Made by a program: the position numbers and the translations under genes. Under the pieces are notes generated by a model, which saw nothing but the letters and a program-made list of their open reading frames with translations, did not search any database and was not told where the DNA came from. Of a DNA stretch of 64,000 nt, positions 1 through 64,000 are shown in pieces (positions within the stretch are counted from its first letter, which is position 1; each line of letters opens with the position of its first letter). The stretch is from assembly GCA_016124195.1 (NCBI GenBank), contig WGOE01000009.1, positions 1 through 64,000 of the forward strand, written 5' to 3'. The DNA is from a bacterium (lineage in GTDB: Bacteria > Pseudomonadota > Alphaproteobacteria > Rhodobacterales > Rhodobacteraceae).

Positions 1-2
1 AC

Positions 3-116
3 AACATCCGCAAGATCCTGGCCCACCTCAGGGCTCTCCTTGCCCTGATCATCGCCGCGATCCTGTCGGCACTTCGCGCGACCCAACCGGCTCAGAACAC
101 CATCAAAGCAGCCTGA
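3..116 (+). CDS. C-terminal fragment of an unidentified protein, possibly an IS transposase
   Basis: The reading frame enters from the left edge and ends at a TGA at 114-116. It gives about 37 residues, beginning NIRKILAHLRALLALI and ending NTIKAA. The short basic and hydrophobic tail resembles the C-terminal ends of some insertion-sequence transposases, but the fragment is too short to assign a family. No inverted repeat could be paired because the other end of any element lies outside the window. This is a weak guess; it could be the tail of any small helical protein. Confidence 0.3.
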   Translation, partial: NIRKILAHLRALLALIIAAILSALRATQPAQNTIKAA

Positions 117-137
117 CCGCGTTGTTCAGACTGAACT

Positions 138-190
138 CATTCATCTGTTCAAAAATATCCCACGGGGGTCCGGGGGTGTGAACCCCCCGG
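138..190 (-). repeat. Structured terminator repeat, copy A
   Basis: Read on the minus strand this is a G-run, TTCACA, a C-run, then GGACCCCCGTGG, ATATTTTT and ACAGATGAA. It lies just downstream of the stop of the minus-strand TonB-like gene (225), so it probably acts as its terminator. Related copies lie at 29652-29704, 29724-29780, 39445-39492 and 63059-63115. The rest of 117-224 shows nothing else. Confidence 0.7.
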
Positions 191-224
191 CGCCTCGGCC
201 AGATCGGCCGGCCCGCCGTCCGGG

Positions 225-1817
225 TCATTTCTCCTTGGTCGAAACCATGAAATAGACCCATTCGCCCTTGAAGTCCGGGTCCCTGGCCCGCGCCGCGGCC
301 ACCCGGGTCTTCAGCCATTCGAGATAGGGGCCGGCCGGCTCGGTCAGGGGCCGCGTGCCGTCATAGAGCGGGGCAGAGGCGGCGAAGGCCGCCGCGATCT
401 CCTGACCATAGGGCGGGCCGATGGTCAGATGCAGAAAGGGTTCGCCCGCATCCGGCGCGCCGACCCGCATCGCCGACTTGGCCGCGCGCCGTTTCAGCGG
501 CACCTGATCATTCGGCACCAGATGGATCACGTTGCCATCCGCATCGAAGTAATCGACATAGACATAGGCGTCATAATCGGGCGCCGCGAGGTCCAGCACC
601 ATGGTCTGACCCGCCACATAGTTGAAGGTGCGGGCCTGGGCATCGGCTCCGATCAGGCGCGGGTTGGTCAACTGGTCCTGGCTTTGCGGCAGGCCCAGAT
701 CGGCAATGCCCGACAGGGCGCCGCATTGCGGCCGGGGCAGGATCACCATGGCGTCCTCGACCTTGATGCCCGCGCCCAGTTGCGCCTGCAGCGCGGCCAG
801 GATCGGCCCCTTCATCGCCGGGTCGGGCACATGGCCGCGCAGGTCCAGACTGCCGGTCTGCGGGTTGAATTCGGCCTGCAGCCGCGAGCAGGGGGCCGAA
901 CTGAGGATGGCGGCCAGCCCGTCATGCACGTCGTCAGCCTGCGCCGCCGCATCGCCGGGCCGCATGAACGAGGCGATGGCCTTGAGCGAGACCGGGTCGA
1001 TCGCGCCGCCCTCGCCGGCCCAGGCGAGCGTCGCCGTGACCTGATCGCCGGTGACCGGTGCCGGCACCAGGCTTTGAGTGCGGGGCGTGGCGCTGGCTGC
1101 GACCTGACCCGCCGGTTCGACGGCCGCGACGGGGGGGGCCGCAGCTTCGCTGGCCGTGACGCTTTGCGAGGGCAGGGCACTGGCCGCGACGGGCGGGGGC
1201 GGTGCCGCGGCCGCAAGGCTTTCGGCCGGGGGCGGCGTGGCCACGACGGCGTCGGTGGGGGCCGTGGTCTGCGCCAGAACGGTCGCAGGCAGGGTCGCGG
1301 CAGGTGTCAGAGACGGCGGCGGCGACTGGGCCAGGGTTGCGGCCGGGGGAGGTTCGGCGGCGGTGAGCGGCGTGGCGGGGGGCACTGCCGCAGCCAGCGC
1401 GGGCGGGGGCGGCGTCTCTGCCAGGGCCGTGGCTTGCGGGGCTTCTGCCGCGGTCACCGGGGGCGGCGCAGCCTCGTTCAGCGCCGTGACAGTGGGCGCG
1501 CTGACCTTGGCCATGGTCTGCGGCAGGGCTGCCGGTTCGGCCTGGCTTTGCCGCACCGTGCCCTGCGCCGCCGAGGCGCCTGTGGCCGGGGCGGTGCGGG
1601 CCTCTTCTCCTCCGGCCGCCTGCGGTTTGGCCTGCGATTGCGCGACCGACTGCGTCTCGATGTGGATTTCGGATTTGGGCGGCGGCTGGTCGGCCACCGG
1701 GCTGGGATTCAACAGGGCCAGCATCAGCGCCGCGGCCCCGGCATGGGCGGCCAGCGACAGGATCAGGCCCGCGCCATAACCGCTCCACGCAGGGCCGGGC
1801 GTGTCGGTCAGGCTCAT
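225..1817 (-). CDS. TonB-like, Pro/Ala-rich membrane-anchored protein with a DUF4384-like C-terminus (T6SS-linked)
   Basis: A 530-residue protein. It has one N-terminal membrane segment (about residues 14-36), then a long Pro/Ala-rich linker (about 45-245) such as TonB-type proteins use to span the periplasm. A folded region (about 270-360) follows, ending in an LPRPQC stretch, and then a DUF4384-like domain with YVDYFDADGNVIHLVPND. There is no typical TonB C-terminal domain. The ATG overlaps the stop of the upstream exbD-like gene by four bases, so it is the last gene of an ExbB-ExbD-ExbD operon. The PpkA kinase at 29813-32056 ends in a comparable module. By analogy with TonB or TolA it would carry force or a signal from the ExbBD complex across the periplasm; its partner is unknown. 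Confidence 0.7.
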   Translation of the reverse strand: MSLTDTPGPAWSGYGAGLILSLAAHAGAAALMLALLNPSPVADQPPPKSEIHIETQSVAQSQAKPQAAGGEEARTAPATGASAAQGTVRQSQAEPAALPQTMAKVSAPTVTALNEAAPPPVTAAEAPQATALAETPPPPALAAAVPPATPLTAAEPPPAATLAQSPPPSLTPAATLPATVLAQTTAPTDAVVATPPPAESLAAAAPPPPVAASALPSQSVTASEAAAPPVAAVEPAGQVAASATPRTQSLVPAPVTGDQVTATLAWAGEGGAIDPVSLKAIASFMRPGDAAAQADDVHDGLAAILSSAPCSRLQAEFNPQTGSLDLRGHVPDPAMKGPILAALQAQLGAGIKVEDAMVILPRPQCGALSGIADLGLPQSQDQLTNPRLIGADAQARTFNYVAGQTMVLDLAAPDYDAYVYVDYFDADGNVIHLVPNDQVPLKRRAAKSAMRVGAPDAGEPFLHLTIGPPYGQEIAAAFAASAPLYDGTRPLTEPAGPYLEWLKTRVAAARARDPDFKGEWVYFMVSTKEK

Positions 1818-2218
1818 CGCACCTCCGGCGAGACGATGATGGCGACATCCTTGGCCCCGGAGTCTTCGAGCCGGTTCACCAGGCCCAGGATGATGCGCAA
1901 GGGCGTGCCGCGGTCCGCGTTGATGCGGACAAGCGCTGCGGGGTTGCGCGCAAGCCTTGCCTTGACAGTGGCGGGCAGCGCCTCGGCCGCAAGGGGGGCG
2001 CCGTCCAGCGCCAATGCGCCATCGGTTCCGACCGAAAGGGTGATGCCGCCGCCGGGCAGGTTGGTGCCGGTCGTGCCGCGCGGCGGCAGCACCGCAAAGG
2101 GCGCCGTCGCATCGAGCCGGCCCACCATCATGAAGAAGACCAGCAGAAAGAAGGTCACGTCGATCAGCGCCACCACGGTTTCGCGTTCGGTCATGCGGTG
2201 CGGCCGGCGCAGTTTCAT
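1814..2218 (-). CDS. ExbD/TolR-type proton-channel subunit (second copy)
   Basis: A 134-residue protein with a single N-terminal membrane segment containing the expected Asp (VVALIDVTFFLLVFFMM), followed by a small periplasmic domain ending NRLEDSGAKDVAIIV. This is the plan of ExbD/TolR, which pair with ExbB/TolQ to use the proton gradient. Its ATG overlaps the stop of the other exbD-like gene, and its own stop overlaps the start of the TonB-like gene, so the products are probably made in balance. Two different ExbD-type proteins in one operon suggest a heteromeric stator. Its association with the T6SS is inferred from position only. Confidence 0.85.
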   Translation of the reverse strand: MKLRRPHRMTERETVVALIDVTFFLLVFFMMVGRLDATAPFAVLPPRGTTGTNLPGGGITLSVGTDGALALDGAPLAAEALPATVKARLARNPAALVRINADRGTPLRIILGLVNRLEDSGAKDVAIIVSPEVR

Positions 2219-2652
2219 GGCTGGGCCTCGATCCGGATCACCTTGACGCGCGTGGCGCCGGCGGCAGTCACCGTATCCATCACCGAGATCAGCGCCTGCA
2301 GATCCGCCCCGCCCGAAGGGAACAGAAGGATCGGCGTCAGGGGCTCTGCCGCGAGGCGGGTCTTGATCAGCGCCGAAAGGGCTGCGGCGTCCAGCCTCTG
2401 GCCCGCGACCTGGGCCTGCCCCTTGGCATCGATGCGGATCAGCAGCGTGGCCGGGGGCGTGGCCGGCATGGCGCTTGCAGCACCCGAAGCCTCCGGCGCC
2501 TCGTCCGATTTCTGCAGCGCCGGCACCATGTCGAGGTTGAGATAGCTCGACGTGATCATGAAGAAGAACAAGAGGATCATCATCACGTCGATCATCGAGA
2601 CGACCGACAGGGCTGTGGCGCGGCGGGCAGGGCGGCGAAGGGTGACGGCCAT
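2215..2652 (-). CDS. ExbD/TolR-type proton-channel subunit (first copy)
   Basis: A 145-residue protein from the ATG at 2652 (MAVTLRRPARR), chosen because a longer frame would run far into the exbB-like gene. A basic N-terminus precedes the membrane segment VVSMIDVMMILLFFFMITSSY with the conserved Asp. The periplasmic part includes an Ala/Pro-rich insert and ends with ISVMDTVTAAGATRVKVIRIE, which is typical of ExbD. The stop lies four bases inside the next gene. It should form a proton-conducting complex with the ExbB-like protein. Confidence 0.85.
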   Translation of the reverse strand: MAVTLRRPARRATALSVVSMIDVMMILLFFFMITSSYLNLDMVPALQKSDEAPEASGAASAMPATPPATLLIRIDAKGQAQVAGQRLDAAALSALIKTRLAAEPLTPILLFPSGGADLQALISVMDTVTAAGATRVKVIRIEAQP

Positions 2653-2653
2653 G

Positions 2654-3277
2654 CTACCCCCTGTGGCTGAGCGCCAGAAGCCGGCCCACCGCACTCTCGA
2701 TGCGCAGCGCCGCCGTCTCGACCCGTCCGGTCAGGAGATTGGCGGCCACCGCGGCCGGTATGGCGACCAGCAGCCCGCCCGCCGTGGTGATCAGCGCCTC
2801 CCAGATCCCGCCGGCCAGCACCGAGGCATTGGCCGAACCCTGCGCGGCCGACAGGTCCTGAAAGCTCTTGATCATGCCCAGGACCGTGCCCAACAACCCC
2901 AGAAGCGGCGCGATCATCGAGATGAGGTCCAGAAGCCTCAGCCAGGACGACATGGCGGCAATCTCTTCATTGCCGCGCCGCGTCGTCTCGGCCTCGACCG
3001 CGGCGAGGGGCAGGCCCGCATCCAGCCCCTGCAGCGCGGTCAGAAGCACGCGGTCGGCCGGCGCCTTGCCCAGAGCCGCGGCACGGATGGCCGCGTCGCG
3101 GTTGCCCGCCAGATAGCTGTCGATGATGCCGTCACGCACCTTGGCGCCGCGCGTGGTCGGCATCAGTTGCAGGGTCTTGGCCACGATCAGCGTCAGGCTC
3201 AGCACCGAAAGGCACATCAGCACGATGATCACCGGCAGGCTGGCGGCGGGAACCTGCGCCAGGATGCCGCCCATCAT
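2654..3277 (-). CDS. ExbB/TolQ/MotA-type proton-channel protein
   Basis: A 207-residue protein of the MotA/TolQ/ExbB family. It has an N-terminal membrane segment (about 14-35), a cytoplasmic stretch, and two C-terminal membrane segments containing [21 protein letters not shown] and [20 protein letters not shown], the classic family signatures. The start is set at 3277, where the ATG overlaps the stop of the upstream secreted-protein gene. It should form the ring around the ExbD dimers and pass protons to drive the TonB-like partner. Sequence alone cannot separate ExbB from TolQ. The operon lacks tolA, tolB and pal, so it is not the housekeeping Tol system. Confidence 0.88.
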
Positions 3278-3726
3278 TCCACCAGCGGGGCCGAGGTGCG
3301 GCTTTTCAGGTCGATCAGCGGGAAGCAATCGGTCTGCACGCCATTCTGCGGCTTGCAGACCGGGATGTCATGCATCAGCACCTGGCTGATGTCGGCGCAG
3401 GCGATCTGCGGGATCTCGAACAGTTTGAGCGTGGTGCGCGCGACCGGCAGCGGCGCCGCGTCGATCGACAGGAGCCGGTCAATGACCCCGTCCTTGTTGA
3501 AGATGGCCAACGACATCTGAAAGCCCTCGAACGAGGTGCCGGTGTCGTTGCGAAACAGGAAATAGGCGCGGCAGCCGCCGCCTGCGATTTCCTCGAACTT
3601 GTTGAGTTCGACCGCCAGCTTGCCACCGGGGGTCGGGGTCTCGGCCCAGACCGGCAGGGCCGGCGCAAGGCCCATGGCCGCGACCGCAATCCAGGCCGCC
3701 ACCCGTTCGATGATCTTGATCCGCAT
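3274..3726 (-). CDS. Secreted protein of unknown function, first gene of the ExbBD operon
   Basis: A 150-residue protein starting [12 protein letters not shown] at 3726. The N-terminus is a Sec-type signal peptide with an Ala-x-Ala-like cleavage region (LPVWAE). The mature part has four Cys residues ([24 protein letters not shown]), which could form two disulfides in the periplasm, and the phrase [26 protein letters not shown] suggests a small beta-sandwich. I do not recognise a named family. Its stop overlaps the exbB-like start, so it probably works with that complex. The ExbB start was chosen from this overlap. Confidence 0.7.
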
Positions 3727-4183
3727 TCTTGCAACCTCCCCTGTGCCGCGCCCCTGATTTCGGGCTGTCCGGTCCCGCCCGCCGTCCGGCAGGAGTGAAC
3801 GCCCGCGACCTGATTCCGTCAACGCAAGATTGTCATCATCGCGACAAGGGGGGCAGTCTTTGGGCGTACCTCCCCGATTTCAGCGCCCGCGGGCCGGCCC
3901 GACCCGCGATGTCAACCCGGACCGCCCCGGATTTCGCGGCTAAGCCTCAACAATGCAAGGGAAATGCCTCCAATGCGAAGAGACGATTGACAGGAGGGGT
4001 CATCCTGTCATCAACTACCGAAAGAGAATCCGACTATACGAAAGAATAGGGTCGGATTGCGAAGGGAACGGGTGACCTGCAGGAGACCAAACGCCACTGA
4101 CTTGGCGTGCGTTTGCGTTCACGGCGGCGGCAACCGGATGAAAACAGAATAAGCCCGGCACGAAGCGGGTTCGGGAGGCTGTT
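3727..4183. promoter_or_regulatory. Divergent promoter region between the ExbBD operon and the T6SS operon, with two inverted repeats
   Basis: This 457-bp gap separates divergent operons. It holds an inverted repeat TGACAGGA-N7-TCCTGTCA (3988-4010) overlapping a TTGACA -35-like box (3987-3992), and a second one, AATCCGAC-N16-GTCGGATT (4027-4058), that encloses TATACG (4035-4040). No -10 box sits at ideal distance from the TTGACA, so transcription starts are not assigned. GGGAGG just before 4184 is the tssA ribosome-binding site. Nothing else was seen. Confidence 0.45.
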
Positions 4184-5224
4184 ATGGATTTGAACGCGCT
4201 TCTGGCCGCCCGCGAAAGCGACGGCGCAAGCGGGGAGAATCTCGAATACGACGCTGACTTCATGGAGTTGCAGCGCCTGTCCCTGCCGGGTGAGGAACGC
4301 CAGGTCGGCAACGAAATCGTGCCCGGCGAGGATCCTGATTTTGCCGATGTCGAAGGCCGCGCCCTTGCCGTGCTGGAACGCAGCCACGATCTGCGCGCTG
4401 CCGTCATCCTGGCCGATGCGCGGCTGAATATCCGCGGCCTTGCGGGCTTTGCCGATGCGGTGGCCTATATCCGCGGTGTACTGGAACAGCATTGGGCGAC
4501 CTGTCATCCGCAACTGGACGCCGATGACGACGATGACCCGACGATGCGGATCAATGCGGTGGCGGGCCTCAACAGCGCGCTGACCGCGCGTTATCTGCGC
4601 CGCACGCCGCTGACGCAAAGCCGCACCTTCGGCCGCGTCACGCTGCGCGACATCCAGATCGCCACCGGGGAAATACCTGCGCCGGAAGGCAAGACCCCCG
4701 CCTTCGACCGTGCCACCATTGCCGCCGCCTTTGCCGACACCGCGCCCGATGTGGTCAGCGCGCTTCTGGCCGAGGCCAAGCGGTTGCAGGCCGACCTGCG
4801 CGGCATCGAGGCGGTCTTTGCCGCCCAGACGCCGGGCCAGGGGCCCGACCTCGACGACCTGCGCAAATCGGTCGCCCAGATGGTGCGCCATCTGAGCGAG
4901 AATGCCGCCGAGGACGCCGCGGCCGAACCCGCCGAGGGAGAAGACGCCGCCGAAGACGACAGTTCCGCCGCGCCCGTGGCCCGGCGCGGCGGTGGCGGTG
5001 GCCCGATGGGCTCGATCGAGACGGCGCAGGATGCGCGCGGCGCCATCGACCGCCTGATCGACTATTTCAAGCGCAACGAACCCTCCAGTCCGGTCCCGAT
5101 CATCCTCGAACGGGCCAAGCGGCTGGTGGGCGCGGATTTCCTGACGATCATCAAGGATCTGGCCCCTGACGGGATGGATTCGGTGCGAAACATCGGCGGG
5201 ATCAAGGACGAAGATGACGACTAA
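4184..5224 (+). CDS. tssA: T6SS protein TssA (ImpA-type)
   Basis: A 346-residue protein with an ImpA N-terminal domain (about residues 5-125), recognisable by DADFMELQRLSLPGEERQVG near the start and YIRGVLEQHWATCHPQLDADDD. An acidic/Ala-rich linker (about 240-265) leads to a short C-terminal helical region ending in DEDDD. TssA proteins prime and cap the growing tail and connect baseplate and sheath. It is the first gene of the large plus-strand operon, preceded by a good GGGAGG site, and is followed after 84 bases by tssB. The short C-terminal part is of the ImpA type rather than the long VgrG-like or VasJ-like types. Confidence 0.92.
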   Translation: MDLNALLAARESDGASGENLEYDADFMELQRLSLPGEERQVGNEIVPGEDPDFADVEGRALAVLERSHDLRAAVILADARLNIRGLAGFADAVAYIRGVLEQHWATCHPQLDADDDDDPTMRINAVAGLNSALTARYLRRTPLTQSRTFGRVTLRDIQIATGEIPAPEGKTPAFDRATIAAAFADTAPDVVSALLAEAKRLQADLRGIEAVFAAQTPGQGPDLDDLRKSVAQMVRHLSENAAEDAAAEPAEGEDAAEDDSSAAPVARRGGGGGPMGSIETAQDARGAIDRLIDYFKRNEPSSPVPIILERAKRLVGADFLTIIKDLAPDGMDSVRNIGGIKDEDDD

Positions 5225-5308
5225 GCCAGCCAGGATTGCCACACCTCACCGCCTCGCACCGGGACACCCGGAACGGGCATCCCACAAACCCAGGTCAAGG
5301 AGCGTTTC

Positions 5309-5812
5309 ATGAGCACCAGTTCCCAGAAGTTCATCGCGCGGAACAGGGCACCGCGCGTCCAGATCGAATATGACGTCGAATTGTACGGTGCCGAAAAGAA
5401 GGTGCAGTTGCCCTTCGTGATGGGCGTCATGTCTGATCTTTCCGGCAAGTCCGAAGAGCCGTTGCCGGCCGTCGCCGACCGCAAGTTCCTCGAAATCGAC
5501 GTCGACAATTTCGACGACCGGATGAAGTCGATGAAGCCGCGCGCCGCCTTCTCGGTTCCCAACACCCTGACGGGCAAGGGCAATCTGGCGGTCGACATCA
5601 CCTTTGAGTCGATGGACGACTTCAGCCCCGCCGCCATCGCCCGCAAGATCGAACCCCTGCGCAAGCTCTTGGAAGCGCGCACCCAGCTTTCCAACCTGAT
5701 GACCTACATGGACGGCAAGACCGGCGCCGAGGAACTGCTCTCGCGCGTCATGCAGGACCCGGCCCTGCTGAAATCGCTGGCAGACGCCCCCAAGGGCGAA
5801 GCGGAGGAGTGA
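5309..5812 (+). CDS. tssB: T6SS sheath small subunit TssB (VipA)
   Basis: A 167-residue protein of normal TssB length. Family marks are FVMGVMSDLSGKSEEPLPAV, FLEIDVDNFDDRMKSMKPR, ITFESMDDFSPAAIARKIEPL and a C-terminal helix with the ARTQLSNLMTYMDGK motif. TssB and TssC interlock to form the contractile sheath around the Hcp tube. AAGGAG lies eight bases before the ATG, and the stop is three bases before tssC, which fits equimolar production. The N-terminal half of the gene at 15078-16862 is a diverged copy of this fold. Confidence 0.95.
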   Translation: MSTSSQKFIARNRAPRVQIEYDVELYGAEKKVQLPFVMGVMSDLSGKSEEPLPAVADRKFLEIDVDNFDDRMKSMKPRAAFSVPNTLTGKGNLAVDITFESMDDFSPAAIARKIEPLRKLLEARTQLSNLMTYMDGKTGAEELLSRVMQDPALLKSLADAPKGEAEE

Positions 5813-5815
5813 CAG

Positions 5816-7306
5816 ATGGCTGAAACCTCGCAAACCGGCGCAGCGGCCGGCGTACAGACCACGGAACTTTCGGATTTCTCGTCGCTGCTGAACAAGGAAT
5901 TCCGCCCGAAATCCGATCAGGCCAAGACCGCCGTCGAAAGCGCGGTCAAGACATTGGCCGAACAGGCGCTGGCCAATACGGCGCTGATCTCGGACGACGC
6001 GCTGAAATCGATCCAGGGCATGATCGCCGAGATCGACAAGAAGCTGACCGAGCAGGTCAACCAGGTGCTGCACCACAAGGACTTCCAGGCGCTGGAAAGC
6101 GCGTGGCGGGGCCTGCACTATCTGGTCAACAACACCGAGACGGACGAGAACCTCAAGATCCGCGTCATGAACATCTCCAAGAAGGACATGTCCAAGACGC
6201 TGCGCAAGTTCAAGGGCACCGCCTGGGACCAGTCGCCGATCTTCAAGAAGGTCTATGAAGAAGAGTTCGGCCAATTGGGCGGCCAGCCCTATGGCACGCT
6301 GGTGGCCGACTATTACTTCGACCATTCGCCGCCGGATGTGGAGCTTCTGGGCGAGATGGCCAAGATCGCCGCGGCGGCCCATGCTCCCCTGATCACCGGC
6401 GCGCAGCCGACGCTGTTCCAGATGGACAGCTGGACCGAACTGGCCAACCCGCGCGACCTGACCAAGATCTTTCAGACCCCGGAATATGCGGCCTGGACGT
6501 CCTTGCGCGAAAGCGAGGACAGCAAGTACATCGGCCTTGCGATGCCGCGCTTCCTCGGCCGTCTGCCTTACGGCGCCAAGACCGACCCGGTCGAGGATTT
6601 CGCCTTTGAAGAAGACACCGACGGCACCGACCACGAGGCTTATGGCTGGGTCAACGCGGCCTATGGCATGGCGGTCAACATCAACCGCAGCTTCAAGGAA
6701 TACGGCTGGTGCTCGCGCATCCGCGGCGTGGAATCGGGCGGCGCGGTGCAGAACCTGCCTTCGCATACCTTCCCGTCCGACGATGGCGGCATCGACCAGA
6801 AATGCCCGACCGAAATCGCGATTTCCGACCGTCGCGAAGCGGAACTGGCCAAGAACGGCATGATGCCGCTGATCCACCGCAAGAATACCGATGTCGCGGC
6901 CTTCATCGGGGCGCAGTCGTTGCACAAGCCGGCCGAATATGACGACCCGGATGCAACGGCGAACGCCAACCTGGCCGCGCGTCTTCCCTATCTTTTCGCG
7001 ACCTGCCGGTTTGCCCATTATCTGAAGTGCATGGTTCGCGACAAGGTCGGCTCGTTCAAGAGCCGTGATGACATGCAATCCTGGTTGCAGGATTGGATCA
7101 ACAAGTACGTCGACTTCAACGCGAAGATTTCCTCCGAGGCCGAAAAGTCGCGCAAGCCGCTCGCGGCTGCGCAAGTCGTGGTGGAAGAGGTCGAAGGCAA
7201 CCCCGGATACTATTCGTCCAAGTTCTACCTTCGCCCGCATTACCAGCTGGAGGGCCTGTCCGTATCGCTGCGGCTGGTCTCCAAGCTGCCGTCAGAGAAG
7301 GGCTGA
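5816..7306 (+). CDS. tssC: T6SS sheath large subunit TssC (VipB)
   Basis: A 496-residue protein matching TssC throughout: HHKDFQALESAWRGLHYLV (about residue 82), AKIAAAAHAPLITGAQPTLF, MPRFLGRLPYGAKTDPVEDF and the C-terminal YYSSKFYLRPHYQLEGLSVS strand that joins neighbouring sheath subunits. Its N-terminal region (about 1-60) should contain the helix that ClpV recognises after contraction. It partners with TssB, encoded immediately upstream. The start ATG has a GGAGG site placed inside the end of tssB. Confidence 0.96.
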   Translation: MAETSQTGAAAGVQTTELSDFSSLLNKEFRPKSDQAKTAVESAVKTLAEQALANTALISDDALKSIQGMIAEIDKKLTEQVNQVLHHKDFQALESAWRGLHYLVNNTETDENLKIRVMNISKKDMSKTLRKFKGTAWDQSPIFKKVYEEEFGQLGGQPYGTLVADYYFDHSPPDVELLGEMAKIAAAAHAPLITGAQPTLFQMDSWTELANPRDLTKIFQTPEYAAWTSLRESEDSKYIGLAMPRFLGRLPYGAKTDPVEDFAFEEDTDGTDHEAYGWVNAAYGMAVNINRSFKEYGWCSRIRGVESGGAVQNLPSHTFPSDDGGIDQKCPTEIAISDRREAELAKNGMMPLIHRKNTDVAAFIGAQSLHKPAEYDDPDATANANLAARLPYLFATCRFAHYLKCMVRDKVGSFKSRDDMQSWLQDWINKYVDFNAKISSEAEKSRKPLAAAQVVVEEVEGNPGYYSSKFYLRPHYQLEGLSVSLRLVSKLPSEKG

Positions 7307-7380
7307 AGACCCGCAAGGGCCTTGCACTTATACCGTCTGCTCAATGCCTTATGGCACTCAACTAGGAAGGAAATGTCGAA

Positions 7381-7881
7381 ATGGCAGCTACATTATTCGT
7401 TAAAATTGACGGAATCACCGGCGACGCCGTTGAAAAGAACCACCCCGACTGGATCGTTGTCGACAGCATCGAGTTCGGCCTGGAACGCCACCAGTCCGAC
7501 GCGGAAGGCGGGGTCGTCACCCGTGGCTTTGGTAAGGCCGTGTTCAACGACGTGACCTTCACCTCGCATGTCGGCCGTCACACCACGGGCCTGATGCTGG
7601 ACGTCGCCAGCGGCAAGCGTCTGGCCAAGGTCACCATCGACCAGACCAAGGCGAACGAGGATCAGTCGCAGGCCCTGACCAAGTACATCATCTGGACGCT
7701 GGAAGATGCGGTTATCAACACCTATTCGATCTCGGCCTCGTCGGATGACATCCCGACCGAAAGCTGGGCGATCCGGGCTGCCAAGATCAGCATCGAGTAC
7801 CAGTATCCCAAGGATGGCAAGGGCAAGCTCGAGAAGTACGGCGAATTCAAGTGGGATATCGGCAAGGGCGAAATGGGCTGA
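7381..7881 (+). CDS. hcp: T6SS tube protein Hcp (TssD)
   Basis: A 166-residue Hcp-family protein with VKIDGITGDAV at the N-terminus, the FTSHVGRHTTGLMLDVASGK region and ISIEYQYPKDGKGK near the end. Hcp hexamers stack into the tube that is fired with the spike. A strong AGGAAGG site precedes the ATG. The 74-base gap upstream is larger than most in this operon, and a hairpin follows the gene (7897-7928), so hcp may be expressed more highly than its neighbours. No C-terminal effector extension is present. Confidence 0.95.
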   Translation: MAATLFVKIDGITGDAVEKNHPDWIVVDSIEFGLERHQSDAEGGVVTRGFGKAVFNDVTFTSHVGRHTTGLMLDVASGKRLAKVTIDQTKANEDQSQALTKYIIWTLEDAVINTYSISASSDDIPTESWAIRAAKISIEYQYPKDGKGKLEKYGEFKWDIGKGEMG

Positions 7882-7896
7882 TCCTATTGATCCGGT

Positions 7897-7928
7897 TTCC
7901 GGCGTCGGGCGCTGTCCCGATGCCGGAA
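7897..7928 (+). terminator. Hairpin after hcp, probable partial terminator
   Basis: TTCCGGCGTCGGG pairs with CCCGATGCCGGAA around a six-base loop, a 13-bp stem with one G-U pair. No T-run follows, and the operon continues into tagJ 31 bases later. It could stabilise the abundant hcp transcript or reduce downstream expression. Confidence 0.55.
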
Positions 7929-7958
7929 GCATCCTTTCATGCGTGGAGCGCGTAAGCC

Positions 7959-8780
7959 ATGACGCCCGAAGACTTCTTGAAATCCGGCGATCCGGCGGGC
8001 GCCATGGCCGCGCTGCAGACCCTCGTCAAGGCCAAACCGTCGGACGCAAAGCTGCGGATCTTTCTGTTCCAGCTGTTGTGCGTGATGGGTCAATGGGACC
8101 GTGCCATCCGGCAGTTGAAGGTTTGCGGCGAGCTTGATCCTGCCGCCCTGCAGATGGCGCAGGCCTACCGCGAGGCGATCATCTGCGAGGTTTACCGCGA
8201 AAAGGTCTTTGCCGGTGACAAGATGCCTCTGGTCTTTGGCGAGCCGCAGGAGTGGCTGGCCTGGCTGATGGAGGCGCAGAAGCTTCTGGCCAAGGGCGAG
8301 GTTCAGGCCGCGGCCGACCTGCGCGCCAAGGCGTTTGACGCGGCCCCGGCCACCTCGGGCAGCCTTGACGGGGCGCGGTTCGACTGGATCGCCGATGCCG
8401 ACATGCGCTTTGGCCCGGTGCTGGAAGCCATCGTGAACGGGCGCTATTTCTGGCTGCCCTTCAACCAGATCGCCAAGATCGCCTTCGACCCGCCGACCGA
8501 CCTGCGCGACGCGGTCTGGACGGCGGCGCATATCACCCTGGCCAACGAGGGGCAGGTCGTGGCCTTCATCCCCTCGCGCTATCCTTTCTCGGGGCAGAAG
8601 GGCGATGCGGCCGAAAAGCTGTCGCGCGCCACGAACTGGACAGATGCCGGGGCGGAAACCTTCACCGGTCTGGGGCAGCGGCTCTTGTCCACGGATCAGG
8701 GCGATGTGGCGCTTCTGGATGCAAGGCTGGTGACGCTTGACGTCACGCCATCGGATTCCGCCTCCGACAGGACGGAGTAG
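7959..8780 (+). CDS. tagJ: T6SS accessory protein TagJ (ImpE)
   Basis: A 273-residue ImpE/TagJ protein. The N-terminus is TPR-like (PAGAMAALQTLVKAKPSDAKLRIFLFQLLCVMGQWDRA, about residues 10-48), and the C-terminal half carries the family phrase FWLPFNQIAKIAFDPPTDLRD. TagJ binds TssB and the ClpV N-domain and helps sheath disassembly in systems that have it. It lies between hcp and tssE, as in the Rhizobium/Agrobacterium imp clusters. Confidence 0.92.
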   Translation: MTPEDFLKSGDPAGAMAALQTLVKAKPSDAKLRIFLFQLLCVMGQWDRAIRQLKVCGELDPAALQMAQAYREAIICEVYREKVFAGDKMPLVFGEPQEWLAWLMEAQKLLAKGEVQAAADLRAKAFDAAPATSGSLDGARFDWIADADMRFGPVLEAIVNGRYFWLPFNQIAKIAFDPPTDLRDAVWTAAHITLANEGQVVAFIPSRYPFSGQKGDAAEKLSRATNWTDAGAETFTGLGQRLLSTDQGDVALLDARLVTLDVTPSDSASDRTE

Positions 8781-8787
8781 CCCAGCC

Positions 8788-9285
8788 ATGGCGGACAAGA
8801 TGATGTCCGAACGGCTGCAACCTTCGCTGCTGGACCGGCTGACCGATGACGACCCGACCAATCCCGCCGAAAGCCGCGAGGCGCGGGTCATCGACATCCG
8901 CCGCCTGCGCGACATCGTGCAGCGCGACCTGTCGTGGCTGCTGAACACAAACAGCGCGGAATCCTGGATCGACCAGGACCGCTACCCCTTGGTCGCACGG
9001 TCGGTCATCAACTTTGGCCTGCGCGAGGTGGCCGGCGACTTTTCGTCCGAAGCGCGGGCCGCGATCATCCGCAAGTCGATCCTGAATGCGATCGAATGTT
9101 ATGAACCGCGCATCCGCAAGGGTTCGACCCATGTCGAACTGCGCACCGAAAACTCGCCGCGCACCACGGTAATCAGCTTTGACATCCGCGCCGACATGTG
9201 GGCCGAACCGATCCCCATTCAACTCTACCTGCGCTCGTCGGTCGACATGACGACGGGCGAGGTCTCGCTGGAGAGGTCGGGCTGA
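8788..9285 (+). CDS. tssE: T6SS baseplate wedge protein TssE (gp25-like)
   Basis: A 165-residue protein starting at the ATG at 8788 (MADKMMSERLQPSLLDRLTDD), seven bases after the tagJ stop. It has the LQPSLLDRLTDDDP start of TssE and a GpW/Gp25 domain with SVINFGLREVAGDF, IRKSILNAIECYEPRIRKG and the C-terminal SFDIRADMWAEPIPIQLYLRS. It connects the sheath to the baseplate. Its TGA overlaps the tssF ATG by one base. Confidence 0.94.
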   Translation: MADKMMSERLQPSLLDRLTDDDPTNPAESREARVIDIRRLRDIVQRDLSWLLNTNSAESWIDQDRYPLVARSVINFGLREVAGDFSSEARAAIIRKSILNAIECYEPRIRKGSTHVELRTENSPRTTVISFDIRADMWAEPIPIQLYLRSSVDMTTGEVSLERSG

Positions 9286-11165
9286 TGGATACCCGGCTTC
9301 TGGCGCATTACGAAAGCGAGCTGGCCTTCCTGCGCGACATGGGGGCGGAATTCGCTGCGGCCTATCCCAAGATCGCCTCGCGGCTGGGGATGGAAGGCAT
9401 GGAGGTGCTGGACCCTTACGTCGAGCGTCTGCTGGAGGGCACGGCCTTCCTGTCGGCCCGGGTGCAACTGGCGCTGGAAATGCAGTTCCCGGCCTTCACC
9501 TCCAACCTCCTCGAAATCATCTATCCGCATTTCCTGGCGCCGGTGCCCTCGATGATGGTGGTGGCGCTGGAGCCGGATCTGGGCAATGCCGCGGTGAAAA
9601 GCGGCTATGTGATGAAGCGTGGCGCGCGGCTGCGCTCGCGCCAGATCGACGGCGAACAGACCGCCTGCATCTTTACCACCGGCAGCGATGTGACGCTGTG
9701 GCCGGTCGAGGTGTCCGAGGCGGAATATATCGACAGCCGGGGCGGATTGGTGGCGGCCGGGGTCAGCCGCGACACGCCGGCGCGGGCCGGCATACGGCTC
9801 AGGCTGCGGCGCAGCGATGGCGTGGCGATGTCGAGCCTGCCGATGGACAGCCTGACTGTGTATCTCACCGGGCAGGGCGCCGACCCTTGGGTCTTGCACG
9901 AAGCGCTCTGCACCCGGGTCGTGGGCATGGTGGGCCGCTCGACCGACCGGCGCAACGACTGGACGCAGCCCTTGCCCGGCGCGCGCACCACCGCGCGTGG
10001 CCTTGACCGCGACGAGGCCTTGCTGCCCACGCCGCGCCGGTCCTTTGACGGCTACCGACTGCTGCAGGAATATTTCGCCATGCCCGAACGTTTCCACTTC
10101 GTGGAACTGTCCGGCATGCGCCCGGCCCTGGCCCGGGCCGAGGGGCAGGATGTCGATCTCTATCTTCTGTTGTCCGAACCCCTGCACGACAACGGTGCCT
10201 GCGTGCGGCGCGAAAGCTTCGTTCTGAACGCGGTGCCGGCGGTCAACCTTTTCGAACGCGCCTTCGACCGCATCCACATGACCCATGCCGATACCGAACA
10301 ATATGTGACGCCCAACCGCACGGCGCCGCTGGATTACGAGATCTATTCGATCACCAAAGTCTCTGGCATCGCCAGCAAGACCAACGAAGAGACCGAATTC
10401 CGCCCCTTCTATTCGGCCTCCGACATCACGGCGGCGGGCGAAAACCACCCGGCCTATTACACGATCCACCGCCGCATGCGGCAGCGGAACGAAAAGGAAC
10501 GGCTGCGCGGGGTGCGCACGTCGTACCTCGGGTCCGAGATATATCTGAGCCTCGTCGATGCCGCACAGGCGCCCTATGCCTCGGGGCTCAGCCAGCTTGC
10601 GGTGTCGGGCCTGTGCACCAACCGCGATCTGCCCCTGCTGTTGTCGACCGCCGGCAAGGATGCCTTCCATCTGCCCGATGGCGGGCCGGTCCTGTCGATC
10701 ACCACCATCGTCTCGCCCACAAGGCCGCGCCCGACCATCGCGCAGGGCGAAACCTCGTGGCGGCTGATCAGCCATCTGTCGCTGAACTACCTGTCGATCA
10801 CCGACCGCGAAGGCGGGCAGGGCGGGGCCGAGGCACTGCGCGAACTGATCGGGCTTTACGCGCCTTCGGGCGACCGGGTGGTGACCAAGCAGATGGAGGG
10901 GATGCGCGGCATCTCGACCCGGCCCATCGTGCGCCGCATGACGGATGAGGTCCTGTCCACCGCGGTGCGCGGGCTGGAAATCAAGCTGGATTTCGACGAA
11001 AGTTTCTTTGACGGCTCCGGGGTCTTCGTGCTCGCCTCGGTGCTCGAGCGGTTTTTCCGCAAATATGTTACGATCAACTCGTTTACCGAGACGGTGCTTA
11101 CAACCCAACAACGCGGAGAGATCACAAGGTGGCGACCGGAGAGCGGGCTCGGCCGGATGATCTGA
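9285..11165 (+). CDS. tssF: T6SS baseplate protein TssF (ImpG/VasA)
   Basis: A 626-residue protein beginning MDTRLLAHYESELAFLRDMG, the typical TssF start, followed by FAAAYPKIASRLGMEG and LEIIYPHFLAPVPSMMVV. TssF pairs with TssG to form baseplate wedges around VgrG. The start was set at 9285, where it overlaps the tssE stop; the longer upstream frame lies inside tssE. The last 37 bases overlap tssG. Confidence 0.95.
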   Translation: MDTRLLAHYESELAFLRDMGAEFAAAYPKIASRLGMEGMEVLDPYVERLLEGTAFLSARVQLALEMQFPAFTSNLLEIIYPHFLAPVPSMMVVALEPDLGNAAVKSGYVMKRGARLRSRQIDGEQTACIFTTGSDVTLWPVEVSEAEYIDSRGGLVAAGVSRDTPARAGIRLRLRRSDGVAMSSLPMDSLTVYLTGQGADPWVLHEALCTRVVGMVGRSTDRRNDWTQPLPGARTTARGLDRDEALLPTPRRSFDGYRLLQEYFAMPERFHFVELSGMRPALARAEGQDVDLYLLLSEPLHDNGACVRRESFVLNAVPAVNLFERAFDRIHMTHADTEQYVTPNRTAPLDYEIYSITKVSGIASKTNEETEFRPFYSASDITAAGENHPAYYTIHRRMRQRNEKERLRGVRTSYLGSEIYLSLVDAAQAPYASGLSQLAVSGLCTNRDLPLLLSTAGKDAFHLPDGGPVLSITTIVSPTRPRPTIAQGETSWRLISHLSLNYLSITDREGGQGGAEALRELIGLYAPSGDRVVTKQMEGMRGISTRPIVRRMTDEVLSTAVRGLEIKLDFDESFFDGSGVFVLASVLERFFRKYVTINSFTETVLTTQQRGEITRWRPESGLGRMI

Positions 11166-12211
11166 CGCATTACGCGCAGCTTCGGGCCGATCCGACCAAA
11201 TTTCACCTCTTCCAGGCGCTGCGCATCATCGAGGCGCAGCATTCCGATGCGCCGCGTCTGGGCACCTCGCGCCGGGCGGCGCAGGATCCGGTGCGGCTGG
11301 GCCAAGAGGCGGAACTGGCCTTTCCGACCTCGACCATCGCCGAGTTCAAGGTGGAACCCGGTCAGCCCGATGTTCTGACCAACCGCGCCTTCGGCCTTTT
11401 CGGTCCCATGGGGCCCCTGCCGCTGCATCTGACCGAATATGCCCGCGAAAGACGGCGCAATTTTCGCGATACGACGATGATCGCCTTCGCCAATACCTTC
11501 ACCCACCGCCTGATGAGCCTGTTTTACCGGGCCTGGGTGGCAGGTCAGCCCGCGCCTTCGTTCGACCGGCCCGAACAGGACCCGTTCGAACGCAAGGTGG
11601 CCGCGATTTCCGGCTATTACGGCAAGGGGCTCGCCAGGCGCGACCTGATGCCCGACATGGCCAAGCGCTACTTTGCCGGACATCTGGCCTCTGGCACCAA
11701 GACGGCCGAGGGGCTGGTCTCGCTGTTGCAAAGCTTCTTCGAGGCCGAGGTGCATCTGCAGCAGTTTATCGGCACCTGGCTGGATCTGGAGCCCGACGAC
11801 CGCTGGCAGTTGGGCCGTCCGGCGGGCCTCGGCCGGTCCACCTCGATCGGATCGCGGGTCTGGTCGCGGGCCTCCAAGTTCCGCATTCTGGTCGGGCCCT
11901 TGTCGCTGGCCGATTATCGGCGCTTTCTGCCCGGTCCCGATCCGTCAAAGGGGGGGGCCATCGAACGTCTGGAGGCCATCGTGCGCAATTTTGTCGGCGA
12001 TGCGCTGGAATGGGATGTCAATGTGATCCTGCGCGCCGCCGATGTGCCGCGCGTGGCCCTGGGCGGCGCCAATGCCGCGCTTGGCCATACGACCTGGGTC
12101 GGGGTGCGCCGCGACAGCGGGCACGACGCCCGCGACCTTTACCTTTCCCCGCCCCATGTGCTGCGCCGTCGGCGCCCGCAAACCCCCAAAATGACCGGAG
12201 CCCTAAAATGA
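11129..12211 (+). CDS. tssG: T6SS baseplate protein TssG (ImpH/VasB)
   Basis: A 360-residue TssG protein with FHLFQALRIIEAQHSDAPRLG at the N-terminus, FGLFGPMGPLPLHLTEYARER in the middle and VRIL/RAAD-type strands toward the end, finishing with GHTTWVGVRRD. It starts with GTG at 11129 behind a CGGAGAG site, inside the end of tssF, which suggests translational coupling between the two wedge subunits. A basic tail closes the protein, and its stop overlaps the clpV ATG. Confidence 0.93.
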   Translation: MATGERARPDDLTHYAQLRADPTKFHLFQALRIIEAQHSDAPRLGTSRRAAQDPVRLGQEAELAFPTSTIAEFKVEPGQPDVLTNRAFGLFGPMGPLPLHLTEYARERRRNFRDTTMIAFANTFTHRLMSLFYRAWVAGQPAPSFDRPEQDPFERKVAAISGYYGKGLARRDLMPDMAKRYFAGHLASGTKTAEGLVSLLQSFFEAEVHLQQFIGTWLDLEPDDRWQLGRPAGLGRSTSIGSRVWSRASKFRILVGPLSLADYRRFLPGPDPSKGGAIERLEAIVRNFVGDALEWDVNVILRAADVPRVALGGANAALGHTTWVGVRRDSGHDARDLYLSPPHVLRRRRPQTPKMTGALK

Positions 12212-14931
12212 GCGAAATCAGTCGCGTTGCCCTGTTCGGCAAGTTGAACCGTCTGGCCTATCAGGCGGTCGAAGGCGCCACGGTCTTTTGCAAGCTGCGC
12301 GGCAATCCTTATGTCGAACTGGTGCATTGGCTGCATCAGATCCTGCAGAACCAGAACAGCGACCTGCATCGGATCGCCGAACACTACAAGCTCGACCCCG
12401 CCCGGCTCGTGGCCGACATGCAGCGCGCGCTGGATGCCCTGCCGCGCGGCGCCTCGTCGATCCAGGACCTGTCCGAACATCTGGAGGACGCCACCGAACG
12501 CGGCTGGGTCTGGGGGTCCCTGCTGTTCAGCGCAAGCCAGGTGCGCACGGGTTATCTGATCCTGGGCATCCTCAAGACGCCGGCCCTGCGCAACATCCTT
12601 TTCGCCATCTCGCCCGAGTTCAAGAAGGTCAAGCCCGACGATCTGGCCGAGAATTTCGCCGAAGCCGTCAATGGCAGCCCCGAGGAAGGCCAGGCGGCGA
12701 CCGATGGCAGCCATGTCGGATCGGGTGCGCCGGGCGAGGACTCGGGCGCCATGGCCCCGGCGGCGATGGGCAAGGAAGAGGCGCTGAAGAAATTCACCAC
12801 CGACCTGACCCAGCAGGCGCGCGACGGCAAGATGGACCCGATCGTCGGCCGGGACGAGGAAATCCGCCAGGTGGTCGACATCCTGATGCGGCGCCGGCAG
12901 AACAACCCGATCCTGACCGGCGAAGCCGGGGTAGGCAAGACGGCGGTGGTCGAGGGCTTTGCGCTCCGTATTGCGCGCGGCGACGTGCCGCCGGCCCTGC
13001 GCGAAGCGCGGATCCTGGCGCTGGACGTGGGCCTGTTGCAGGCCGGCGCCTCGATGAAGGGCGAATTCGAGAACCGCCTGAAATCGGTGATCGAAGAGGT
13101 CCAGGCCTCGACCACGCCGATCATCATGTTCATCGACGAAACCCATACGCTGGTGGGTGCCGGTGGTGCTGCGGGCACCGGCGATGCGGCGAACCTTCTG
13201 AAACCGGCGCTGGCGCGCGGGACCTTGCGCACCATTGGCGCCACGACCTGGGCCGAATATAAAAAGCATATCGAGAAAGACCCCGCCCTGACCCGGCGGT
13301 TCCAGACCGTGGTGGTGGATGAACCCAGCCCCACCAAGGCCATCCTGATGATGCGCGGCATCGCCTCGATGCTGGAAAAACACCATAAGGTGCAGGTGCT
13401 GGACGAGGCGATTGCCGCCGCCGTCAACCTGTCGGCCCGCTATATCCCGGCGCGGCAACTGCCCGATAAATCGGTCTCGGTCCTCGACACCGCCTGCGCG
13501 CGGGTCGCCGTCAGCCAGCACGCCGTGCCGGCCGAGGTCGACGATTCCCGCCGCCGGATCGAGGCGCTGGAGACCGAGCTTGCCATCATCACCCGCGACG
13601 AGACGGCGGGCTATGACGTGGCCGAACGGCGCGCCACCATCACCGCCGTCAAGGCCGAGGAGGAGGCCCGCCTTGCCGGTCTGACCGAACGCTGGGAGGC
13701 GGAAAAGAAGATCGTCGAACAGATCCTTGACCTGCGCGCCAAGCTGCGCGAGGGCGGCGCCGCGGTCGATCCCAAACCGGCCGGCGCCACCGGGTCCGAG
13801 GCCCCGGCACCGGAAGGCAACTCGCCCCTGACCGAGGAACAGCGCGCCACACTCACGGCCGAATTGCGCGCGAAGAACGAGGAACTGACCGCGCTGCAGG
13901 GCGAACATCCCCTGATCCTGCCGATTGTCGATGCGATGGCGGTGGGTTCGGTGATTGGCGACTGGACCGGCATTCCGGTCGGCCGGATGCTGAAGGATGA
14001 ACTGCAGACCGTGATCGACCTTGCGAGCCTCTTGTCCAAGCGCGTCATCGGCCAGGATCACGCGATGGAGATGATCGCCAAGCGCATCCAGACCAGCCGC
14101 GCCGGGCTCGACAACCCGTCAAAGCCGATCGGCGTCTTCATGCTGGCCGGCACCTCGGGCGTGGGCAAGACCGAAACCGCGCTGGCCCTGGCCGAGGTGA
14201 TGTATGGCGGCGAACAGAACGTCATCACCATCAACATGAGCGAATATCAGGAGGCGCATACCGTCAGCTCGCTCAAAGGCGCGCCTCCGGGCTACGTGGG
14301 CTATGGCGAAGGCGGGGTTCTGACCGAGGCGGTGCGGCGCAAGCCCTATTCTGTCGTGCTGCTGGACGAGGTCGAAAAGGCCCACCCCGATGTGCACGAG
14401 ATCTTCTTTCAGGTCTTTGACAAGGGTAACATGGAGGATGGCGAGGGCCGTTCCATCGACTTCCGCAACACGATGATCCTTCTGACCTCGAACGCGGGGT
14501 CCGAGATGATCATGGACATGTGCGCCGATCCCGAACTGATCCCCGAGCCGGACGCCATCGCCAAGGCGCTGCGCGAACCCTTGCTGAAGATCTTCCCGCC
14601 GGCCTTGCTGGGCCGTCTGGTGGTCATTCCCTATTATCCGCTCTCGCCCGACATGGTGGCGCGGATCACGCGGCTGCAGCTCGACCGGATCAAGAAGCGC
14701 GTGGTCACCACCCATGGCGTGCCCTTCGAATATTCGGATGCGGTGGTCGACCTCATCGTCTCGCGTTGCCAGGAACTGGAATCGGGCGGCCGGATGATCG
14801 ACGCCATCGTGACCAACACCATGCTGCCCGACATTTCGGGCGAATTCCTGCGCCGGATGATCGCCGGGGCAGAGGTGAACCGGGTTGCCATCGACGTGAC
14901 GGACGGCAATTTCACCTACAGTTTCGACTGA
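12208..14931 (+). CDS. clpV: T6SS sheath-recycling ATPase TssH (ClpV)
   Basis: A 907-residue AAA+ protein starting at 12208. It has an N-domain (about 1-150), an acidic Gly/Ala linker (about 160-185), a first AAA domain with Walker A GEAGVGKTAV and Walker B IIMFIDETHTL, a coiled middle region (about 440-600), and a second AAA domain with GTSGVGKTETAL and YSVVLLDEVEKAH. This two-ring form extracts TssC from contracted sheaths. The middle region carries a Pro/Ala/Glu-rich insert (near 13760-13830). A hairpin follows at 14946-14969. Confidence 0.95.
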   Translation: MSEISRVALFGKLNRLAYQAVEGATVFCKLRGNPYVELVHWLHQILQNQNSDLHRIAEHYKLDPARLVADMQRALDALPRGASSIQDLSEHLEDATERGWVWGSLLFSASQVRTGYLILGILKTPALRNILFAISPEFKKVKPDDLAENFAEAVNGSPEEGQAATDGSHVGSGAPGEDSGAMAPAAMGKEEALKKFTTDLTQQARDGKMDPIVGRDEEIRQVVDILMRRRQNNPILTGEAGVGKTAVVEGFALRIARGDVPPALREARILALDVGLLQAGASMKGEFENRLKSVIEEVQASTTPIIMFIDETHTLVGAGGAAGTGDAANLLKPALARGTLRTIGATTWAEYKKHIEKDPALTRRFQTVVVDEPSPTKAILMMRGIASMLEKHHKVQVLDEAIAAAVNLSARYIPARQLPDKSVSVLDTACARVAVSQHAVPAEVDDSRRRIEALETELAIITRDETAGYDVAERRATITAVKAEEEARLAGLTERWEAEKKIVEQILDLRAKLREGGAAVDPKPAGATGSEAPAPEGNSPLTEEQRATLTAELRAKNEELTALQGEHPLILPIVDAMAVGSVIGDWTGIPVGRMLKDELQTVIDLASLLSKRVIGQDHAMEMIAKRIQTSRAGLDNPSKPIGVFMLAGTSGVGKTETALALAEVMYGGEQNVITINMSEYQEAHTVSSLKGAPPGYVGYGEGGVLTEAVRRKPYSVVLLDEVEKAHPDVHEIFFQVFDKGNMEDGEGRSIDFRNTMILLTSNAGSEMIMDMCADPELIPEPDAIAKALREPLLKIFPPALLGRLVVIPYYPLSPDMVARITRLQLDRIKKRVVTTHGVPFEYSDAVVDLIVSRCQELESGGRMIDAIVTNTMLPDISGEFLRRMIAGAEVNRVAIDVTDGNFTYSFD

Positions 14932-14945
14932 GCGGGATCACAGGT

Positions 14946-14969
14946 CCTGCCGCCACCCGGTGGGGCAGG
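14946..14969 (+). terminator. Intercistronic hairpin after clpV
   Basis: CCTGCC-g-CCAC pairs with GTGG-GGCAGG across a three-base loop. A G-run of 11 bases follows near 15011. There is no T-run, so it may reduce rather than stop transcription into the TssBC-fusion gene. Nothing else was seen in 14932-15077. Confidence 0.4.
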
Positions 14970-15077
14970 GCGCCAATCAGGGCCGGGGATGCCGCGGGGC
15001 GTTCCGGCCGGGGGGGGGGGCCGCGACAGGGATGTTGCGGTTCGCGGGCCCGATAACCGTTGGATAGCGAGGCGAAG

Positions 15078-16862
15078 ATGGCAAAAGGCGTCGGACTGGA
15101 ACTGAACTTCGGCTCTTTGGAGGCGGCGCGCCCGCAAGGGGCCACGCCCGCGCGGTTCCGCATCGCGCTGATGGGCGACTTTTCCGGCCGCGCCGCGCGG
15201 GGCGAGGTCGAGATCGGCGCGGATCTGGCCGCGCGGCGCCCGATCAAGCTGGACATCGACACGCTGGACAAGGTGATCAAGGGTTTTGCCACCGATCTGA
15301 TCCTGCCCATCGGCAAGGACGGCGCGGGGATCGAGGTCAGCCTGGGTTCGATCGACGATCTGCACCCGGACGAATTGTTCGGCAATGTGGACATGTTCGC
15401 CGAACTGGTGGCCTTGAAGCGCAGGCTTTCCAGCGGCAAGACGGCGGCGAATGCGATGGGCGACCTGAAAGCCTGGGGTGAGGAGTTCGGCCGCAAGATC
15501 GCGCCACCCGCCCGCAAATCGGCCGGCAATGCGGTGCCCTCGGACCGCAGGCTTTCCGATTTCGCGGCTCTGGTCGGCGGCAATGTCGCGCGCAAGGCCG
15601 AGGCCTCTTCGACTGACGACCTCTTGGCGCGCATCGTCGGGCCCTATGTGCAGGCCTTGCCCGACCCCGATGCCGCAGACCTGCAAGTGGCCGCCGAAGA
15701 GGCCCTGGCCGGGGCGATGCGCCTTGTGCTGCATCACCCGGAATTCCAGTCGGTCGAGGCGCAGTGGCGCATGCTGGACCTGATCGCCCGCTCGGTCGAG
15801 ACGGATCAGAAGCTGGACATCGTGCTCTATGACATCTCGGCCGAGGAACTGGCAGCGGATCTGGCGGCCGGGGACGATCTGGCCGAAAGCGGCATCTGCC
15901 AGTTGCTGCGTGAAAGCACGCCGGACGGGCGCGGGCCCTTCTCGGCGGTTTGCGGGCTTTACACGTTTGAGGAAACCCCGCCCCATGCCGAACTGATCGG
16001 GCGGATGGCGCAGGTCGCGGCCCATGTGCGCGCGCCCTTCTTTGCCGCGATCACGCCGACCTTTCTGGAAACCGACATCAAGGACCGCCACCCCTTGGTG
16101 GCCGAGGCCTGGGATGCGCTGCGTGCGATGCCGGAGGCCGGCTATATCGGTCTGGTCAGCCCGCGCTTCCTGCTGCGCAGGCCCTATGGCGCCAAGTCCG
16201 AACCGATCTATGAATTCGACTTCGAGGAATTCACCGAAGCCGAGGGGCTTTCGGGCATGCTCTGGGCCAATCCGGTGGCGCTGGTGGCGATCCTTCTGGC
16301 GCAGAGTTTCCGCAAGAACGGGCCGGGGCTGGGGCTTGGCTCGGTCATGACACTGGGCGGCATGCCCTATCACTATGTCAAGGACCGCTTTGGCGATCAG
16401 GTGGCCTTGCCCTGCACCGAACGCAACCTGACCCAGGCCAAGACGCAGGCCACCATCGCGCGCGGCTATATGCCGGTGGTCTCGGTCAAGGGGCGCGACG
16501 AGGTGCGGCTTGGCAGCTTTCAAGGCCTGAACGGCAAGACGATCCTGGGTTTCTGGGCCGATGTGCCGGCGATGGCGCCGCGCCCCAAACCCGCGCCGGC
16601 CGCGGCTGGTGCTGCGGCTGCCCCGGCCTCTGGCGCGGCGCCGGCGGGGGCGGCTGCGCCTGCGGGTCCGGCTGAAGAGACAGCCGCCGCAGCGCCGGCC
16701 GAGGCGCTCGATGCCGAACTCGAGGCGCTTCTGGCCAGTTTTGGCGATGACTTCGGCTCTGCAGCCCCAGCCGCCGCCGCCGAGGCCGCCCCCGAAGCGC
16801 CGCCCGCCGCCGCCGAAGAGGAAATGGATGCCGATCTTGCCGCCCTTCTGGCCAGCCTGTGA
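15078..16862 (+). CDS. T6SS sheath-like fusion: TssB-like domain joined to TssC-like domain (ImpD-type)
   Basis: About 594 residues from the ATG at 15078 (MAKGVGLELNFG) behind GAGGCGAAG; a TTG at 15060 is an alternative. Residues about 20-140 match TssB in order: FRIALMGDFSG, IKLDIDTLDKVIKG, VSLGSIDDLHPDEL and LVALKRRLSS. Residues about 175-490 match TssC: LHHPEFQSVEAQWRMLDLI, AAHVRAPFFAAITPTFLET and PRFLLRRPYGAKSEPIYEF. The tail (about 500-594) is Ala/Pro-rich with two similar helices, LDAELEALLASFGDDF and MDADLAALLASL. Separate tssB and tssC genes also exist, so this is a second sheath-type protein. Imp clusters have a second TssC-like gene (ImpD); the joined TssB part is notable. Its role could be baseplate-proximal sheath, sheath cap or regulator. 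Confidence 0.82.
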   Translation: MAKGVGLELNFGSLEAARPQGATPARFRIALMGDFSGRAARGEVEIGADLAARRPIKLDIDTLDKVIKGFATDLILPIGKDGAGIEVSLGSIDDLHPDELFGNVDMFAELVALKRRLSSGKTAANAMGDLKAWGEEFGRKIAPPARKSAGNAVPSDRRLSDFAALVGGNVARKAEASSTDDLLARIVGPYVQALPDPDAADLQVAAEEALAGAMRLVLHHPEFQSVEAQWRMLDLIARSVETDQKLDIVLYDISAEELAADLAAGDDLAESGICQLLRESTPDGRGPFSAVCGLYTFEETPPHAELIGRMAQVAAHVRAPFFAAITPTFLETDIKDRHPLVAEAWDALRAMPEAGYIGLVSPRFLLRRPYGAKSEPIYEFDFEEFTEAEGLSGMLWANPVALVAILLAQSFRKNGPGLGLGSVMTLGGMPYHYVKDRFGDQVALPCTERNLTQAKTQATIARGYMPVVSVKGRDEVRLGSFQGLNGKTILGFWADVPAMAPRPKPAPAAAGAAAAPASGAAPAGAAAPAGPAEETAAAAPAEALDAELEALLASFGDDFGSAAPAAAAEAAPEAPPAAAEEEMDADLAALLASL

Positions 16863-17019
16863 CGGGCCGAAGGGACAATCGTGAAGGGTCCTTGCGACGA
16901 AGACTGACAAAAGACCTTCGATCCCAGACGTAAAGGTGTAGAACTGTAACGCGGGCAAAGGGTCTGCGCCCCGAACGTCAGGGGGGGCAGACAAAGGTCC
17001 GAACAGAGGTTGATGCGAT

Positions 17020-19140
17020 ATGCCGGTTCAAAGTGAAGAGATGGCCGTTATTCGGCAGAAGGAGGGGCTTTACATCACCCTCAGTGGCGACGGGGCCACA
17101 AATCTGATCTGCATCGGCGCCCGGGTGCGGGAAAAGTTCTCGACCATTTCTGAAATGCGGCTCGAAGTTGTCACCGACGACACCAGCTTCGATCCCAAGA
17201 CGATTCTGGGCAAACGGATCACGTTGGAGACCGAGGACGAATTCCGCTGTTCGGGCATCGTGGTCTCGGTCGAGGATCTTGGCCTGCAGAAGGGCGGCGA
17301 TGTCTATGCGGTGGAACTGCGCCCCTGGTTCTGGATGATGACGATCGGCGCGGACAACCGCGTCTATCAGAACCTGACCACGGCCGAGATCATCAAGAAA
17401 CTCTGCGGGGATCAGGGCTTCACGGACATCAAGGACAAGTTGTCGGGCACCTACGAGCCGCGCGAATATTGCGTGCAATACGGCGAGAGCAATTTCGACT
17501 TCCTCAGCCGCCTCATGGAAGAGGACGGGATCTATTACTATTTCGACTACGCCGATTCCGTCGAAGTGCTGGTCCTGGCCGACAGCCTGACCGCGCATGA
17601 CGACAATGGCACGATCAAGTTCACCCAGTCCAATATCCTCGCCTCGGTGCGGGCCGACGCCAACACGATCTATGAATGGTCCGAAGTCGGCAAGGTCGTC
17701 TCGGGCAAGGTCTCGCTTTGGGATTATGATTTCACGGTGCCGCATTCGGACCTGAAAAGCACCTCGACCGTGACCTCGGGGACGCATTCCTACAAGAACA
17801 CCGAGCGTTACCAGTCGAACGGGCATTACAAGACGGCCGACAAGGGCGGCAGCTTTTATGCCCGCCACGTGGCCGAGGCCCATGCCGCCAACTACGCCCA
17901 TGCCACGGGCCTGTGCAACACGACCAAGATCCACACCGGCGTCAAGTTCACCCTTGATCACGCCGATCGCACCGAGGTCAACGGCAGCTATCTGGTGCTG
18001 GGCTGCACGCATTTCATCCGGTTTGACGACGGGGCCGAGGGCACCGAGCTCAGACGACAGAACCGCAACGTCGAACGCATCGTCTTTCCCGAGGAAATGG
18101 CGCTTTACGAATGCGAATTCGAGGTGATGCCAAGTGCGACACCCTATCGGCCGCTGCGCCAGACCCCCTGGCCCGAAGTGCCGGGCCTTCTGACCGCCGT
18201 GGTGACCGGGCCCAGCGGGGAGGAAATCTACACCGACGAATATGGCCGCATCAAGGTGCAGTTCCCATGGGACCGCGTGGGCACTCTGGACGACAAATCC
18301 TCGTGCTGGGTGCGAGCTGTCATGCCCTGGACCGGCAAGCAATGGGGCTTTGTCGCCATTCCGCGCATCGGCATGGAAGTGATCATCCAGTTCGAGCGCG
18401 GCAACATCGACCGGCCGATCTGCACCGGCATGGTCTATGACGGGATCAACAAGCAGCCCTATGGCATGCCCTCCGAGATGAACAAGCTGGGCCTGCGCAC
18501 CAATTCCACCAAGGGCGGTGGCGGCTTTCACGAACTGACCTTCGACGACACCAAGGACAGCGAAAGCGTGTTCTTCCAGTCCGAAAAGGACTACAAGCAG
18601 CTCATCAAGAACAATGCCGAAATCACCATCGGCATGGAAAAGAAATCCGACGGCAACCTGACCCAGACCGTCTACAAGAACATGACCGAAACGATCAAGA
18701 CCGGCGATGTGACCCAGACGATCGAACAGGGCAACCGCATCACCAAGGTCAAGACCGACGACACGACCACGGTCGAGGGCAAATCCACCACCACGATCAC
18801 GGGCAACACGGCGCTCGAGGTCAAGCAGGGCAACCTGTCCGAAAAGATCTCGACGGGCAACATGTCCACCGCGGTGTCGATGGGCAACATCTCGATCAAG
18901 GCCGATCTTGGCAAGATCGAGGTCGAGGCGATGCAGTCGATCGAGTTGAAGGTCGGCGGCAGTTCGATCAAGATCGACCAGATGGGGATCACGATCAAGG
19001 GCACGATGAACGTCAATGTCGAGGCGCCCCTGAAGGTCGGCATCAAGTCGGACCTGATGACATCGGTCGAGGGCACGATGACCGAGGTCAAGGCCAGCGG
19101 GATCCTGACGCTGAACGGCGCCTTGACAATGATCAACTGA
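17020..19140 (+). CDS. vgrG: T6SS spike protein VgrG (TssI)
   Basis: A 706-residue VgrG. The gp27-like part (about 1-370) includes REYCVQYGESNFDFLSRLMEEDGIYYYF. The gp5-like OB fold (about 385-470) includes TDEYGRIKVQFPWDR. A beta-helix tail of short repeats (TGDVTQTIEQGNRITKV, about 560-700) ends in ALTMIN. There is no extra enzymatic domain after the helix. The 157-base gap upstream is the longest inside the operon after clpV and may hold its own promoter; TAGAAC near 16936 is a possible -10 box. The next two genes are an accessory gene and a PAAR tip. Confidence 0.95.
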   Translation: MPVQSEEMAVIRQKEGLYITLSGDGATNLICIGARVREKFSTISEMRLEVVTDDTSFDPKTILGKRITLETEDEFRCSGIVVSVEDLGLQKGGDVYAVELRPWFWMMTIGADNRVYQNLTTAEIIKKLCGDQGFTDIKDKLSGTYEPREYCVQYGESNFDFLSRLMEEDGIYYYFDYADSVEVLVLADSLTAHDDNGTIKFTQSNILASVRADANTIYEWSEVGKVVSGKVSLWDYDFTVPHSDLKSTSTVTSGTHSYKNTERYQSNGHYKTADKGGSFYARHVAEAHAANYAHATGLCNTTKIHTGVKFTLDHADRTEVNGSYLVLGCTHFIRFDDGAEGTELRRQNRNVERIVFPEEMALYECEFEVMPSATPYRPLRQTPWPEVPGLLTAVVTGPSGEEIYTDEYGRIKVQFPWDRVGTLDDKSSCWVRAVMPWTGKQWGFVAIPRIGMEVIIQFERGNIDRPICTGMVYDGINKQPYGMPSEMNKLGLRTNSTKGGGGFHELTFDDTKDSESVFFQSEKDYKQLIKNNAEITIGMEKKSDGNLTQTVYKNMTETIKTGDVTQTIEQGNRITKVKTDDTTTVEGKSTTTITGNTALEVKQGNLSEKISTGNMSTAVSMGNISIKADLGKIEVEAMQSIELKVGGSSIKIDQMGITIKGTMNVNVEAPLKVGIKSDLMTSVEGTMTEVKASGILTLNGALTMIN

Positions 19141-19151
19141 GGACATGGAAA

Positions 19152-19754
19152 ATGAATGATCGTTATTCCGGTCTGACCAAGCTGATCAAACAGCCCGCGG
19201 CGCGGCTTTTGGCCAATGCCAATGCCGAGCTGGAAACCCCGGTCGCGGCCCCCGCCTCGGCGCCGGTCGAGGTGGTGCTGCGCGAACTGGACCAGAAGGG
19301 CGCGCTGATCGACATCATGCGGCTTTTGTCGATTGCGCTGCCGGCGCGCGAAAGGGTGTGGTGGTCCTGCCTTGCGGCGCGCGACCTGCTGGAGCCGGGC
19401 GCCAAGGTGCCGCCGCCACTGGCCGCCGCCGAGGCCTGGGTCTTCAAGCCCTCCGAGGAAAACCGCGCCATCGCCCATCACGCCGTCCAGCACGCCTCGA
19501 TGAAGGACGACACCAAGCACTGCGCCATGGCGGTGCAGTTCCACGACGGCACGCTGGGGCCGGGCGATCTGGCCCAGCATCCCGCGCCGCCCGGCGGGTC
19601 CGAGGTGTCGGCCTTTGCGATGAACATCGTGGCCATCGCCAAATCCGGCAAGATGCTGGACGAGGCGGCCGACCTGATGATCGAACGCGCGCTGGATATC
19701 GCGCGCGGCGGATCGGGGCGCGTCGAAGCGGCCAAATCCAAGGAAGGAGCCTGA
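19152..19754 (+). CDS. VgrG-PAAR-linked accessory protein (DUF6931-like)
   Basis: A 200-residue protein with no signal peptide or membrane segment. Features include VEVVLRELDQKGALIDIMRLLSIALPARERVWWSCLAARDLL and later AKSGKMLDEAADLMIERALDIARGGSG. It resembles small proteins often placed between vgrG and PAAR genes, which I recall as DUF6931; that name comes from memory and is not checked. It may be an adaptor or chaperone for spike loading. It starts 11 bases after the vgrG stop and ends two bases before the PAAR start. Confidence 0.6.
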   Translation: MNDRYSGLTKLIKQPAARLLANANAELETPVAAPASAPVEVVLRELDQKGALIDIMRLLSIALPARERVWWSCLAARDLLEPGAKVPPPLAAAEAWVFKPSEENRAIAHHAVQHASMKDDTKHCAMAVQFHDGTLGPGDLAQHPAPPGGSEVSAFAMNIVAIAKSGKMLDEAADLMIERALDIARGGSGRVEAAKSKEGA

Positions 19755-19756
19755 CC

Positions 19757-20044
19757 ATGCCCCCCGCCTCGCGGATCACGGACATGCATGTCTGCCCCAT
19801 GTTCACCGGTCCCGTGCCGCATGTCGGCGGGCCCATCGTGCTGGGCTGTTTCACGGTCCTGACGGGGAAGTTGCCGCAGGCGCAGGTCACCAACATGTGC
19901 GTCTGCGTGGGTCCGCCGGACACGATTGTCAAAGGTTCGGGGACGGTGCTGGTGGGCAAGTTGCCGGCCGCCCGGATCGGCGATCTGACGGCGCATGGCG
20001 GCTCGATCGTCCTTGGCCTGCCCACCGTGATCATCGGAGGCTGA
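19757..20044 (+). CDS. PAAR-domain spike tip protein
   Basis: A 95-residue PAAR protein from the ATG at 19757. It shows the repeated motifs HVCPMFTGPVPHVGGPIV, MCVCVGPPDTIVKGSGTVLV and ARIGDLTAHGGSIVLGLPTVIIGG, with His and Cys residues able to bind the zinc at the tip. It is a bare tip with no C-terminal toxin domain. It would sharpen the VgrG trimer. The gene is packed between the accessory gene and fha with gaps of two and seven bases. Confidence 0.93.
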   Translation: MPPASRITDMHVCPMFTGPVPHVGGPIVLGCFTVLTGKLPQAQVTNMCVCVGPPDTIVKGSGTVLVGKLPAARIGDLTAHGGSIVLGLPTVIIGG

Positions 20045-20051
20045 GGGAAAG

Positions 20052-21806
20052 ATGGCTGTTACCTTGCGATTCCAATCTTCGGGGGCGGTGCCGGGGGACG
20101 GGCATCCCATCACCATGCGCGGCGTCAGCCTGACCATCGGGCGGGGGCCGGAAAATGACGTGGTGCTGCCCGACCCCGACCGACTGATCTCGAAAACCCA
20201 TTGCGTGGTGGAAAACCACAACGGCAATATCGTGGTCGTGGATTTTTCCACCAACGGCACCTTTCTGAACTATGGCAAGATCCCCCTTGGCCGCACCGCC
20301 ACGCCGATCAATGACGGCGATGTGCTGATCATGGGGCCTTACGAGCTGGTCGTGCAGATCACCTCGGCGTCGTCCTATGCCGAGCCGCTGGCGCCCTTGG
20401 CGGACGAGCGCGCCTCGTTCGGCAATGCCAAGGCGGCACCCGATCCCTACAAGCTTCTGGACGATGCAGCACCCGGCGGCGATTTCCTCGACAGCCTGCT
20501 GGGCAGCGACAAGCCCACCGGCCCGGCCCAGTTCCGCAAGGCGCAAGAGGATTTCGTGGACCTGCTGCCGCCCCTGGGCGATGACGGGCCGCTGTTGGGT
20601 CCGGCGCCCGAACTGCCTTCGGGGCCTGCGATGCGTGATCATTCGGCCTCGATCACCGACAGTTTCCTGCCCGCCGGCAAGGCCGAGACAAAATCGGTGA
20701 TCCCGGACGATTGGGACGATCTGCTGGCGCCGGTGCCGCAGGCGCGCCCCGTACAGCCGCAAGCCCTGCCGCCGGATGCCGATGTGTTCAGCCATGGGCC
20801 CAGACCGGTGCTGCCCGAGGATGACATCTTTGGCGGCCCGGTCGCAGCGCCCGGCGCCGGCGCCTTGCCGGACGACGATCTCTTCATGGACCTTGCCCCC
20901 CAGCCTGCCACGGCGCCTGCCGCGCCCCCGCCTGTCATGGCGCCTGTGGCGCCACCGCCTGTCACAACGCCAATGGCGGCTTCTGCGCCCGAGGTGGCTG
21001 TCCCGCCGGCCAGTCCGGCAGCCTCGCCCTTCGATCCCTTCGTCACCGACCCCAACCGCCCGCTGCGCCCGGATCTGGCGGTGCCCGCTGCTGCGCCAGC
21101 CCTGTCCACTGCGCCAGTCCCGCCGCCGGCTCCGGTCGCAGCACCTGTCTCCGCCGCATCTGTCCCCGTCGCTCCGACACTCGCGCCTGCCCCTGCCGTG
21201 GGCGCCGGGCTGGATGCGGGCCGGGTCTTTCTGATGGCTGTGGGCGCCGAGGATCTGCGGATTTCGGACAACGAACTGCCCGAGACGATGGCGCGCCTTG
21301 GCCGCACGCTGCGCGCGATGATCACGGGCCTGCGCGAGATCCTGATGACCCGCACCTCGATCAAATCGGAATTCCGCATCGAGCAGACCATGGTCAATGT
21401 GGGCGGCAACAACCCGTTGAAATTCTCGGTCTCGCCCGAACAGGCGATCGAGGCGATGGTCAAGCCCACCGCGCGCGGCTATCTGCCGGCCGAGGCTGCG
21501 GCACAACAGGCGCTCGAGGATATCAAGGCCCATGAAATCGCCATGGTGACGGGGATGGAGGCCGCGCTGAAAGGGGTGCTGGCCAAGCTGAACCCCGCGA
21601 CCCTGACCACGAAAATCGAAGCCAGGGGCGGCTTTGGCGGTTTCCTCAAAAACCGCAAAGCCCAGTATTGGGAAACCTACGAAGCGATGTATGCTGAAAT
21701 CAGCGATCAGGCCGAAAACGATTTCCACGAGCTTTTTGCCCGGGAATTCGCGCAGGCCTACCGGGCGCAACTGGCCCGGTTGAAAGAAGCCAAGACCCAA
21801 GGCTAA
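20052..21806 (+). CDS. T6SS FHA-domain protein (TagH/Fha, ImpI)
   Basis: A 584-residue protein. The FHA domain (about 1-105) keeps the phosphothreonine-binding marks TIGRGPENDVVLPD, ISKTHCVV and STNGTFLNYG. A long Pro/Ala-rich, acidic linker follows (about 110-385), then a conserved C-terminal domain with MTRTSIKSEFRIEQTMVNVG, NNPLKFSVSPEQAIEAM and GFLKNRKAQYWETYEAMYAE. The FHA domain should read phosphorylation by PpkA, and together with PppA and TagF it forms the post-translational switch of the system. Confidence 0.92.
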   Translation: MAVTLRFQSSGAVPGDGHPITMRGVSLTIGRGPENDVVLPDPDRLISKTHCVVENHNGNIVVVDFSTNGTFLNYGKIPLGRTATPINDGDVLIMGPYELVVQITSASSYAEPLAPLADERASFGNAKAAPDPYKLLDDAAPGGDFLDSLLGSDKPTGPAQFRKAQEDFVDLLPPLGDDGPLLGPAPELPSGPAMRDHSASITDSFLPAGKAETKSVIPDDWDDLLAPVPQARPVQPQALPPDADVFSHGPRPVLPEDDIFGGPVAAPGAGALPDDDLFMDLAPQPATAPAAPPPVMAPVAPPPVTTPMAASAPEVAVPPASPAASPFDPFVTDPNRPLRPDLAVPAAAPALSTAPVPPPAPVAAPVSAASVPVAPTLAPAPAVGAGLDAGRVFLMAVGAEDLRISDNELPETMARLGRTLRAMITGLREILMTRTSIKSEFRIEQTMVNVGGNNPLKFSVSPEQAIEAMVKPTARGYLPAEAAAQQALEDIKAHEIAMVTGMEAALKGVLAKLNPATLTTKIEARGGFGGFLKNRKAQYWETYEAMYAEISDQAENDFHELFAREFAQAYRAQLARLKEAKTQG

Positions 21807-21832
21807 AGGCCCGGGAACAGAAGGAGACGCCA

Positions 21833-23173
21833 TTGTCCTGGGACAGCAAGGTATTGTGGACCGAAGGATTGTTCCTTCAGCCGCATCATTTCCAGCAGGC
21901 CGACCGCTATCACGAGGCGCTGATCGCGGGCCTTGCGCGGCGGATCACGCCCTATGCCTGGGGGGTGTCCACGCTTGAACTTGACGAGGCCGCGCTGAAG
22001 ATCGGGCAGATCGCGCTGAAGACGGTGTCGGGGCTGACCCAGGACGGTTCGGTCTTTCGCGTGCCACAAGCCGAAGATCACCCGCCCGCGCTGGAAGTGC
22101 CGCCCAACATCAAGGATTGCGTCGTCCTTCTGACCGTGCCGCAGCGCCGGCAGGGCGCGCAGGAGGTCGATCTGACCGGCGCCGAACAATCCGCGAGCCG
22201 CCTGCGCCCCGACGAGGTCGAGGTGACCGACACGATGAGCCTCGACCGCAAGGCCGTCACCCTTGGCATCGGCAAGATGCGCATGCAGTTTGCGCTGGCG
22301 GTCGATGACCTGGCCGACAAGCTGGCCATCCCGATCGCCCGCATCATTGAGGTGCGGCCTGACCGCGAGGTGGTGCTCGACACGGCCTTCATCCCGACCT
22401 GTCTGGACATCCGCGCGGCTTTCCCGCTGGCCTCTTTCCTGCGCGAACTGGAAGGTTTGCTCAACCACCGCGTCACGGCATTGGCCGGCCGCCTGTCGGA
22501 TGGCGGCGCGACGCGCGGCGTGGCCGAGATCCAGGACTTCCTGTTGCTGATGGTCTGCAACCGGGTCCTGCCGCTGATCAAGCATCTGGGCACCATCGAA
22601 AACGTGCATCCGGCGGATTTCTTTGCCGAAGGCGTGAAGCTCGCGGGCGAGCTGGCCACTTTCATGGCCACCGACAAGCGCGCGCCCGAAATCCCCGCCT
22701 ATCGCCATGACGATCTGGCGCGCACCTTCGCGCCGCTGATCCGGGTCCTGCGGCAATATCTGTCCTCGGTGCTGGAACAGACCGCGGTCTCGATCCCGCT
22801 GGAGCCGCGCAAATACGGCATCTCGGTCGGGCTGATCGCCGACCGCAAGCTCTTGTCGACCGCAGGCTTCGTGCTGGCGGTCAAGGCCGATATCCCGGAC
22901 GAAACCGTGCGGCGCCATTTTGCCGGTCAGGTCAAGATCGGCCCGGTCGAAGAGATCCGGCAACTGGTGAACTCGGCCCTGCCGGGCATCGGCCTGCGCC
23001 CCTTGCCAGTGGCGCCGCGCCAGATCCCCTATCACGCCGGGGTGGTCTATTTCCAACTGGAAGAGGCCAGCCCCTATTGGGCCAAGATGACGACCTCGGG
23101 CGGGATCGCGGTGCATGTGTCGGGCGATTATCCGGGCCTGTCGATGGAATTGTGGGCGATCCGGCAGAATTGA
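21833..23173 (+). CDS. tssK: T6SS baseplate-membrane connector TssK (ImpJ)
   Basis: A 446-residue TssK. It starts with TTG at 21833 behind an excellent AGAAGGAG site, giving the classic N-terminus MSWDSKVLWTEGLFLQPHHFQQ. The shoulder domain contains FPLASFLRELEGLLNHRV, and the C-terminal head ends YPGLSMELWAIRQN. TssK trimers link the baseplate wedges to TssL and TssM in the inner membrane. The rare start codon may limit its level. Confidence 0.95.
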   Translation: MSWDSKVLWTEGLFLQPHHFQQADRYHEALIAGLARRITPYAWGVSTLELDEAALKIGQIALKTVSGLTQDGSVFRVPQAEDHPPALEVPPNIKDCVVLLTVPQRRQGAQEVDLTGAEQSASRLRPDEVEVTDTMSLDRKAVTLGIGKMRMQFALAVDDLADKLAIPIARIIEVRPDREVVLDTAFIPTCLDIRAAFPLASFLRELEGLLNHRVTALAGRLSDGGATRGVAEIQDFLLLMVCNRVLPLIKHLGTIENVHPADFFAEGVKLAGELATFMATDKRAPEIPAYRHDDLARTFAPLIRVLRQYLSSVLEQTAVSIPLEPRKYGISVGLIADRKLLSTAGFVLAVKADIPDETVRRHFAGQVKIGPVEEIRQLVNSALPGIGLRPLPVAPRQIPYHAGVVYFQLEEASPYWAKMTTSGGIAVHVSGDYPGLSMELWAIRQN

Positions 23174-23191
23174 GCCGGTCGGGAGGATGTG

Positions 23192-24607
23192 ATGTCGAAT
23201 AACGATCCCTTTGCCGAGCCTGACGACAACGAGCGGACGGTGATCCGGCCCAATCCGGGCGGAAAGCGTACGGCGCCTGCGATGCCTCAGGCCAATTATG
23301 GCGGGAGCGGCGGGCAGGGCTATGGGACCGCGGCACCGGCCGCCGAACCGTCAGCGGCGATGGGCGTGCCCTCCAGCGCCCCGCCCAGGACGGCAGAGGC
23401 CAATGCCATTGCGATCACCGGCGTCAATCAGCTGGTGGCCATCGCCACGCCTTTGTTCTCGCTGGTCAGCCGGATCCGCAACCGCGCCCAGCACATGGAC
23501 CCCGAAAAGCTGCGCCAGTCGGTGATGGCCGAGGTGCGCGCCTTTGAAAACGCGGCCCTCAAGGCGGGCGAGGATGCGCAGAAGGTCAAGGTCGCGCGCT
23601 ATGCCCTTTGTGCCACGCTGGACGATGTGGTCCTGAACACACCCTGGGGCGAGCAATCCTCCTGGGCGATGCAGTCGATGGTGGGCACGTTCCACCGCGA
23701 AACCGTGGGCGGTGACCGCTTCTATGACCTGCTGGCCCGGCTGGAACAGGACCCCGGCACCAACATCGACCTTCTGGAATTTCTGTACATGTGCCTGTCG
23801 CTGGGCTTTGAAGGCCGGCTTCGGGTCGAAAACGGCGGGCAGGACCGTCACCTGCAGATCCGCACTGCGCTGGCCCGCATCATCCGCGGCCAGAGGGGCG
23901 AATTCGAACGGGACCTTTCGCCGCGCTGGAAGGGGGTCCTGCGCCCCTACAAGTCGCTGTCGGTCTGGAAGCCGGTCTGGATCGCCGTCGGCGCCACGGC
24001 GGCGCTTCTGGCGCTGATCTTCGGCGGCTTCAGCTATTTCCTCAGCCAGCGCAGCGGTGCCGTCCTGGCCGAGATCGCCTCGATCGACACCGGCGTCGCA
24101 CCGACCCTGTTGCGCCGCGCCCCGCCGCCTCCGCCGCCGCCACCGCAGAAGGTCGATGTCGACAAGGTGGCGCAGCTGTCGTCCTTCCTCGCGCCCGAGA
24201 TCAAGGCCGGGACCGTGGCGGTTCTGACCCAGGGCAACACGGTGGACGTGCGCCTGCAGGGGGCGGCCATGTTCGCTTCGGGCTCGGACCAGCTCAGCAA
24301 GGAATATCTGGGCATCGTCAACCGCGTGGGCGAGGCGTTGAAGACCGAAAAGGGCCATATCGTCGTGGCGGGCTATTCGGACAGCTCTCCGGTCGGGCGG
24401 GGCCGCTTCAAGGATAATACCGAACTCAGCCAGGCGCGCGCCGATGCCGTGCTGAAGATGATCCTGCCGCTGGTGGGCGATCCATCGCGGATCATCGCCG
24501 AGGGTCATGGCGAGAAAGACCCGATTGCCGACAACAAGACCAAGGAAGGCCGCGCTGCGAACCGCCGGATCGAGATTCTGGTGGTGAAGGGCGGGGAGGG
24601 CAGCTGA
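23192..24607 (+). CDS. tssL: T6SS inner-membrane protein TssL (DotU) with OmpA-like peptidoglycan-binding domain
   Basis: About 471 residues from the ATG at 23192, five bases after GGAGG; a GTG at 23189 is in frame. A disordered N-terminal tail (about 1-70) has ERTVIRPNPGG, a possible phospho-target. The DotU domain (about 75-240) contains RYALCATLDDVVLNTPWG. One membrane segment (about 262-284) follows, then a polyproline stretch and an OmpA-like domain (about 350-470) with VVAGYSDSSPVG and AANRRIEILVV. The last domain anchors the membrane complex to peptidoglycan, so no separate TagL is needed. Confidence 0.94.
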   Translation: MSNNDPFAEPDDNERTVIRPNPGGKRTAPAMPQANYGGSGGQGYGTAAPAAEPSAAMGVPSSAPPRTAEANAIAITGVNQLVAIATPLFSLVSRIRNRAQHMDPEKLRQSVMAEVRAFENAALKAGEDAQKVKVARYALCATLDDVVLNTPWGEQSSWAMQSMVGTFHRETVGGDRFYDLLARLEQDPGTNIDLLEFLYMCLSLGFEGRLRVENGGQDRHLQIRTALARIIRGQRGEFERDLSPRWKGVLRPYKSLSVWKPVWIAVGATAALLALIFGGFSYFLSQRSGAVLAEIASIDTGVAPTLLRRAPPPPPPPPQKVDVDKVAQLSSFLAPEIKAGTVAVLTQGNTVDVRLQGAAMFASGSDQLSKEYLGIVNRVGEALKTEKGHIVVAGYSDSSPVGRGRFKDNTELSQARADAVLKMILPLVGDPSRIIAEGHGEKDPIADNKTKEGRAANRRIEILVVKGGEGS

Positions 24608-24608
24608 C

Positions 24609-27600
24609 ATGAAATTTCTGAAGGCCTTGGGCCGCTTCCTGATCTCGATCTACTTCATCCTCTTGGTGGTCACGCTGATCCTGTCGGTCTGCGTCTGGTT
24701 CTTTTCGCCCTATATCGGCACCGATGCCTTCCGGCCGTTTGACGGGACCTTCGGGCGCTGGATGTTCATCCTTGTCCTGTGGGTGATCTGCGCGGTCACG
24801 ATCCTAATCATCTGGCTGGTGCGGCGCCATGAGGAAAAGGCGGTCGAGGAAGACATCGTCAAAGGCGTCGATGAAAAGGCGCCCGAGAACGAGGTCGTCA
24901 CCGCCGAACTGTCCGAACTGCGCGACAAGATGCGCCGGGCCATCACCAAGCTCAAGAAATCCAAGGGCGGGCGGCGGTCCCTGTACGAACTGCCCTGGTA
25001 TGTGATGATCGGCCCGCCGGGCGCGGGCAAGACCACCGCCATCGTCAATTCCGGCCTGCAATTCCCCCTGGCTGACGAATTCGGCAAAGAGGCGATCGGC
25101 GGCGTCGGGGGCACGCGCAACTGCGACTGGTGGTTCACCGACAATGCCGTGCTGATCGACACGGCCGGCCGCTACACCACGCAGGAATCCGATGCCGAGG
25201 CCGACAATGCCGCCTGGCTCGGCTTTCTCAACCTCTTGAAAAAGCACCGGGTCCGTCAGCCGATCAATGGCGCGATGATTGCCATCTCTCTTTCGGATCT
25301 GTCGATGCAGGACGAGACGACGCAGAAAGGCCATGCCCGCGCCGTAAAGCGCCGCCTGGCCGAGTTGCGCGAGAAGCTTGGGGTGCGCTTTCCGGTCTAT
25401 ATCCTCTTCACCAAGGCCGACATGATCGCAGGCTTTGCCGAATTTTTCGACAATCTCGGCAAGGAGGAACGCGAACAGGTCTGGGGCTTCACCCTGCCTT
25501 TGCCCAAGGGCAAGTCCGAAGCCTCGCCGATTGCCGCCTTCGACACCGAGTTTTCGGCCCTGATCACCCAGCTCAACGCGCAACTGATCGACCGGATGCA
25601 GCAAGAGACCGACCACCAGCGCCGCAGCCTGATCGCAGGCTTCCCGGCGCAGGTCGCCTCGGTGCGCGGGGTGGCCCAGGCCTTCCTGACCGAGGTCTTT
25701 TCGGAAAACCGCTACGATGACCGCCAGATGTTGCGCGGGGTCTATTTCACCTCGGGCACGCAGGAGGGCACGCCGATCGACCGTCTGATGATGGGCATGG
25801 CGCGCACCTTCGGCATCGGCCGGCAGGCCCTGGGCACCGGGCGCGGCACCGGGCGCAGCTTTTTCCTCACCCGGCTTTTCAACGATGTGCTGTTCCCCGA
25901 AGCCGGGCTTGTCTCGGCCGATGACAAGGTGGAACGGCGCTACAAATGGATGAAGCGCGGGGCGATTGCGGCCACGGCCGTGGTGGCCTTGAGCATGACC
26001 GGCCTTTGGGCCCGCAGCTATTACGGCAACAAGGACCTGTTGGCCGAGGTCGAGGGCGAGGTCACCAGCTATCAGACCGCGGCCGCCGCAGTGCCGGGCG
26101 ACCCGATCGCCGACAGCGACGCGTCGATCACGGTGCCCGCGCTCAACATCCTGCGCTCCATGCCGGTGAACCCGATTCCGCCCACCATCGACAAGGCCTC
26201 GGCCAGCCCTTTCTCGCCGCAGACCAAGCTGACCTGGGGGCTTTACACGGGCAGCGGGCTGGCCAACCAGACCGGGATCAGCTACCGCGCGGCGCTGAAC
26301 ACCATCTTCCTGCCGCGTCTTCTGTTGCGGCTGGAAAGCTCGATGCAAAGCAACATCAACAGCCCGGATGTGCTTTATGACACGCTCAAGGTCTATCTGA
26401 TGCTGGGGCTGCAGGGGCCGATGAACGCTGACGAGGTGCGCAGCTACATGGCCGCCGATTGGCAGCTGGCCTATCCCGGCGACGAGAACAAGCAACTGCG
26501 CGACGATCTGATGTTCCATCTGTCGGCCCTGATCAGCCAGCCGATGCAGGAGATCGGCCTCAACGGCCCTCTGGTGGATCAGGTGCAGGGCATCCTGGCC
26601 CAGCTGCCCATCGCGCAGCGCGTCTACAACGGCATCATCCATTCGGCCGAAGCCGCCGCCATTCCGGCCTTCCGGCTCAGCGATATCGGCGGGCCGAACC
26701 TGACCAAGGCCTTCGTGCGCACCTCTGGCAAGCCGATGACCGAGGGGATCGACGGCATCTTCACGTATGACGGCTTCAACAAGGTCTTCAAGGAACAGGC
26801 GCTTGGCGTGGCGCAGAACATCCAGCGCGACAGTTGGGTGCTGGGGACCAAGGTCAAGACCGACCAGTCGCCCGCGGCCTTGGCGGCGATCACCCGCGAC
26901 GTGCTGGATCTTTACTACAACGACTATATCGCGCGCTATGACGGGCTCTTGGGCGATATCGACGTGGTGCCGCTGGCCAGCCTGCGGCAGGCGGTCGACG
27001 TGACCAATATCCTGTCCGGGCCAACCTCGCCCATCGTCAATATCCTGAATGCGGTGGACAAGGAAACCTCGTTGACCGCGACCTCCGCCCCGATCGACAC
27101 CAAGACCCTGGCCACCGAAACCAAGGGCTCGATCGGTCAGGACGTCGTCGATGACACGTTCTCGGTGCGCCAGAAGATGCTGCTGGCGGCCCTGCAAAGT
27201 GCCGCGACGGCGGCCGGTCAGCCGCCGCCCAAGCCGCCGGGCGCCTATGTCGAGGAGCGCTTTGCCTGGCTGCACGATCTGGTCAAGCGCGACGACAAGC
27301 AGCCCTCGCAGCTGGACAACCTGATGGCCTCGCTGACGCTGGTCTATCAGGACATGAACAAGATCGCCTTCCGCGGCGCCTCGGCCGGCCCCAATGCGGG
27401 GGCGGATTCACTGGCGGCGCTGCAACAGGCGGCGGCTCAGGTGCAGGGGCCCCTGGCCCGCTGGGCCAGCCAGATCACCACCGGCGGCGCCGGCATCACA
27501 GCCGAGGGCACGCGTGCCGCGATCAACCAGGCCTGGACGGCCAATGTGCTGCCCTTCTGCCAGCAGGCGACGGCCAAGGCCTATCCCTTCAACAAGGGGG

Positions 27601-28220
27601 CCGCGGCCGACATCGGGCTGGCTGATTTCAGCAAGCTCTTCGGGCCGGGCGGGTTGATCGACACCTTCATGACCACCAACCTCAAAGACATGATCGACAC
27701 GTCGAAAAAGCCCTGGACCTGGAAGACGGTGAACAACACCGATCTGGGGATATCGCCGGCCGTGCTGGCCCAGTTGCAGGCCGCCTCGGAAATCAAGGAG
27801 GCCTTCTTCTCGAGCGGGGCGCCAGCGCCTTCGGTCTCGTTCCAGATCACGCCGGTGGCGCTGGATTCGAATGCGACCAAGGTGCAACTGCTGATCGACG
27901 GCACCCAGGTGAACTTTTCCCAGAACGCGGGCCAGCCCCTGCCCACGGCGGTGACCTGGCCCGGCTCGGTCGGGGTGGCGCAGATCGCCTTCGAGCCGGC
28001 CTCTTCCGCGGCCGACAGCGGCGTGCGCAAGGACGGGCCATGGGGCTGGTTCCGGCTGCTCGACGGCGCCGATGGCCGGCCGACCAGTGCGCCCGACCGC
28101 CGCCGCATCATCTTCAACGTCGGAGGACGCCTGGCCATCTTCGAGATGCAGACAAGTTCGGTCGTCAACGCCTTTGCCCTGCCGGCGTTGAAAAGCTTCT
28201 CCTGTCCCGCGTCGTTCTGA
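24609..28220 (+). CDS. tssM: T6SS inner-membrane protein TssM (IcmF/VasK)
   Basis: A 1203-residue TssM. Two N-terminal membrane segments lie at about 8-36 and 52-73, and a third at about 448-468. The cytoplasmic part between them has Walker A GPPGAGKTTAIVNSG (about 135) and the DTAGRYTTQES motif, so nucleotide binding is likely retained. The long periplasmic part ends with the TssM C-terminal beta domain, which reaches the outer membrane ring. No separate TssJ lipoprotein gene is visible in this window, as in other imp-type systems. The stop overlaps tagF. Confidence 0.94.
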   Translation: MKFLKALGRFLISIYFILLVVTLILSVCVWFFSPYIGTDAFRPFDGTFGRWMFILVLWVICAVTILIIWLVRRHEEKAVEEDIVKGVDEKAPENEVVTAELSELRDKMRRAITKLKKSKGGRRSLYELPWYVMIGPPGAGKTTAIVNSGLQFPLADEFGKEAIGGVGGTRNCDWWFTDNAVLIDTAGRYTTQESDAEADNAAWLGFLNLLKKHRVRQPINGAMIAISLSDLSMQDETTQKGHARAVKRRLAELREKLGVRFPVYILFTKADMIAGFAEFFDNLGKEEREQVWGFTLPLPKGKSEASPIAAFDTEFSALITQLNAQLIDRMQQETDHQRRSLIAGFPAQVASVRGVAQAFLTEVFSENRYDDRQMLRGVYFTSGTQEGTPIDRLMMGMARTFGIGRQALGTGRGTGRSFFLTRLFNDVLFPEAGLVSADDKVERRYKWMKRGAIAATAVVALSMTGLWARSYYGNKDLLAEVEGEVTSYQTAAAAVPGDPIADSDASITVPALNILRSMPVNPIPPTIDKASASPFSPQTKLTWGLYTGSGLANQTGISYRAALNTIFLPRLLLRLESSMQSNINSPDVLYDTLKVYLMLGLQGPMNADEVRSYMAADWQLAYPGDENKQLRDDLMFHLSALISQPMQEIGLNGPLVDQVQGILAQLPIAQRVYNGIIHSAEAAAIPAFRLSDIGGPNLTKAFVRTSGKPMTEGIDGIFTYDGFNKVFKEQALGVAQNIQRDSWVLGTKVKTDQSPAALAAITRDVLDLYYNDYIARYDGLLGDIDVVPLASLRQAVDVTNILSGPTSPIVNILNAVDKETSLTATSAPIDTKTLATETKGSIGQDVVDDTFSVRQKMLLAALQSAATAAGQPPPKPPGAYVEERFAWLHDLVKRDDKQPSQLDNLMASLTLVYQDMNKIAFRGASAGPNAGADSLAALQQAAAQVQGPLARWASQITTGGAGITAEGTRAAINQAWTANVLPFCQQATAKAYPFNKGAAADIGLADFSKLFGPGGLIDTFMTTNLKDMIDTSKKPWTWKTVNNTDLGISPAVLAQLQAASEIKEAFFSSGAPAPSVSFQITPVALDSNATKVQLLIDGTQVNFSQNAGQPLPTAVTWPGSVGVAQIAFEPASSAADSGVRKDGPWGWFRLLDGADGRPTSAPDRRRIIFNVGGRLAIFEMQTSSVVNAFALPALKSFSCPASF

Positions 28221-28897
28221 TGGGAGGATTTGGCGCTTTCGGCAAGATGCCGGCGCTTGGCGATTTCTTTCGCCTCAATGCCGCATCCGAAGTGGTGGCG
28301 CCCTGGGACATCTGGGTGCAGCAGGTGCTGCAGGCGGGGCGGGCCAGCCTTGGGCCGCGCTTCGACGACTGCTACATGTCGGCCCCGATCTGGCGCTTTG
28401 CGCTGGCGCCGGGGGTGGCGGGGGCGCAGGGCGTGCTGGGGGTGCTGATGCCCTCGGTCGACCGGGTCGGACGGCAGTTTCCGTTGACGCTTTTCGCCCA
28501 GACCGGGGCGCAGGATCAGACCCCGCTGCGCCATCTGATCTGGCAGGCGCCGCTCTACGAAGCGCTGGAGGCGCTGGCGCTCGATTGCCTTGACGACGCC
28601 ATGACGCGCGAGGCGCTGACGGCGCGGCTGGCGCCCCTGGCGCTGACGGCGACCGGGGGGGCCAGCACGATCGGCACTTTCGGCGCGGCACTTGTCCTGT
28701 CCAACACGGCGCCCGAGGCGCTCTGCGCCGATCTTGCGCTGGATCTGGCGGGCGGGCAGATGCAGCGCTCCTGCGCCTGGAGCGCCACGATCGAGGGGGC
28801 GGCCCGGCTGATCCTGACCAGCGCCCTGCCACAGGCCGACGTGGCGCATTTCCTGTTTGATCTTGCCGAGTTTTCCCAAGCCGGAGCCGGACGATGA
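28220..28897 (+). CDS. tagF: T6SS regulator TagF (ImpM)
   Basis: A 225-residue protein starting at the ATG at 28220, which shares its first base with the tssM stop. It begins MGGFGAFGKMPALGDFFRL, the standard TagF opening (G-x-x-GK-x-P-x-x-GDF), and has the PSVDRVGRQFPLTLFA motif. TagF blocks T6SS assembly after translation and is relieved by the PpkA pathway. The last four bases overlap pppA. In some bacteria TagF is fused to the PppA phosphatase; here they are separate but overlapping. Confidence 0.93.
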   Translation: MGGFGAFGKMPALGDFFRLNAASEVVAPWDIWVQQVLQAGRASLGPRFDDCYMSAPIWRFALAPGVAGAQGVLGVLMPSVDRVGRQFPLTLFAQTGAQDQTPLRHLIWQAPLYEALEALALDCLDDAMTREALTARLAPLALTATGGASTIGTFGAALVLSNTAPEALCADLALDLAGGQMQRSCAWSATIEGAARLILTSALPQADVAHFLFDLAEFSQAGAGR

Positions 28898-29610
28898 CGA
28901 CACCGACGATCCGTTTCAACGCCCGCACCCATGTCGGCCGCGTGCGCAAACACAACGAGGATGCGATCCTCGTCCTGCCTGATCAGCAGATCTGGATCGT
29001 CTCGGACGGCATGGGCGGGCATGAGGGCGGCGATTATGCCAGCCGCGTGGTGGTGGATGCGGTGGCGGTCCTGCCGCCCAACATGGCGCCGACCGAAAAG
29101 CTGGGCGCCATCCGACACGCGCTGCAGATGGCCCATGCGACCATCGTGGCCGAGGCCGCCCGGCGCGGCGCGGTTATGGGCGCCACGGTGGTGGCGCTGG
29201 TGCTGGCCGATGGCCATTTCGGCGCGCTCTGGGCCGGGGACAGCCGGCTTTACCGGCTGCGCGACGGCAAGATCGACCTGCTGACCTCGGATCACTCGCT
29301 GGTCGCGGCCTTTGTCGAATCCGGCCAGATGACCTGGGACGAGGCGGGCAAGCATCCCCAGGCCAATGCCATCACCCGCGCCGTGGGCGTGGGGGAGGAA
29401 CTGGAGCTTGACAAGATCCGCGGCGATGCGCTGCCGGGCGATCGGTTCCTCTTGTGCTCGGACGGGCTCAGCAAATATGCCAGCATCCCCGAACTGGGTG
29501 CCATGCTGGGCAAGATGCCGCTGGAAGTGGTGACGGACAACCTCGTGCAGTTCGCGCTGGACCGGGGCGGGGCCGACAATGTCTCGGTCATCGTGGTGGA
29601 TGTGATCTGA
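28894..29610 (+). CDS. pppA: T6SS PP2C-type phosphatase PppA (Stp1-like)
   Basis: A 238-residue PP2C phosphatase with the metal-binding motifs DGMGGHEGGDYAS, WAGDSRLYRLRDG, LLCSDGLSKY and GADNVSVIVVDV. It removes phosphates added by PpkA, for example on the FHA partner, and so switches the T6SS off. It is the last gene of the plus-strand operon, overlaps tagF by four bases, and faces the convergent ppkA across a terminator region at 29652-29780. Confidence 0.94.
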   Translation: MTTPTIRFNARTHVGRVRKHNEDAILVLPDQQIWIVSDGMGGHEGGDYASRVVVDAVAVLPPNMAPTEKLGAIRHALQMAHATIVAEAARRGAVMGATVVALVLADGHFGALWAGDSRLYRLRDGKIDLLTSDHSLVAAFVESGQMTWDEAGKHPQANAITRAVGVGEELELDKIRGDALPGDRFLLCSDGLSKYASIPELGAMLGKMPLEVVTDNLVQFALDRGGADNVSVIVVDVI

Positions 29611-29651
29611 CGTGGAAGTGACCTGACGGGGGCCTCCGGCCGGCGGACCAG

Positions 29652-29704
29652 GCGGGGGTTTCACACCCCCGCACCCCCGTGGAGGTATTTTTTCCTGGAT
29701 GAAG
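29652..29704 (+). terminator. Structured terminator repeat, copy B (pppA terminator)
   Basis: GCGGGGG-TTTCACA-CCCCCGC (29652-29672), then ACCCCCGTGGAGG, a T-run TATTTTTT (29686-29693) and CCTGGATGAAG. The stem followed by six T residues is a credible Rho-independent terminator for the T6SS operon. It belongs to the same family as copies at 138, 29724, 39445 and 63059. Confidence 0.75.
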
Positions 29705-29723
29705 GGTGCAGGCGCGCCTGGTC

Positions 29724-29780
29724 CTTCATCCAGGTGGAAATACTCGCGGGTGGGTCCGGGAGGGCAGCCAGCCCTCCCGG
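29724..29780 (-). terminator. Structured terminator repeat, copy C (ppkA terminator)
   Basis: On the minus strand: CCGGGAGGGC-N5-GCCCTCCCGG, then ACCCACCCGCGAGTATTTCCACCTGGATGAAG. It serves the convergent ppkA gene. Head-to-head with copy B it creates an inverted repeat (29685-29704 and 29724-29743, 17 of 20 bases paired) around CAGGCGCGCCTG. Confidence 0.7.
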
Positions 29781-29812
29781 CCGGGTCCGCGGAGCGCGCT
29801 CCGGCAGCCGGG

Positions 29813-32056
29813 CTATTTCGCGATGCTGGTCAGGATGCGGCTGTTCAGCGACAGGATCTGCAGATTGCCGCTGTCCACCGCCTGTTTTAGCGCATCGGCG
29901 AAGCCCCCGACCGATTCCGTTGTGGGGCGCAATTCGGGAAAGAGCGGCTTTTCCGAATGGATGACGATCACCTTGGACTTGCCCAGCGTCGTGGGATCGA
30001 CGGTGAAGGCGATGTGGGACGGGTCCTTGTTGTCCGACAAGGGATAGGCGATGCGCACTTTCGCCTCGCCGGTGGCGCCCTTGCGCAGGTCGGCCACGGC
30101 ATTGTCCTTGCGGTTGAGGTTGGGCAACAGATGATAGACATTGCCCGACACATCGATGATCGCGACCGAGACATAGCCGGTCGTCACATCCGCAGGGATG
30201 ATCAGATCGATCACCGGGTTTTCGCCGACGAAATAGCGGCCCGAGGGGTTGTCGTCCGAACTGTCGCCATAGCCGAAGGCGAAAGAGAACTTGCCTTCGT
30301 GGGCGGCGGGCAGGGTGGTTTCGATCTGGCAAAGCGCGGGGTTCAGAAGCTCGATCTTCAGGTCGACCTTGCGCTCGGGGGCGATGGCGCTGATCGCGTC
30401 GAAAAGTTGCACCTGCTTTTCGGGGCGGGCCAGGCGGCCGGTCACGGTGATCGTCTCGCCCTTGCCATAGCCCACGGCGGGCGGGTCGGTCAAAGACAGC
30501 GGGCCGCAGTCGGCCATCTGGGTCAGGACCGGCGCGATATCGGCGGCGGTCAGGAACTGCGGCACCTTTTGCGCCACATCGATCTGGGCCTTGCCTTGCA
30601 GCACGCCGGGCAGCGTGCCGATTGCCGCCAGCACGGCGGTCTGCACGGCCGGGTCGGTGGTCGAGCCGGTCACGGCCGCCTGATTTCCCGTCACCGCGAC
30701 GCGCCAGCTGTCGACCTTGTTCAGCGCCTTGACCACGCTCAGCACATCGGTGCCCCAGCTGGCCCCGATGGCGCCCGAGGCGAGCGTCAGGTCGGAGGTT
30801 CCGCCGATCGCCGCCATCGCCTGGGTCAGGGCGGCCGAGACTTCGGGTGAGGGCACGTCGCCCACGGCGCGCGGCGCGCCATTGGCCGGGCGTTCGATGA
30901 TCAGCGCATAGGGGTCCGCCACCGGCAGCGCCGGTTTCATGAACCGGTCAAGCGCGCCGGAAAACCAGGCTCCGGCGCCGCCGCCGATCAGAACCAGAAG
31001 AACCAGGACCAGGATGAGGCCGCTGCGCGATCTGGTGGCGGGGGCAGGGGCAGCAGGCGGCGGTGCGGCGGGTTTGGTTGCGGCCTGGGCTGCGGGTCGC
31101 GGCGCTGTGGCATAGGGATTGACCGGGGCGGCGGTGGCCAGTGCGGCGGCGGACGGCGCGGCGGTGGCTGGACCGGGCGCTGCGGCGCGCGGCACCACGA
31201 CGGTGCGATCCTCCATCGCGGGCGGTGCCTGCATCCCCTGATCTATGGCGCGCAGCACCTCATCGGCCGACTGGAACCTTTTGGCCGGGTCCGGGTCGGC
31301 CATCTTCTCGATCAGGCTTTTGAGCGGCTCCGGCACGCCCGAAGTATCCAGCCGCTCTTGCTTGCGGCGGACGACCTCCATCGGATTGGCGCCGGGATCG
31401 GGACGTTTGCCACGGAAGGTGGCCAGCAGGAGGGCGCCCAGCGAATAAAGGTCCGACCGCGTGTCGGTGTTGCCGGCCAGTTGTTCGGGCGCGGCATAGG
31501 CGTATTTGCCGGCGAATTCGTTGCCCACGATGGTCTGCGCACCCGGATTGGCATCCTTGGCGATGCCAAAGTCGATGATGACGGCCTGATCGGCCTTGCC
31601 GCCCTTGAGGATGATGTTGTCGGGCGACAGGTCGCGGTGGATGATGCGCCGGTCATGGGCCACCTTCAGCCCGTCGACCACGCGCCGGCAGACCCGCACC
31701 AGATCATCGGCCGAAAGCCCGCCCTGTTTCAGAATGGAATCGAGCCCCGGCCCGTCGACATAATCCATCACCAGATAGACAAGGCCCTCGGGCGTGCGGT
31801 GATTTTCCGAATAGCGCACCACCGCGTCATGACGGATCTCGCGGATTTCCTCTTCGCGGCGCATCAGGGTCAGGAAGGCCTCGTCCCCGGCGAATTCGGA
31901 TTTGAGGACCTTGATCGCGACGAACCGGCCCGAAATGTCGTTGCGGGCCTTGTAAACCTCGGACGTGCCGCCGCGCCCGAGGATGGTTTCGATCCGGTAA
32001 GTGCTGTTCAGAAGATCGCCCGGCTGGAAGATATCGCCCGCTCTTGATTCCGCCAT
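29813..32056 (-). CDS. ppkA: T6SS Ser/Thr protein kinase PpkA with periplasmic DUF4384-like sensor module
   Basis: A 747-residue protein from the ATG at 32056 (MAESRAGDIFQPGD). The kinase domain (about 20-280) has the Gly-rich loop LGRGGTSEVYKA, the catalytic IIHRDLSPDNIIL, IIDFGIAKD and APEQLAGN. A Pro/Ala-rich linker leads to one membrane segment (about 352-372, LILVLVLLVLIGGGAGAWF). The periplasmic part holds repeated BON-like folds and a DUF4384-like end with YVSVAIIDVSGNVYHLLPNL. It should phosphorylate the FHA pathway in response to an envelope signal. The periplasmic end resembles that of the TonB-like protein at 225-1817. Confidence 0.93.
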   Translation of the reverse strand: MAESRAGDIFQPGDLLNSTYRIETILGRGGTSEVYKARNDISGRFVAIKVLKSEFAGDEAFLTLMRREEEIREIRHDAVVRYSENHRTPEGLVYLVMDYVDGPGLDSILKQGGLSADDLVRVCRRVVDGLKVAHDRRIIHRDLSPDNIILKGGKADQAVIIDFGIAKDANPGAQTIVGNEFAGKYAYAAPEQLAGNTDTRSDLYSLGALLLATFRGKRPDPGANPMEVVRRKQERLDTSGVPEPLKSLIEKMADPDPAKRFQSADEVLRAIDQGMQAPPAMEDRTVVVPRAAAPGPATAAPSAAALATAAPVNPYATAPRPAAQAATKPAAPPPAAPAPATRSRSGLILVLVLLVLIGGGAGAWFSGALDRFMKPALPVADPYALIIERPANGAPRAVGDVPSPEVSAALTQAMAAIGGTSDLTLASGAIGASWGTDVLSVVKALNKVDSWRVAVTGNQAAVTGSTTDPAVQTAVLAAIGTLPGVLQGKAQIDVAQKVPQFLTAADIAPVLTQMADCGPLSLTDPPAVGYGKGETITVTGRLARPEKQVQLFDAISAIAPERKVDLKIELLNPALCQIETTLPAAHEGKFSFAFGYGDSSDDNPSGRYFVGENPVIDLIIPADVTTGYVSVAIIDVSGNVYHLLPNLNRKDNAVADLRKGATGEAKVRIAYPLSDNKDPSHIAFTVDPTTLGKSKVIVIHSEKPLFPELRPTTESVGGFADALKQAVDSGNLQILSLNSRILTSIAK

Positions 32057-32136
32057 GCCGTTCCTCTGCCTTGCGCCCGTGCCTGCGGCCAAGCCCCGAT
32101 CGCGGCTGGACCCGTTCTACCAGATGTCCGGGCGGC

Positions 32137-32706
32137 CTAGCTGCCGACCTGGAATTCAACCCGGCGGTTCACATCGGCCTTGGGGTCCTTGGGATCGACG
32201 GGAAACGCCTCGCCCACGCCCACGGCCACCAGTTTTTCGGCCGGGATGCCGCAGTCATCGACCAGATGCCGCTTGACCTCTTCGGCGCGCAGCTTCGACA
32301 GGTTCTCGTTGTAGCTGGCGCTGCCCGAGCTGTCTGTATGGCCGATGATCTTGAACTTCGGGATGTCCGAGGCCTTGACCACGTCGCAGAGCGTGGAAAG
32401 CTTGCTCATCTCGGCCTCGCTGACGGCGGCGCTGTCGAAGGCGAAGTTGATCTGGATATTGACCTGGGCGCTGGGGTCCATCGCCACATAGGTCGTGTTG
32501 GCGGGCAGCTTGGCGTTGGGGTCCGTGGCCGGGGCCGTGCCTTCCGATGGGGCGATGACCAGCCCCCGCGTCTGCTGCTGAGCCGCGAATTTGGCCGCGA
32601 GTTGGGCCGCTGTCAGGGTGCTGTCATCCTGGGCGAAAGCGGCGACCGTGCTGCCCGCAAGCAGCATCAGCGCGGCCGCGCCCGCAAAGCGTAGACGATG
32701 TGTCAT
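32137..32706 (-). CDS. OmpA-family peptidoglycan-binding periplasmic/outer-membrane protein
   Basis: A 189-residue protein with a signal peptide (about 1-25, cut after VAAFA) and a C-terminal OmpA-like domain (about 85-189). The domain contains INFAFDSAAVSEAEMSKL, KIIGHTDSSGSASYNENLSKLRAEEV and DVNRRVEFQVG, with the Asp and Arg that bind peptidoglycan. There is no lipobox. It lies upstream of ppkA on the same strand with an 80-base gap and may be co-expressed. It could help anchor the T6SS or sense cell-wall state, but a general role is equally possible. Confidence 0.85.
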   Translation of the reverse strand: MTHRLRFAGAAALMLLAGSTVAAFAQDDSTLTAAQLAAKFAAQQQTRGLVIAPSEGTAPATDPNAKLPANTTYVAMDPSAQVNIQINFAFDSAAVSEAEMSKLSTLCDVVKASDIPKFKIIGHTDSSGSASYNENLSKLRAEEVKRHLVDDCGIPAEKLVAVGVGEAFPVDPKDPKADVNRRVEFQVGS

Positions 32707-32937
32707 GGCATTCCTTTCGCAATTCGAAGTGATTGCAATAGGCGGACATTAGAGCAGCTTCTGGCACTTCACAACGCTTTTGGGGCCGGGTCTCGCATCC
32801 GTGCGGGCAGGGTCAAAGCCCGGGCGGGCGGCATCGGCCAATCGTGACTTGCCAGAAGCCCCTCTTGCAGGATTAATGCGCGGGCGTGGCGCGCGCAGCC
32901 ACCGCAGCCTTGCCTCTGCCGTCAAATCAGGTGCCCC
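32707..32937. other. Divergent intergenic region between the OmpA-like gene and the M15 peptidase gene
   Basis: The 231 bases hold no ORF of note. ATTCCTTTCG just outside the OmpA start reads CGAAAGGAAT on the minus strand, a good ribosome-binding site for that gene. No clear -35/-10 pair was recognised. Confidence 0.4.
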
Positions 32938-33789
32938 TTGCGTCTTCTGCCCGCCATCCTGCTGTCTGTCTCGGTTCTCATCGCAGCCCTGATCGTCGTG
33001 TCGATTCCGCTGTTCTTTCCGGCCCACAGCGGGGGGGGCGGATCGGTCGACAACCAGGCCCGCATCGACATCGAGCTGATGCATGGCGATCTCGACAACC
33101 TGACCGAGGCGGTCAACCAGCTGCGCGATCAGGTCGATGCGCTGGAAGACCGCGTCAACAAGATCGAGGTCGGCACGACCCCGCCCGATGCCTCGGGCCA
33201 GGCGCTGCAGATCGTGGGGCCCAGCGGGCCGGGCAGCATCACCGGCAACTATGCCCAGGTCGTGCTGGTCGCCGACCGGCGCAACCTCAACAAGGGCCTG
33301 ACCGTGCCCACCCCGTCCTTCATGATCGAAAAGTTCGGCCCGCCGCGCGACGATCTGTCCGACACCTGTCAGCCGATGACCAATCCGCGCCTGTCGGCCC
33401 TTCTGGAGGATGCGACAGTCGGCCCGGTCAAGGTCAAGATGCTCAAGCCCGCCATCGAATCGCTGCAGACGGTGTTCAACAACATCCAGCGCGCCGACCC
33501 CGAGCTTTACGCCCGCATCAATACCTCGGGCTCGCTTTGCGTGCGCTATATCCGCGGCTCGACGACGTCGGTGTCGAACCATTCCTTCGGCACGGCGGTG
33601 GACCTCAACATCGACGGCGTGCTGGACACGCTGGGCGACGGACGCACCCAGCTTGGCCTGACCATCATGTCTGATTTCTTCAATTCCGAGGGCTGGGTCT
33701 GGGGCGCCGCCTATGGCCGCGAGGATTCGATGCATTTCGAAGTCAGCGAAGAAAAGATCAACGAGTGGATCGCCGCCGGCAAGATCTGA
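32938..33789 (+). CDS. Membrane-anchored M15-family peptidoglycan peptidase (TagX-like)
   Basis: A 283-residue protein starting with TTG at 32938. One N-terminal membrane segment (about 4-26) is followed by a short coiled coil (about 45-75, NLTEAVNQLRDQVDALEDRV) and a C-terminal M15/VanY-type domain. The domain keeps the zinc motif SNHSFGTAVDLN and the second HFE motif (REDSMHFEV). Such enzymes cut peptide bonds in peptidoglycan. Acinetobacter TagX is an inner-membrane-anchored peptidase of this kind needed to pass the T6SS through the wall. The gene borders the T6SS locus, so a similar role is inferred. No ribosome-binding site is obvious. Confidence 0.75.
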   Translation: MRLLPAILLSVSVLIAALIVVSIPLFFPAHSGGGGSVDNQARIDIELMHGDLDNLTEAVNQLRDQVDALEDRVNKIEVGTTPPDASGQALQIVGPSGPGSITGNYAQVVLVADRRNLNKGLTVPTPSFMIEKFGPPRDDLSDTCQPMTNPRLSALLEDATVGPVKVKMLKPAIESLQTVFNNIQRADPELYARINTSGSLCVRYIRGSTTSVSNHSFGTAVDLNIDGVLDTLGDGRTQLGLTIMSDFFNSEGWVWGAAYGREDSMHFEVSEEKINEWIAAGKI

Positions 33790-33859
33790 AGAAATGCCGG
33801 GCGCTGCCAGAGGCCGGACGCGGGACGAACGCGGGGCGCACCGGCCGCCAGTCGGAGGG

Positions 33860-33935
33860 TGGTAGGCCCGGAGGGACTCGAACCCCCAACCAAGGCGTTA
33901 TGAGCGCCCTGCTCTAACCATTGAGCTACAGGCCC
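33860..33935 (-). tRNA. tRNA with CAT anticodon, probably tRNA-Ile2 (lysidine type)
   Basis: A 76-base tRNA with CCA encoded. The acceptor stem pairs GGGCCTG with CGGGCCT, the anticodon loop is CTCATAA, and the T loop is TTCGAGT. CAT can mean elongator Met or minor Ile. The short D-loop (AATGGTTA) and GAGCAGG...CTTGG resemble Escherichia coli tRNA-Ile2 more than tRNA-Met, so Ile2 is preferred. Confidence 0.9.
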
Positions 33936-34082
33936 GCCGTGCGCGGGTGTCACCGTCTGGCCTGCTTAGGCCAGCCGGGCGGCCAAGGTCAAGCGGGTCG
34001 GGTCATGTCCAGTTGCGGGTGGGGCCGGGATGCTTTAAGGGGGCGGCAAATCCACGGCATCTATATTGGGGCGGGCAAGACC

Positions 34083-35141
34083 ATGGCTGCGAAGACGACG
34101 GAGGGGCAGAACGGGCTGACCTATGCGGACGCCGGCGTGGACATCGACGCGGGCAATGCCCTGGTCGAGCGGATCAAGCCCGCGGCCAAGCGCACCAGCC
34201 GGTCGGGCTCGATGGGCGGGCTCGGCGGCTTTGGTGCCTTGTTCGACCTGAAGGCCGCGGGCTATCAGGACCCGATCCTGGTCGCCGCCACCGACGGCGT
34301 GGGCACCAAGCTGCGCATCGCCATCGACACCGGCCATGTCGGCTCGATCGGCATCGACCTTGTGGCGATGTGCGTCAACGATCTGGTCTGTCAGGGCGCC
34401 GAACCCCTGCTGTTTCTGGACTATTTCGCAACCGGCAAGCTGGATGTCGATCAGGCCACCGCGATCATCGAGGGCATAGCCCTTGGCTGCGAAAGATCAG
34501 GCTGCGCGCTGGTTGGCGGCGAGACGGCCGAGATGCCGGGCATGTATCACGGCGGCGATTTCGACCTCGCGGGATTTGCCGTGGGCGCGATGGAGCGGGG
34601 CAGCGACCTGCCGCGCGGCGTGGCCGAGGGGGATGTGCTTCTGGGCCTCGCCTCGGACGGGGTGCATTCGAACGGCTATTCCTTCGTGCGCAAGGTGGTC
34701 GAGATTTCGGGCCTGGGCTGGGATGCGGCCTGCCCCTTTGGCGCGGGCACGCTGGGGCAGGCGTTGCTGACGCCGACCCGGCTTTATGTCAAGCAGGCGC
34801 TGGCCGCGATCCGGGCCGGCGGCGTGCGCGGTCTGGCCCATATCACCGGCGGCGGGCTGACCGAGAACCCGCCCCGCGTGCTGCCCGAGGGGCTGGCCTG
34901 CGAGATCGACCTTGGCGCCTGGAGCCTGCCGCCGGTGTTCCGCTGGCTCGCCAGCACGGCGAACATGGCGGAAGGCGAATTGCTCAAGACCTTCAACTGC
35001 GGCATCGGGATGATGCTGGTGGTCGACCCGGCCCGGGCAGATCAGATCGCCTCCCTTCTGGCCGGGCTGGGTGAGACCGTCGTGCCCTTGGGCAAGATCG
35101 TTGCGGGCGAGGGCGTGATCTACAAGGGCCGCTTGCTGTGA
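34083..35141 (+). CDS. purM: Phosphoribosylformylglycinamidine cyclo-ligase (AIR synthetase) PurM
   Basis: A 352-residue enzyme of purine synthesis that closes the imidazole ring using ATP to give AIR. The start at 34083 gives [20 protein letters not shown], the normal PurM start; a longer frame upstream runs through the tRNA. Key segments are [46 protein letters not shown] and [22 protein letters not shown]. It overlaps purN by four bases (GTGA), as is common in alphaproteobacteria. A TATATT box lies at 34062-34067, without a clear -35 partner. Confidence 0.97.
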
Positions 35142-35725
35142 AACGCGTGGCCATCCTGATTTCGGGGGGTGGCTCGAACATGGTGGCGCTGGTGCGGGAC
35201 ATGACGGGTGACCATCCATGCCGTCCGGTTCTGGTGCTGTCCAACCGGCCCGATGCGGGGGGGCTGGCCAAGGCCGCAGCACTTGGCGTGCCGACCGCGG
35301 TCGTCGATCACCGCCCCTTCGGCCCGAACCGCGCCGGGTTCGAGGCCGAGCTTGCCCGCCATCTGGATGCGGCGGGGGCCGATCTGATCGCCCATGCCGG
35401 CTTCATGCGCATCCTGACCCCCGGTTTCGTGCGGCGCTATCAGGGCAGGATGCTGAACATCCATCCCTCGCTCTTGCCGAAATACCCCGGCCTGCACACC
35501 CACCGCCGCGCGCTCGAGGCCGGCGATGCCGAGGCCGGCTGCACCGTGCATGAGGTGACGGCCGATCTGGATGCCGGGCCGATCCTGGGTCAGGCCCGGG
35601 TGCCGGTCCTGCCTGGCGACACCGAAGAGACGCTCGCCGCCCGGGTTCTGGTGCAAGAGCACCGGCTCTACCCCGCGGTGATGCGCCGCTTTGCGCTTGG
35701 CAACCGCGAAAGGCTGGACCTGTGA
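35138..35725 (+). CDS. purN: Phosphoribosylglycinamide formyltransferase PurN
   Basis: A 195-residue enzyme that transfers a formyl group from 10-formyl-THF to GAR. It has the N-terminal [17 protein letters not shown], the catalytic [22 protein letters not shown] and [18 protein letters not shown]. It starts with GTG overlapping the purM stop. Its length and motifs are normal. Confidence 0.96.
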
Positions 35726-36093
35726 TGCTGCGCCAAGGGCCGGCCGGCGCCTGAGTCCGGCGCATCTGCCACAAAATCCACCCGTATCTGCAAGGACGCC
35801 CCGCAAGGCCTGCCTCTTTTCTGCGCTGCGGCATGAGCAGATGCCCGAATTCAGCACAAATTCCCGCCAGTTCCTGCACCACCTGCGGCCAGCCCGCGCC
35901 ACCTGTTGCGCGGCCAGCGGCAATCACGCTTGCTGAGGAGGCTCGGGGAGAACTTCGAGAGGGATTGTGCGGTGGCGACCAGATTTGAACGCCTGTCCCC
36001 ACCGCACGGGGTGCAACCGATGGCTGCCGGCCCAATATGGGCGGTCTGGTCCCGCATGGGAAGACCCAAGGCAGCCCTGACAGGGGACTTCAC
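35726..36093. promoter_or_regulatory. Leader region of the urt operon with a long-range inverted repeat
   Basis: The 368-base gap upstream of urtA has an inverted repeat, GTGCGGTGG (35967-35975) and CCACCGCAC (35999-36007), with 23 bases between. No convincing sigma-54 site (GG-N10-GC) was found, although urea transporter operons are often nitrogen-controlled. A short ORF running into urtA looks accidental. Nothing else was seen. Confidence 0.35.
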
Positions 36094-37389
36094 ATGAAAC
36101 TGACACGTCGCATGCTTTTGGCCGGAGGTGTGGCCTCGATCGCTGCGCCCTTGCTGACCCGGCCGGTCTTTGCGGCCGAAGACACGATCAAGATCGGCAT
36201 CCTGCATTCGCTGTCCGGCACGATGGCGATTTCGGAAACCACGCTGAAGGACACGATGCTGATGCTGATCGAGGCGCAGAACGCCAAGGGCGGCGTTCTG
36301 GGCAAGAAACTCGAGGCGGTGGTGGTCGATCCCGCGTCGAACTGGCCGCTCTTTGCCGAAAAGGCGCGCGAGTTGCTGACGGTGGAGAAGGTGGCGGTCA
36401 TGTTCGGCTGCTGGACCTCGGTCAGCCGCAAGTCGGTGCTGCCGGTGCTGGAAGAGTTGAACGGCCTGCTGTTCTACCCCGTGCAATACGAGGGCGAGGA
36501 ATCGTCGAAGAACGTGATCTACACCGGCGCCGCCCCGAACCAGCAGGCGATCCCGGCCACCGATTACTACCTCAACGAACTGGGCATCCAGAAATTCGCG
36601 CTTCTGGGCACCGATTACGTCTATCCGCGCACCACCAACAAGATCCTGGAGGCTTACCTGATTTCCAAGGGCATCCCGAAAGAGGATATCTTCGTCAACT
36701 ACACGCCCTTCGGCCAGTCGGACTGGGCCAAGATCGTCTCGGACGTGGTGGCCTTGGGCGCCGATGGCAAGAAGGTTGGGGTTCTGTCCACCATCAACGG
36801 CGATGCCAACATCGGCTTTTACAAGGAACTCGCCGCCGCCGGGATCAAGGCCGACAAGCTGCCGGTCTGCGCCTTCTCGGTCGGCGAAGAGGAGTTGTCG
36901 GGTCTGGATACCACCAACCTCGTCGGACACCTCGCCGCCTGGAACTACTTCGAATCCGCTGACACCCCGGCCAACAAGGACTGGATCAAAGAGTGGCACG
37001 CCTTCACCAAGAACGACAAGCGCACCACCAATGACCCGATGGAGGCGCATTACATCGGCTTCAACATGTGGGTGAATGCGGTGACGCAGGCCGGCACGGT
37101 GGATGTCGATCCGGTTCTGGATGCGCTGATCGGCCAGAAGTTCCCCAACCTCACCGGCGGAACGGCCGAACTGCTGCCCAACCATCACCTGACCAAGCCG
37201 GTTCTCATTGGCGAGATCAAGGCCGACGGCCAATTCGACATCATCAGCCAGACCGACCCGGTGCCGGGCGATGCCTGGACCGACTATCTGCCGGAATCTG
37301 CCGTGCTGGAATCGGATTGGAAGACCTTGAAATGCGGCATGTACAACAAGGAAACCAAGACCTGCGTGCAGCTGAAGTCGAACTATTGA
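36094..37389 (+). CDS. urtA: Urea ABC transporter substrate-binding protein UrtA
   Basis: A 431-residue periplasmic binding protein of the branched-chain amino acid/urea type, starting at 36094. The N-terminus MKLTRRMLLAGGVASIAAP suggests a Tat or Sec signal ending PVFAAED. UrtA marks include KIGILHSLSGTMAISETTLKD, WTSVSRKSVLPVLEELNGLLFYPVQYEG and ALLGTDYVYPRTTNKILEAY. It captures urea or short amides and is followed by urtBCDE, a complete transporter. A large hairpin after it (37401-37459) probably allows excess binding protein. Confidence 0.95.
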   Translation: MKLTRRMLLAGGVASIAAPLLTRPVFAAEDTIKIGILHSLSGTMAISETTLKDTMLMLIEAQNAKGGVLGKKLEAVVVDPASNWPLFAEKARELLTVEKVAVMFGCWTSVSRKSVLPVLEELNGLLFYPVQYEGEESSKNVIYTGAAPNQQAIPATDYYLNELGIQKFALLGTDYVYPRTTNKILEAYLISKGIPKEDIFVNYTPFGQSDWAKIVSDVVALGADGKKVGVLSTINGDANIGFYKELAAAGIKADKLPVCAFSVGEEELSGLDTTNLVGHLAAWNYFESADTPANKDWIKEWHAFTKNDKRTTNDPMEAHYIGFNMWVNAVTQAGTVDVDPVLDALIGQKFPNLTGGTAELLPNHHLTKPVLIGEIKADGQFDIISQTDPVPGDAWTDYLPESAVLESDWKTLKCGMYNKETKTCVQLKSNY

Positions 37390-37400
37390 TCTGAACCGGA

Positions 37401-37459
37401 GGGGCCCTGACAAACGGCGGATCGGCTTTCAAGCCGATCTGGCAGGGGGTCAGGGCCCC
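37401..37459 (+). terminator. Nested hairpin between urtA and urtB
   Basis: The outer arms GGGGCCCTGAC (37401-37411) and GTCAGGGCCCC (37449-37459) pair perfectly and enclose a perfect inner hairpin GATCGGCTT-TC-AAGCCGATC (37420-37439). No T-run follows. It probably protects urtA mRNA or terminates part of the transcripts, a common arrangement after binding-protein genes. Confidence 0.65.
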
Positions 37460-37483
37460 GCCCCCTTTCAGGGGTTTGCCCAT

Positions 37484-39430
37484 ATGCGCAAGTTTCTTCT
37501 GGCTTTGGCTTGGATCGGTGTGACCTTTGTCGCGGCCGGAATGGCCCAGGCCCAGGGCGTCGCCCGGATCGCCGCCGACCATGCGGCCGAGATCGAGCGG
37601 CCCTCGCGCCTGACAATCGGCCCGGTGATCGACCAACTGGCCGGCTCGGGCGACCCGATGGCCGCGCGCCTGCTCGAGGCCTGGGTCAACAAGGCGCTGG
37701 GGATGCGCAAATCCGACCATGCGCTGTTCCTGTTGGCGCCCGATCCTGCGGGCTATGCCCTGACCGACCTGACCGGCGCCGCCGCAGGCACCGCCGGCAC
37801 GGAGGATATCGTCGAGCTGAAACCCAATGCGGGGGTGCGCGGGCTGATCGCCTCGGCGCTGGTACAGTTCACCCTGTCCGACCCGGACCCCGCCAAGCGC
37901 GCCACTGCGCTGACTTCGATCGCGCAGGACCCCAGGGCCGAAAGCCTCGCCCCCCTGCGCGCCGCCATTGCCAGCGAACCCGACCCCGCGCTCAAGGCGC
38001 AAAAGCGCAGGCTCGAACGGCTGCTGACGCTGCGCTTCGACCCCGATCCCAAGGTGCGGGTGGCTGCGATGCAGGGCTTTGGCGCCGACAGCGGGCTTGA
38101 CCTGCGCGCCGCGCTGACACCCCTGGTCGCCACGACCCGCATCGCGGTCACGGCCTCGCCGCAGGACAGAAACATCCTGCGCGAATTGAAGGTCGGCCGC
38201 GACCTGACGCCTGAAGCGGCCTACGACCTCCTGGTCGCCGATGGCTCGGCCCCGGCCCGCATCAGCCACGAAGATCAGAAGAAGGCGCTGGCCGCCCATA
38301 TCGAAGGCGGCATGGTCGCGGGCATCCCTCTGGCCGACCTCGCCCGCAACGCCGCGCGCGACCGTGCCTACACCGCGCTTGAAGCCGCGGGTCAGGTCCC
38401 CGCCGCCGCCACCGATGACGAGGTCGCCGCCGCCGTGGCCGCGCACCGCTTCTATGAGGTCTATGCCGAGCCTGACCCCGCCATCACCACCGCCGCCGAA
38501 GCCGCGCTGAAGCGGATCGGCCTCAAGGTCGGCACGCTGCAAGTGGCCGATCTGGCGCTTGACGGGTTGTCGCTGGCCGCGATCTATTTCCTCGCCGCCA
38601 TCGGGCTTGCCATCACCTTTGGCGTGATGGGGGTCATCAACATGGCGCATGGCGAGTTCATCACCATGGGCGCCTATACCGGCTATGTCGTGCAACAGAT
38701 CGTGCCGGGCTATACCGCGGCGCTGATCGTGGCCTTCCCCCTGGCCTTCGCCGTGACTTTCGGCGCGGGTGTCGCGATGGAGCGGCTGGTGATCCGCCAC
38801 CTGATGAAGCGCCCCCTGGAAACCCTGCTCGCCACCTTCGGCATCTCGATCGCGCTGCAGCAGATCTTCAAGAACATCTTCGGCACCCAGGCCATGCCGC
38901 TCACCTCGCCCGACTGGCTGGGCGGCGCGCTGACCTTCAACGACGTGGTGTCGATCAGCTATATCCGCATCGCCATCATCGTGCTGGCGGCGCTGTTCCT
39001 GGGCTTCTTCCTGTACATGATGAAGCGCACGAGGCTGGGGCTGGAGGTGCGGGCGGTCACGCAAAACCCCGCCATGGCGGCGTCGATGGGCATCAACCCC
39101 GACCGGATCAACATGCTGACCTTCGGGCTTGGCTCCGGCATCGCGGGGATTGCCGGCGTGGCCATCGGGCTTTTCGCCAAGGTCACGTCAGAGCTTGGCA
39201 CCGACTACATCGTGCAAAGCTTCATGACCGTGGTGGTGGGCGGGGTTGGCAACATCTGGGGCGCCCTGGCCGGGGCCACCATGATCGGCGGCCTGCAAAA
39301 GGCGATCGAGTGGCTGAACCCTTCCAACACGCTGGCGGCGCAGACCTACATGATCCTCTTCATCATCCTTTTCATCCAGGTCCGCCCACGCGGCATCATC
39401 GCGCTCAAGGGCCGGGCGGCGGGGGACTGA
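37484..39430 (+). CDS. urtB: Urea ABC transporter permease UrtB
   Basis: A 648-residue protein with a signal peptide (about 1-24), a large helical-repeat periplasmic domain (about 25-355, with DPDPKVRVAAMQGFG) and a LivH-type permease (about 365-648). The permease part contains FGVMGVINMAHGEFITMGAY and AVTQNPAMAASMGINPDRIN. This extended N-terminus is typical of UrtB and distinguishes it from LivH. The gene ends one base before the urtC start codon. Confidence 0.95.
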   Translation: MRKFLLALAWIGVTFVAAGMAQAQGVARIAADHAAEIERPSRLTIGPVIDQLAGSGDPMAARLLEAWVNKALGMRKSDHALFLLAPDPAGYALTDLTGAAAGTAGTEDIVELKPNAGVRGLIASALVQFTLSDPDPAKRATALTSIAQDPRAESLAPLRAAIASEPDPALKAQKRRLERLLTLRFDPDPKVRVAAMQGFGADSGLDLRAALTPLVATTRIAVTASPQDRNILRELKVGRDLTPEAAYDLLVADGSAPARISHEDQKKALAAHIEGGMVAGIPLADLARNAARDRAYTALEAAGQVPAAATDDEVAAAVAAHRFYEVYAEPDPAITTAAEAALKRIGLKVGTLQVADLALDGLSLAAIYFLAAIGLAITFGVMGVINMAHGEFITMGAYTGYVVQQIVPGYTAALIVAFPLAFAVTFGAGVAMERLVIRHLMKRPLETLLATFGISIALQQIFKNIFGTQAMPLTSPDWLGGALTFNDVVSISYIRIAIIVLAALFLGFFLYMMKRTRLGLEVRAVTQNPAMAASMGINPDRINMLTFGLGSGIAGIAGVAIGLFAKVTSELGTDYIVQSFMTVVVGGVGNIWGALAGATMIGGLQKAIEWLNPSNTLAAQTYMILFIILFIQVRPRGIIALKGRAAGD

Positions 39431-39431
39431 C

Positions 39432-40739
39432 ATGACCGACACGATTTCATCCAGGTCGAAATACTCCGGGGGTCCGGGGGCTGGCCCCCGGCCCGCTGCC
39501 GCCTTGCCCGCGCGGGGATTTTTCGCGCGGAATCCTTCCGTCTTGTGGTTCGTCCTGATCCTTACCCTGCTGGTGCTTGCCGTCACCCTCCTCAGTCCCG
39601 CCTTCGGCTCGGGCGCGATGTCGACCTCCTTCGTCAAGACGCTGGGCAAGACGCTCTGCCTCTGCCTCGCCGCATTGGCCATGGACATCGTCTGGGGCTA
39701 CACCGGCATCCTGTCGCTGGGTCACATGGCTTTCTTCGCGCTCGGCGGCTACATGATCGGCCAGTGGCTGATGTATGCCCGCACGCAAGAGATCGTGGTG
39801 CAAGCCCTGTCGGCCGAGGCCCTGCCGCCCACGGCGGGCGAGGTGGCGCAAGGTGTGGCCAGCCAGATCTTCGGCGTGGTGGGCGGGTCCGACATGCCGC
39901 TGATCTGGAGCTTCGCCCATTCGTTGCCCCTGCAACTGGCCATGGTCGTGCTGGTGCCGGGGGTTCTGGCGCTGGTCTTCGGCTGGCTCGCCTTTCGCAG
40001 CCGGGTGACGGGGGTATACCTTTCGATCCTCACCCAGGCCATGACGCTGGCGCTGGCGCTTTACCTCTTTCAGAACGACAGCGGCTTGCGCGGCAACAAC
40101 GGGCTGTCCGGCCTGCAGAACCTGCCGGGGATGGCCGCGACCTCGCAGGACCTGATCTCGATCTGGTTCTTCTGGGCGGCTGCGGCGGCGCTGGTCATGG
40201 CCTATGTGCTTTTGTCCTGGGTCGTCTCGGGCAAGTTCGGCTCGGTGATCCGCGCCATCAGGGATGACGAGGCGCGGGTGCGCTTCCTTGGCTATCCGGT
40301 CGAGGGCTACAAGCTTTTCGTCTTTGCCGTCACCGCCGTCATCTGCGGCGTCGCGGGCGCGCTGTACTATCCGCAGGCCGGCATCATCAACCCGGCCGAA
40401 CTGGCGCCGATCGCCTCGATCTACCTCGCGGTCTGGGTCGCGATCGGGGGCAGGGGGCGGCTTTACGGATCGGTGATCGGCGCGGCGCTGGTCTCTCTGC
40501 TGTCAAGCTGGTTCACCAGCGGCCGGGTCCCCTCGCTGCCGCTCGGGTTTTACACGATCGACTGGGTCGATTGGTGGAAGGTGCTGCTGGGCCTGACCTT
40601 CGTTCTGGTCACGCTTTTCGCGCCCAAGGGGATCGGCGGGCTGTTCGACCGCTTTCAGGGCCGGCGCAGCCCCGACCGCAAGGGCGCACCCCTTGGCCCC
40701 GATCAGGGCAGCCTGCAAGAGAAAGAGGCCGTGGAATGA
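39432..40739 (+). CDS. urtC: Urea ABC transporter permease UrtC
   Basis: A 435-residue LivM-type permease. Typical UrtC sequence begins at about residue 30 (ARGFFARNPSVLWFVLILT) and continues with ALAMDIVWGYTGILSLGHMAFFALGGYMIG and KFGSVIRAIRDDEARVRFLGY. The first 30 or so residues (SSRSKYSGGPGAGPRP) are encoded by a copy of the dispersed terminator repeat (39445-39492) and are not part of the family. The ATG overlaps nothing and lies one base after urtB. A later GTG or TTG start could bypass the repeat, but the ATG is best placed. The last four bases overlap urtD. Confidence 0.94.
   Translation: MTDTISSRSKYSGGPGAGPRPAAALPARGFFARNPSVLWFVLILTLLVLAVTLLSPAFGSGAMSTSFVKTLGKTLCLCLAALAMDIVWGYTGILSLGHMAFFALGGYMIGQWLMYARTQEIVVQALSAEALPPTAGEVAQGVASQIFGVVGGSDMPLIWSFAHSLPLQLAMVVLVPGVLALVFGWLAFRSRVTGVYLSILTQAMTLALALYLFQNDSGLRGNNGLSGLQNLPGMAATSQDLISIWFFWAAAAALVMAYVLLSWVVSGKFGSVIRAIRDDEARVRFLGYPVEGYKLFVFAVTAVICGVAGALYYPQAGIINPAELAPIASIYLAVWVAIGGRGRLYGSVIGAALVSLLSSWFTSGRVPSLPLGFYTIDWVDWWKVLLGLTFVLVTLFAPKGIGGLFDRFQGRRSPDRKGAPLGPDQGSLQEKEAVE
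39445..39492 (-). repeat. Structured terminator repeat, copy D, inside the 5' end of urtC
   Basis: On the minus strand: CCGGGGGCCAGCCCCCGG, then ACCCCCGGAGTATTTCGACCTGGATGAAA. It matches copies A, B, C and E but faces against urt transcription and is read in frame as part of UrtC. Confidence 0.75.
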
Positions 40740-41479
40740 GCGCGCTCTTGGAGGTCTCGGGCGTATCGGTCAGCTTTGACGGATTCAGGGCGATCAACAA
40801 CCTGTCGTTTTCCATCGGCCCGGTCGAGTTGCGCGCCATCATCGGGCCGAATGGGGCGGGCAAGACCACCTTCATGGACATCGTCACCGGCAAGACGCGG
40901 CCCGATGCCGGCACGGTCAAATGGGGCGAGCGCGGCCAGTCGCTGCTGAAGATGTCCGAGGCCGCCATCGCCCGCGCCGGGATCGGCCGCAAGTTCCAGC
41001 GCCCCACGGTGTTCGAGGATCAGACGGTGGCCGAAAACCTGATCCTCGCGCTGAAAGCGCCGCGTGGCCCCTGGGCGGCCCTGGTCTTTGCCCTGACCGG
41101 CGAGGGGCGCCGCCGCATCGAGGCGCTGGCGGCTCAGGTCGGCCTGACCGAGTATCTGGGGCGCAAATCCGGGGAATTGTCGCATGGCCAAAAACAATGG
41201 CTGGAAATCGCCATGCTTCTGGCGCAGGAGCCGCGGCTCTTGCTGGTGGATGAACCCGCCGCCGGCATGACGCTGGCCGAACGCGAGCAGACCACCGCCA
41301 TGCTGGTCGAGATCGCGAGGACCCGCGCCGTCGTGGTGGTCGAACATGACATGGACTTCGTGCGCCGGCTGGCCTGCCGAGTCACCGTGCTGCACGAGGG
41401 CGCGGTGCTGGCCGAAGGCTCGCTCGATCATGTGACGCGCGATCCGCAGGTGATCGACGTCTATCTGGGCCGGGGCTAG
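40736..41479 (+). CDS. urtD: Urea ABC transporter ATP-binding protein UrtD
   Basis: A 247-residue ABC ATPase starting at the ATG at 40736 that overlaps the urtC stop. Walker A is GPNGAGKTTFMDIVTGKTRPD, the signature is SHGQKQWLEIAMLLAQEPRLLLVDEP, and the switch His lies in VVVEHDMDFVR. The LSHGQ variant with KQWLEI and the phrase GRKFQRPTVFEDQTVAENL are typical of UrtD. It powers transport together with UrtE. Confidence 0.95.
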   Translation: MSALLEVSGVSVSFDGFRAINNLSFSIGPVELRAIIGPNGAGKTTFMDIVTGKTRPDAGTVKWGERGQSLLKMSEAAIARAGIGRKFQRPTVFEDQTVAENLILALKAPRGPWAALVFALTGEGRRRIEALAAQVGLTEYLGRKSGELSHGQKQWLEIAMLLAQEPRLLLVDEPAAGMTLAEREQTTAMLVEIARTRAVVVVEHDMDFVRRLACRVTVLHEGAVLAEGSLDHVTRDPQVIDVYLGRG

Positions 41480-41491
41480 GGGGAGGGGCTG

Positions 41492-42187
41492 ATGCTGGAA
41501 ACCAAGGGACTGACCCTGCATTACGGCGGATCGCAGATCCTGCATGGTGTTGATTTCACGGCCCGGACCGGAGAGGTCACCTGCGTCATGGGCACCAATG
41601 GCGTGGGCAAGACCAGCCTTCTGAAGGCGCTGGCCGGCACCCATCCGCGCTCGGGCGGCGCGGTGATCCTGAACGGCGAGAGCCTGCCGCGCCTGCGCCC
41701 TCAGGAAATGGCGGCGCGCGGGCTTGCCGTGGTGCCGCAGGGCCGCATGATCTTTCCCCTGCTGACGGTGAAAGAGAACCTTGAAACCGGCTACGCCCTC
41801 TTGCCGAAATCGCAGCACCGGGTACCTGACGAGATCTATGACCTCTTCCCGGTGCTCAAGGACATGACCCGCCGGCGCGGCGGCGATCTGTCGGGCGGCC
41901 AGCAGCAGCAACTGGCCATCGCCCGCGCCATGATCATGAAGCCGAAGGTTCTCTTGCTGGACGAGCCGACCGAGGGCATCCAGCCCAACATCATCCAGCA
42001 GATCGGCCGGGTGATCACCTATCTGAAATCCAGGGGCGATATCGCCATCGTCCTGGTCGAACAGTATTTCGACTTTGCCTATGGGCTGGCCGACCAGTTC
42101 TATGTCCTGCGGCGTGGTTCGGTCGCCATGCAGGGCAGCCGCACCGAGTTGACCCAGGCGGACCTGCGCGCCGAGGTTTCGGTCTGA
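41492..42187 (+). CDS. urtE: Urea ABC transporter ATP-binding protein UrtE
   Basis: A 231-residue ABC ATPase with Walker A GTNGVGKTSLLKALAGTHP, signature LSGGQQQQLAIARAMIMKP and Walker B VLLLDEPTEGIQPNIIQQIG. The LAIARA and EGIQP wording is typical of UrtE. A GGGGAGGGG site precedes the ATG. It forms a heterodimer with UrtD. A hairpin follows at 42213-42235. Confidence 0.95.
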   Translation: MLETKGLTLHYGGSQILHGVDFTARTGEVTCVMGTNGVGKTSLLKALAGTHPRSGGAVILNGESLPRLRPQEMAARGLAVVPQGRMIFPLLTVKENLETGYALLPKSQHRVPDEIYDLFPVLKDMTRRRGGDLSGGQQQQLAIARAMIMKPKVLLLDEPTEGIQPNIIQQIGRVITYLKSRGDIAIVLVEQYFDFAYGLADQFYVLRRGSVAMQGSRTELTQADLRAEVSV

Positions 42188-42212
42188 GGGCGTATGAAAC
42201 CGCGGCGCGGCC

Positions 42213-42235
42213 CCGGCGGCCCCTTGCGCCGCCGG
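42213..42235 (+). terminator. Hairpin after urtE
   Basis: CCGGCGGC pairs with GCCGCCGG around CCCTTGC. It lies between the urtE stop (42187) and the preferred tauE start (42287), and argues against the longer tauE frame that would begin at 42194. Confidence 0.5.
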
Positions 42236-42286
42236 CAAATCTCGACTCATGTGGCGCCGGGCTCTGGCAGTTGGCGCAGGTTTTCG

Positions 42287-43048
42287 ATGACCCTGATCGA
42301 GATGGTCGTGCTGTTTTCCAGCGGTGTGCTGGCGGGCGTGATCAATGTCATCGCGGGCGGGGCGGGCTTCATGACCTTTCCGCTGCTGATCGCCTTCGGG
42401 ATGAGCGAGCTTGAAGCCAATGCCTCGAATTTCGTGGCAGTGCTGCCGGCCAACGTGGTGGGCACCTTCGTCTACCGGCACGATCTGGCCCAGGTGCGCG
42501 AGACATTGCCGGTGCGGCTGGTCCTTACGGCGGTGGGCGGGATGATCGGATCGTTGATCCTGACCCACAGCGGGGCGGCCTCGTTTCGGGCGGCGATCCC
42601 GTGGCTGTTGCTGTTTGCCACCACGACCTTTGCCATCGGGCCGCGCCTGCGCATCTGGCTCGACCGCCGCTCGGGCTTTGCCGGCGCGCGCCATGTCGGC
42701 CTGCAACGCGCGCTGGAGTTCTGCGTCTACATCTATTCGGGCTATTTCGGCCTGGGCATGGGGATCATCCTCTTCGCGCTTTATGGCATCTTCACCCAGA
42801 TGACGATCCATCAGGGCAATGCGGTGCGCAATGTGACGACCTGCCTTGCGAGCCTGGTGGCGATCGCGATCTTCATTCCCTCGGGGTTGATCCGCTGGGC
42901 GCCGGCGCTGGTGATGATGGCGGGGGCGATCCTGGGCGGCTATGTCGCGGTCCATATCGCCAAGCGTCTGCCGGCGCGTCTGGTCCGTTTGGCGATTCTG
43001 GGCTGGGCGATCTGCCTGACGGCGGTGGCTTTCGACCGGTATCTCTAG
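42287..43048 (+). CDS. TauE/SafE-family membrane permease
   Basis: A 253-residue protein with about eight hydrophobic segments, starting at the ATG at 42287 (MTLIEMVVLFSSGVLAGVIN). Family signs are the G-rich INVIAGGAGFMTFPLLIAFGMSELEANASNFVAVLPANV near the N-terminus and the related second half YSGYFGLGMGIILFALYGIF. Such proteins move sulfur oxyanions or organic acids, usually outward. The substrate cannot be told. The upstream 93 bases in frame are Arg-rich and contain a hairpin, so the longer form was not used. Confidence 0.85.
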   Translation: MTLIEMVVLFSSGVLAGVINVIAGGAGFMTFPLLIAFGMSELEANASNFVAVLPANVVGTFVYRHDLAQVRETLPVRLVLTAVGGMIGSLILTHSGAASFRAAIPWLLLFATTTFAIGPRLRIWLDRRSGFAGARHVGLQRALEFCVYIYSGYFGLGMGIILFALYGIFTQMTIHQGNAVRNVTTCLASLVAIAIFIPSGLIRWAPALVMMAGAILGGYVAVHIAKRLPARLVRLAILGWAICLTAVAFDRYL

Positions 43049-43085
43049 CGGGCCACGCCTGCATGGTTCGGGGGGCTTGTCTCTG

Positions 43086-43130
43086 GCTGGACGACAATGC
43101 CCTCGGCAGGGCGGCATTGTCGCGTCCAGC
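43086..43130 (+). terminator. Hairpin terminator after the TauE-family gene
   Basis: GCTGGACGACAATGCC (43086-43101) pairs with GGCATTGTCGCGTCCAGC (43113-43130), 16 bp with a two-base bulge. It lacks a T-run but is the only strong structure between the two genes. Confidence 0.5.
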
Positions 43131-43267
43131 ACGGATCATGTCGCACAAGGGTTGCCATCCCGGCCCGTGCCGGCCTTTCCCCTGCCCGAAAATCGACTGA
43201 ATTCTCGGCTAAACCTTGCGTCGGACGGTGGCGGGCCTTCAAGCTTCAACCAGGGAAAGGTATCCAG

Positions 43268-43840
43268 ATGCGCATGGTGACAGGCCTGTGTTTGGCCCTG
43301 ACGGGCTTTGGTTCGGCGGCCCCCGCGGCCACGATTTCGCTGTCGGCAACTCCGAGCCAGGCCATCGCGAACCCGACCAGCGCGGCCCATACCGGCACCT
43401 TTGCCGATAATGTCACCTCATCGGTGAGCGGCGTGCGGCGAAGCCCCTGGGAGGGCACGGCTCTGGACAAAATCGGCGTCTTCTCGGCGATCACCGGGTC
43501 GGTGAGCTATGACTTTGCCAGTCCGCGCGACACGTTCAAGATCGTCTGGGGCTCACCGGACAGCTATAACAGCTTGAACTTCTATCTCGGCACCCGGTTG
43601 ATCCAGACCGTGACCGGCAGCGACATCACGAGCCAGTTCGGCTTGAACCTGAACAATTCGCTGTTCACCATCACCGATTTCGGCACCTTCGACAGTGTCG
43701 TGTTCCTGTCATCCTCGCCCGCCTTCGAATACGCCAATGTTCAGGCCGGGCTTTCCACCGTGCCCTTGCCCGCCGGCGCCGTGCTGCTGTTAAGCGGGAT
43801 TGGAGGCCTGACCCTCTTGCGCCGCCGAAAATCGGCCTGA
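43268..43840 (+). CDS. VPLPA-CTERM sorting-domain secreted protein
   Basis: A 190-residue protein from the ATG at 43268, behind GGGAAAGG. It has a signal peptide (about 1-20), a beta-rich middle containing FKIVWGSPDSYNSLNFYLGT, and the C-terminal VPLPAGAVLLLSGIGGLTLLRRRKS. That end is the VPLPA-CTERM signal: motif, membrane helix and basic cluster. Exosortase-type enzymes process such tails for surface delivery. No exosortase gene is in this window. The middle region matches no function I can name. Confidence 0.88.
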   Translation: MRMVTGLCLALTGFGSAAPAATISLSATPSQAIANPTSAAHTGTFADNVTSSVSGVRRSPWEGTALDKIGVFSAITGSVSYDFASPRDTFKIVWGSPDSYNSLNFYLGTRLIQTVTGSDITSQFGLNLNNSLFTITDFGTFDSVVFLSSSPAFEYANVQAGLSTVPLPAGAVLLLSGIGGLTLLRRRKSA

Positions 43841-43907
43841 CGCAGGGCAGCGCCGATATCGGCCAGCCATGCCTGCGCTTGAAGGATTGACCCATTCGGA
43901 GATCAGG

Positions 43908-43981
43908 TGGAGGCGAGTATCGGAATCGAACCGATCTTCACGGATTTGCAATCCGCTGCGTAACCTCTCCGCCAACTCGCC
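43908..43981 (-). tRNA. tRNA-Cys (GCA), hosting the integrated element
   Basis: A 74-base tRNA with encoded CCA. The acceptor arms are GGCGAGT and ACTCGCC, the discriminator is T as expected for Cys, and the anticodon is GCA in the loop. Its first 37 bases, from the 5' end to the anticodon loop (43945-43981), are repeated exactly at 54112-54148. The gene is intact, but its upstream DNA now belongs to the element. Confidence 0.96.
43945..43981. other. attL: 37-bp repeat within tRNA-Cys
   Basis: TTTGCAATCC...CAACTCGCC, identical to 54112-54148. It covers tRNA positions 37 to 1, so the crossover probably lies in or near the anticodon stem-loop. Confidence 0.9.
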
Positions 43982-43993
43982 TCAGCCTTGGCT

Positions 43994-44022
43994 TCATTAG
44001 GTTTTTCGTAAGCTACGGTCAA
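43994..44022 (-). promoter_or_regulatory. Element-borne candidate promoter for tRNA-Cys
   Basis: On the minus strand TTGACC (44022-44017), a 17-base spacer and TAATGA (43999-43994) lie 12 bases upstream of the tRNA 5' end. The -35 box is good and the -10 box is weak. It is inside the element. Confidence 0.5.
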
Positions 44023-44069
44023 GGGGTTATCACTCCGGTTATCAGGTTCGCGTTTAGGTTCCGTTCTGT

Positions 44070-45083
44070 TCATTGGCGCTTCCTCTGCGCCCGACGCGCC
44101 GCCATGATCTGCCGTGCCTCGCCTGCGTACTTGATAACCATGGCTTTAGTGGCGTGGCCCGAGTAGGACATGATCTCGTCGTCGTTGCAGTCAGCCCAGG
44201 CCAATTCCATCACACCACGATACCGCAGCGCGTGAAGGTCAAAGGCCTCCAGACCGAGTCTCACCCGCTCGGTGCGCATGATCTCGGCCATACGGCGGTA
44301 ATCCATGCGGCTACCGTCACGCTTGGTGATGATGTGACGGGAAGGCATAGGCGAAAAGGGGAGGGCACTCTTAGCGCTATCCAGCGCCGCCTTGAGGGCA
44401 GGGGTACAGGGCAAGAGAAGCGGCTTATCGGTCTTGCCCTGACGCAGCTTGAGGCAATCGCCGTCATAGTCGCCCCAGGTAAATTGCAGCCAATCGCTTG
44501 GGCGCTGGACGCTGCCAACACCAATTTCAAAAATCAGCTTCTCAAGCGCCCCAGCGTCGGCCCGCATCTTGGCCACGGCAGCGTCAGGCCAGGGCACATG
44601 CGGCTGTTGCCGGTCCTTGGGCACCTTCAGGCGCTCAATGCCAGCGGCTGGGTTGGCCTTGAGCCAGTCTAGCCTATCGATCTCTTTGAAGATAAGCGAA
44701 ATGGCTACTGGGATATAGTTGGCGAAGCGAACGCGATGCTTGTTCTTGTCCATCGCCTTGTAGATCTCGGCGCGAGTCAACTTGGCAACGTCATATGGCC
44801 CGACCTTCTCAGTCAGGTACTCAAGCACGGGTTCGAGGTCTTTGCGGTAGCGTGGCGACTTGTCGGCCCACCGATCCGACTTGCGCAGAATGGCAATTGC
44901 CGCGCCCCAGGACCGCTTGGCCTCGGCCTTTTTGCCGGTCATCACCTCCCAATACTGGCGGTCAAATTCCTCGGTGTTCTCAGGTGCCGTGAAGCGGTGC
45001 AGGTATTTGCCGCCCCGATAGAAGTAGATGAAGCCGGGTTTCGGTTCCCGGATGAAAGCCTTGCGGCCAACTTTCCTTACCAT
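44070..45083 (-). CDS. int: Tyrosine-type site-specific integrase
   Basis: A 337-residue phage integrase. The N-terminal part has an arm-binding-like segment, PGFIYFYRGGKYLHRFTAPE. The catalytic domain (about 165-330) keeps the first Arg in GSVQRPSDWLQFTWGDYDG, the HxxR box in LHALRYRG, and the late His and Tyr in YSGHATKAMVIKYAGEA. It sits next to attL, as expected for the enzyme that put the element into tRNA-Cys. It overlaps the excisionase-like gene by seven bases. It is apparently full length. Confidence 0.93.
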   Translation of the reverse strand: MVRKVGRKAFIREPKPGFIYFYRGGKYLHRFTAPENTEEFDRQYWEVMTGKKAEAKRSWGAAIAILRKSDRWADKSPRYRKDLEPVLEYLTEKVGPYDVAKLTRAEIYKAMDKNKHRVRFANYIPVAISLIFKEIDRLDWLKANPAAGIERLKVPKDRQQPHVPWPDAAVAKMRADAGALEKLIFEIGVGSVQRPSDWLQFTWGDYDGDCLKLRQGKTDKPLLLPCTPALKAALDSAKSALPFSPMPSRHIITKRDGSRMDYRRMAEIMRTERVRLGLEAFDLHALRYRGVMELAWADCNDDEIMSYSGHATKAMVIKYAGEARQIMAARRAQRKRQ

Positions 45084-45283
45084 TTGATTGCCCCTTCAAT
45101 GGCTTCTCCGGTGCCGATCTTGCGGATTTGTTCGGTGTCCCATCGGATGACACCAGGAGCTATCTCGCGCCCCTTCGGCAGATGCCCGCCCGCCACCAGC
45201 GCCCGAAACTCGGCCGGGCGCATATCAAGCAGCGCAGCAGTCGTGGTTTCGTTCGCCAAGATCGGGGTCAGGCGGTTTGCCAT
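45077..45283 (-). CDS. Small DNA-binding excisionase-like protein (AlpA/Xis type)
   Basis: A 68-residue protein with LDMRPAEFRALVAGGHLPKGREIAPGVIRWDTEQIRKI, the winged-helix pattern of AlpA/Xis proteins in which a helix-turn-helix precedes RWD. Its TAA overlaps the integrase start by seven bases. It probably controls the direction of recombination. Confidence 0.75.
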   Translation of the reverse strand: MANRLTPILANETTTAALLDMRPAEFRALVAGGHLPKGREIAPGVIRWDTEQIRKIGTGEAIEGAIKW

Positions 45284-45286
45284 CAG

Positions 45287-45838
45287 CTACTTCCCGTAGG
45301 CCTCATCCAGCACTTCAACCGACGACAACGCCATGCGCTGGAGAATACCATTAAACAGTCGAGACACATTCAGGGCGATGAAACCGAGCGGGACGTTCAA
45401 GCCACGATTGATTTCTTTCAAGTCCAAGGTGCCGTCGCGGGACAACGCCACTTGCGCCTTGCCGCCCGACACACAAAGGTAGGTGGTGCCATCCAGGTAG
45501 TGATACGGCAAGCCCGGCAGCCGTTCGGCGTCTTGATCCTCCCTGATGGCGTCGTCATCTTGGACCATGTATCCGGTCGCCCCATCAGACCCATGCGAGA
45601 ACCATTGAGATGCTGCGAAAGCATCAGCCGGGGAATTGATGCCAATGCGCATCAACGCCGCCGCGCCGCCGATCTCCATGACGTTGAACCAAGAGAAGGC
45701 CCGCTTGAAGCCCTTACCAAGCGGTTCACGCTGGCCGACGATAAGGCCACGGTCGGCCCAGTTTGCGATTTCTTTGGCGGTCGCGCCGGTTGCCAGCGCG
45801 ACCGATTGTGCAGTGAATTTGCGGGTCAGCAGTTCCAT
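45287..45838 (-). CDS. HTH (MerR-like N-terminus) element protein
   Basis: A 183-residue protein whose N-terminus, KFTAQSVALATGATAKEIANWADRGLIVG, looks like a MerR-type helix-turn-helix. The rest (HYLDGTTYLCVSGGKAQVALSRDGTLDLKEINRGLN and onward) is not a known ligand domain. It lies three bases upstream of the excisionase-like gene on the same strand. It may be a regulator of excision or of late genes. I do not recognise a named family. Confidence 0.6.
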   Translation of the reverse strand: MELLTRKFTAQSVALATGATAKEIANWADRGLIVGQREPLGKGFKRAFSWFNVMEIGGAAALMRIGINSPADAFAASQWFSHGSDGATGYMVQDDDAIREDQDAERLPGLPYHYLDGTTYLCVSGGKAQVALSRDGTLDLKEINRGLNVPLGFIALNVSRLFNGILQRMALSSVEVLDEAYGK

Positions 45839-45943
45839 GTCATACCTCCAAGCCTCCCTGATAACTTAGAACGAGTTTCACGTTGCGTCAAGGTAAAAAC
45901 TTGGATTGCGTTTCTCGCCTAGCCATCGCCTCTCAGTCGTGGG

Positions 45944-46222
45944 CTATGGCTTTTGCAACGCATCAATATCGTCGTTCGGGTTGTAGGCCATGGCTTGCTC
46001 GCGCGTCGGCATGCCAAGCGCCGGGCGAAGCAGATCCAGAAGGTCCTTGGCCTTGTCCAGATGCTCCATCGCGGCCATGACGCCCGCATGGACGGCACTT
46101 CCATCCGAATCGGTGGTGCGGTTGCTTCCCCGGTGCGCCATGCCCAGCAAATCCAGAAGGTCGGCCACGGTATCCAGTTCGTCGCTTGCATCAAGGAAAG
46201 CGGATGTTGCGGCTTGGGTCAT
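45944..46222 (-). CDS. Small element protein, unknown function
   Basis: A 92-residue protein from the ATG at 46222 (MTQAATSAFLDASDELDTV), which overlaps the stop of the upstream small gene by four bases. It is mostly helical and acidic, with two DLLDLL stretches (about 21-26 and 65-70). It is the last of three chained small genes transcribed away from the repressor. No family is recognised. Confidence 0.55.
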   Translation of the reverse strand: MTQAATSAFLDASDELDTVADLLDLLGMAHRGSNRTTDSDGSAVHAGVMAAMEHLDKAKDLLDLLRPALGMPTREQAMAYNPNDDIDALQKP

Positions 46223-46476
46223 GCCTGCACCCCCCTCGCCAAGGCGTCGATGTCCTCGGCCACAGCTTTGGGCCAACTGATTGAATCAACATCCGAAGCG
46301 ATCTTGTCGGCTATCTCCTGGGCGATGCCGATCAGTGCTTGCGCCGCGTTCCGGCCGCGTTTTTCCTCAAGGAGGATGTCGATCCCCTCGATCAGCGCTG
46401 AAAGGGTTGTGGCGGTTTGCTGAAGCTCGCGCATGTACGCGGTCAGCTTGGCCGGGTTGATGTCGGGCGTGGTCAT
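46219..46476 (-). CDS. Small helical element protein, unknown function
   Basis: An 85-residue protein, probably an all-helical bundle (YMRELQQTATTLSALIEGIDILLEEKRG, then GIAQEIADKIASDVDSI). Start and stop overlap its neighbours by four bases each, so the three genes are probably translated as a unit. Early phage operons often contain such proteins. No function is assigned. Confidence 0.55.
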   Translation of the reverse strand: MTTPDINPAKLTAYMRELQQTATTLSALIEGIDILLEEKRGRNAAQALIGIAQEIADKIASDVDSISWPKAVAEDIDALARGVQA

Positions 46477-46730
46477 TCTGTCACCTCATGGGCAGGCAGG
46501 CTTTCCACATCTTCCATGATGCCGATAAGCAGATGGATGGCATGGTCGAGCGCCGAGCTTTCGAGGAACTGCAAGCCCCAAGCGCCCTTGCCGTCAGAAC
46601 ACGAATCTTCGGCCAGAGACTTCAACTGCAGGATCGAGATTGCAGTCATCAGATGATCGTGCGGGGTCGGATTTCTCAGGTAGGCAGGCAAGCCTTTATC
46701 TTTCCCCGAAGCGGGGTTGTTGGTCGTCAT
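46473..46730 (-). CDS. Small element protein, first gene of the leftward operon
   Basis: An 85-residue protein from the ATG at 46730, chosen because AGGAG lies nine bases before it. It contains HDHLMTAISILQLKSLAEDS and DHAIHLLIGIMEDVESLPAH. It is the first gene driven by the candidate promoter overlapped by operator O1. No family is recognised. Confidence 0.55.
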   Translation of the reverse strand: MTTNNPASGKDKGLPAYLRNPTPHDHLMTAISILQLKSLAEDSCSDGKGAWGLQFLESSALDHAIHLLIGIMEDVESLPAHEVTE

Positions 46731-46763
46731 CGTGATTGCTCCTATTGGGTTGCCCAAGTTGTT

Positions 46764-46824
46764 TGGGTATGATACCCATAAAGCAGCCGCGATAGTCCGT
46801 CAACAGAAATAGGTATGATACCCA
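46764..46824. promoter_or_regulatory. Two palindromic operators with divergent promoters
   Basis: O1 is TGGGTATGATACCCA (46764-46778), a perfect 15-bp palindrome. O2 is TAGGTATGATACCCA (46810-46824) with one mismatch; centres are 46 bp apart. Leftward, TTGACG (46803-46798), 17 bp and TATGGG (46780-46775) overlap O1. Rightward, TATGAT (46814-46819) in O2 is a -10 box whose start point would be at the repressor ATG. Confidence 0.75.
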
Positions 46825-46825
46825 A

Positions 46826-47062
46826 ATGACCGGCAACCATCTGCGAGCGGCCCGCGCCCTTATCGGTATGGAACAGATAGACTTGGCGGAGAAGTCAGGC
46901 GTAAGCGTCAACACGATCCGGAACATGGAAGCGTTTGGCTCCGCAGCAATGCGAGTCAGGCTCGATACAATCGAAAAGGTCCGCGCCGCCCTCGAGGCTG
47001 CTGGCGTGGTGTTCCTGCCAGAGAACGGCAACGGCCCAGGCGTGGCGTTGCGGAAACCCTGA
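46826..47062 (+). CDS. XRE-family repressor
   Basis: A 78-residue protein with an N-terminal helix-turn-helix of the XRE/Cro type (LRAARALIGMEQIDLAEKSGVSVNTIRNMEAFG). The C-terminal part, LDTIEKVRAALEAAGVVFLPENGNGPGVALR, is the common tail of short XRE regulators. It is the only gene of the element on the plus strand. Operator O2 ends one base before its ATG and there is no ribosome-binding site, so the mRNA is probably leaderless and self-repressed. It should also control the leftward operon through O1. Confidence 0.88.
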   Translation: MTGNHLRAARALIGMEQIDLAEKSGVSVNTIRNMEAFGSAAMRVRLDTIEKVRAALEAAGVVFLPENGNGPGVALRKP

Positions 47063-47065
47063 TGC

Positions 47066-47265
47066 AGTGGACAAGTTGGCCGTTGCACAAAAATGTAGCG
47101 CTAATGCCCCGGCCACACCCTTTGGCGTTTCAGGGCGAAGCCGCAAATGATCGAGTGGACAAGTTGTCCACTTGATCGCTCTTACGCTGCCCATCGCGCA
47201 AATGAGGAGTGGCCAACTTGGCCACTCCTGTCTGAGTGTCGCGCCAATGCCACAGCGACACCCCT
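47066..47265. repeat. Array of three related palindromic units
   Basis: The units are: GTGGACAAGTTGGCC (from 47067); the 19-bp perfect palindrome AGTGGACAAGTTGTCCACT (47154-47172); and a 25-bp perfect palindrome, AGGAGTGGCCAA-C-TTGGCCACTCCT (47205-47229). The first and third are followed by similar stretches (GCGCTAATGCC...ACACCCTTTG and GCGCCAATGCC...ACACCCCTTG). Nothing else was seen in 47063-47278; frames across it are low-complexity by-products. Confidence 0.7.
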
Positions 47266-47278
47266 TGCCCTCGCTGCC

Positions 47279-47512
47279 CTATTGGGTCCGCACATTGGTC
47301 ATATCAGGCGGGTCGATCCCCACGGCGATGTCCCGAAGGTATTTAGCCGCGGCTTTCTCACCGAGTTCCTGGATCAGCCTATGGAGCCCGATTGTGAACG
47401 CTATGCCCGCCTCAAAGACCGCTTGAGTATTGTCTGAGGTAGTGGCCAGAGAGGTCAGTCTTAAAGACAGAAATTCTGTGATCTGTTCGTCGGTAAGTCT
47501 GCGATCTTTCAT
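47279..47512 (-). CDS. Small element protein, paralogue of the 51044-51274 product
   Basis: A 77-residue protein whose ATG overlaps the stop of the tape-measure-like gene, so it should be translated with it. Its C-terminal half, EKAAAKYLRDIAVGIDPPDMTNV, matches QAAEWLRNIADEIERPELASV of the protein at 51044-51274. It is predicted to be helical and soluble. The function is unknown. Confidence 0.6.
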   Translation of the reverse strand: MKDRRLTDEQITEFLSLRLTSLATTSDNTQAVFEAGIAFTIGLHRLIQELGEKAAAKYLRDIAVGIDPPDMTNVRTQ

Positions 47513-49461
47513 TGCGCCACCATGATCCGATATCCCCGATCGCCCGCTTCGGCGTCCAGCTTGTCGAGCAAGGAACCGATCATGGCCCCGTTGAACATGT
47601 CGCCAGGGCCGAAGCCAGTCAGGCGCACTTGAAGGGGCTGTGGCGCGGCCTGCTGAGCGGCTGCGGCCGCGCTAGCACCTCCCCCGCCACCGCCGCCGCT
47701 ACTGCCGGATTTGATGGAGTTCACGAGGCTCAGACCGCTTGCAATAACCGCCCCGACAGCCGCTAGTTTTGTGAAGAGTGTACCAGGGCCAGCGAGAACA
47801 TCAGATGCCGCCTTGTAGGTATTGATCAGGGCCTGCGCCGCGCTGATTGTCCTGGAGATCCGCACCATCTTGTCCCCGCCGGCCTGCAAGGTATCTGCGG
47901 CAATACCCAAATATCCGGCGAGTGCATTGGCGTTTCCGCCCCATGCCTCTTGGTCGATTGAGCTCATCGTCGCCTGGTGCTTGGATTGCAGCTCCTCGGC
48001 AAGCTTGGTGTATTCCGTGATCGTCAGCAGCTTCTTGTCGAGCGCCTTTTGCAGCGTGTCCTGCTGATCCTTGTAAGCCCGCGCCTCGATCTCGGCCTGC
48101 GTCTGTACGCTGTCCTGCAAGGCCTTAAGCTGATCTGCCAGCTTGTTCGCTCCACCGCCGCCGCTAGTGTGGCCCGGCTTTCCCGGCTTGGATGCAGGCG
48201 GGGTCAAGCTATCGCCGCCGCGATGCGGGCCATCTCCGCCGCTTGGGGGCAATGTCGTGTCGCCGGAAGGCGCATCCCCACCAGCGCCGAAGTTCATCAG
48301 ATTCATCATGTGGCCGAGCGCGCCGCCGATGGCATCGGCGTAGGCGTTCATTTGGCCAATGGCCCCCGACATGTCCGCGCCGTTCAGGATACCGATGGAA
48401 CTGATCGTTGCGTTGACACGCTCAAAGGCTACGTTAATCCGGGTCTTGTAGTCATCCGCCGAAATAGCGCCCAGCTTGAAGGCTTCGCTTTGCGTGCGAA
48501 TATCGGCAGCCTGAGCGCGCAGTGCATTGCTGATGGACCCATCCGCCAAACCGGCGAAGGACAGCGCCATCTTTTCAAGCTCACCAGCAGCATCTTCCGC
48601 AGAGGTCTTCACCTCATCCATACGCAGGTTCTTGGCGAGGTCTACGGAGTCTTGCGTGGTCGAGTGCAGAGCTTGGGCGGCATCGCGCAGGGCAAAGGCA
48701 ACAGCGTTCACCGCCTCCTGCATCGCCGGGCCGAAGGTGATGGCAAACTGCGTGGCAGCGCCCGCAGCCGCGTCCTTAAGGCGTCCGAAAGAGTCGCCCA
48801 GGTTATCCAGCGTAGCAGTGTCGGTGTCACTCATGGCAACGCCAAGATCGCGCTGGTGCTGCGCCGCATCGGCCACGGCTGCGCTAAAGCCCTGCATCAT
48901 GGGGATAAGGTCGGCCCCCGACTTGCCGAAGATCGCCACCGCCTCTGCCGTCTGCCGCGTCGGGTCCTTGATCGCCGCAATCGCATCTGCAATTTTTGCG
49001 AATGCTTGATCCGGCGACAGGCCAGCGAAACTGCTGTAGCTCAGGCCCAGCTTGTCAAAGGCCTCGGTCTGTAGCTTCACCCCGTCGCGCAAGTTGGCAA
49101 GGCTGACCTGCATCTTGACGATGCCAGCCGACAGTTGCTCCTGAGATACGCTGGCCTCGTCCGCGACCTGCGTCATGGCTTGCAAAGCCGCAACGTGAAT
49201 GCCCGTCTTGGCCGACAGGTCATGCAGCGCGCCTGCGTTGTCTATCGCCCGCTTGACCAGCACGCCAAGCCCGGCTGACAGGCCAGTGACGACACCCGCC
49301 ATCGCCAGCCCTGCCAAGCTGAACGCCTTGACCTTAGCTGCCGATGCCTCAGTGCTGACACCGAACTTCGAGACAGACGCCTCGCCACGGGCCATTGCCG
49401 TGACCAGAGGGCCAATGTCGGCCCCGATAGAGATGGCGATGTCGCCGATCACGTTAGCCAT
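47509..49461 (-). CDS. Phage tail tape-measure-like protein
   Basis: A 650-residue protein starting MANVIGDIAISIGADIGPLV, a typical tape-measure opening. It contains the PhageMin-tail type core with LSAGLGVLVKRAIDNAGALHDLSAKTGIHVAALQAM, DPTRQTAEAVAIFGKSGADLIPMMQG and later a Gly/Ala/Ser-rich region (about 590-625). Hydrophobic stretches at 45-70 and 555-600 fit. It is short for a siphophage tape measure, and no tail tube, chaperone or tip genes are nearby. It may be a reduced tail protein or serve another role in a satellite. Confidence 0.82.
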   Translation of the reverse strand: MANVIGDIAISIGADIGPLVTAMARGEASVSKFGVSTEASAAKVKAFSLAGLAMAGVVTGLSAGLGVLVKRAIDNAGALHDLSAKTGIHVAALQAMTQVADEASVSQEQLSAGIVKMQVSLANLRDGVKLQTEAFDKLGLSYSSFAGLSPDQAFAKIADAIAAIKDPTRQTAEAVAIFGKSGADLIPMMQGFSAAVADAAQHQRDLGVAMSDTDTATLDNLGDSFGRLKDAAAGAATQFAITFGPAMQEAVNAVAFALRDAAQALHSTTQDSVDLAKNLRMDEVKTSAEDAAGELEKMALSFAGLADGSISNALRAQAADIRTQSEAFKLGAISADDYKTRINVAFERVNATISSIGILNGADMSGAIGQMNAYADAIGGALGHMMNLMNFGAGGDAPSGDTTLPPSGGDGPHRGGDSLTPPASKPGKPGHTSGGGGANKLADQLKALQDSVQTQAEIEARAYKDQQDTLQKALDKKLLTITEYTKLAEELQSKHQATMSSIDQEAWGGNANALAGYLGIAADTLQAGGDKMVRISRTISAAQALINTYKAASDVLAGPGTLFTKLAAVGAVIASGLSLVNSIKSGSSGGGGGGGASAAAAAQQAAPQPLQVRLTGFGPGDMFNGAMIGSLLDKLDAEAGDRGYRIMVAQ

Positions 49462-49690
49462 GTTTTATTCCCAAATGTTGCGATTACTGAAAGGAAAGGA
49501 TGGGCGCCGGTCCCGGGGGCCTGATCCTTTAAGATCGAGGCCCCCGGTAGGGGGATGTTAATCCTGGTCACGTCGCCGAAAGGGAAAGCAACCACCAGGT
49601 GACGGAGTTAACGCACTGCCCGTCTAATCGTGTCTGTTCTGGTCCGAGATTCCAGCGCCAGACCTGCGCTTTGGATTATTCCCCGCGCTC
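49462..49690. other. Intergenic region between capsid and tape-measure genes, with hairpin
   Basis: A strong hairpin, CCGGGGGCCTGATC (49513-49526) with GATC-G-AGGCCCCCGG (49533-49547) and loop CTTTAA, probably terminates or attenuates capsid transcription on the minus strand. GGATGGGCGCCGGTCCC here resembles GGATGGACGCCGGTCCC at about 51384. The remaining bases hold no gene. Confidence 0.5.
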
Positions 49691-50818
49691 TTACGACGCG
49701 GAGAACTTCAACAGCTTGACGGCCTCACCTTCGGCAACCGCTCCACCGATCCGGTGATAGGCGTAGATCAACAGGTTGGGCTTCGTGGTGAACGGATCCC
49801 GCAACAGCTTGATGCCCGGTTGCTCGGCAATCACATAGGCCTGCGCGAAGTCACCGAAGGCGATGGAATAGGAATTCGCCGCAATGTCGGGGAATTCTTC
49901 GTCCATATAGACCGGGTATCCCATCAGCATGTTGGGCATGCCTTCCGCGAGGCTGTCGTACCACAGGAAGCGCCCGTAGGAGTCCTTGAGCGTGCGCGCC
50001 AGGCCTGCGGTCTTGGAGTTCATCAGGAAGGCGGCATTGGCGCGATAGGGCGCCCGTAGCGCGTGCACGAGGTCCACAATGCAGTCCACAGGGTTGGTCG
50101 AGGCAAAGGCCCCTGCCGCGCCGCTTGGGACGTACTGCAGCACGCCATCGGCGCGCGTGCTGTCGCCGGAGGTCGAGGTCGCGTAACTCAGGAGGCCCTT
50201 CGGCTTCGCGATGCCATCGCCGTTGATGAAGGCGGAACCTTCGGTCCGGGCGAACTTGTTCGCGATGCGGCCCTCGATCCATGCCCCGATGTCAAACATC
50301 GAAGTATCGAGCAGCTTCTGAGTCACCACCTGCGACGTGTAGATCTCTTGCAGCGGGACATGCAGCAAGCCAATGGTTGCGGTGCTAAGCGCGGTGCGGG
50401 CTGCATTCTCCCCGACCCAAGCGGCGTCGATGTCGGTCAGATCGTAGGGCTCTTCCCAGGAGTCGGCCCTATCGACCGACACCCGGCGCGCCAGGTTGGC
50501 GATGGGCGAAAGGTTCCGGACCTTCGTGCGGATAGCGTCGGCCATCGAAGGCAAGACGGTGTAGCCGCCATCGGGTTCAGACCCGACCTGCATTGCCTTG
50601 AGTTCGGTTTCGTCGCCGTTCTTCACGAACAGGCCTACAGCCTTGCGCTCGGGCTGCGCGTCGCTCTTGCGCTCGCCCCGGATGCCACCGCGCGACAACC
50701 GCAGCTCGAGATCTTCGCGCTCCTTGCGCTCCATGGCCATCTCGGCCGCGTACTTTTCAGCGAATGCCGAGAGGGCATTGCCTTGTTCCAGAATCAAAGT
50801 TTTAAGCTCGGGGTCCAT
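49691..50818 (-). CDS. HK97-type phage major capsid protein
   Basis: 375 residues from the ATG at 50818, nine bases after GGAG; an ATG at 50833 is an alternative. An N-terminal coiled segment (about 1-55, SAFAEKYAAEMAMERKEREDL) resembles the delta/scaffold region of HK97 gp5. The fold continues with GYTVLPSMADAIRTKVRNLSPIANLARRVSVD, FINGDGIAKPKGLLSY, NAAFLMNSKTAGLARTLKDSYGRFLW and PNMLMGYPVYMDEEFPDIA. No prohead protease or portal gene accompanies it. It may form small capsids from, or interfere with, a helper phage. Confidence 0.9.
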   Translation of the reverse strand: MDPELKTLILEQGNALSAFAEKYAAEMAMERKEREDLELRLSRGGIRGERKSDAQPERKAVGLFVKNGDETELKAMQVGSEPDGGYTVLPSMADAIRTKVRNLSPIANLARRVSVDRADSWEEPYDLTDIDAAWVGENAARTALSTATIGLLHVPLQEIYTSQVVTQKLLDTSMFDIGAWIEGRIANKFARTEGSAFINGDGIAKPKGLLSYATSTSGDSTRADGVLQYVPSGAAGAFASTNPVDCIVDLVHALRAPYRANAAFLMNSKTAGLARTLKDSYGRFLWYDSLAEGMPNMLMGYPVYMDEEFPDIAANSYSIAFGDFAQAYVIAEQPGIKLLRDPFTTKPNLLIYAYHRIGGAVAEGEAVKLLKFSAS

Positions 50819-51043
50819 ATTTGGAAACTCCATGATTGGGGGATGCCTTGAAAGGCTATTGGCGAACCATCACAGCTTCGTGCCGGTCCGTATTTCGAGC
50901 ACCCACTACATCCCGTAGCTTTAGCTCGTTGCCTCTCAAACATCCCGTTTGAGCATGGCGTCCAATGTCCGCGCTTTGAAACCTCCGCTCATCCCGAGCG
51001 CAAATTCTTAGCGAAACCATTGGATCTCAGAATATCCGATAAA
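50819..51043. other. Intergenic region upstream of the capsid gene
   Basis: About 225 bases with no supported gene. It presumably contains the capsid promoter; no strong -35/-10 pair was recognised. CAAACATCCCGTTTGAGC contains a short inverted repeat, CAAAC/GTTTG. Confidence 0.35.
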
Positions 51044-51274
51044 TCAGCAACGCGCAACTGAAGCCAATTCAGGACGTTCTATTTCGTCCGCAATATTGCG
51101 CAGCCATTCTGCCGCCTGGACACCGCCGCACTTCACCCGGGCAATTTCCAAGCCTATAGCAAGATAGGCCTCCGCAATCGTATCTACGGAGAAAAGGCCG
51201 GATTCAATGAATTGATTGGCCCAATGTCCAAGTTTGTCTGTTAGCTCAAGTCCAAGATTATCGTCGGTCACCAT
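51044..51274 (-). CDS. Small element protein, paralogue of the 47279-47512 product
   Basis: A 76-residue helical protein with AAAGGAA before its ATG. It shares with the 47279-47512 protein the pattern EA-x2-A, IGL, AA-[YW]-LR-[DN]-IA, I-[DE]-x-P-[DE]. One copy sits before the capsid gene and one after the tape-measure gene, so they may act in particle formation or in control. The function is unknown. Confidence 0.6.
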   Translation of the reverse strand: MVTDDNLGLELTDKLGHWANQFIESGLFSVDTIAEAYLAIGLEIARVKCGGVQAAEWLRNIADEIERPELASVARC

Positions 51275-51435
51275 GGAGTGTTCCTTTCCAGATAAGAGTG
51301 AGTTCGGTTCGGATTATCGAGGCTCGGCCCACGCGCACGCGCGCGCATGAATCGAAAAAACTGTATTAGCGATGAAACAGAGGATGGACGCCGGTCCCTT
51401 GGCCCATCCGACCAGAGATTGACCGCCCCCAGGGC

Positions 51436-51648
51436 TGCACCACCTGCACCACCTTTCCCCACACATTTCGTCTGCAATGCCCGTCGCATACCTGCCCACA
51501 AAGTACATATGCGCGAATACGCGATACAAATCAGTAACTTAACCTTTACGAAGAAGAGCGTGGGAAAAGGTGGTGCAGGTGGTGCAAGGTGGTGCAATGT
51601 GCCTTCGGCGCACCACATATTGGCTAGGTAGTGCATCAAGGTGGTGCA
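51436..51648. other. Candidate replication origin with GGTGGTGCA iterons
   Basis: Two inverted copies of GGTGGTGCA lie at 51436-51453. Three direct copies lie at 51569-51577, 51578-51586 and 51588-51596, a variant GGTAGTGCA at 51627-51635, and a further copy at 51640-51648. The flanks TTTCCCCAC and GTGGGAAAA extend the inverted symmetry. The roughly 100 bases between are AT-richer than the surroundings. It abuts the primase-helicase gene. Short frames across 51275-51659 are by-products. Confidence 0.65.
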
Positions 51649-51659
51649 GCATTTCGTGC

Positions 51660-53786
51660 TCATTTGCGTTCACGTGTCGCGGGCGGCACGAACCGAGCCG
51701 ATCCCCTGTTAGGGCCACTCCAAAACTTCCCTGAAGCGGTCCAACCTGCGCGGGTCAGGATGCCGCTGATCCTCATCGCATCCGCCTTAGTCCTGCGGTC
51801 AATCTCAATATCCATCCGCTCGAACACATCCCTCGTGGATGCCTCGTCCATGAGTTCCACCGCTTTCAGCACATCAGCCGTCCAAGGATCATCTGCGGAG
51901 CGTGTGGCCACTACGGTAGCCGCTTCTGCCTCGTCCATACGGTCCAGCCACCATGCCGCGCCCTTGAGATAGAGTCGGGTTGCCTCGGCCCAAAGCTGAT
52001 CGCGGTCACGGGTCAGAGCAGCCAGGTCGATGCGTCCAACGGCAACCGGCCAGAAGCGCCGCCCGCCGGTATCATCGGCCAGCCAGTCCGTCCTATTCGT
52101 CGTGCCAGCGAAGACGCAGCGTCGCTGCTCTATCACCTCGCAACGGCCATAGGCTGGCCTGAAGCGTTCCACTGTGCGTGTCAGGAACGACTTGACGCCC
52201 TCAACATCGGTGCGGCGCATTGCGGAGAGTTCGGGCAGTTCGATGATCCACTTGCCCCGCAGCCCCGCGCTGGCGTCCTTGGAATGCAGGTCGTGCAGCC
52301 CATCGTAGAACCAGTCAGGCCCGGCCAGCGCGGCCAGAGCAGAGGACTTGCCCACACCTTGCCCACCTTCGAGGACCAAGGCATGGTCAGCCTTGCAGCC
52401 AGGCTCTAAGGCGCGCGCTACGGCCGAGACAAGCCATGCTTGCCCCTGCCGGCCGATCAGCGGGGATTCAGCCGCTCCGCAGTAGAGAGACAGCCAATGC
52501 CCCACGCGGGGTCTGCCATCCCATCGCAGCGTAGTCAGGTAGTCTGCAACGGGGTTGAAGGCCTCCGCCCGCGCTGCAGCGTCCACAGCGTCGCCAAGGG
52601 TCGTGCGCGTGGCATCAGGAAAGCCATGCGAATTGAACCAGCGCAGCGCGGCCGTCAGATCCGCATCGGTGATAGGTCTCGCCCGAAAGGTTGCCTTAGG
52701 AGCCTTAGATCCGGGAATCGGCTTGCGCAGAACTGTCAGCCCGGAAAAGTCGTCATAGGCCAGGACGCCAGCCCAAGCTGGATCTACCTCGAGGATCTGC
52801 CCGGCATTCTCGGCGCACCACACCACGCGGCCGCGCGCATCCTCCACCATGCTGTCAATCTGCGGAGCGTTCGAGCGTTCGCCCCTGGACGCCCGGTCCC
52901 TCGACTTCGTTTCATTCTTCGGACCACGCGGGTTTTTCATCCCGGCATCAAGACCGCTGGCAACCGTTGCCTCAGCCTCATCTTGGCCAAGGCCAATCGA
53001 GAGCGCGGCGCCGATCAAGCGGGCTCGCACATGGTCCAAGTCCAGAAGGCCTGCGCCCACGATTTGGCCAAGGTTGAAGGCCACGGTGTTCAGCATTTCA
53101 TTCCTGCGGCCCTGAGGCGCCGCCAGAATGCTCGCCAGTTCCTCGGCGAAAGCCTTCTGCGCCCAAGCTGAGCCGACATCGTATTTCGAGCGGCCAGAGC
53201 TCTCTTGGCTCGTCTTCGGCTTTACCGCCAACTTCAAGAGCCAGTCAGGGCAAGGCGCGAGGTCGAACAAGCCAGGCGGGTTCTTCCACATGTAGGGCTT
53301 CTCGGCGCCGGGTTTCACCGAAGGCGCAGCCACCACCATCCCACCATCACCGCGAACATCAATGCCAGGCGCGATCTCGCCTTGAGTGTTCCGGACGTTC
53401 ACACCTTCCGGCCAAGCGAAGTAGATGTGCCAGGAACCAGACGGCGACAAAGCCTCGATCGTGGCAGGCAGCGGGCCATTCTTCTCGATCAGCGCATCGA
53501 GGTTGGCGATACCATCAACATCATGTCCTTGCAGCGTGTCAGCTTCGATCACGAAGAAGCCGGACTTCGGCCCCGTCACAATTCCGACATTGGCGCCCGG
53601 CCATGTCTGCCAATCGTTCTTGATTTCGGCAGGGTCAATCGTTGCGCCCCACTTGCGGCCATCGGAGTGTTCGGCCGATTTGTGGGACTTCTTTGCGCCC
53701 GGCGGAACCGGGAAGACGTGCCAGCCGCGCTCGGCATATTCGAGCGCCGCATCGCGGATCGTCTGAAAGCGCGGGTCAAAATGCAT
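51660..53786 (-). CDS. Primase-polymerase/VapE-type helicase replication protein
   Basis: 708 residues from the ATG at 53786. The N-terminal prim-pol domain (about 5-190) has ERGWHVFPVPPGAKKS, VGIVTGPKSGFFVIEAD and SPSGSWHIYF. The C-terminal virulence-associated-E/superfamily-3-like helicase has Walker A VLEGGQGVGKSSALAAL, Walker B KWIIELPELSAM and TTNRTDWLADDTGGRRFWPV. Such proteins replicate satellites and small phages from a nearby iteron origin, as P4 alpha does. The metal-binding region reads EAD where many relatives have D-x-D. A TTG at 53819 is a less likely start. Confidence 0.9.
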   Translation of the reverse strand: MHFDPRFQTIRDAALEYAERGWHVFPVPPGAKKSHKSAEHSDGRKWGATIDPAEIKNDWQTWPGANVGIVTGPKSGFFVIEADTLQGHDVDGIANLDALIEKNGPLPATIEALSPSGSWHIYFAWPEGVNVRNTQGEIAPGIDVRGDGGMVVAAPSVKPGAEKPYMWKNPPGLFDLAPCPDWLLKLAVKPKTSQESSGRSKYDVGSAWAQKAFAEELASILAAPQGRRNEMLNTVAFNLGQIVGAGLLDLDHVRARLIGAALSIGLGQDEAEATVASGLDAGMKNPRGPKNETKSRDRASRGERSNAPQIDSMVEDARGRVVWCAENAGQILEVDPAWAGVLAYDDFSGLTVLRKPIPGSKAPKATFRARPITDADLTAALRWFNSHGFPDATRTTLGDAVDAAARAEAFNPVADYLTTLRWDGRPRVGHWLSLYCGAAESPLIGRQGQAWLVSAVARALEPGCKADHALVLEGGQGVGKSSALAALAGPDWFYDGLHDLHSKDASAGLRGKWIIELPELSAMRRTDVEGVKSFLTRTVERFRPAYGRCEVIEQRRCVFAGTTNRTDWLADDTGGRRFWPVAVGRIDLAALTRDRDQLWAEATRLYLKGAAWWLDRMDEAEAATVVATRSADDPWTADVLKAVELMDEASTRDVFERMDIEIDRRTKADAMRISGILTRAGWTASGKFWSGPNRGSARFVPPATRERK

Positions 53787-53922
53787 CGTGCTGCGGCCCC
53801 CATGCGAGAGAAGCGACAAGCTGGGCCAAGGGCCAGGCGATGTGCAGGGTCGAGGCGATGCGCGCCATGCGGATGCGTGAGATCAGATCGTCGTCGGCCA
53901 CCGTTGCCGGAAAAGGCGGCAT
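53776..53922 (-). CDS. Possible small protein ahead of the primase gene
   Basis: A 48-residue frame from the ATG at 53922 (MPPFPATVADDDLISRIRMARI) whose end overlaps the primase start by 11 bases, consistent with translational coupling. It would be the first leftward gene inside attR. It has no ribosome-binding site and no known family. The longer frame that begins at 54219 crosses attR and was not accepted. Confidence 0.35.
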   Translation of the reverse strand: MPPFPATVADDDLISRIRMARIASTLHIAWPLAQLVASLAWGPQHDAF

Positions 53923-54111
53923 ATGGTACGGTTTGCCAAGGAGACTTGAGGTATGCAGATCAGCCCCGGATGCGCCCGCCAGCGCGCCGGGGTTTTCGTT
54001 TGCGGTCGTCAGGTCTGATTTTTGATGGTTGTCAGGTTCACCCTGCGTTCCGGGAATGTCCGGGCAACGATTTTGGGGCAAAGTGCTGTTTTTGTTGGAA
54101 AGGAACGCGGC

Positions 54112-54148
54112 TTTGCAATCCGCTGCGTAACCTCTCCGCCAACTCGCC
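54112..54148. other. attR: displaced 5' half of tRNA-Cys
   Basis: A perfect copy of 43945-43981. It is the tRNA 5' half without the 3' half, left at the far end of the element. Confidence 0.9.
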
Positions 54149-54165
54149 GCCGTTGAGGTGTCGGT

Positions 54166-54194
54166 TGCATAGCGCCTGGCGTGCGGCATGGCAA
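54166..54194 (-). promoter_or_regulatory. Original chromosomal promoter of tRNA-Cys, now stranded at attR
   Basis: On the minus strand TTGCCA (54194-54189), a 17-base spacer and TATGCA (54171-54166), ending 17 bases upstream of the displaced tRNA 5' half. It would have driven tRNA-Cys before integration. Confidence 0.55.
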
Positions 54195-54245
54195 GGGTCG
54201 CTTTGCGTCCCTTTGCCATCGCCGCGCGCCGATCTGGCGGGGTGG

Positions 54246-54608
54246 TCAGTCGACCGCGAATTCCGGGCCCACGATATGCACGGCCAGAAGGCAGCCGGTC
54301 GGCGTGTAGGAGTTGTGTTCGGACCCGTCACGGTAAAAGACCAGGTCGCCGGCCTTCAGGACCTTGCCGTCGGATTCGTGCAACTCTCCCTCCAGGATCA
54401 GGAATTGTTCGTGGCCGTTGTGGCGGTGGCCGCGCGTCGTCATCCCGGCCGGCATCCGGTAGACGTGAAAGCCGGTCCCAAGCGGGGCCTCGCTGTCCAG
54501 TTGCAGCACCTCGTCGCCAAGCGCCGTGCCATCGGGATAGGTGAAGGGCTGATAGCGGGCGGTGCGGATATTGGCGATCTTGCGGTCGGCTTCGGTGATG
54601 TCGCGCAT
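54246..54608 (-). CDS. Cupin-domain protein
   Basis: A 120-residue single-domain cupin. The start at 54608 leaves five bases after GAGGAG; the ATG at 54611 is too close to it. Cupin motif 1 is GHRHNGHEQFLILEGELHESDG and motif 2 is GDLVFYRDGSEHNSYTPTGC, with His and Glu metal ligands. It is the last gene of the osmolyte-type operon, ending 97 bases from attR. The reaction is unknown; small cupins of this type often bind or modify pathway intermediates. Confidence 0.82.
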   Translation of the reverse strand: MRDITEADRKIANIRTARYQPFTYPDGTALGDEVLQLDSEAPLGTGFHVYRMPAGMTTRGHRHNGHEQFLILEGELHESDGKVLKAGDLVFYRDGSEHNSYTPTGCLLAVHIVGPEFAVD

Positions 54609-54617
54609 CATGTCTCC

Positions 54618-54926
54618 TCAGGCTAGGTGGACGGTCTGGTTGGCAAACAGGGTCATCAGAACCTGCGTCTGGGCAATGTCTTCGGGGTCGCGGGACAGGA
54701 TATCATGGTCCGGCACGATCAGATCAGCGGAAAGACCGGCAGAAAGCCGCCCGGCATCGCCGACGCGAAAGGCGGGCCCGGTCGCACCACGGGTATAGAA
54801 CGGCACCGCCTTGGCCACGCCAGGGCGCTGTCCGGGCAGGAAGGGGGTGGCCTGAAACCCCGGCGGGATGGAGCGGCCGCCCATGGTGCGGATGTCGGCG
54901 TTGGTCAGCCGGTGCGCGGCGGTCAT
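54618..54926 (-). pseudogene. Internally deleted amidohydrolase (YtcJ/Amidohydro_3 type)
   Basis: 102 residues remain in frame. The end, SADLIVPDHDILSRDPEDIAQTQVLMTLFANQTVHL, matches the C-terminus of YtcJ-type amidohydrolases, which are normally above 500 residues. The start, LTNADIRTMGG, resembles their N-terminus (ADLILTNARIxTMD). The metal-binding core is missing. The ATG still overlaps the stop of the upstream cupin-lyase gene, so a deletion inside an operon gene is the simplest reading. A short folded product of new function cannot be excluded. Confidence 0.65.
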
Positions 54927-55807
54927 TCCGGTCGCGATTCCAAGGAGGGGTGATCCGTCCCGGCGCTGGCCTCGAGACGCAGTGCCTCGAGCGCGGGCCA
55001 GTCGGCGGCGGGCAAGACCTCGGCCAAGGCCTCAACTTCCGATGTCCAGCCATAAAGGCACAAGAAGGGGTGCGGGCCGACCTTGGTCAGGTGCGGACGG
55101 TCGGGCGGGTTCCAGACCGGCACATGGGCGGGTTTGATGATCAGCGGCGTTCCCGAACCGAAGCGCCAGCCATGCGGGCCGGTCAGGGGGGCGTAAAGCT
55201 CTGCCGCCCTGTGCCGATGGTCGCGGTACAGCACATGGGGCGCGATCAGAAACAAACCGAAATCAAAGTGTTGCGCTGCGATGTTCGCGTGTTCTCCCAT
55301 CAGGGTGGCATAGGAATGGCCCTGGGCGAAGAGGGTGCCGATCTCGGCCTCGGGATAGCTGTCATAGGGGCGCCAGTGCAGATGCGGGGCCGCCGCCGCG
55401 ATGGCCTGAGCAAGCGCCAGATGCGTGCGGCCGAGCCCGTCCAGTGCCGCGCCCAGATGTTCCGCCACCAGAGCCGGGACCTGTGGGCACAAGGTCACCG
55501 CGCCGCCGCGCCAGAGGTTGAGCTTCCGGCGCACTTCGCCCACGCCGGGGCCGTGCAGGCCGGACAGATAGCGGTCGGCCTCGTCGATCAGGCGCCGCAC
55601 CAGCACCTCTGGCGGGGCGGGGTCTTGCGGCATGCCGCCGGAATCCGCCAGCAAGGCCTCGGGGTCCTGCCCATCCAGACCTGAAGATATGCGATACATT
55701 TCAAGAACCTCCGCGCTGATCTTGCCAGATTGATACAACTCCATCGCCGCGGCATAGCGCGCCCGGCCAGAGCCCTTGGACCCAAGGGGAAGCGAGATAT
55801 TGCTCAT
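54923..55807 (-). CDS. DMSP-lyase-like cupin protein
   Basis: 294 residues from the ATG at 55807, overlapping the stop of the upstream permease gene. The N-terminal half is helical. The C-terminal cupin has HFDFGLFLIAPHVLYRDHRHRAAELYAPLTGPHGWRFG and PAHVPVWNPPDRPHLTKVG, close to DddQ/DddL-type DMSP lyases, whose His, Glu and Tyr bind a metal and start cleavage of the sulfonium substrate. It sits in an operon with a transporter and Rieske oxygenases, so another betaine or sulfonium compound may be the real substrate. DMSP cleavage is not shown by sequence. Confidence 0.72.
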   Translation of the reverse strand: MSNISLPLGSKGSGRARYAAAMELYQSGKISAEVLEMYRISSGLDGQDPEALLADSGGMPQDPAPPEVLVRRLIDEADRYLSGLHGPGVGEVRRKLNLWRGGAVTLCPQVPALVAEHLGAALDGLGRTHLALAQAIAAAAPHLHWRPYDSYPEAEIGTLFAQGHSYATLMGEHANIAAQHFDFGLFLIAPHVLYRDHRHRAAELYAPLTGPHGWRFGSGTPLIIKPAHVPVWNPPDRPHLTKVGPHPFLCLYGWTSEVEALAEVLPAADWPALEALRLEASAGTDHPSLESRPE

Positions 55808-56643
55808 TCGTTCGCCCTGTAAGCCATGCGCCGGTCCCGCTCGCGGCGGATCTCGGCCCGGTTCATCGCCACGCCCGCGCCGATCACGCAAATGCCCACC
55901 GTCAGCACGATCAGCGTGGCCAGCGCATTGATGTCGGGCGTCACGCCCAGCTTGACCTTGGACCAGATCAGGATCGGCAGCGTTGTGGTGCCCGGCCCGG
56001 TGGTGAAGGTGGTGATCACCACATCGTCCATCGAAATGGTGAAGGCCAGAAGCCAGCCCGACAGGATGGCAGGCGAGATCACCGGCAGCGTCACGTCGCG
56101 CATCACCTGCCACGGGCGCGCGCCAAGGTCCATCGCGGCCTCTTCGATGGCGCGGTCGGCCGACAGCATGCGCGATTGCACGATGGTGGTGACATAGACC
56201 ATCGAGAAGGTGATATGGGCCAGGGTCACCGTGGTGAAGCCGCGCTGTGCCGGCCAGCCGACATATTGCGCCATCAGGATGAAGAAGATCAGCAAGGATA
56301 TGCCGGTGATCACGTCGGGCATGATCAGAGGCGCTGTCACCAGGCCGGAAAACAGGGTGCGACCGCGGAATTTCGTGAAGCGCGCCAAGGTGATACCGGC
56401 CATTGTTCCCATGATGGTTGCACAGGTCGAAGAGATCAGCGCAATCTCCAGCGACAGTTTCAGCGCCTCTGCGACCTGACCGTTCGACATCAGCGCGCCG
56501 TACCATTTGGTCGAAAAGCCGCCCCAGACCGTGGCCAGCCGCGAGGCGTTGAAGGAATAGACGATCATCGACAGGATCGGCACGTAAAAGAAGGCAAAGC
56601 CAAAGCCAAGGACCGCGATCAGAAAGGCAGAGTTGCGCCTCAT
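55804..56643 (-). CDS. potC: ABC transporter permease, polyamine type (PotC/PotI-like)
   Basis: A 279-residue inner-membrane protein with six predicted helices. It shows FYVPILSMIVYSFNASR at the start and the permease EAA loop EEAAMDLGARPWQVMRDVTLP. It overlaps the other permease gene and the DMSP-lyase-like gene by four bases each. This class imports spermidine or putrescine, but relatives in betaine and opine clusters carry other cations, and the neighbours here favour such a substrate. Confidence 0.88.
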   Translation of the reverse strand: MRRNSAFLIAVLGFGFAFFYVPILSMIVYSFNASRLATVWGGFSTKWYGALMSNGQVAEALKLSLEIALISSTCATIMGTMAGITLARFTKFRGRTLFSGLVTAPLIMPDVITGISLLIFFILMAQYVGWPAQRGFTTVTLAHITFSMVYVTTIVQSRMLSADRAIEEAAMDLGARPWQVMRDVTLPVISPAILSGWLLAFTISMDDVVITTFTTGPGTTTLPILIWSKVKLGVTPDINALATLIVLTVGICVIGAGVAMNRAEIRRERDRRMAYRANE

Positions 56644-57551
56644 GTCCCGGACTCGCGGCTTTGGGCGCGGGCCTCGAAATGGCTGTAGATCATCATCGGC
56701 CCCACCATCAGGATCAACAGCGCCACCGCCACCGACGAGGCCATCGGCCAGTCCCGCGCCGAGGCGAATTCGTCCGAGATCACCCGTCCGATCATCGGCG
56801 AGGAGGCATCGCCGACCAGGGTCGGGATCACCAGCTCTCCGGCGGCGGGAATGAAGACCAGCATGCCGCCCGCGATGATGCCCGGCAGCGATTGCGGCAG
56901 GGTGATGTCGCGAAACACCGCGAAGGGGCGCGAGCCCAGGTCCATCGCCGCCTCGTCCAGCGTTTCGTCCAATCTTTCAAGATTGGCGTACAAGGGCAGG
57001 ATCATGAAGGGCAAATAGGTATAGACCATCACCAGAACGACGGCAAAATTGCTGTGCATCAGGGGCAGGCTGCGCAAGGCCCAGGCCTGCGGGACCAGCC
57101 AGTTCCACGCTTGGGTCAGAAGGTGGTTGAACCAGGAATTCGACCCCATCAGCCCCATCCAGGCATAGACGCGCAGCAGGAACGAGGTCCAGAACGGCAG
57201 GATCACCAGCATCAGAAGGATGTTGCGCCAGCCCCTCTCGACCCGGGTCAGCCCCAGCGCCATCGGATAGCCAAGCGCCAGGCACAGGACCATCGCCACC
57301 GCCGCATTGGCCAGCGAGGTCACGAAGGCGCGCAGGTACAGCGCGTCGGTGAAGAGCCGGCTATATCCCGTCAGGTTGATAGCCGGGTTCTCGCCGCCAA
57401 AGCCGAAGGGTGGCGCCGTCGGGGTGCGGGTGGCAAAGCTCATCGCCGCGACGATCAGGAAGGGGATCAGAAAAAAGATCAACAGCCAGACATAGGGCAG
57501 CCCGATCACCAGATCCGACCAGCCGCGACGGTGAAACCAGCGCGCCAGCAT
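56640..57551 (-). CDS. potB: ABC transporter permease, polyamine type (PotB/PotH-like)
   Basis: A 303-residue permease with six helices. The start includes IGLPYVWLLIFFLIPFLIVAAMSFATRTPTAPP, and the EAA loop is DEAAMDLGSRPFAVFRDITLPQSLPGI. It forms a heterodimer with the product of 55804-56643. The gene lies three bases downstream of the ATPase gene. Confidence 0.9.
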   Translation of the reverse strand: MLARWFHRRGWSDLVIGLPYVWLLIFFLIPFLIVAAMSFATRTPTAPPFGFGGENPAINLTGYSRLFTDALYLRAFVTSLANAAVAMVLCLALGYPMALGLTRVERGWRNILLMLVILPFWTSFLLRVYAWMGLMGSNSWFNHLLTQAWNWLVPQAWALRSLPLMHSNFAVVLVMVYTYLPFMILPLYANLERLDETLDEAAMDLGSRPFAVFRDITLPQSLPGIIAGGMLVFIPAAGELVIPTLVGDASSPMIGRVISDEFASARDWPMASSVAVALLILMVGPMMIYSHFEARAQSRESGT

Positions 57552-57554
57552 CGC

Positions 57555-58646
57555 CTACTCCGTCAACAGAATGGCGGAGGCGGGGGCAAAGTCGAGCCAG
57601 ACCTTGTCATACCAATCGGCCAGGCGCTCGGCATCGCCGCCGCGATGGGCATTGACGGCATGGACCGAGATCAGCGCGCCAGAGGGCAGGGCGATGCGGT
57701 AAAGGCTGTCCTTGCCGAAATAGGCGAGGTCCTTGACCTCTCCCGCGATGACATTGGCGCCTTGCAGGGGCGTGCGGCTGATCGTGATCTTTTCCGGGCG
57801 CAGCGCCAGAGACAGCGCCTGACCGACCTGCACGCCGGACGTGGGGCGGGCCTGAAGCCTCTGGCCCAACTGGGGCACATCGACTGTCACCACATCGGCT
57901 ATCGACATCACCTTCGCCTCCCAAGTATTGATGGAGCCTAGGAAATTCGCCACAAAGCGCGAGTTCGGGAATTCATAGACGGCATCCGGCCGGCCCACCT
58001 GCTTGACCTGGCCCTTGTCCATCACGGCGATGCGGTCGGACAGGGTCATAGCCTCTTCCTGATCATGGGTGACCACGATGAAGGTCACGCCGGTACGCTC
58101 CTGGATCGACATCAGCTCGAACTGGGTATGTTCGCGCAGTTTCTTGTCAAGTGCGGCCAAAGGCTCGTCCAGCAACAACAATTTCGGTTGCCGGGCCAGC
58201 GCGCGCGCCAAGGCCACGCGCTGCCTTTGCCCCCCCGATATCTGGTGCGGCTTTCGTGTGGCGAATTCGGTCAGCTGCACCAGGTCCAGCATCTCGCGCA
58301 CCCGCGCCTGACGGGCGGCGCTGCTCATCGCCTCGTGCTTGAGGCCGTAGCCCACGTTCCTTTCCACCGACATATGCGGAAAAAGCGCATAGCTTTGGAA
58401 CATCATATGCACGGGCCGATCCCAGGGCGGCACCGCGGCCATATCGGCCCCGTCGATGAAGATGCGGCCCGCGGTCGGCGTCTCGAACCCCGCCAGCATG
58501 CGCAAGAGCGTGGTCTTGCCGCAACCGGAACCGCCCAGCAGCGAGAAGATCTCACCCTTGGCGACCTCGAGGCTGACGTCCCTCACCGCCTGGAACGTGC
58601 CGAACGACTTCGACACACCCTCGATGCGCACCAGGCTTTCGCTCAC
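57555..58646 (-). CDS. potA: ABC transporter ATP-binding protein, polyamine type (PotA/PotG-like)
   Basis: A 363-residue ATPase starting with GTG at 58646, one base after the binding-protein stop. Walker A is LGGSGCGKTTLLRMLAGFE, the signature is ISGGQRQRVALARALARQP, Walker B is KLLLLDEPLAALDKKLRE, and a C-terminal TOBE-type regulatory domain begins at about 250. VHMMFQSYALFPHMSVERNVGYGL is the usual Q-loop stretch of this group. Confidence 0.93.
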   Translation of the reverse strand: MSESLVRIEGVSKSFGTFQAVRDVSLEVAKGEIFSLLGGSGCGKTTLLRMLAGFETPTAGRIFIDGADMAAVPPWDRPVHMMFQSYALFPHMSVERNVGYGLKHEAMSSAARQARVREMLDLVQLTEFATRKPHQISGGQRQRVALARALARQPKLLLLDEPLAALDKKLREHTQFELMSIQERTGVTFIVVTHDQEEAMTLSDRIAVMDKGQVKQVGRPDAVYEFPNSRFVANFLGSINTWEAKVMSIADVVTVDVPQLGQRLQARPTSGVQVGQALSLALRPEKITISRTPLQGANVIAGEVKDLAYFGKDSLYRIALPSGALISVHAVNAHRGGDAERLADWYDKVWLDFAPASAILLTE

Positions 58647-58647
58647 C

Positions 58648-59760
58648 TCAGCCGGCCTTGATCTCGGCCCAGGCGCGGGTCAGGTCGCGGTCCTGTTCTT
58701 CGGTCTGCGGCTTGACCGTGTACATCCGCTTGAGCGTTTCGGCATCCGGATAGATCGCAGGGTCCGAGGCGATGGCGGGATCGACCAGCGCGGTGGCCGC
58801 CTTGTTGGCATTGGCATAGCCCGTGTAATCGGTGCATTTGGCAATCACCTCGGGCCGCAGCATGTAATCGAGGAAGGCATAAGCGCTGTCGAGGTTCTTG
58901 GCGTCGGCCGGCATGCACCACAGGTCGATCCAGGCCGGCACGCCGGTCTTGGGCACGAAATACTGCAGGTCGATCTTCACACCCGCCTCGGCCGCACGCG
59001 ACTTGGCGACGGCGTAATCGCCCGACCAGGAATTGGCAACGCAGAGCTCCTTGTTGGGCAGCGAGGTCAGGTAATTGGAATTGTCGAATGTTGTGATGTA
59101 CTTGCGGATCGGCTTGAAGGCTTCGACCATCTTCCTGTAATCATCCGGCCCTGCAGTGGACGGATCGATCCCCAGCCAGGACAGTACCATGAAGCCGATG
59201 TCGGTCGGGCTATCCAGCAGCGAGATGCCGCAATCGGCCAGCTTGGCCGCGTTTTCGGGTTTGAAGATCACGTCGAGCGAGGACAGATCGACCCCCGGCA
59301 GCCGCTTTTTCACCATGTCCATGTTGAAGGTGAAACCGACCGAGCCCCACATATAGGGCTCGCCATAAGAATTGCCGGGATCAAATCCCTCAAGGATTCT
59401 AAGGATGTCCGGGTCGAGGTTCGACCAGTTCTTCAACCGTGACCGATCCAGCTTCTGATAGACGCCCGCCTTGATTTCCTGCGGCAGCGCCAGACCGGAC
59501 TGGATCACCAGATCATAGCCGGTCGACCCCGCCAGCATCTTGGCCTGCATCTCTTCGGCGCTGGCGTAAAGGTCATAGACGACATTGATGCCGGTTTCGG
59601 TCTGGAAATCGTCGATCGTCGTCTCACCGATATAGTCCGACCAGTTGTAGAGGTTGAGGCTGCCCCCCGCGGCATGGGAGGGGCGCACCCAGGGGCTGGC
59701 AAGGCCAAGGCCCAGACCGGCGCCGGCCCGGGTCAAGAGGTTGCGGCGTGACAGTTTCAT
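58648..59760 (-). CDS. potD: Periplasmic substrate-binding protein, polyamine type (PotD/PotF-like)
   Basis: 370 residues from the ATG at 59760 behind GGGGAGACG. The N-terminus MKLSRRNLLTRAGAGLGLG is a Tat-type signal with the twin Arg. The mature protein begins near AAGGSLNLYNWSDYIGE, the classic PotD/PotF opening, with STGYDLVIQSGLALPQ and LDSPTDIGFMVLSWLG later. Acidic and aromatic pocket residues suit a small cation. It is downstream of two Rieske genes in the same operon, which points to a methylated amine or similar compound. Confidence 0.9.
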   Translation of the reverse strand: MKLSRRNLLTRAGAGLGLGLASPWVRPSHAAGGSLNLYNWSDYIGETTIDDFQTETGINVVYDLYASAEEMQAKMLAGSTGYDLVIQSGLALPQEIKAGVYQKLDRSRLKNWSNLDPDILRILEGFDPGNSYGEPYMWGSVGFTFNMDMVKKRLPGVDLSSLDVIFKPENAAKLADCGISLLDSPTDIGFMVLSWLGIDPSTAGPDDYRKMVEAFKPIRKYITTFDNSNYLTSLPNKELCVANSWSGDYAVAKSRAAEAGVKIDLQYFVPKTGVPAWIDLWCMPADAKNLDSAYAFLDYMLRPEVIAKCTDYTGYANANKAATALVDPAIASDPAIYPDAETLKRMYTVKPQTEEQDRDLTRAWAEIKAG

Positions 59761-59797
59761 GATCGTCTCCCCGTTGGTGGCCTTTGGCCTGTTTTGT

Positions 59798-61021
59798 TCA
59801 AGGCTGCGCCAGGCTCTGGCATCTGCCAAGCAGTTCCGCATTGATCGCAGCAATTTCACCGTCCTTCGGCGCGACCGGCAGCTGCATGACCGGCAGCAGG
59901 CGCCGCAGTTCATCGTGATGGCGGCGCACGCCATATTCCAGATCGGACAGATGAAAGCCCTCGAAGGCCTGGGATTTCATCGACTCGTTCGACCAGATCG
60001 ACAATTGCTGATCCTCGGCCGAGGTTTCGCGGTCGATCCGGTAGGCAAGATAACGCGCGGCGCGCTGTGCCCGGCTTTCGTTCGGACGCCGGTAAAGCCT
60101 GCCCGTCACCCGCGTCTCATGAGGCGAGATCGGGATTTCCTGATAGAATTGAATGGCTTCCGGCGTGAAGGCAAAGACGGCATTGGGCCAGAGCGCATAA
60201 TAGCTCCACGCCTTTTGCAGATGCGGCGGCAGGTGGGGCGCTGCGGGGGCGAGGTTGACATAGCGTTTGACCGACCAGAGCCGGCCCGGCGCATCGCCGA
60301 AATAGCCCAGCGACACGGCAAGCCCGTCCTTCAGCGAGTGGTCGCGGTAGCTGCGGCCGTACAGGTCCTGCAAGCCGGGATGGGCCATCGCCACATGATA
60401 GCCTTCGTTGTCCACATCGCGCACGGATTTCCAGTTGACCGGCAGCGTGGTGCCCCAGTCGGGCAAATGCACTGGCAGCACCTCTTCCAGTTCATAGGCC
60501 GCGAAATCAGCGTCATAGGGGGCCAACAGCTCGCGCACGGCGGGCTGCGGGCCGGGCTGAAAGCGCAGAAACAGGAAACCGTGAAAGACCTCGATCTCCA
60601 CCGGTTTCAGGCCGAACTGGCGGCGGTCCATCTCGCCGAAACTGGTGGGGACGGCGGCGCCGCGCAGGCTGCCGTCGGTGTTATAGACCCAGCCATGGAA
60701 CGGGCAGACCATGGCGCCCTTGCAGTTGCCCTGCACGCCATCGACCACCCGTGCCCCGCGGTGCCGGCAGAGGTTGTGAAAGGCACGGATCACGCCGTCC
60801 TGCCCGCGCATCACCAGACCGCGCTCGCCCAGCATGTCGAAGCTCAGCCAGTCGCCGGGGGCGGGAATGTCTGAGCTGTGGCCCACAACCTGCCAGTGTT
60901 TCAGAAAAATCTCGCTGCGTTCCAAGGCCAGCATGGCCTCCGAATGATAGGTCCAGGCCGGCAGGCCACGGCGGTCCCAGTCACTGGGCACGGGAAGGAT
61001 GTCGAAGGGCAGGTCGTTCAT
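59798..61021 (-). CDS. Rieske [2Fe-2S] aromatic-ring-hydroxylase-type oxygenase alpha subunit (second gene)
   Basis: 407 residues from the ATG at 61021, overlapping the stop of the other Rieske gene. The Rieske centre is CRHRGARVVDG with CPFHGWVYNTDG. The catalytic region has NEGYHVAMAHPGL, which supplies the two His ligands of the mononuclear iron. Oxygenases of this group (choline, carnitine, stachydrine or glycine-betaine type) demethylate or hydroxylate quaternary amines with a separate reductase. No reductase gene is seen in the window. Confidence 0.88.
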   Translation of the reverse strand: MNDLPFDILPVPSDWDRRGLPAWTYHSEAMLALERSEIFLKHWQVVGHSSDIPAPGDWLSFDMLGERGLVMRGQDGVIRAFHNLCRHRGARVVDGVQGNCKGAMVCPFHGWVYNTDGSLRGAAVPTSFGEMDRRQFGLKPVEIEVFHGFLFLRFQPGPQPAVRELLAPYDADFAAYELEEVLPVHLPDWGTTLPVNWKSVRDVDNEGYHVAMAHPGLQDLYGRSYRDHSLKDGLAVSLGYFGDAPGRLWSVKRYVNLAPAAPHLPPHLQKAWSYYALWPNAVFAFTPEAIQFYQEIPISPHETRVTGRLYRRPNESRAQRAARYLAYRIDRETSAEDQQLSIWSNESMKSQAFEGFHLSDLEYGVRRHHDELRRLLPVMQLPVAPKDGEIAAINAELLGRCQSLAQP

Positions 61022-62139
61022 GCGGACTCCATCGCTTGGCGCACCCATTGGTGAAACCGGTGGATCTCGTATTCCTGCGGCATCAGGCGGGCTTGGGTGA
61101 AGGCGGGCGAGGCAAGGCCGCGCTGGTTCATCTCGGTCGCCTCGGCGTCTTGGTCCAGCACGGTCTGGGCGAAGCTTGCGACATGGGCCGCATCAAAGCC
61201 CGGCTGGTCCAGCGTTTCGGGCGCAAAGTACCATTCGGCGGTCAGGCGGGTCTGGGTCGGGCCGAGGGGCTCAAGCCGGACGGCGCGGACGTGATCGACA
61301 TGGGCCACGATGTAGCCGGTCGGCCAAAGCGTGACGAAAGTGGCGCCAGAAAGGCGCTGCGCCTCGGTCAGGTCGGGGAAAAGCGGGCCGCAGGGCGCGC
61401 CCGAGGGCGTCCAGCTTTGGGTTCCCGCCTTGAGGCGCGTGCCGCTCTGGCTGGGCTGGGCCACCTCGTCACGTGCCATGATGCCCTTGGCATAGACCGG
61501 CACACGGTCGCAAAGCTCTGGATGGATGCCCGGGCAGTGCAGGCATTCGCTGTAATTCTCCCAAAAGACCTTCCAGTTGCAGGCGATGAGGCGGCTGCTG
61601 CGATGGCCGGTCAAGAGCCGCTCCATCGGCCAGGCGTTCAGCGCATCGGTTCCCGCATCGGGCGCCAGAACTGCGCGGCCCGACAGGTCCAGCAGAAGAA
61701 AGCCGTTCCAGATCAGATGAGAAACCGGCTGCAACCCATTCTCTGCCTTCAGGAAATCATCCGTGGGGGTGGCGGGGCCCATCGAGACGAGCCGCCCGTC
61801 GGACGCCGCATAGGCCCAGGCGTGATAGGGGCAGGTGATGAGCTTGCCCATCTCGCGTTCGGTGTGGCAAAGCTCCGCGCCGCGGTGACGGCAGGTGTTG
61901 TGAAAGGCCGAGATCGCGCCTTGCCCATCGCGGCAGATCAGCACCGGCGCACCGGCCAGACTGAAGGCGCGCATCCTCCCGACGGGCAGGTCAGAGACCC
62001 GGCCCGCCATGACCCAATTCCGCGCCCAGATCGTGCTCTGTTCCCGGGCGAACCAGTCTGGCTCCACATAGGCTGCACGCGGCAGGCCCGGCGGGCAGTG
62101 GGCCAGAAGCGGCGAGACGGGGCGCGGGGCGGACATCAT
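61018..62139 (-). CDS. Rieske [2Fe-2S] oxygenase alpha subunit (first gene)
   Basis: 373 residues; two ATGs at 62139 and 62136 are possible. The Rieske centre is CRHRGAELCH with CPYHAWAYAASDG, and the iron site is WENYSECLHCPGIHPEL, very like glycine-betaine/choline oxygenases (GbcA-type). It differs clearly from the neighbouring Rieske protein, so two related but separate reactions, or one hetero-oligomer, are possible. It is the promoter-proximal gene of the operon running to 54246 and faces the TetR gene across 205 bases with candidate operators. Confidence 0.9.
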   Translation of the reverse strand: MMSAPRPVSPLLAHCPPGLPRAAYVEPDWFAREQSTIWARNWVMAGRVSDLPVGRMRAFSLAGAPVLICRDGQGAISAFHNTCRHRGAELCHTEREMGKLITCPYHAWAYAASDGRLVSMGPATPTDDFLKAENGLQPVSHLIWNGFLLLDLSGRAVLAPDAGTDALNAWPMERLLTGHRSSRLIACNWKVFWENYSECLHCPGIHPELCDRVPVYAKGIMARDEVAQPSQSGTRLKAGTQSWTPSGAPCGPLFPDLTEAQRLSGATFVTLWPTGYIVAHVDHVRAVRLEPLGPTQTRLTAEWYFAPETLDQPGFDAAHVASFAQTVLDQDAEATEMNQRGLASPAFTQARLMPQEYEIHRFHQWVRQAMESA

Positions 62140-62223
62140 GACCGCGGACCGGCCTGGGGTCGGGGCAGGCGTCCGGCTTTGCTGCGGGGTCTGGCGCGAT
62201 CACGGGTCGGCATGGCGGGCTCC

Positions 62224-62264
62224 TTGACGGTCAAATCGTCGCAGGATTTTGACTGGGTTGTCAA
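62224..62264. promoter_or_regulatory. Candidate TetR operator sites in the divergent promoter region
   Basis: TTGAC-G-GTCAA (62224-62234) is a perfect 11-bp palindrome, and TTGAC-N6-GTCAA (62249-62264) has the same half-sites. They lie between the first Rieske gene and the TetR gene. TTGACT at 62249 could also be a -35 box for the TetR gene, with TCTATC 17 bases on. Confidence 0.5.
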
Positions 62265-62344
62265 TCAGAATTCTATCGGGCAATCTGCGCCCGCAGATCC
62301 GATCCGCGTGATCCGCTGTCACAACGACATAAACCGGAGCTGAC

Positions 62345-63004
62345 ATGAGCCAGGACGCGATGCCGCCGCAACCACAGGACCCGCCGCCACGCAAGATGAG
62401 CCGGGCGGTGCGGCGCGAGCAGCTGATCGAATCGACGATCGAGACGCTGGCCGCGCGCGGCTATGCCCGCACCACGCTGACGGAAGTGGCGCGCACGGCG
62501 GGTCTGAGCCACGGCCTTGTCAACTTTCACTTCGAGACCAAGGAAAAGCTTCTGTCCGAGACGCTCGCCTATCTGGCCGAGGAATACCGGCTCAACTGGC
62601 TGTCTTATCTGGAGGGCGCGGGCGATGACCCGGCGGCGCAGCTGGCGGCGCTGTTGCAGGCCGATTTCAACCCGAAGATCTGCACCCCGGCCCGCCTGTC
62701 GGCCTGGTGCAGTTTTTGGGGCGAGGCGCAGAGCCGGCCCCTGTACCAGGCGCAATGCGGGTCGAACGATGACGCCTATAACCGGCGGATGGAGGAGATC
62801 TGCGCGCGGCTGAAGGCCTTGGGCGGCTATGCCGGCGCCCCGGCGCGGATCGCCCGGGTGCTGCGCGTCACGGTCGAGGGGGTCTGGCTCGACATGATGA
62901 CGATGAGCCCGACCTATTCGGTCGCCGAGGCGCAGGCCACGGTGCATACCTGTGCGGCGGCCTTCTTTCCGCGGCATTTTTCGGAAGCCGGGTTGATCGG
63001 TTGA
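62345..63004 (+). CDS. TetR-family regulator (BetI-like)
   Basis: A 219-residue regulator. The DNA-binding part (about 20-70) is VRREQLIESTIETLAARGYARTTLTEVARTAGLSHGLVNFHFETKEKLL, close to BetI, the choline-sensing repressor. The ligand domain contains LSAWCSFWGEAQSRPLYQAQCGSND, also BetI-like. It is divergent from the Rieske/transporter operon and probably represses it until a choline- or betaine-like ligand binds. A terminator repeat follows at 63059-63115. Confidence 0.88.
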   Translation: MSQDAMPPQPQDPPPRKMSRAVRREQLIESTIETLAARGYARTTLTEVARTAGLSHGLVNFHFETKEKLLSETLAYLAEEYRLNWLSYLEGAGDDPAAQLAALLQADFNPKICTPARLSAWCSFWGEAQSRPLYQAQCGSNDDAYNRRMEEICARLKALGGYAGAPARIARVLRVTVEGVWLDMMTMSPTYSVAEAQATVHTCAAAFFPRHFSEAGLIG

Positions 63005-63022
63005 GGTTGGAACGGTGCAGAA

Positions 63023-63044
63023 GCGGGGGGCTGCCGCCCCCCGC
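63023..63044 (+). terminator. Hairpin after the TetR gene
   Basis: GCGGGGGGC pairs with GCCCCCCGC around TGCC, a 9-bp GC stem 18 bases after the stop codon. It is followed by repeat copy E. Confidence 0.55.
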
Positions 63045-63058
63045 GCCCCCCGCCCGGT

Positions 63059-63115
63059 GGGGGCTGTCTGCCCCCTCCGGACCGCCCCTGAGGATATTTC
63101 TCAACAGATGAAAAG
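63059..63115 (+). repeat. Structured terminator repeat, copy E
   Basis: GGGGGC-TGTCT-GCCCCC, then TCCGGACCGCCCCTGAGG, ATATTTCTCAACAGATGAAA. Same plan as copies A to D. It follows the TetR gene on the coding strand, as a terminator would. Confidence 0.7.
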
Positions 63116-63172
63116 GCATGGGCGTTGACTTCGCGTCTGGCGGATCGCCAAATGCGGCAAAATGGGGGGAAC

Positions 63173-64000
63173 ATGACGCCGCTCGACAAGGTCAGGGCGC
63201 TGCCGATCTGGGGCGGCGCGGTAGAGGCAGAGCCCTTGGGCGGGGGCATCACCAATCTCAACTTCGTGGTGCGGGATGGCGCGCGCCGGGCCGTGGTGCG
63301 GATCGGCGATGACATTCCGGTGCATCAGATCATGCGGTTCAACGAGGTTGCGGCGAGCCGGGCGGCCTTTGCGGCCGGGGTGTCGCCAGCGGTGTTGCAT
63401 CAGGAACCGGGGGTGCTGGTGATCGACTTTGTCGAGGGGCGCACCATGACGGCGGCGGATCTGCGGCAGGAGGCGCTGTTGGATGCGGCACTGGGTCTGG
63501 TGATCCGCACCCACCGGGAGGTGGCGAAATTCCTGCGCGGGCCGGTTCTGACCTTCTGGGTGTTTCATGTCATCCGCGATTATGCGGCGACCCTTGCCGA
63601 GGGGGGAAGCACGCATCTGGCCCAACTGCCGCGGCTTCTGGATCAGGCGGCCGAGTTGGAACGGGCGGTTGGGCCGATCGAGATGGTCTTTGGCCACAAC
63701 GACCTGTTGCCGGCGAACTTCCTGCATGACGGGCAGCGGATGTGGCTGGTCGATTGGGATTACGCGGGCTGGGGCTCGCCCCTGTTTGACCTTGGCGGGC
63801 TGGCGGCCAATGCCGGGTTGAGCGCCGAACAGGAGCGTCGGATGCTGGAGCGCTATTTCGGCCGCTGCGATGCCGCGCTTTGGCGGCGCTATCTCGCGAT
63901 GAAGGCGGCCGCGGCATTGCGCGAGGCCATGTGGTCGATGGTGTCGGAGATCCATTCCGCGCTCGACTTCGACTATGCCAGCTATACGGCGGCCAATCTT
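63173..64000 (+). CDS. Choline/ethanolamine kinase or aminoglycoside phosphotransferase-family protein (partial)
   Basis: 276 codons before the window ends, with no stop yet. It starts MTPLDKVRALPIWGG at the ATG at 63173, 10 bases after a GGGGGG run. The nucleotide region has GGGITNLNFVVRDGARRAVVRIG, and the catalytic motifs are FGHNDLLPANFLHDG and WLVDWDYAGWGSPLFDLGGLA, which fit choline kinase (LicA/ChoK-like) better than antibiotic kinases. With BetI-like and Rieske genes next to it, a choline or ethanolamine substrate is plausible. The end is missing. Confidence 0.85.
   Translation, partial: MTPLDKVRALPIWGGAVEAEPLGGGITNLNFVVRDGARRAVVRIGDDIPVHQIMRFNEVAASRAAFAAGVSPAVLHQEPGVLVIDFVEGRTMTAADLRQEALLDAALGLVIRTHREVAKFLRGPVLTFWVFHVIRDYAATLAEGGSTHLAQLPRLLDQAAELERAVGPIEMVFGHNDLLPANFLHDGQRMWLVDWDYAGWGSPLFDLGGLAANAGLSAEQERRMLERYFGRCDAALWRRYLAMKAAAALREAMWSMVSEIHSALDFDYASYTAANL

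Follow-up and report, generated by a model that had tools for sequence, protein, structure and literature searches.

A Ton-type operon with a PpkA-like sensor tip beside a T6SS cluster, a candidate envelope-sensing module

A five-gene operon of the Ton type, whose TonB-like protein carries a tip related to the periplasmic sensor of the kinase PpkA, was found beside a T6SS cluster in the window, the whole stretch of 64,000 nucleotides analysed here. Our favoured reading, taken with some caution, is that the operon encodes a T6SS-dedicated proton motor of the Ton type, which would feed envelope signals into the PpkA pathway. ExbBD motors are known chiefly for transport, envelope upkeep and motility, and to our knowledge the way in which the time and place for T6SS firing are sensed is an open question beyond a few model species. 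No description of a T6SS-linked ExbBD/TonB-like module, and no paper treating the T6SS and DUF4384 together, was found in the literature searched. A TonB with a sensor tip of the T6SS-kinase type would tie proton-motive force and envelope mechanics directly, and in a testable way, to the activation of the T6SS in Alphaproteobacteria; if the reading is true, a motor-driven sensor, rather than a transporter, would control T6SS firing in some bacteria. It is also a warning for annotators that an ExbB/ExbD/TonB annotation near a T6SS need not mean nutrient uptake.

The operon lies on the minus strand at positions 225-3726 and is made up of the following parts, given with the spacer that adjoins it.

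3274..3726, minus strand: small secreted periplasmic protein (ORF, 150 aa; signal-like segment at the N-terminus, four invariant Cys)
2654..3277, minus strand: ExbB-type proton-channel subunit (Pfam MotA_ExbB E 1.5e-29; PDB TolQ/ExbB E 1e-12)
2215..2652, minus strand: ExbD-1 (Pfam ExbD E 2.8e-19; PDB 7ajq ExbD E 1.9e-8; TM Asp in SMIDV)
1814..2218, minus strand: ExbD-2 (Pfam ExbD E 9.1e-18; PDB 7ajq ExbD E 1.8e-4; TM Asp in LIDV)
225..1817, minus strand: TonB-like spanning protein (530 aa; TM helix, linker, BON-like + DUF4384 C-terminal domain)
3727..4183, no strand: divergent spacer between the operon and tssA (from the sequence; 457 bases)

The coordinates and the Pfam matches to ExbB and ExbD agree with the five genes proposed in the initial annotation. 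The four-base overlaps described there were found at three junctions, each reading ATGA, whereas ExbB and ExbD-1 are separated by a single base, taking the ATG at 2652 as the start codon. The operon does face tssA, as had been described: the start of tssA, on the plus strand at 4184, lies across the divergent spacer, in whose 457 bases no match to a sigma-70-type promoter was detected. A separate ExbB/ExbD-type pair was observed at L001.

The T6SS genes on the other side of the spacer are arranged as follows.

4184..28220, plus strand: T6SS core, comprising tssA, B, C, hcp, tagJ/impE, tssE, F, G, clpV, a second sheath-like gene, vgrG, DUF6931, fha, tssK, tssL and tssM (Pfam/NCBIfam)
28040..29610, plus strand: tagF and pppA, a PP2C phosphatase (Pfam TagF_N E 5e-39, PP2C_2 E 1.6e-14; TIGR03373)
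29813..32092, minus strand: ppkA, encoding a kinase, a TM segment and a periplasmic BON-like/DUF4384 domain (Pkinase E 4.5e-40; DUF4384 E 0.003; ArfA_OmpATb_N E 3e-5 at 465-581)
32137..32706, minus strand: OmpA-like protein of the peptidoglycan-anchor type, adjoining ppkA (Pfam OmpA E 2.5e-17)

The T6SS had been called complete, and the components A, B, C, D (Hcp), E, F, G, H, I (VgrG), K, L and M, together with fha, tagF, pppA and ppkA, were all found; the description fails for TssJ (PF12790) only, which had no match in the window's whole genome. The operon proteins themselves were rejected as T6SS core components (TssA-M), since they matched no Tss family in Pfam or NCBIfam and many T6SS genomes lack the operon. 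Tol-Pal identity, judged by the tolQ-tolR-tolA-tolB-pal context and the NCBIfam cut-offs, was likewise rejected, the TolQ and TolR models matching far below cut-off.

The TonB-like protein runs from a TM helix with an S-x3-H motif through a strand-forming post-TM segment and a Pro/Ala-rich linker to the C-terminal tip, where DUF4384 was matched at residues 414-481 (Pfam E 1.3e-7) and BON_like weakly at residues 325-361. Pfam gave no TonB_C match, confirming the earlier remark that the protein lacks this domain, and none of the T6SS-linked TonB-like proteins contains it. The model of the protein reached a pLDDT of 77.7, and the tip model had weak PDB matches only, CdsD/YscD among them (Z 7.8 and 6.8). 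In profile comparison by hhalign, the tip matched the PpkA periplasmic sensor with E 5.7e-15 (98%) in lineage a and E 6.8e-19 (99%) in lineage c, and the lineage-a tip matched the PpkA of other Alphaproteobacteria with E 1.9e-29, while the cross-lineage, column-shuffled and unrelated controls were not significant. The window's TonB-like protein and its PpkA also match the same BON-type model (NCBIfam), and in the domain tree the tips cluster with the PpkA of their own lineage. By these sequence comparisons, the tip is homologous to the PpkA sensor of its own T6SS lineage. Because BON-like and DUF4384 domains are not exclusive to PpkA, the shared homology may mean a shared ligand and not contact with PpkA.

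As to the origin of this protein, a bolder reading, to which we give less than even odds, is that a Ton operon was taken over by T6SS lineages, perhaps in two independent events, and that the sensor domain of each lineage's own PpkA was joined to TonB. The product might be a proton-powered mechanical probe, a sensor and not a transporter, that senses the envelope or a neighbouring cell and so sets off the kinase. Independent double capture is favoured by the trees without significance and is not claimed here; a single origin was not rejected by the tree tests either for all T6SS-linked TonB tips (p-AU 0.10) or for the T6SS-linked ExbBs (p-AU 0.32), so repeated capture is not proven.

The residues on which a proton motor depends are intact. 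Both channel threonines are kept in every T6SS-linked ExbB, the TM Asp is present in at least one ExbD per T6SS-linked motor and in both ExbDs of the window, and the TM His is kept in 33 of 36 TonB-like proteins; in the lineage-c ExbD-2 the TM Asp is lost, with Asn instead. The motor is under selection, since many genera retain its channel residues and one or two TM Asp, along with the TM His of the TonB-like protein and the strand segment that follows the TM helix. The same conservation weighs against a decoy, in which the tip would only sequester the PpkA ligand, or heterodimerise to keep PpkA off, and the proton drive would be vestigial. A decoy would account for the same domain family in the TonB-like protein and PpkA and for the lost Asp of lineage c, but we consider it quite unlikely.

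The TonB-like C-terminal domain was strong in 45 of 396 family genomes, and all 45 are T6SS-positive as judged by TssF, against a base rate of 95 in 396 (hypergeometric 6e-33, phylogeny uncorrected); in 36 of the 45 it lies within 20 kb of tssF. Rhodospira and genome G469 carry the set unlinked to T6SS genes, with a T6SS still in the genome. Three arrangements were seen: the operon may be divergent from tssA, or may read in the same direction as tssA and lie 57 bases upstream of it (L092), and a second T6SS lineage has its own version, convergent with ppkA-pppA-tagF-tssM. The module is accessory, because the TonB-like domain is missing from about 16 of the roughly 60 T6SS genomes of lineage a, and several of these 16 keep a PpkA of this type.

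The parental operon (cysteine protein-ExbB-ExbD-ExbD-TonB) is an ordinary alphaproteobacterial Ton operon, mostly T6SS-independent, so the co-occurrence test set out in the initial annotation, if applied to the five-gene set in general, would have told against its proposal. That proposal, of a module that serves the T6SS by proton drive or envelope sensing and is not among the standard T6SS parts, is supported for the subtype, with its 45 T6SS-positive genomes, three arrangements in two lineages and PpkA-like tip. The division into subtype and parental operon, the PpkA homology and the missing TssJ were not part of that annotation. This ancestry also lends the chance placement of an ordinary Ton uptake system beside the T6SS what plausibility it has: the parent family is a Ton operon, and relatives at L039, L041 and L063 carry true TonB_C, the last of them adjoining a receptor-like gene. 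Such a system is nevertheless strongly disfavoured and in our estimate highly improbable, as the T6SS-linked proteins are devoid of TonB_C, the co-occurrence with the T6SS is exact, and separate TonB_C proteins are encoded in 13 of the 20 genomes with the operon that were searched. For the window operon uptake is very unlikely, because its genome gave no match to a TonB-dependent receptor (PF00593) and has no TonB_C protein.

TssJ bears on a further alternative, in which the module plays a structural or energising part in the membrane complex of the T6SS: the TonB-like protein would work on TssL/TssM, peptidoglycan or the outer membrane and open a path or replace the missing TssJ, without acting via PpkA. 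Besides the absence of TssJ from the window genome, TssJ is rarer with the operon (3 of 35 genomes with the lineage-a/b operon, 0 of 10 with lineage c) than in T6SS genomes without it (13 of 26; Fisher 5e-5, phylogeny uncorrected), and BON-like domains also form secretion rings (CdsD/YscD). However, 13 tested T6SS genomes have neither TssJ nor the operon, and Rhodospira and lineage b have both; therefore the operon is neither needed nor sufficient as a TssJ substitute, and strict TssJ replacement as its sole role is not supported. The tip, moreover, matches PpkA and not TssJ or TssM, and we regard a membrane-complex role as rather unlikely.

The small secreted protein begins with a hydrophobic segment near its N-terminus and contains four Cys that are invariant in 10 relatives (family alignment); it matched no family in Pfam or NCBIfam. 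Its AlphaFold model (pLDDT 80.6) matches IrmA (5ek5, Z 11.6, 108 residues, 2.9 Å), and the protein is predicted to be an IrmA-like beta-sandwich. A TssJ-like fold was set aside, IrmA being the best match and TssJ not being among the matches listed, which proves nothing by itself. The protein occurs in 44 of 387 class genomes, mostly unlinked to the T6SS; it marks Ton operons in general and was rejected as a T6SS marker.

In the favoured reading of a T6SS-dedicated motor, one ExbB and two different ExbDs would form the inner-membrane motor, which would couple to the TonB-like rod via the S-x3-H TM helix and the strand-forming segment that follows the helix. In place of the TonB_C tip, which grips receptors, the rod carries the BON-like and DUF4384 domain, from the family to which the PpkA periplasmic sensor belongs. 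The motor would most likely extend or cycle this tip through the periplasm. There the tip may meet PpkA itself, or else a ligand or partner shared with PpkA, and the disulphide-type secreted protein might serve as adaptor. A change in envelope state, contact or proton-motive force would then release or dimerise PpkA, and PpkA would phosphorylate Fha (and/or TssL), upon which T6SS assembly would start. That a TonB-like rod without the usual tip carries a sensor domain of the kind found in the switch-on kinase suggests a powered envelope sensor controlling T6SS firing in some bacteria.

The operon resembles the Ton system, including the two-ExbD operons of Alphaproteobacteria, in its homologous ExbB/ExbD with channel residues and in the S-x3-H TM helix, proline-rich linker and strand segment at the D-box position (cf. 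PMC10907165), and it shares gene order and cysteine protein with the parental Ton operon. It differs in the PpkA-type tip in place of TonB_C, the tie to the T6SS and a genome without a TonB-dependent receptor. Known inputs to PpkA are lineage-specific and periplasmic: TagQRST (PMC11881912), RtkS (PMC6082577) and TssW (PMC12607579). The module is best read as a candidate analogue of TagQRST of the Pseudomonas aeruginosa H1-T6SS, both being multi-protein envelope modules linked to T6SS genes and, for the window, putatively upstream of PpkA; TagST, however, is an ABC-type ATPase pair working with the lipoprotein TagQ and TagR, whereas the operon encodes a proton motor and a TonB-like rod. No TagQRST-type match was found among the T6SS-cluster proteins scanned, and no TagQRST is known for the model T6SS of Agrobacterium (PMC3953482). 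RtkS of Serratia and TssW of Acidovorax are likewise envelope proteins that are encoded with the T6SS in particular lineages and act together with the periplasmic domain of PpkA. RtkS depends on a disulphide, and the cysteine protein may do so too; unlike the module, RtkS and TssW are single proteins without an energising motor, and no shared sensor domain is reported for them. As a precedent, the type IX secretion system is served by the proton motor GldLM (PMC8986121), which belongs to other protein families and another system. The Ton proteins induced together with the T6SS in Azospirillum are encoded elsewhere in its genome.

Five minus-strand genes were confirmed in the window as one operon-like run:

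3726-3274, minus strand, secreted cysteine protein
3277-2654, minus strand, ExbB
2652-2215, minus strand, ExbD-1
2218-1814, minus strand, ExbD-2
1817-225, minus strand, TonB-like protein

The genes are joined by four-base overlaps (ATGA), the overlap length given in the initial annotation, except for a 1-base gap ahead of ExbD-1, and the run is indeed divergent from tssA (plus strand, start 4184) across a spacer of 457 bases. The adjacent T6SS, initially called complete, has every core gene but tssJ and additionally encodes fha, tagF, pppA, ppkA and an OmpA-like gene; TssJ was not found in the whole 4.26-Mb assembly. A structural role of the operon in the T6SS is a possible alternative, as TssJ is rarer in genomes with the operon (3/35 in lineages a/b, which include the window's T6SS type, and 0/10 in the second lineage, c) than in T6SS genomes without it (13/26); neither TssJ nor the operon is present in many T6SS genomes, however, and the two coexist in some. 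TssJ is missing in most Rhodobacteraceae T6SS genomes tested, 13 of which lack the Ton-like operon too.

Taken by itself, the five-gene set is a Ton operon, judging from the make-up of its relatives, the genuine TonB_C domains in three of them (TonB proteins of loci L039, L041 and L063) and the receptor-like gene adjoining the L063 operon. A profile of the cysteine protein matched 44 of 387 class genomes and TssF matched 68, both together in 13, with the cysteine gene near tssF in only two of these (the window's genome and G212), and many of the matched loci retrieved were cysteine protein-ExbB-ExbD-ExbD-TonB operons. The set had been proposed as a T6SS module; in that general form the proposal fails, the sets being mostly T6SS-independent Ton operons. 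The cysteine protein, for which the window copy gave no Pfam or NCBIfam family, is predicted to be a beta-sandwich nearest to E. coli IrmA (Z 11.6, 2.9 A, 108 residues; structure comparison). This IrmA-fold four-cysteine secreted protein accompanies alphaproteobacterial Ton operons (L033, L035-L037, L039-L042, L044, L045), for which it may serve as a so far undescribed partner of general occurrence.

In the T6SS-linked form the TonB-like protein has a diagnostic C-terminal domain (the tip). The profile of this domain, A2, matched 53 of 396 family genomes, 45 strongly, and all 45 are TssF-positive against a base of 95/396 (hypergeometric 6e-33, a statistic that ignores kinship). The strong match lies 5-14 kb from tssF in 36/45 genomes; of the other nine, most have the two on different contigs, in several cases at the end of a contig, one has the match 30 kb away, and in G469 they are 750 kb apart on the same contig. 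In two Rhodospira genomes the set is unlinked, yet a T6SS is present. The set reads straight into tssA at L092 and L111 (G413, G765) and adjoins ppkA at L091. In lineage c (L066, L093, L095-L104) it is located either downstream of clpV or next to tssM-tagF-pppA-ppkA; its TonB-like gene converges with ppkA, and in 12 of these genomes the distance from the cysteine gene to tssF is 10-14 kb.

Nutrient uptake is very unlikely as the role of the operon, since neither a TonB-dependent receptor barrel nor a TonB_C protein was found in the window's genome (100% complete by estimate). Of its two further MotA_ExbB loci, one has an ExbD-type gene beside it and the other is a frame of 299 residues.

The motor half is intact in its conserved residues. 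Every T6SS-linked ExbB has kept the two channel threonines, and the transmembrane aspartate is kept in both ExbDs of lineage a; in lineage c it is kept in ExbD-1 and replaced by asparagine in ExbD-2. This one-Asp pairing was seen at L066, L093, L095-L098, L100-L102 and L104, L099 being read too, and provides a natural heterodimer useful for questions of motor asymmetry. All 36 TonB-like proteins have a proline-rich linker and 33 an S-x3-H transmembrane motif (SLAAH at L073), with Asn in the other three; a short strand-like segment follows the helix, by eye at the TonB D-box position (PMC10907165). The motor would work as in the Ton system, but the TonB_C domain of that system is not found in the operon, nor its receptor in the window's genome.

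The tip is homologous to the periplasmic sensor of the T6SS threonine kinase PpkA. In 37/45 genomes A2 also gave a weak second match, to a long frame of some 700-890 codons, and 20/20 such loci checked (18 family, 2 outside) are PpkA. Profile-profile comparison matched tip and sensor within lineage a (E 5.7e-15), within lineage c (E 6.8e-19) and between the lineage-a tip and PpkA of other Alphaproteobacteria (E 1.9e-29); tip a versus tip c, tip a versus PpkA c, tip c versus PpkA a, five column-shuffled profiles and two unrelated families were not significant. The same BON-type NCBIfam model matched two proteins of the window, PpkA and the TonB-like protein, and the tip is predicted to comprise a BON-like domain (CdsD/YscD, Z 7.8/6.8) and an Ig-like DUF4384 sandwich, matches of low specificity. 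We infer that the motor drives or tensions the tip, which would meet PpkA or its ligand and so gate PpkA-dependent phosphorylation. PpkA inputs known so far are lineage-specific envelope proteins: TagQRST (PMC11881912), lacking in Agrobacterium (PMC3953482), RtkS (PMC6082577) and TssW (PMC12607579). The open-licence papers searched included none that connects T6SS function with ExbB/ExbD/TonB-like or DUF4384 proteins.

A quick domain tree separates tip c and PpkA c from tip a/b and PpkA of lineage a and others (SH-aLRT 99, long branches meeting at the split), but grouping all tips was not rejected (p-AU 0.104). In ExbB trees lineages a and c each form a supported clade of their own, with c placed closer to the TonB-type operons found in the same family, and a single origin of T6SS-linked ExbBs was likewise not rejected; repeated capture of a Ton operon by T6SS lineages is thus a possibility.

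Three relatives, L004 (13242-15209), L006 (13489-15138) and L007 (13137-14690), encode a caspase-like protein with cysteine pairs in its C-terminal segment, and its gene converges on that of the TonB-like protein; in L004 and L006 an OmpA-like match comes next. The contig of the window stops short of this position. Beyond the ppkA/OmpA-like pair, the window encodes a 328-aa protein (32749-33735) with no family match found, and a DUF6931 gene (19152-19754) follows vgrG in the T6SS cluster. Between clpV and vgrG, a 600-aa gene (15060-16862) has a weak small-sheath match (VipA, 33-128) and a partial large-sheath match (VipB, 213-488), both far under NCBIfam cut-offs, and may encode a TssB-TssC fusion-like second sheath protein.
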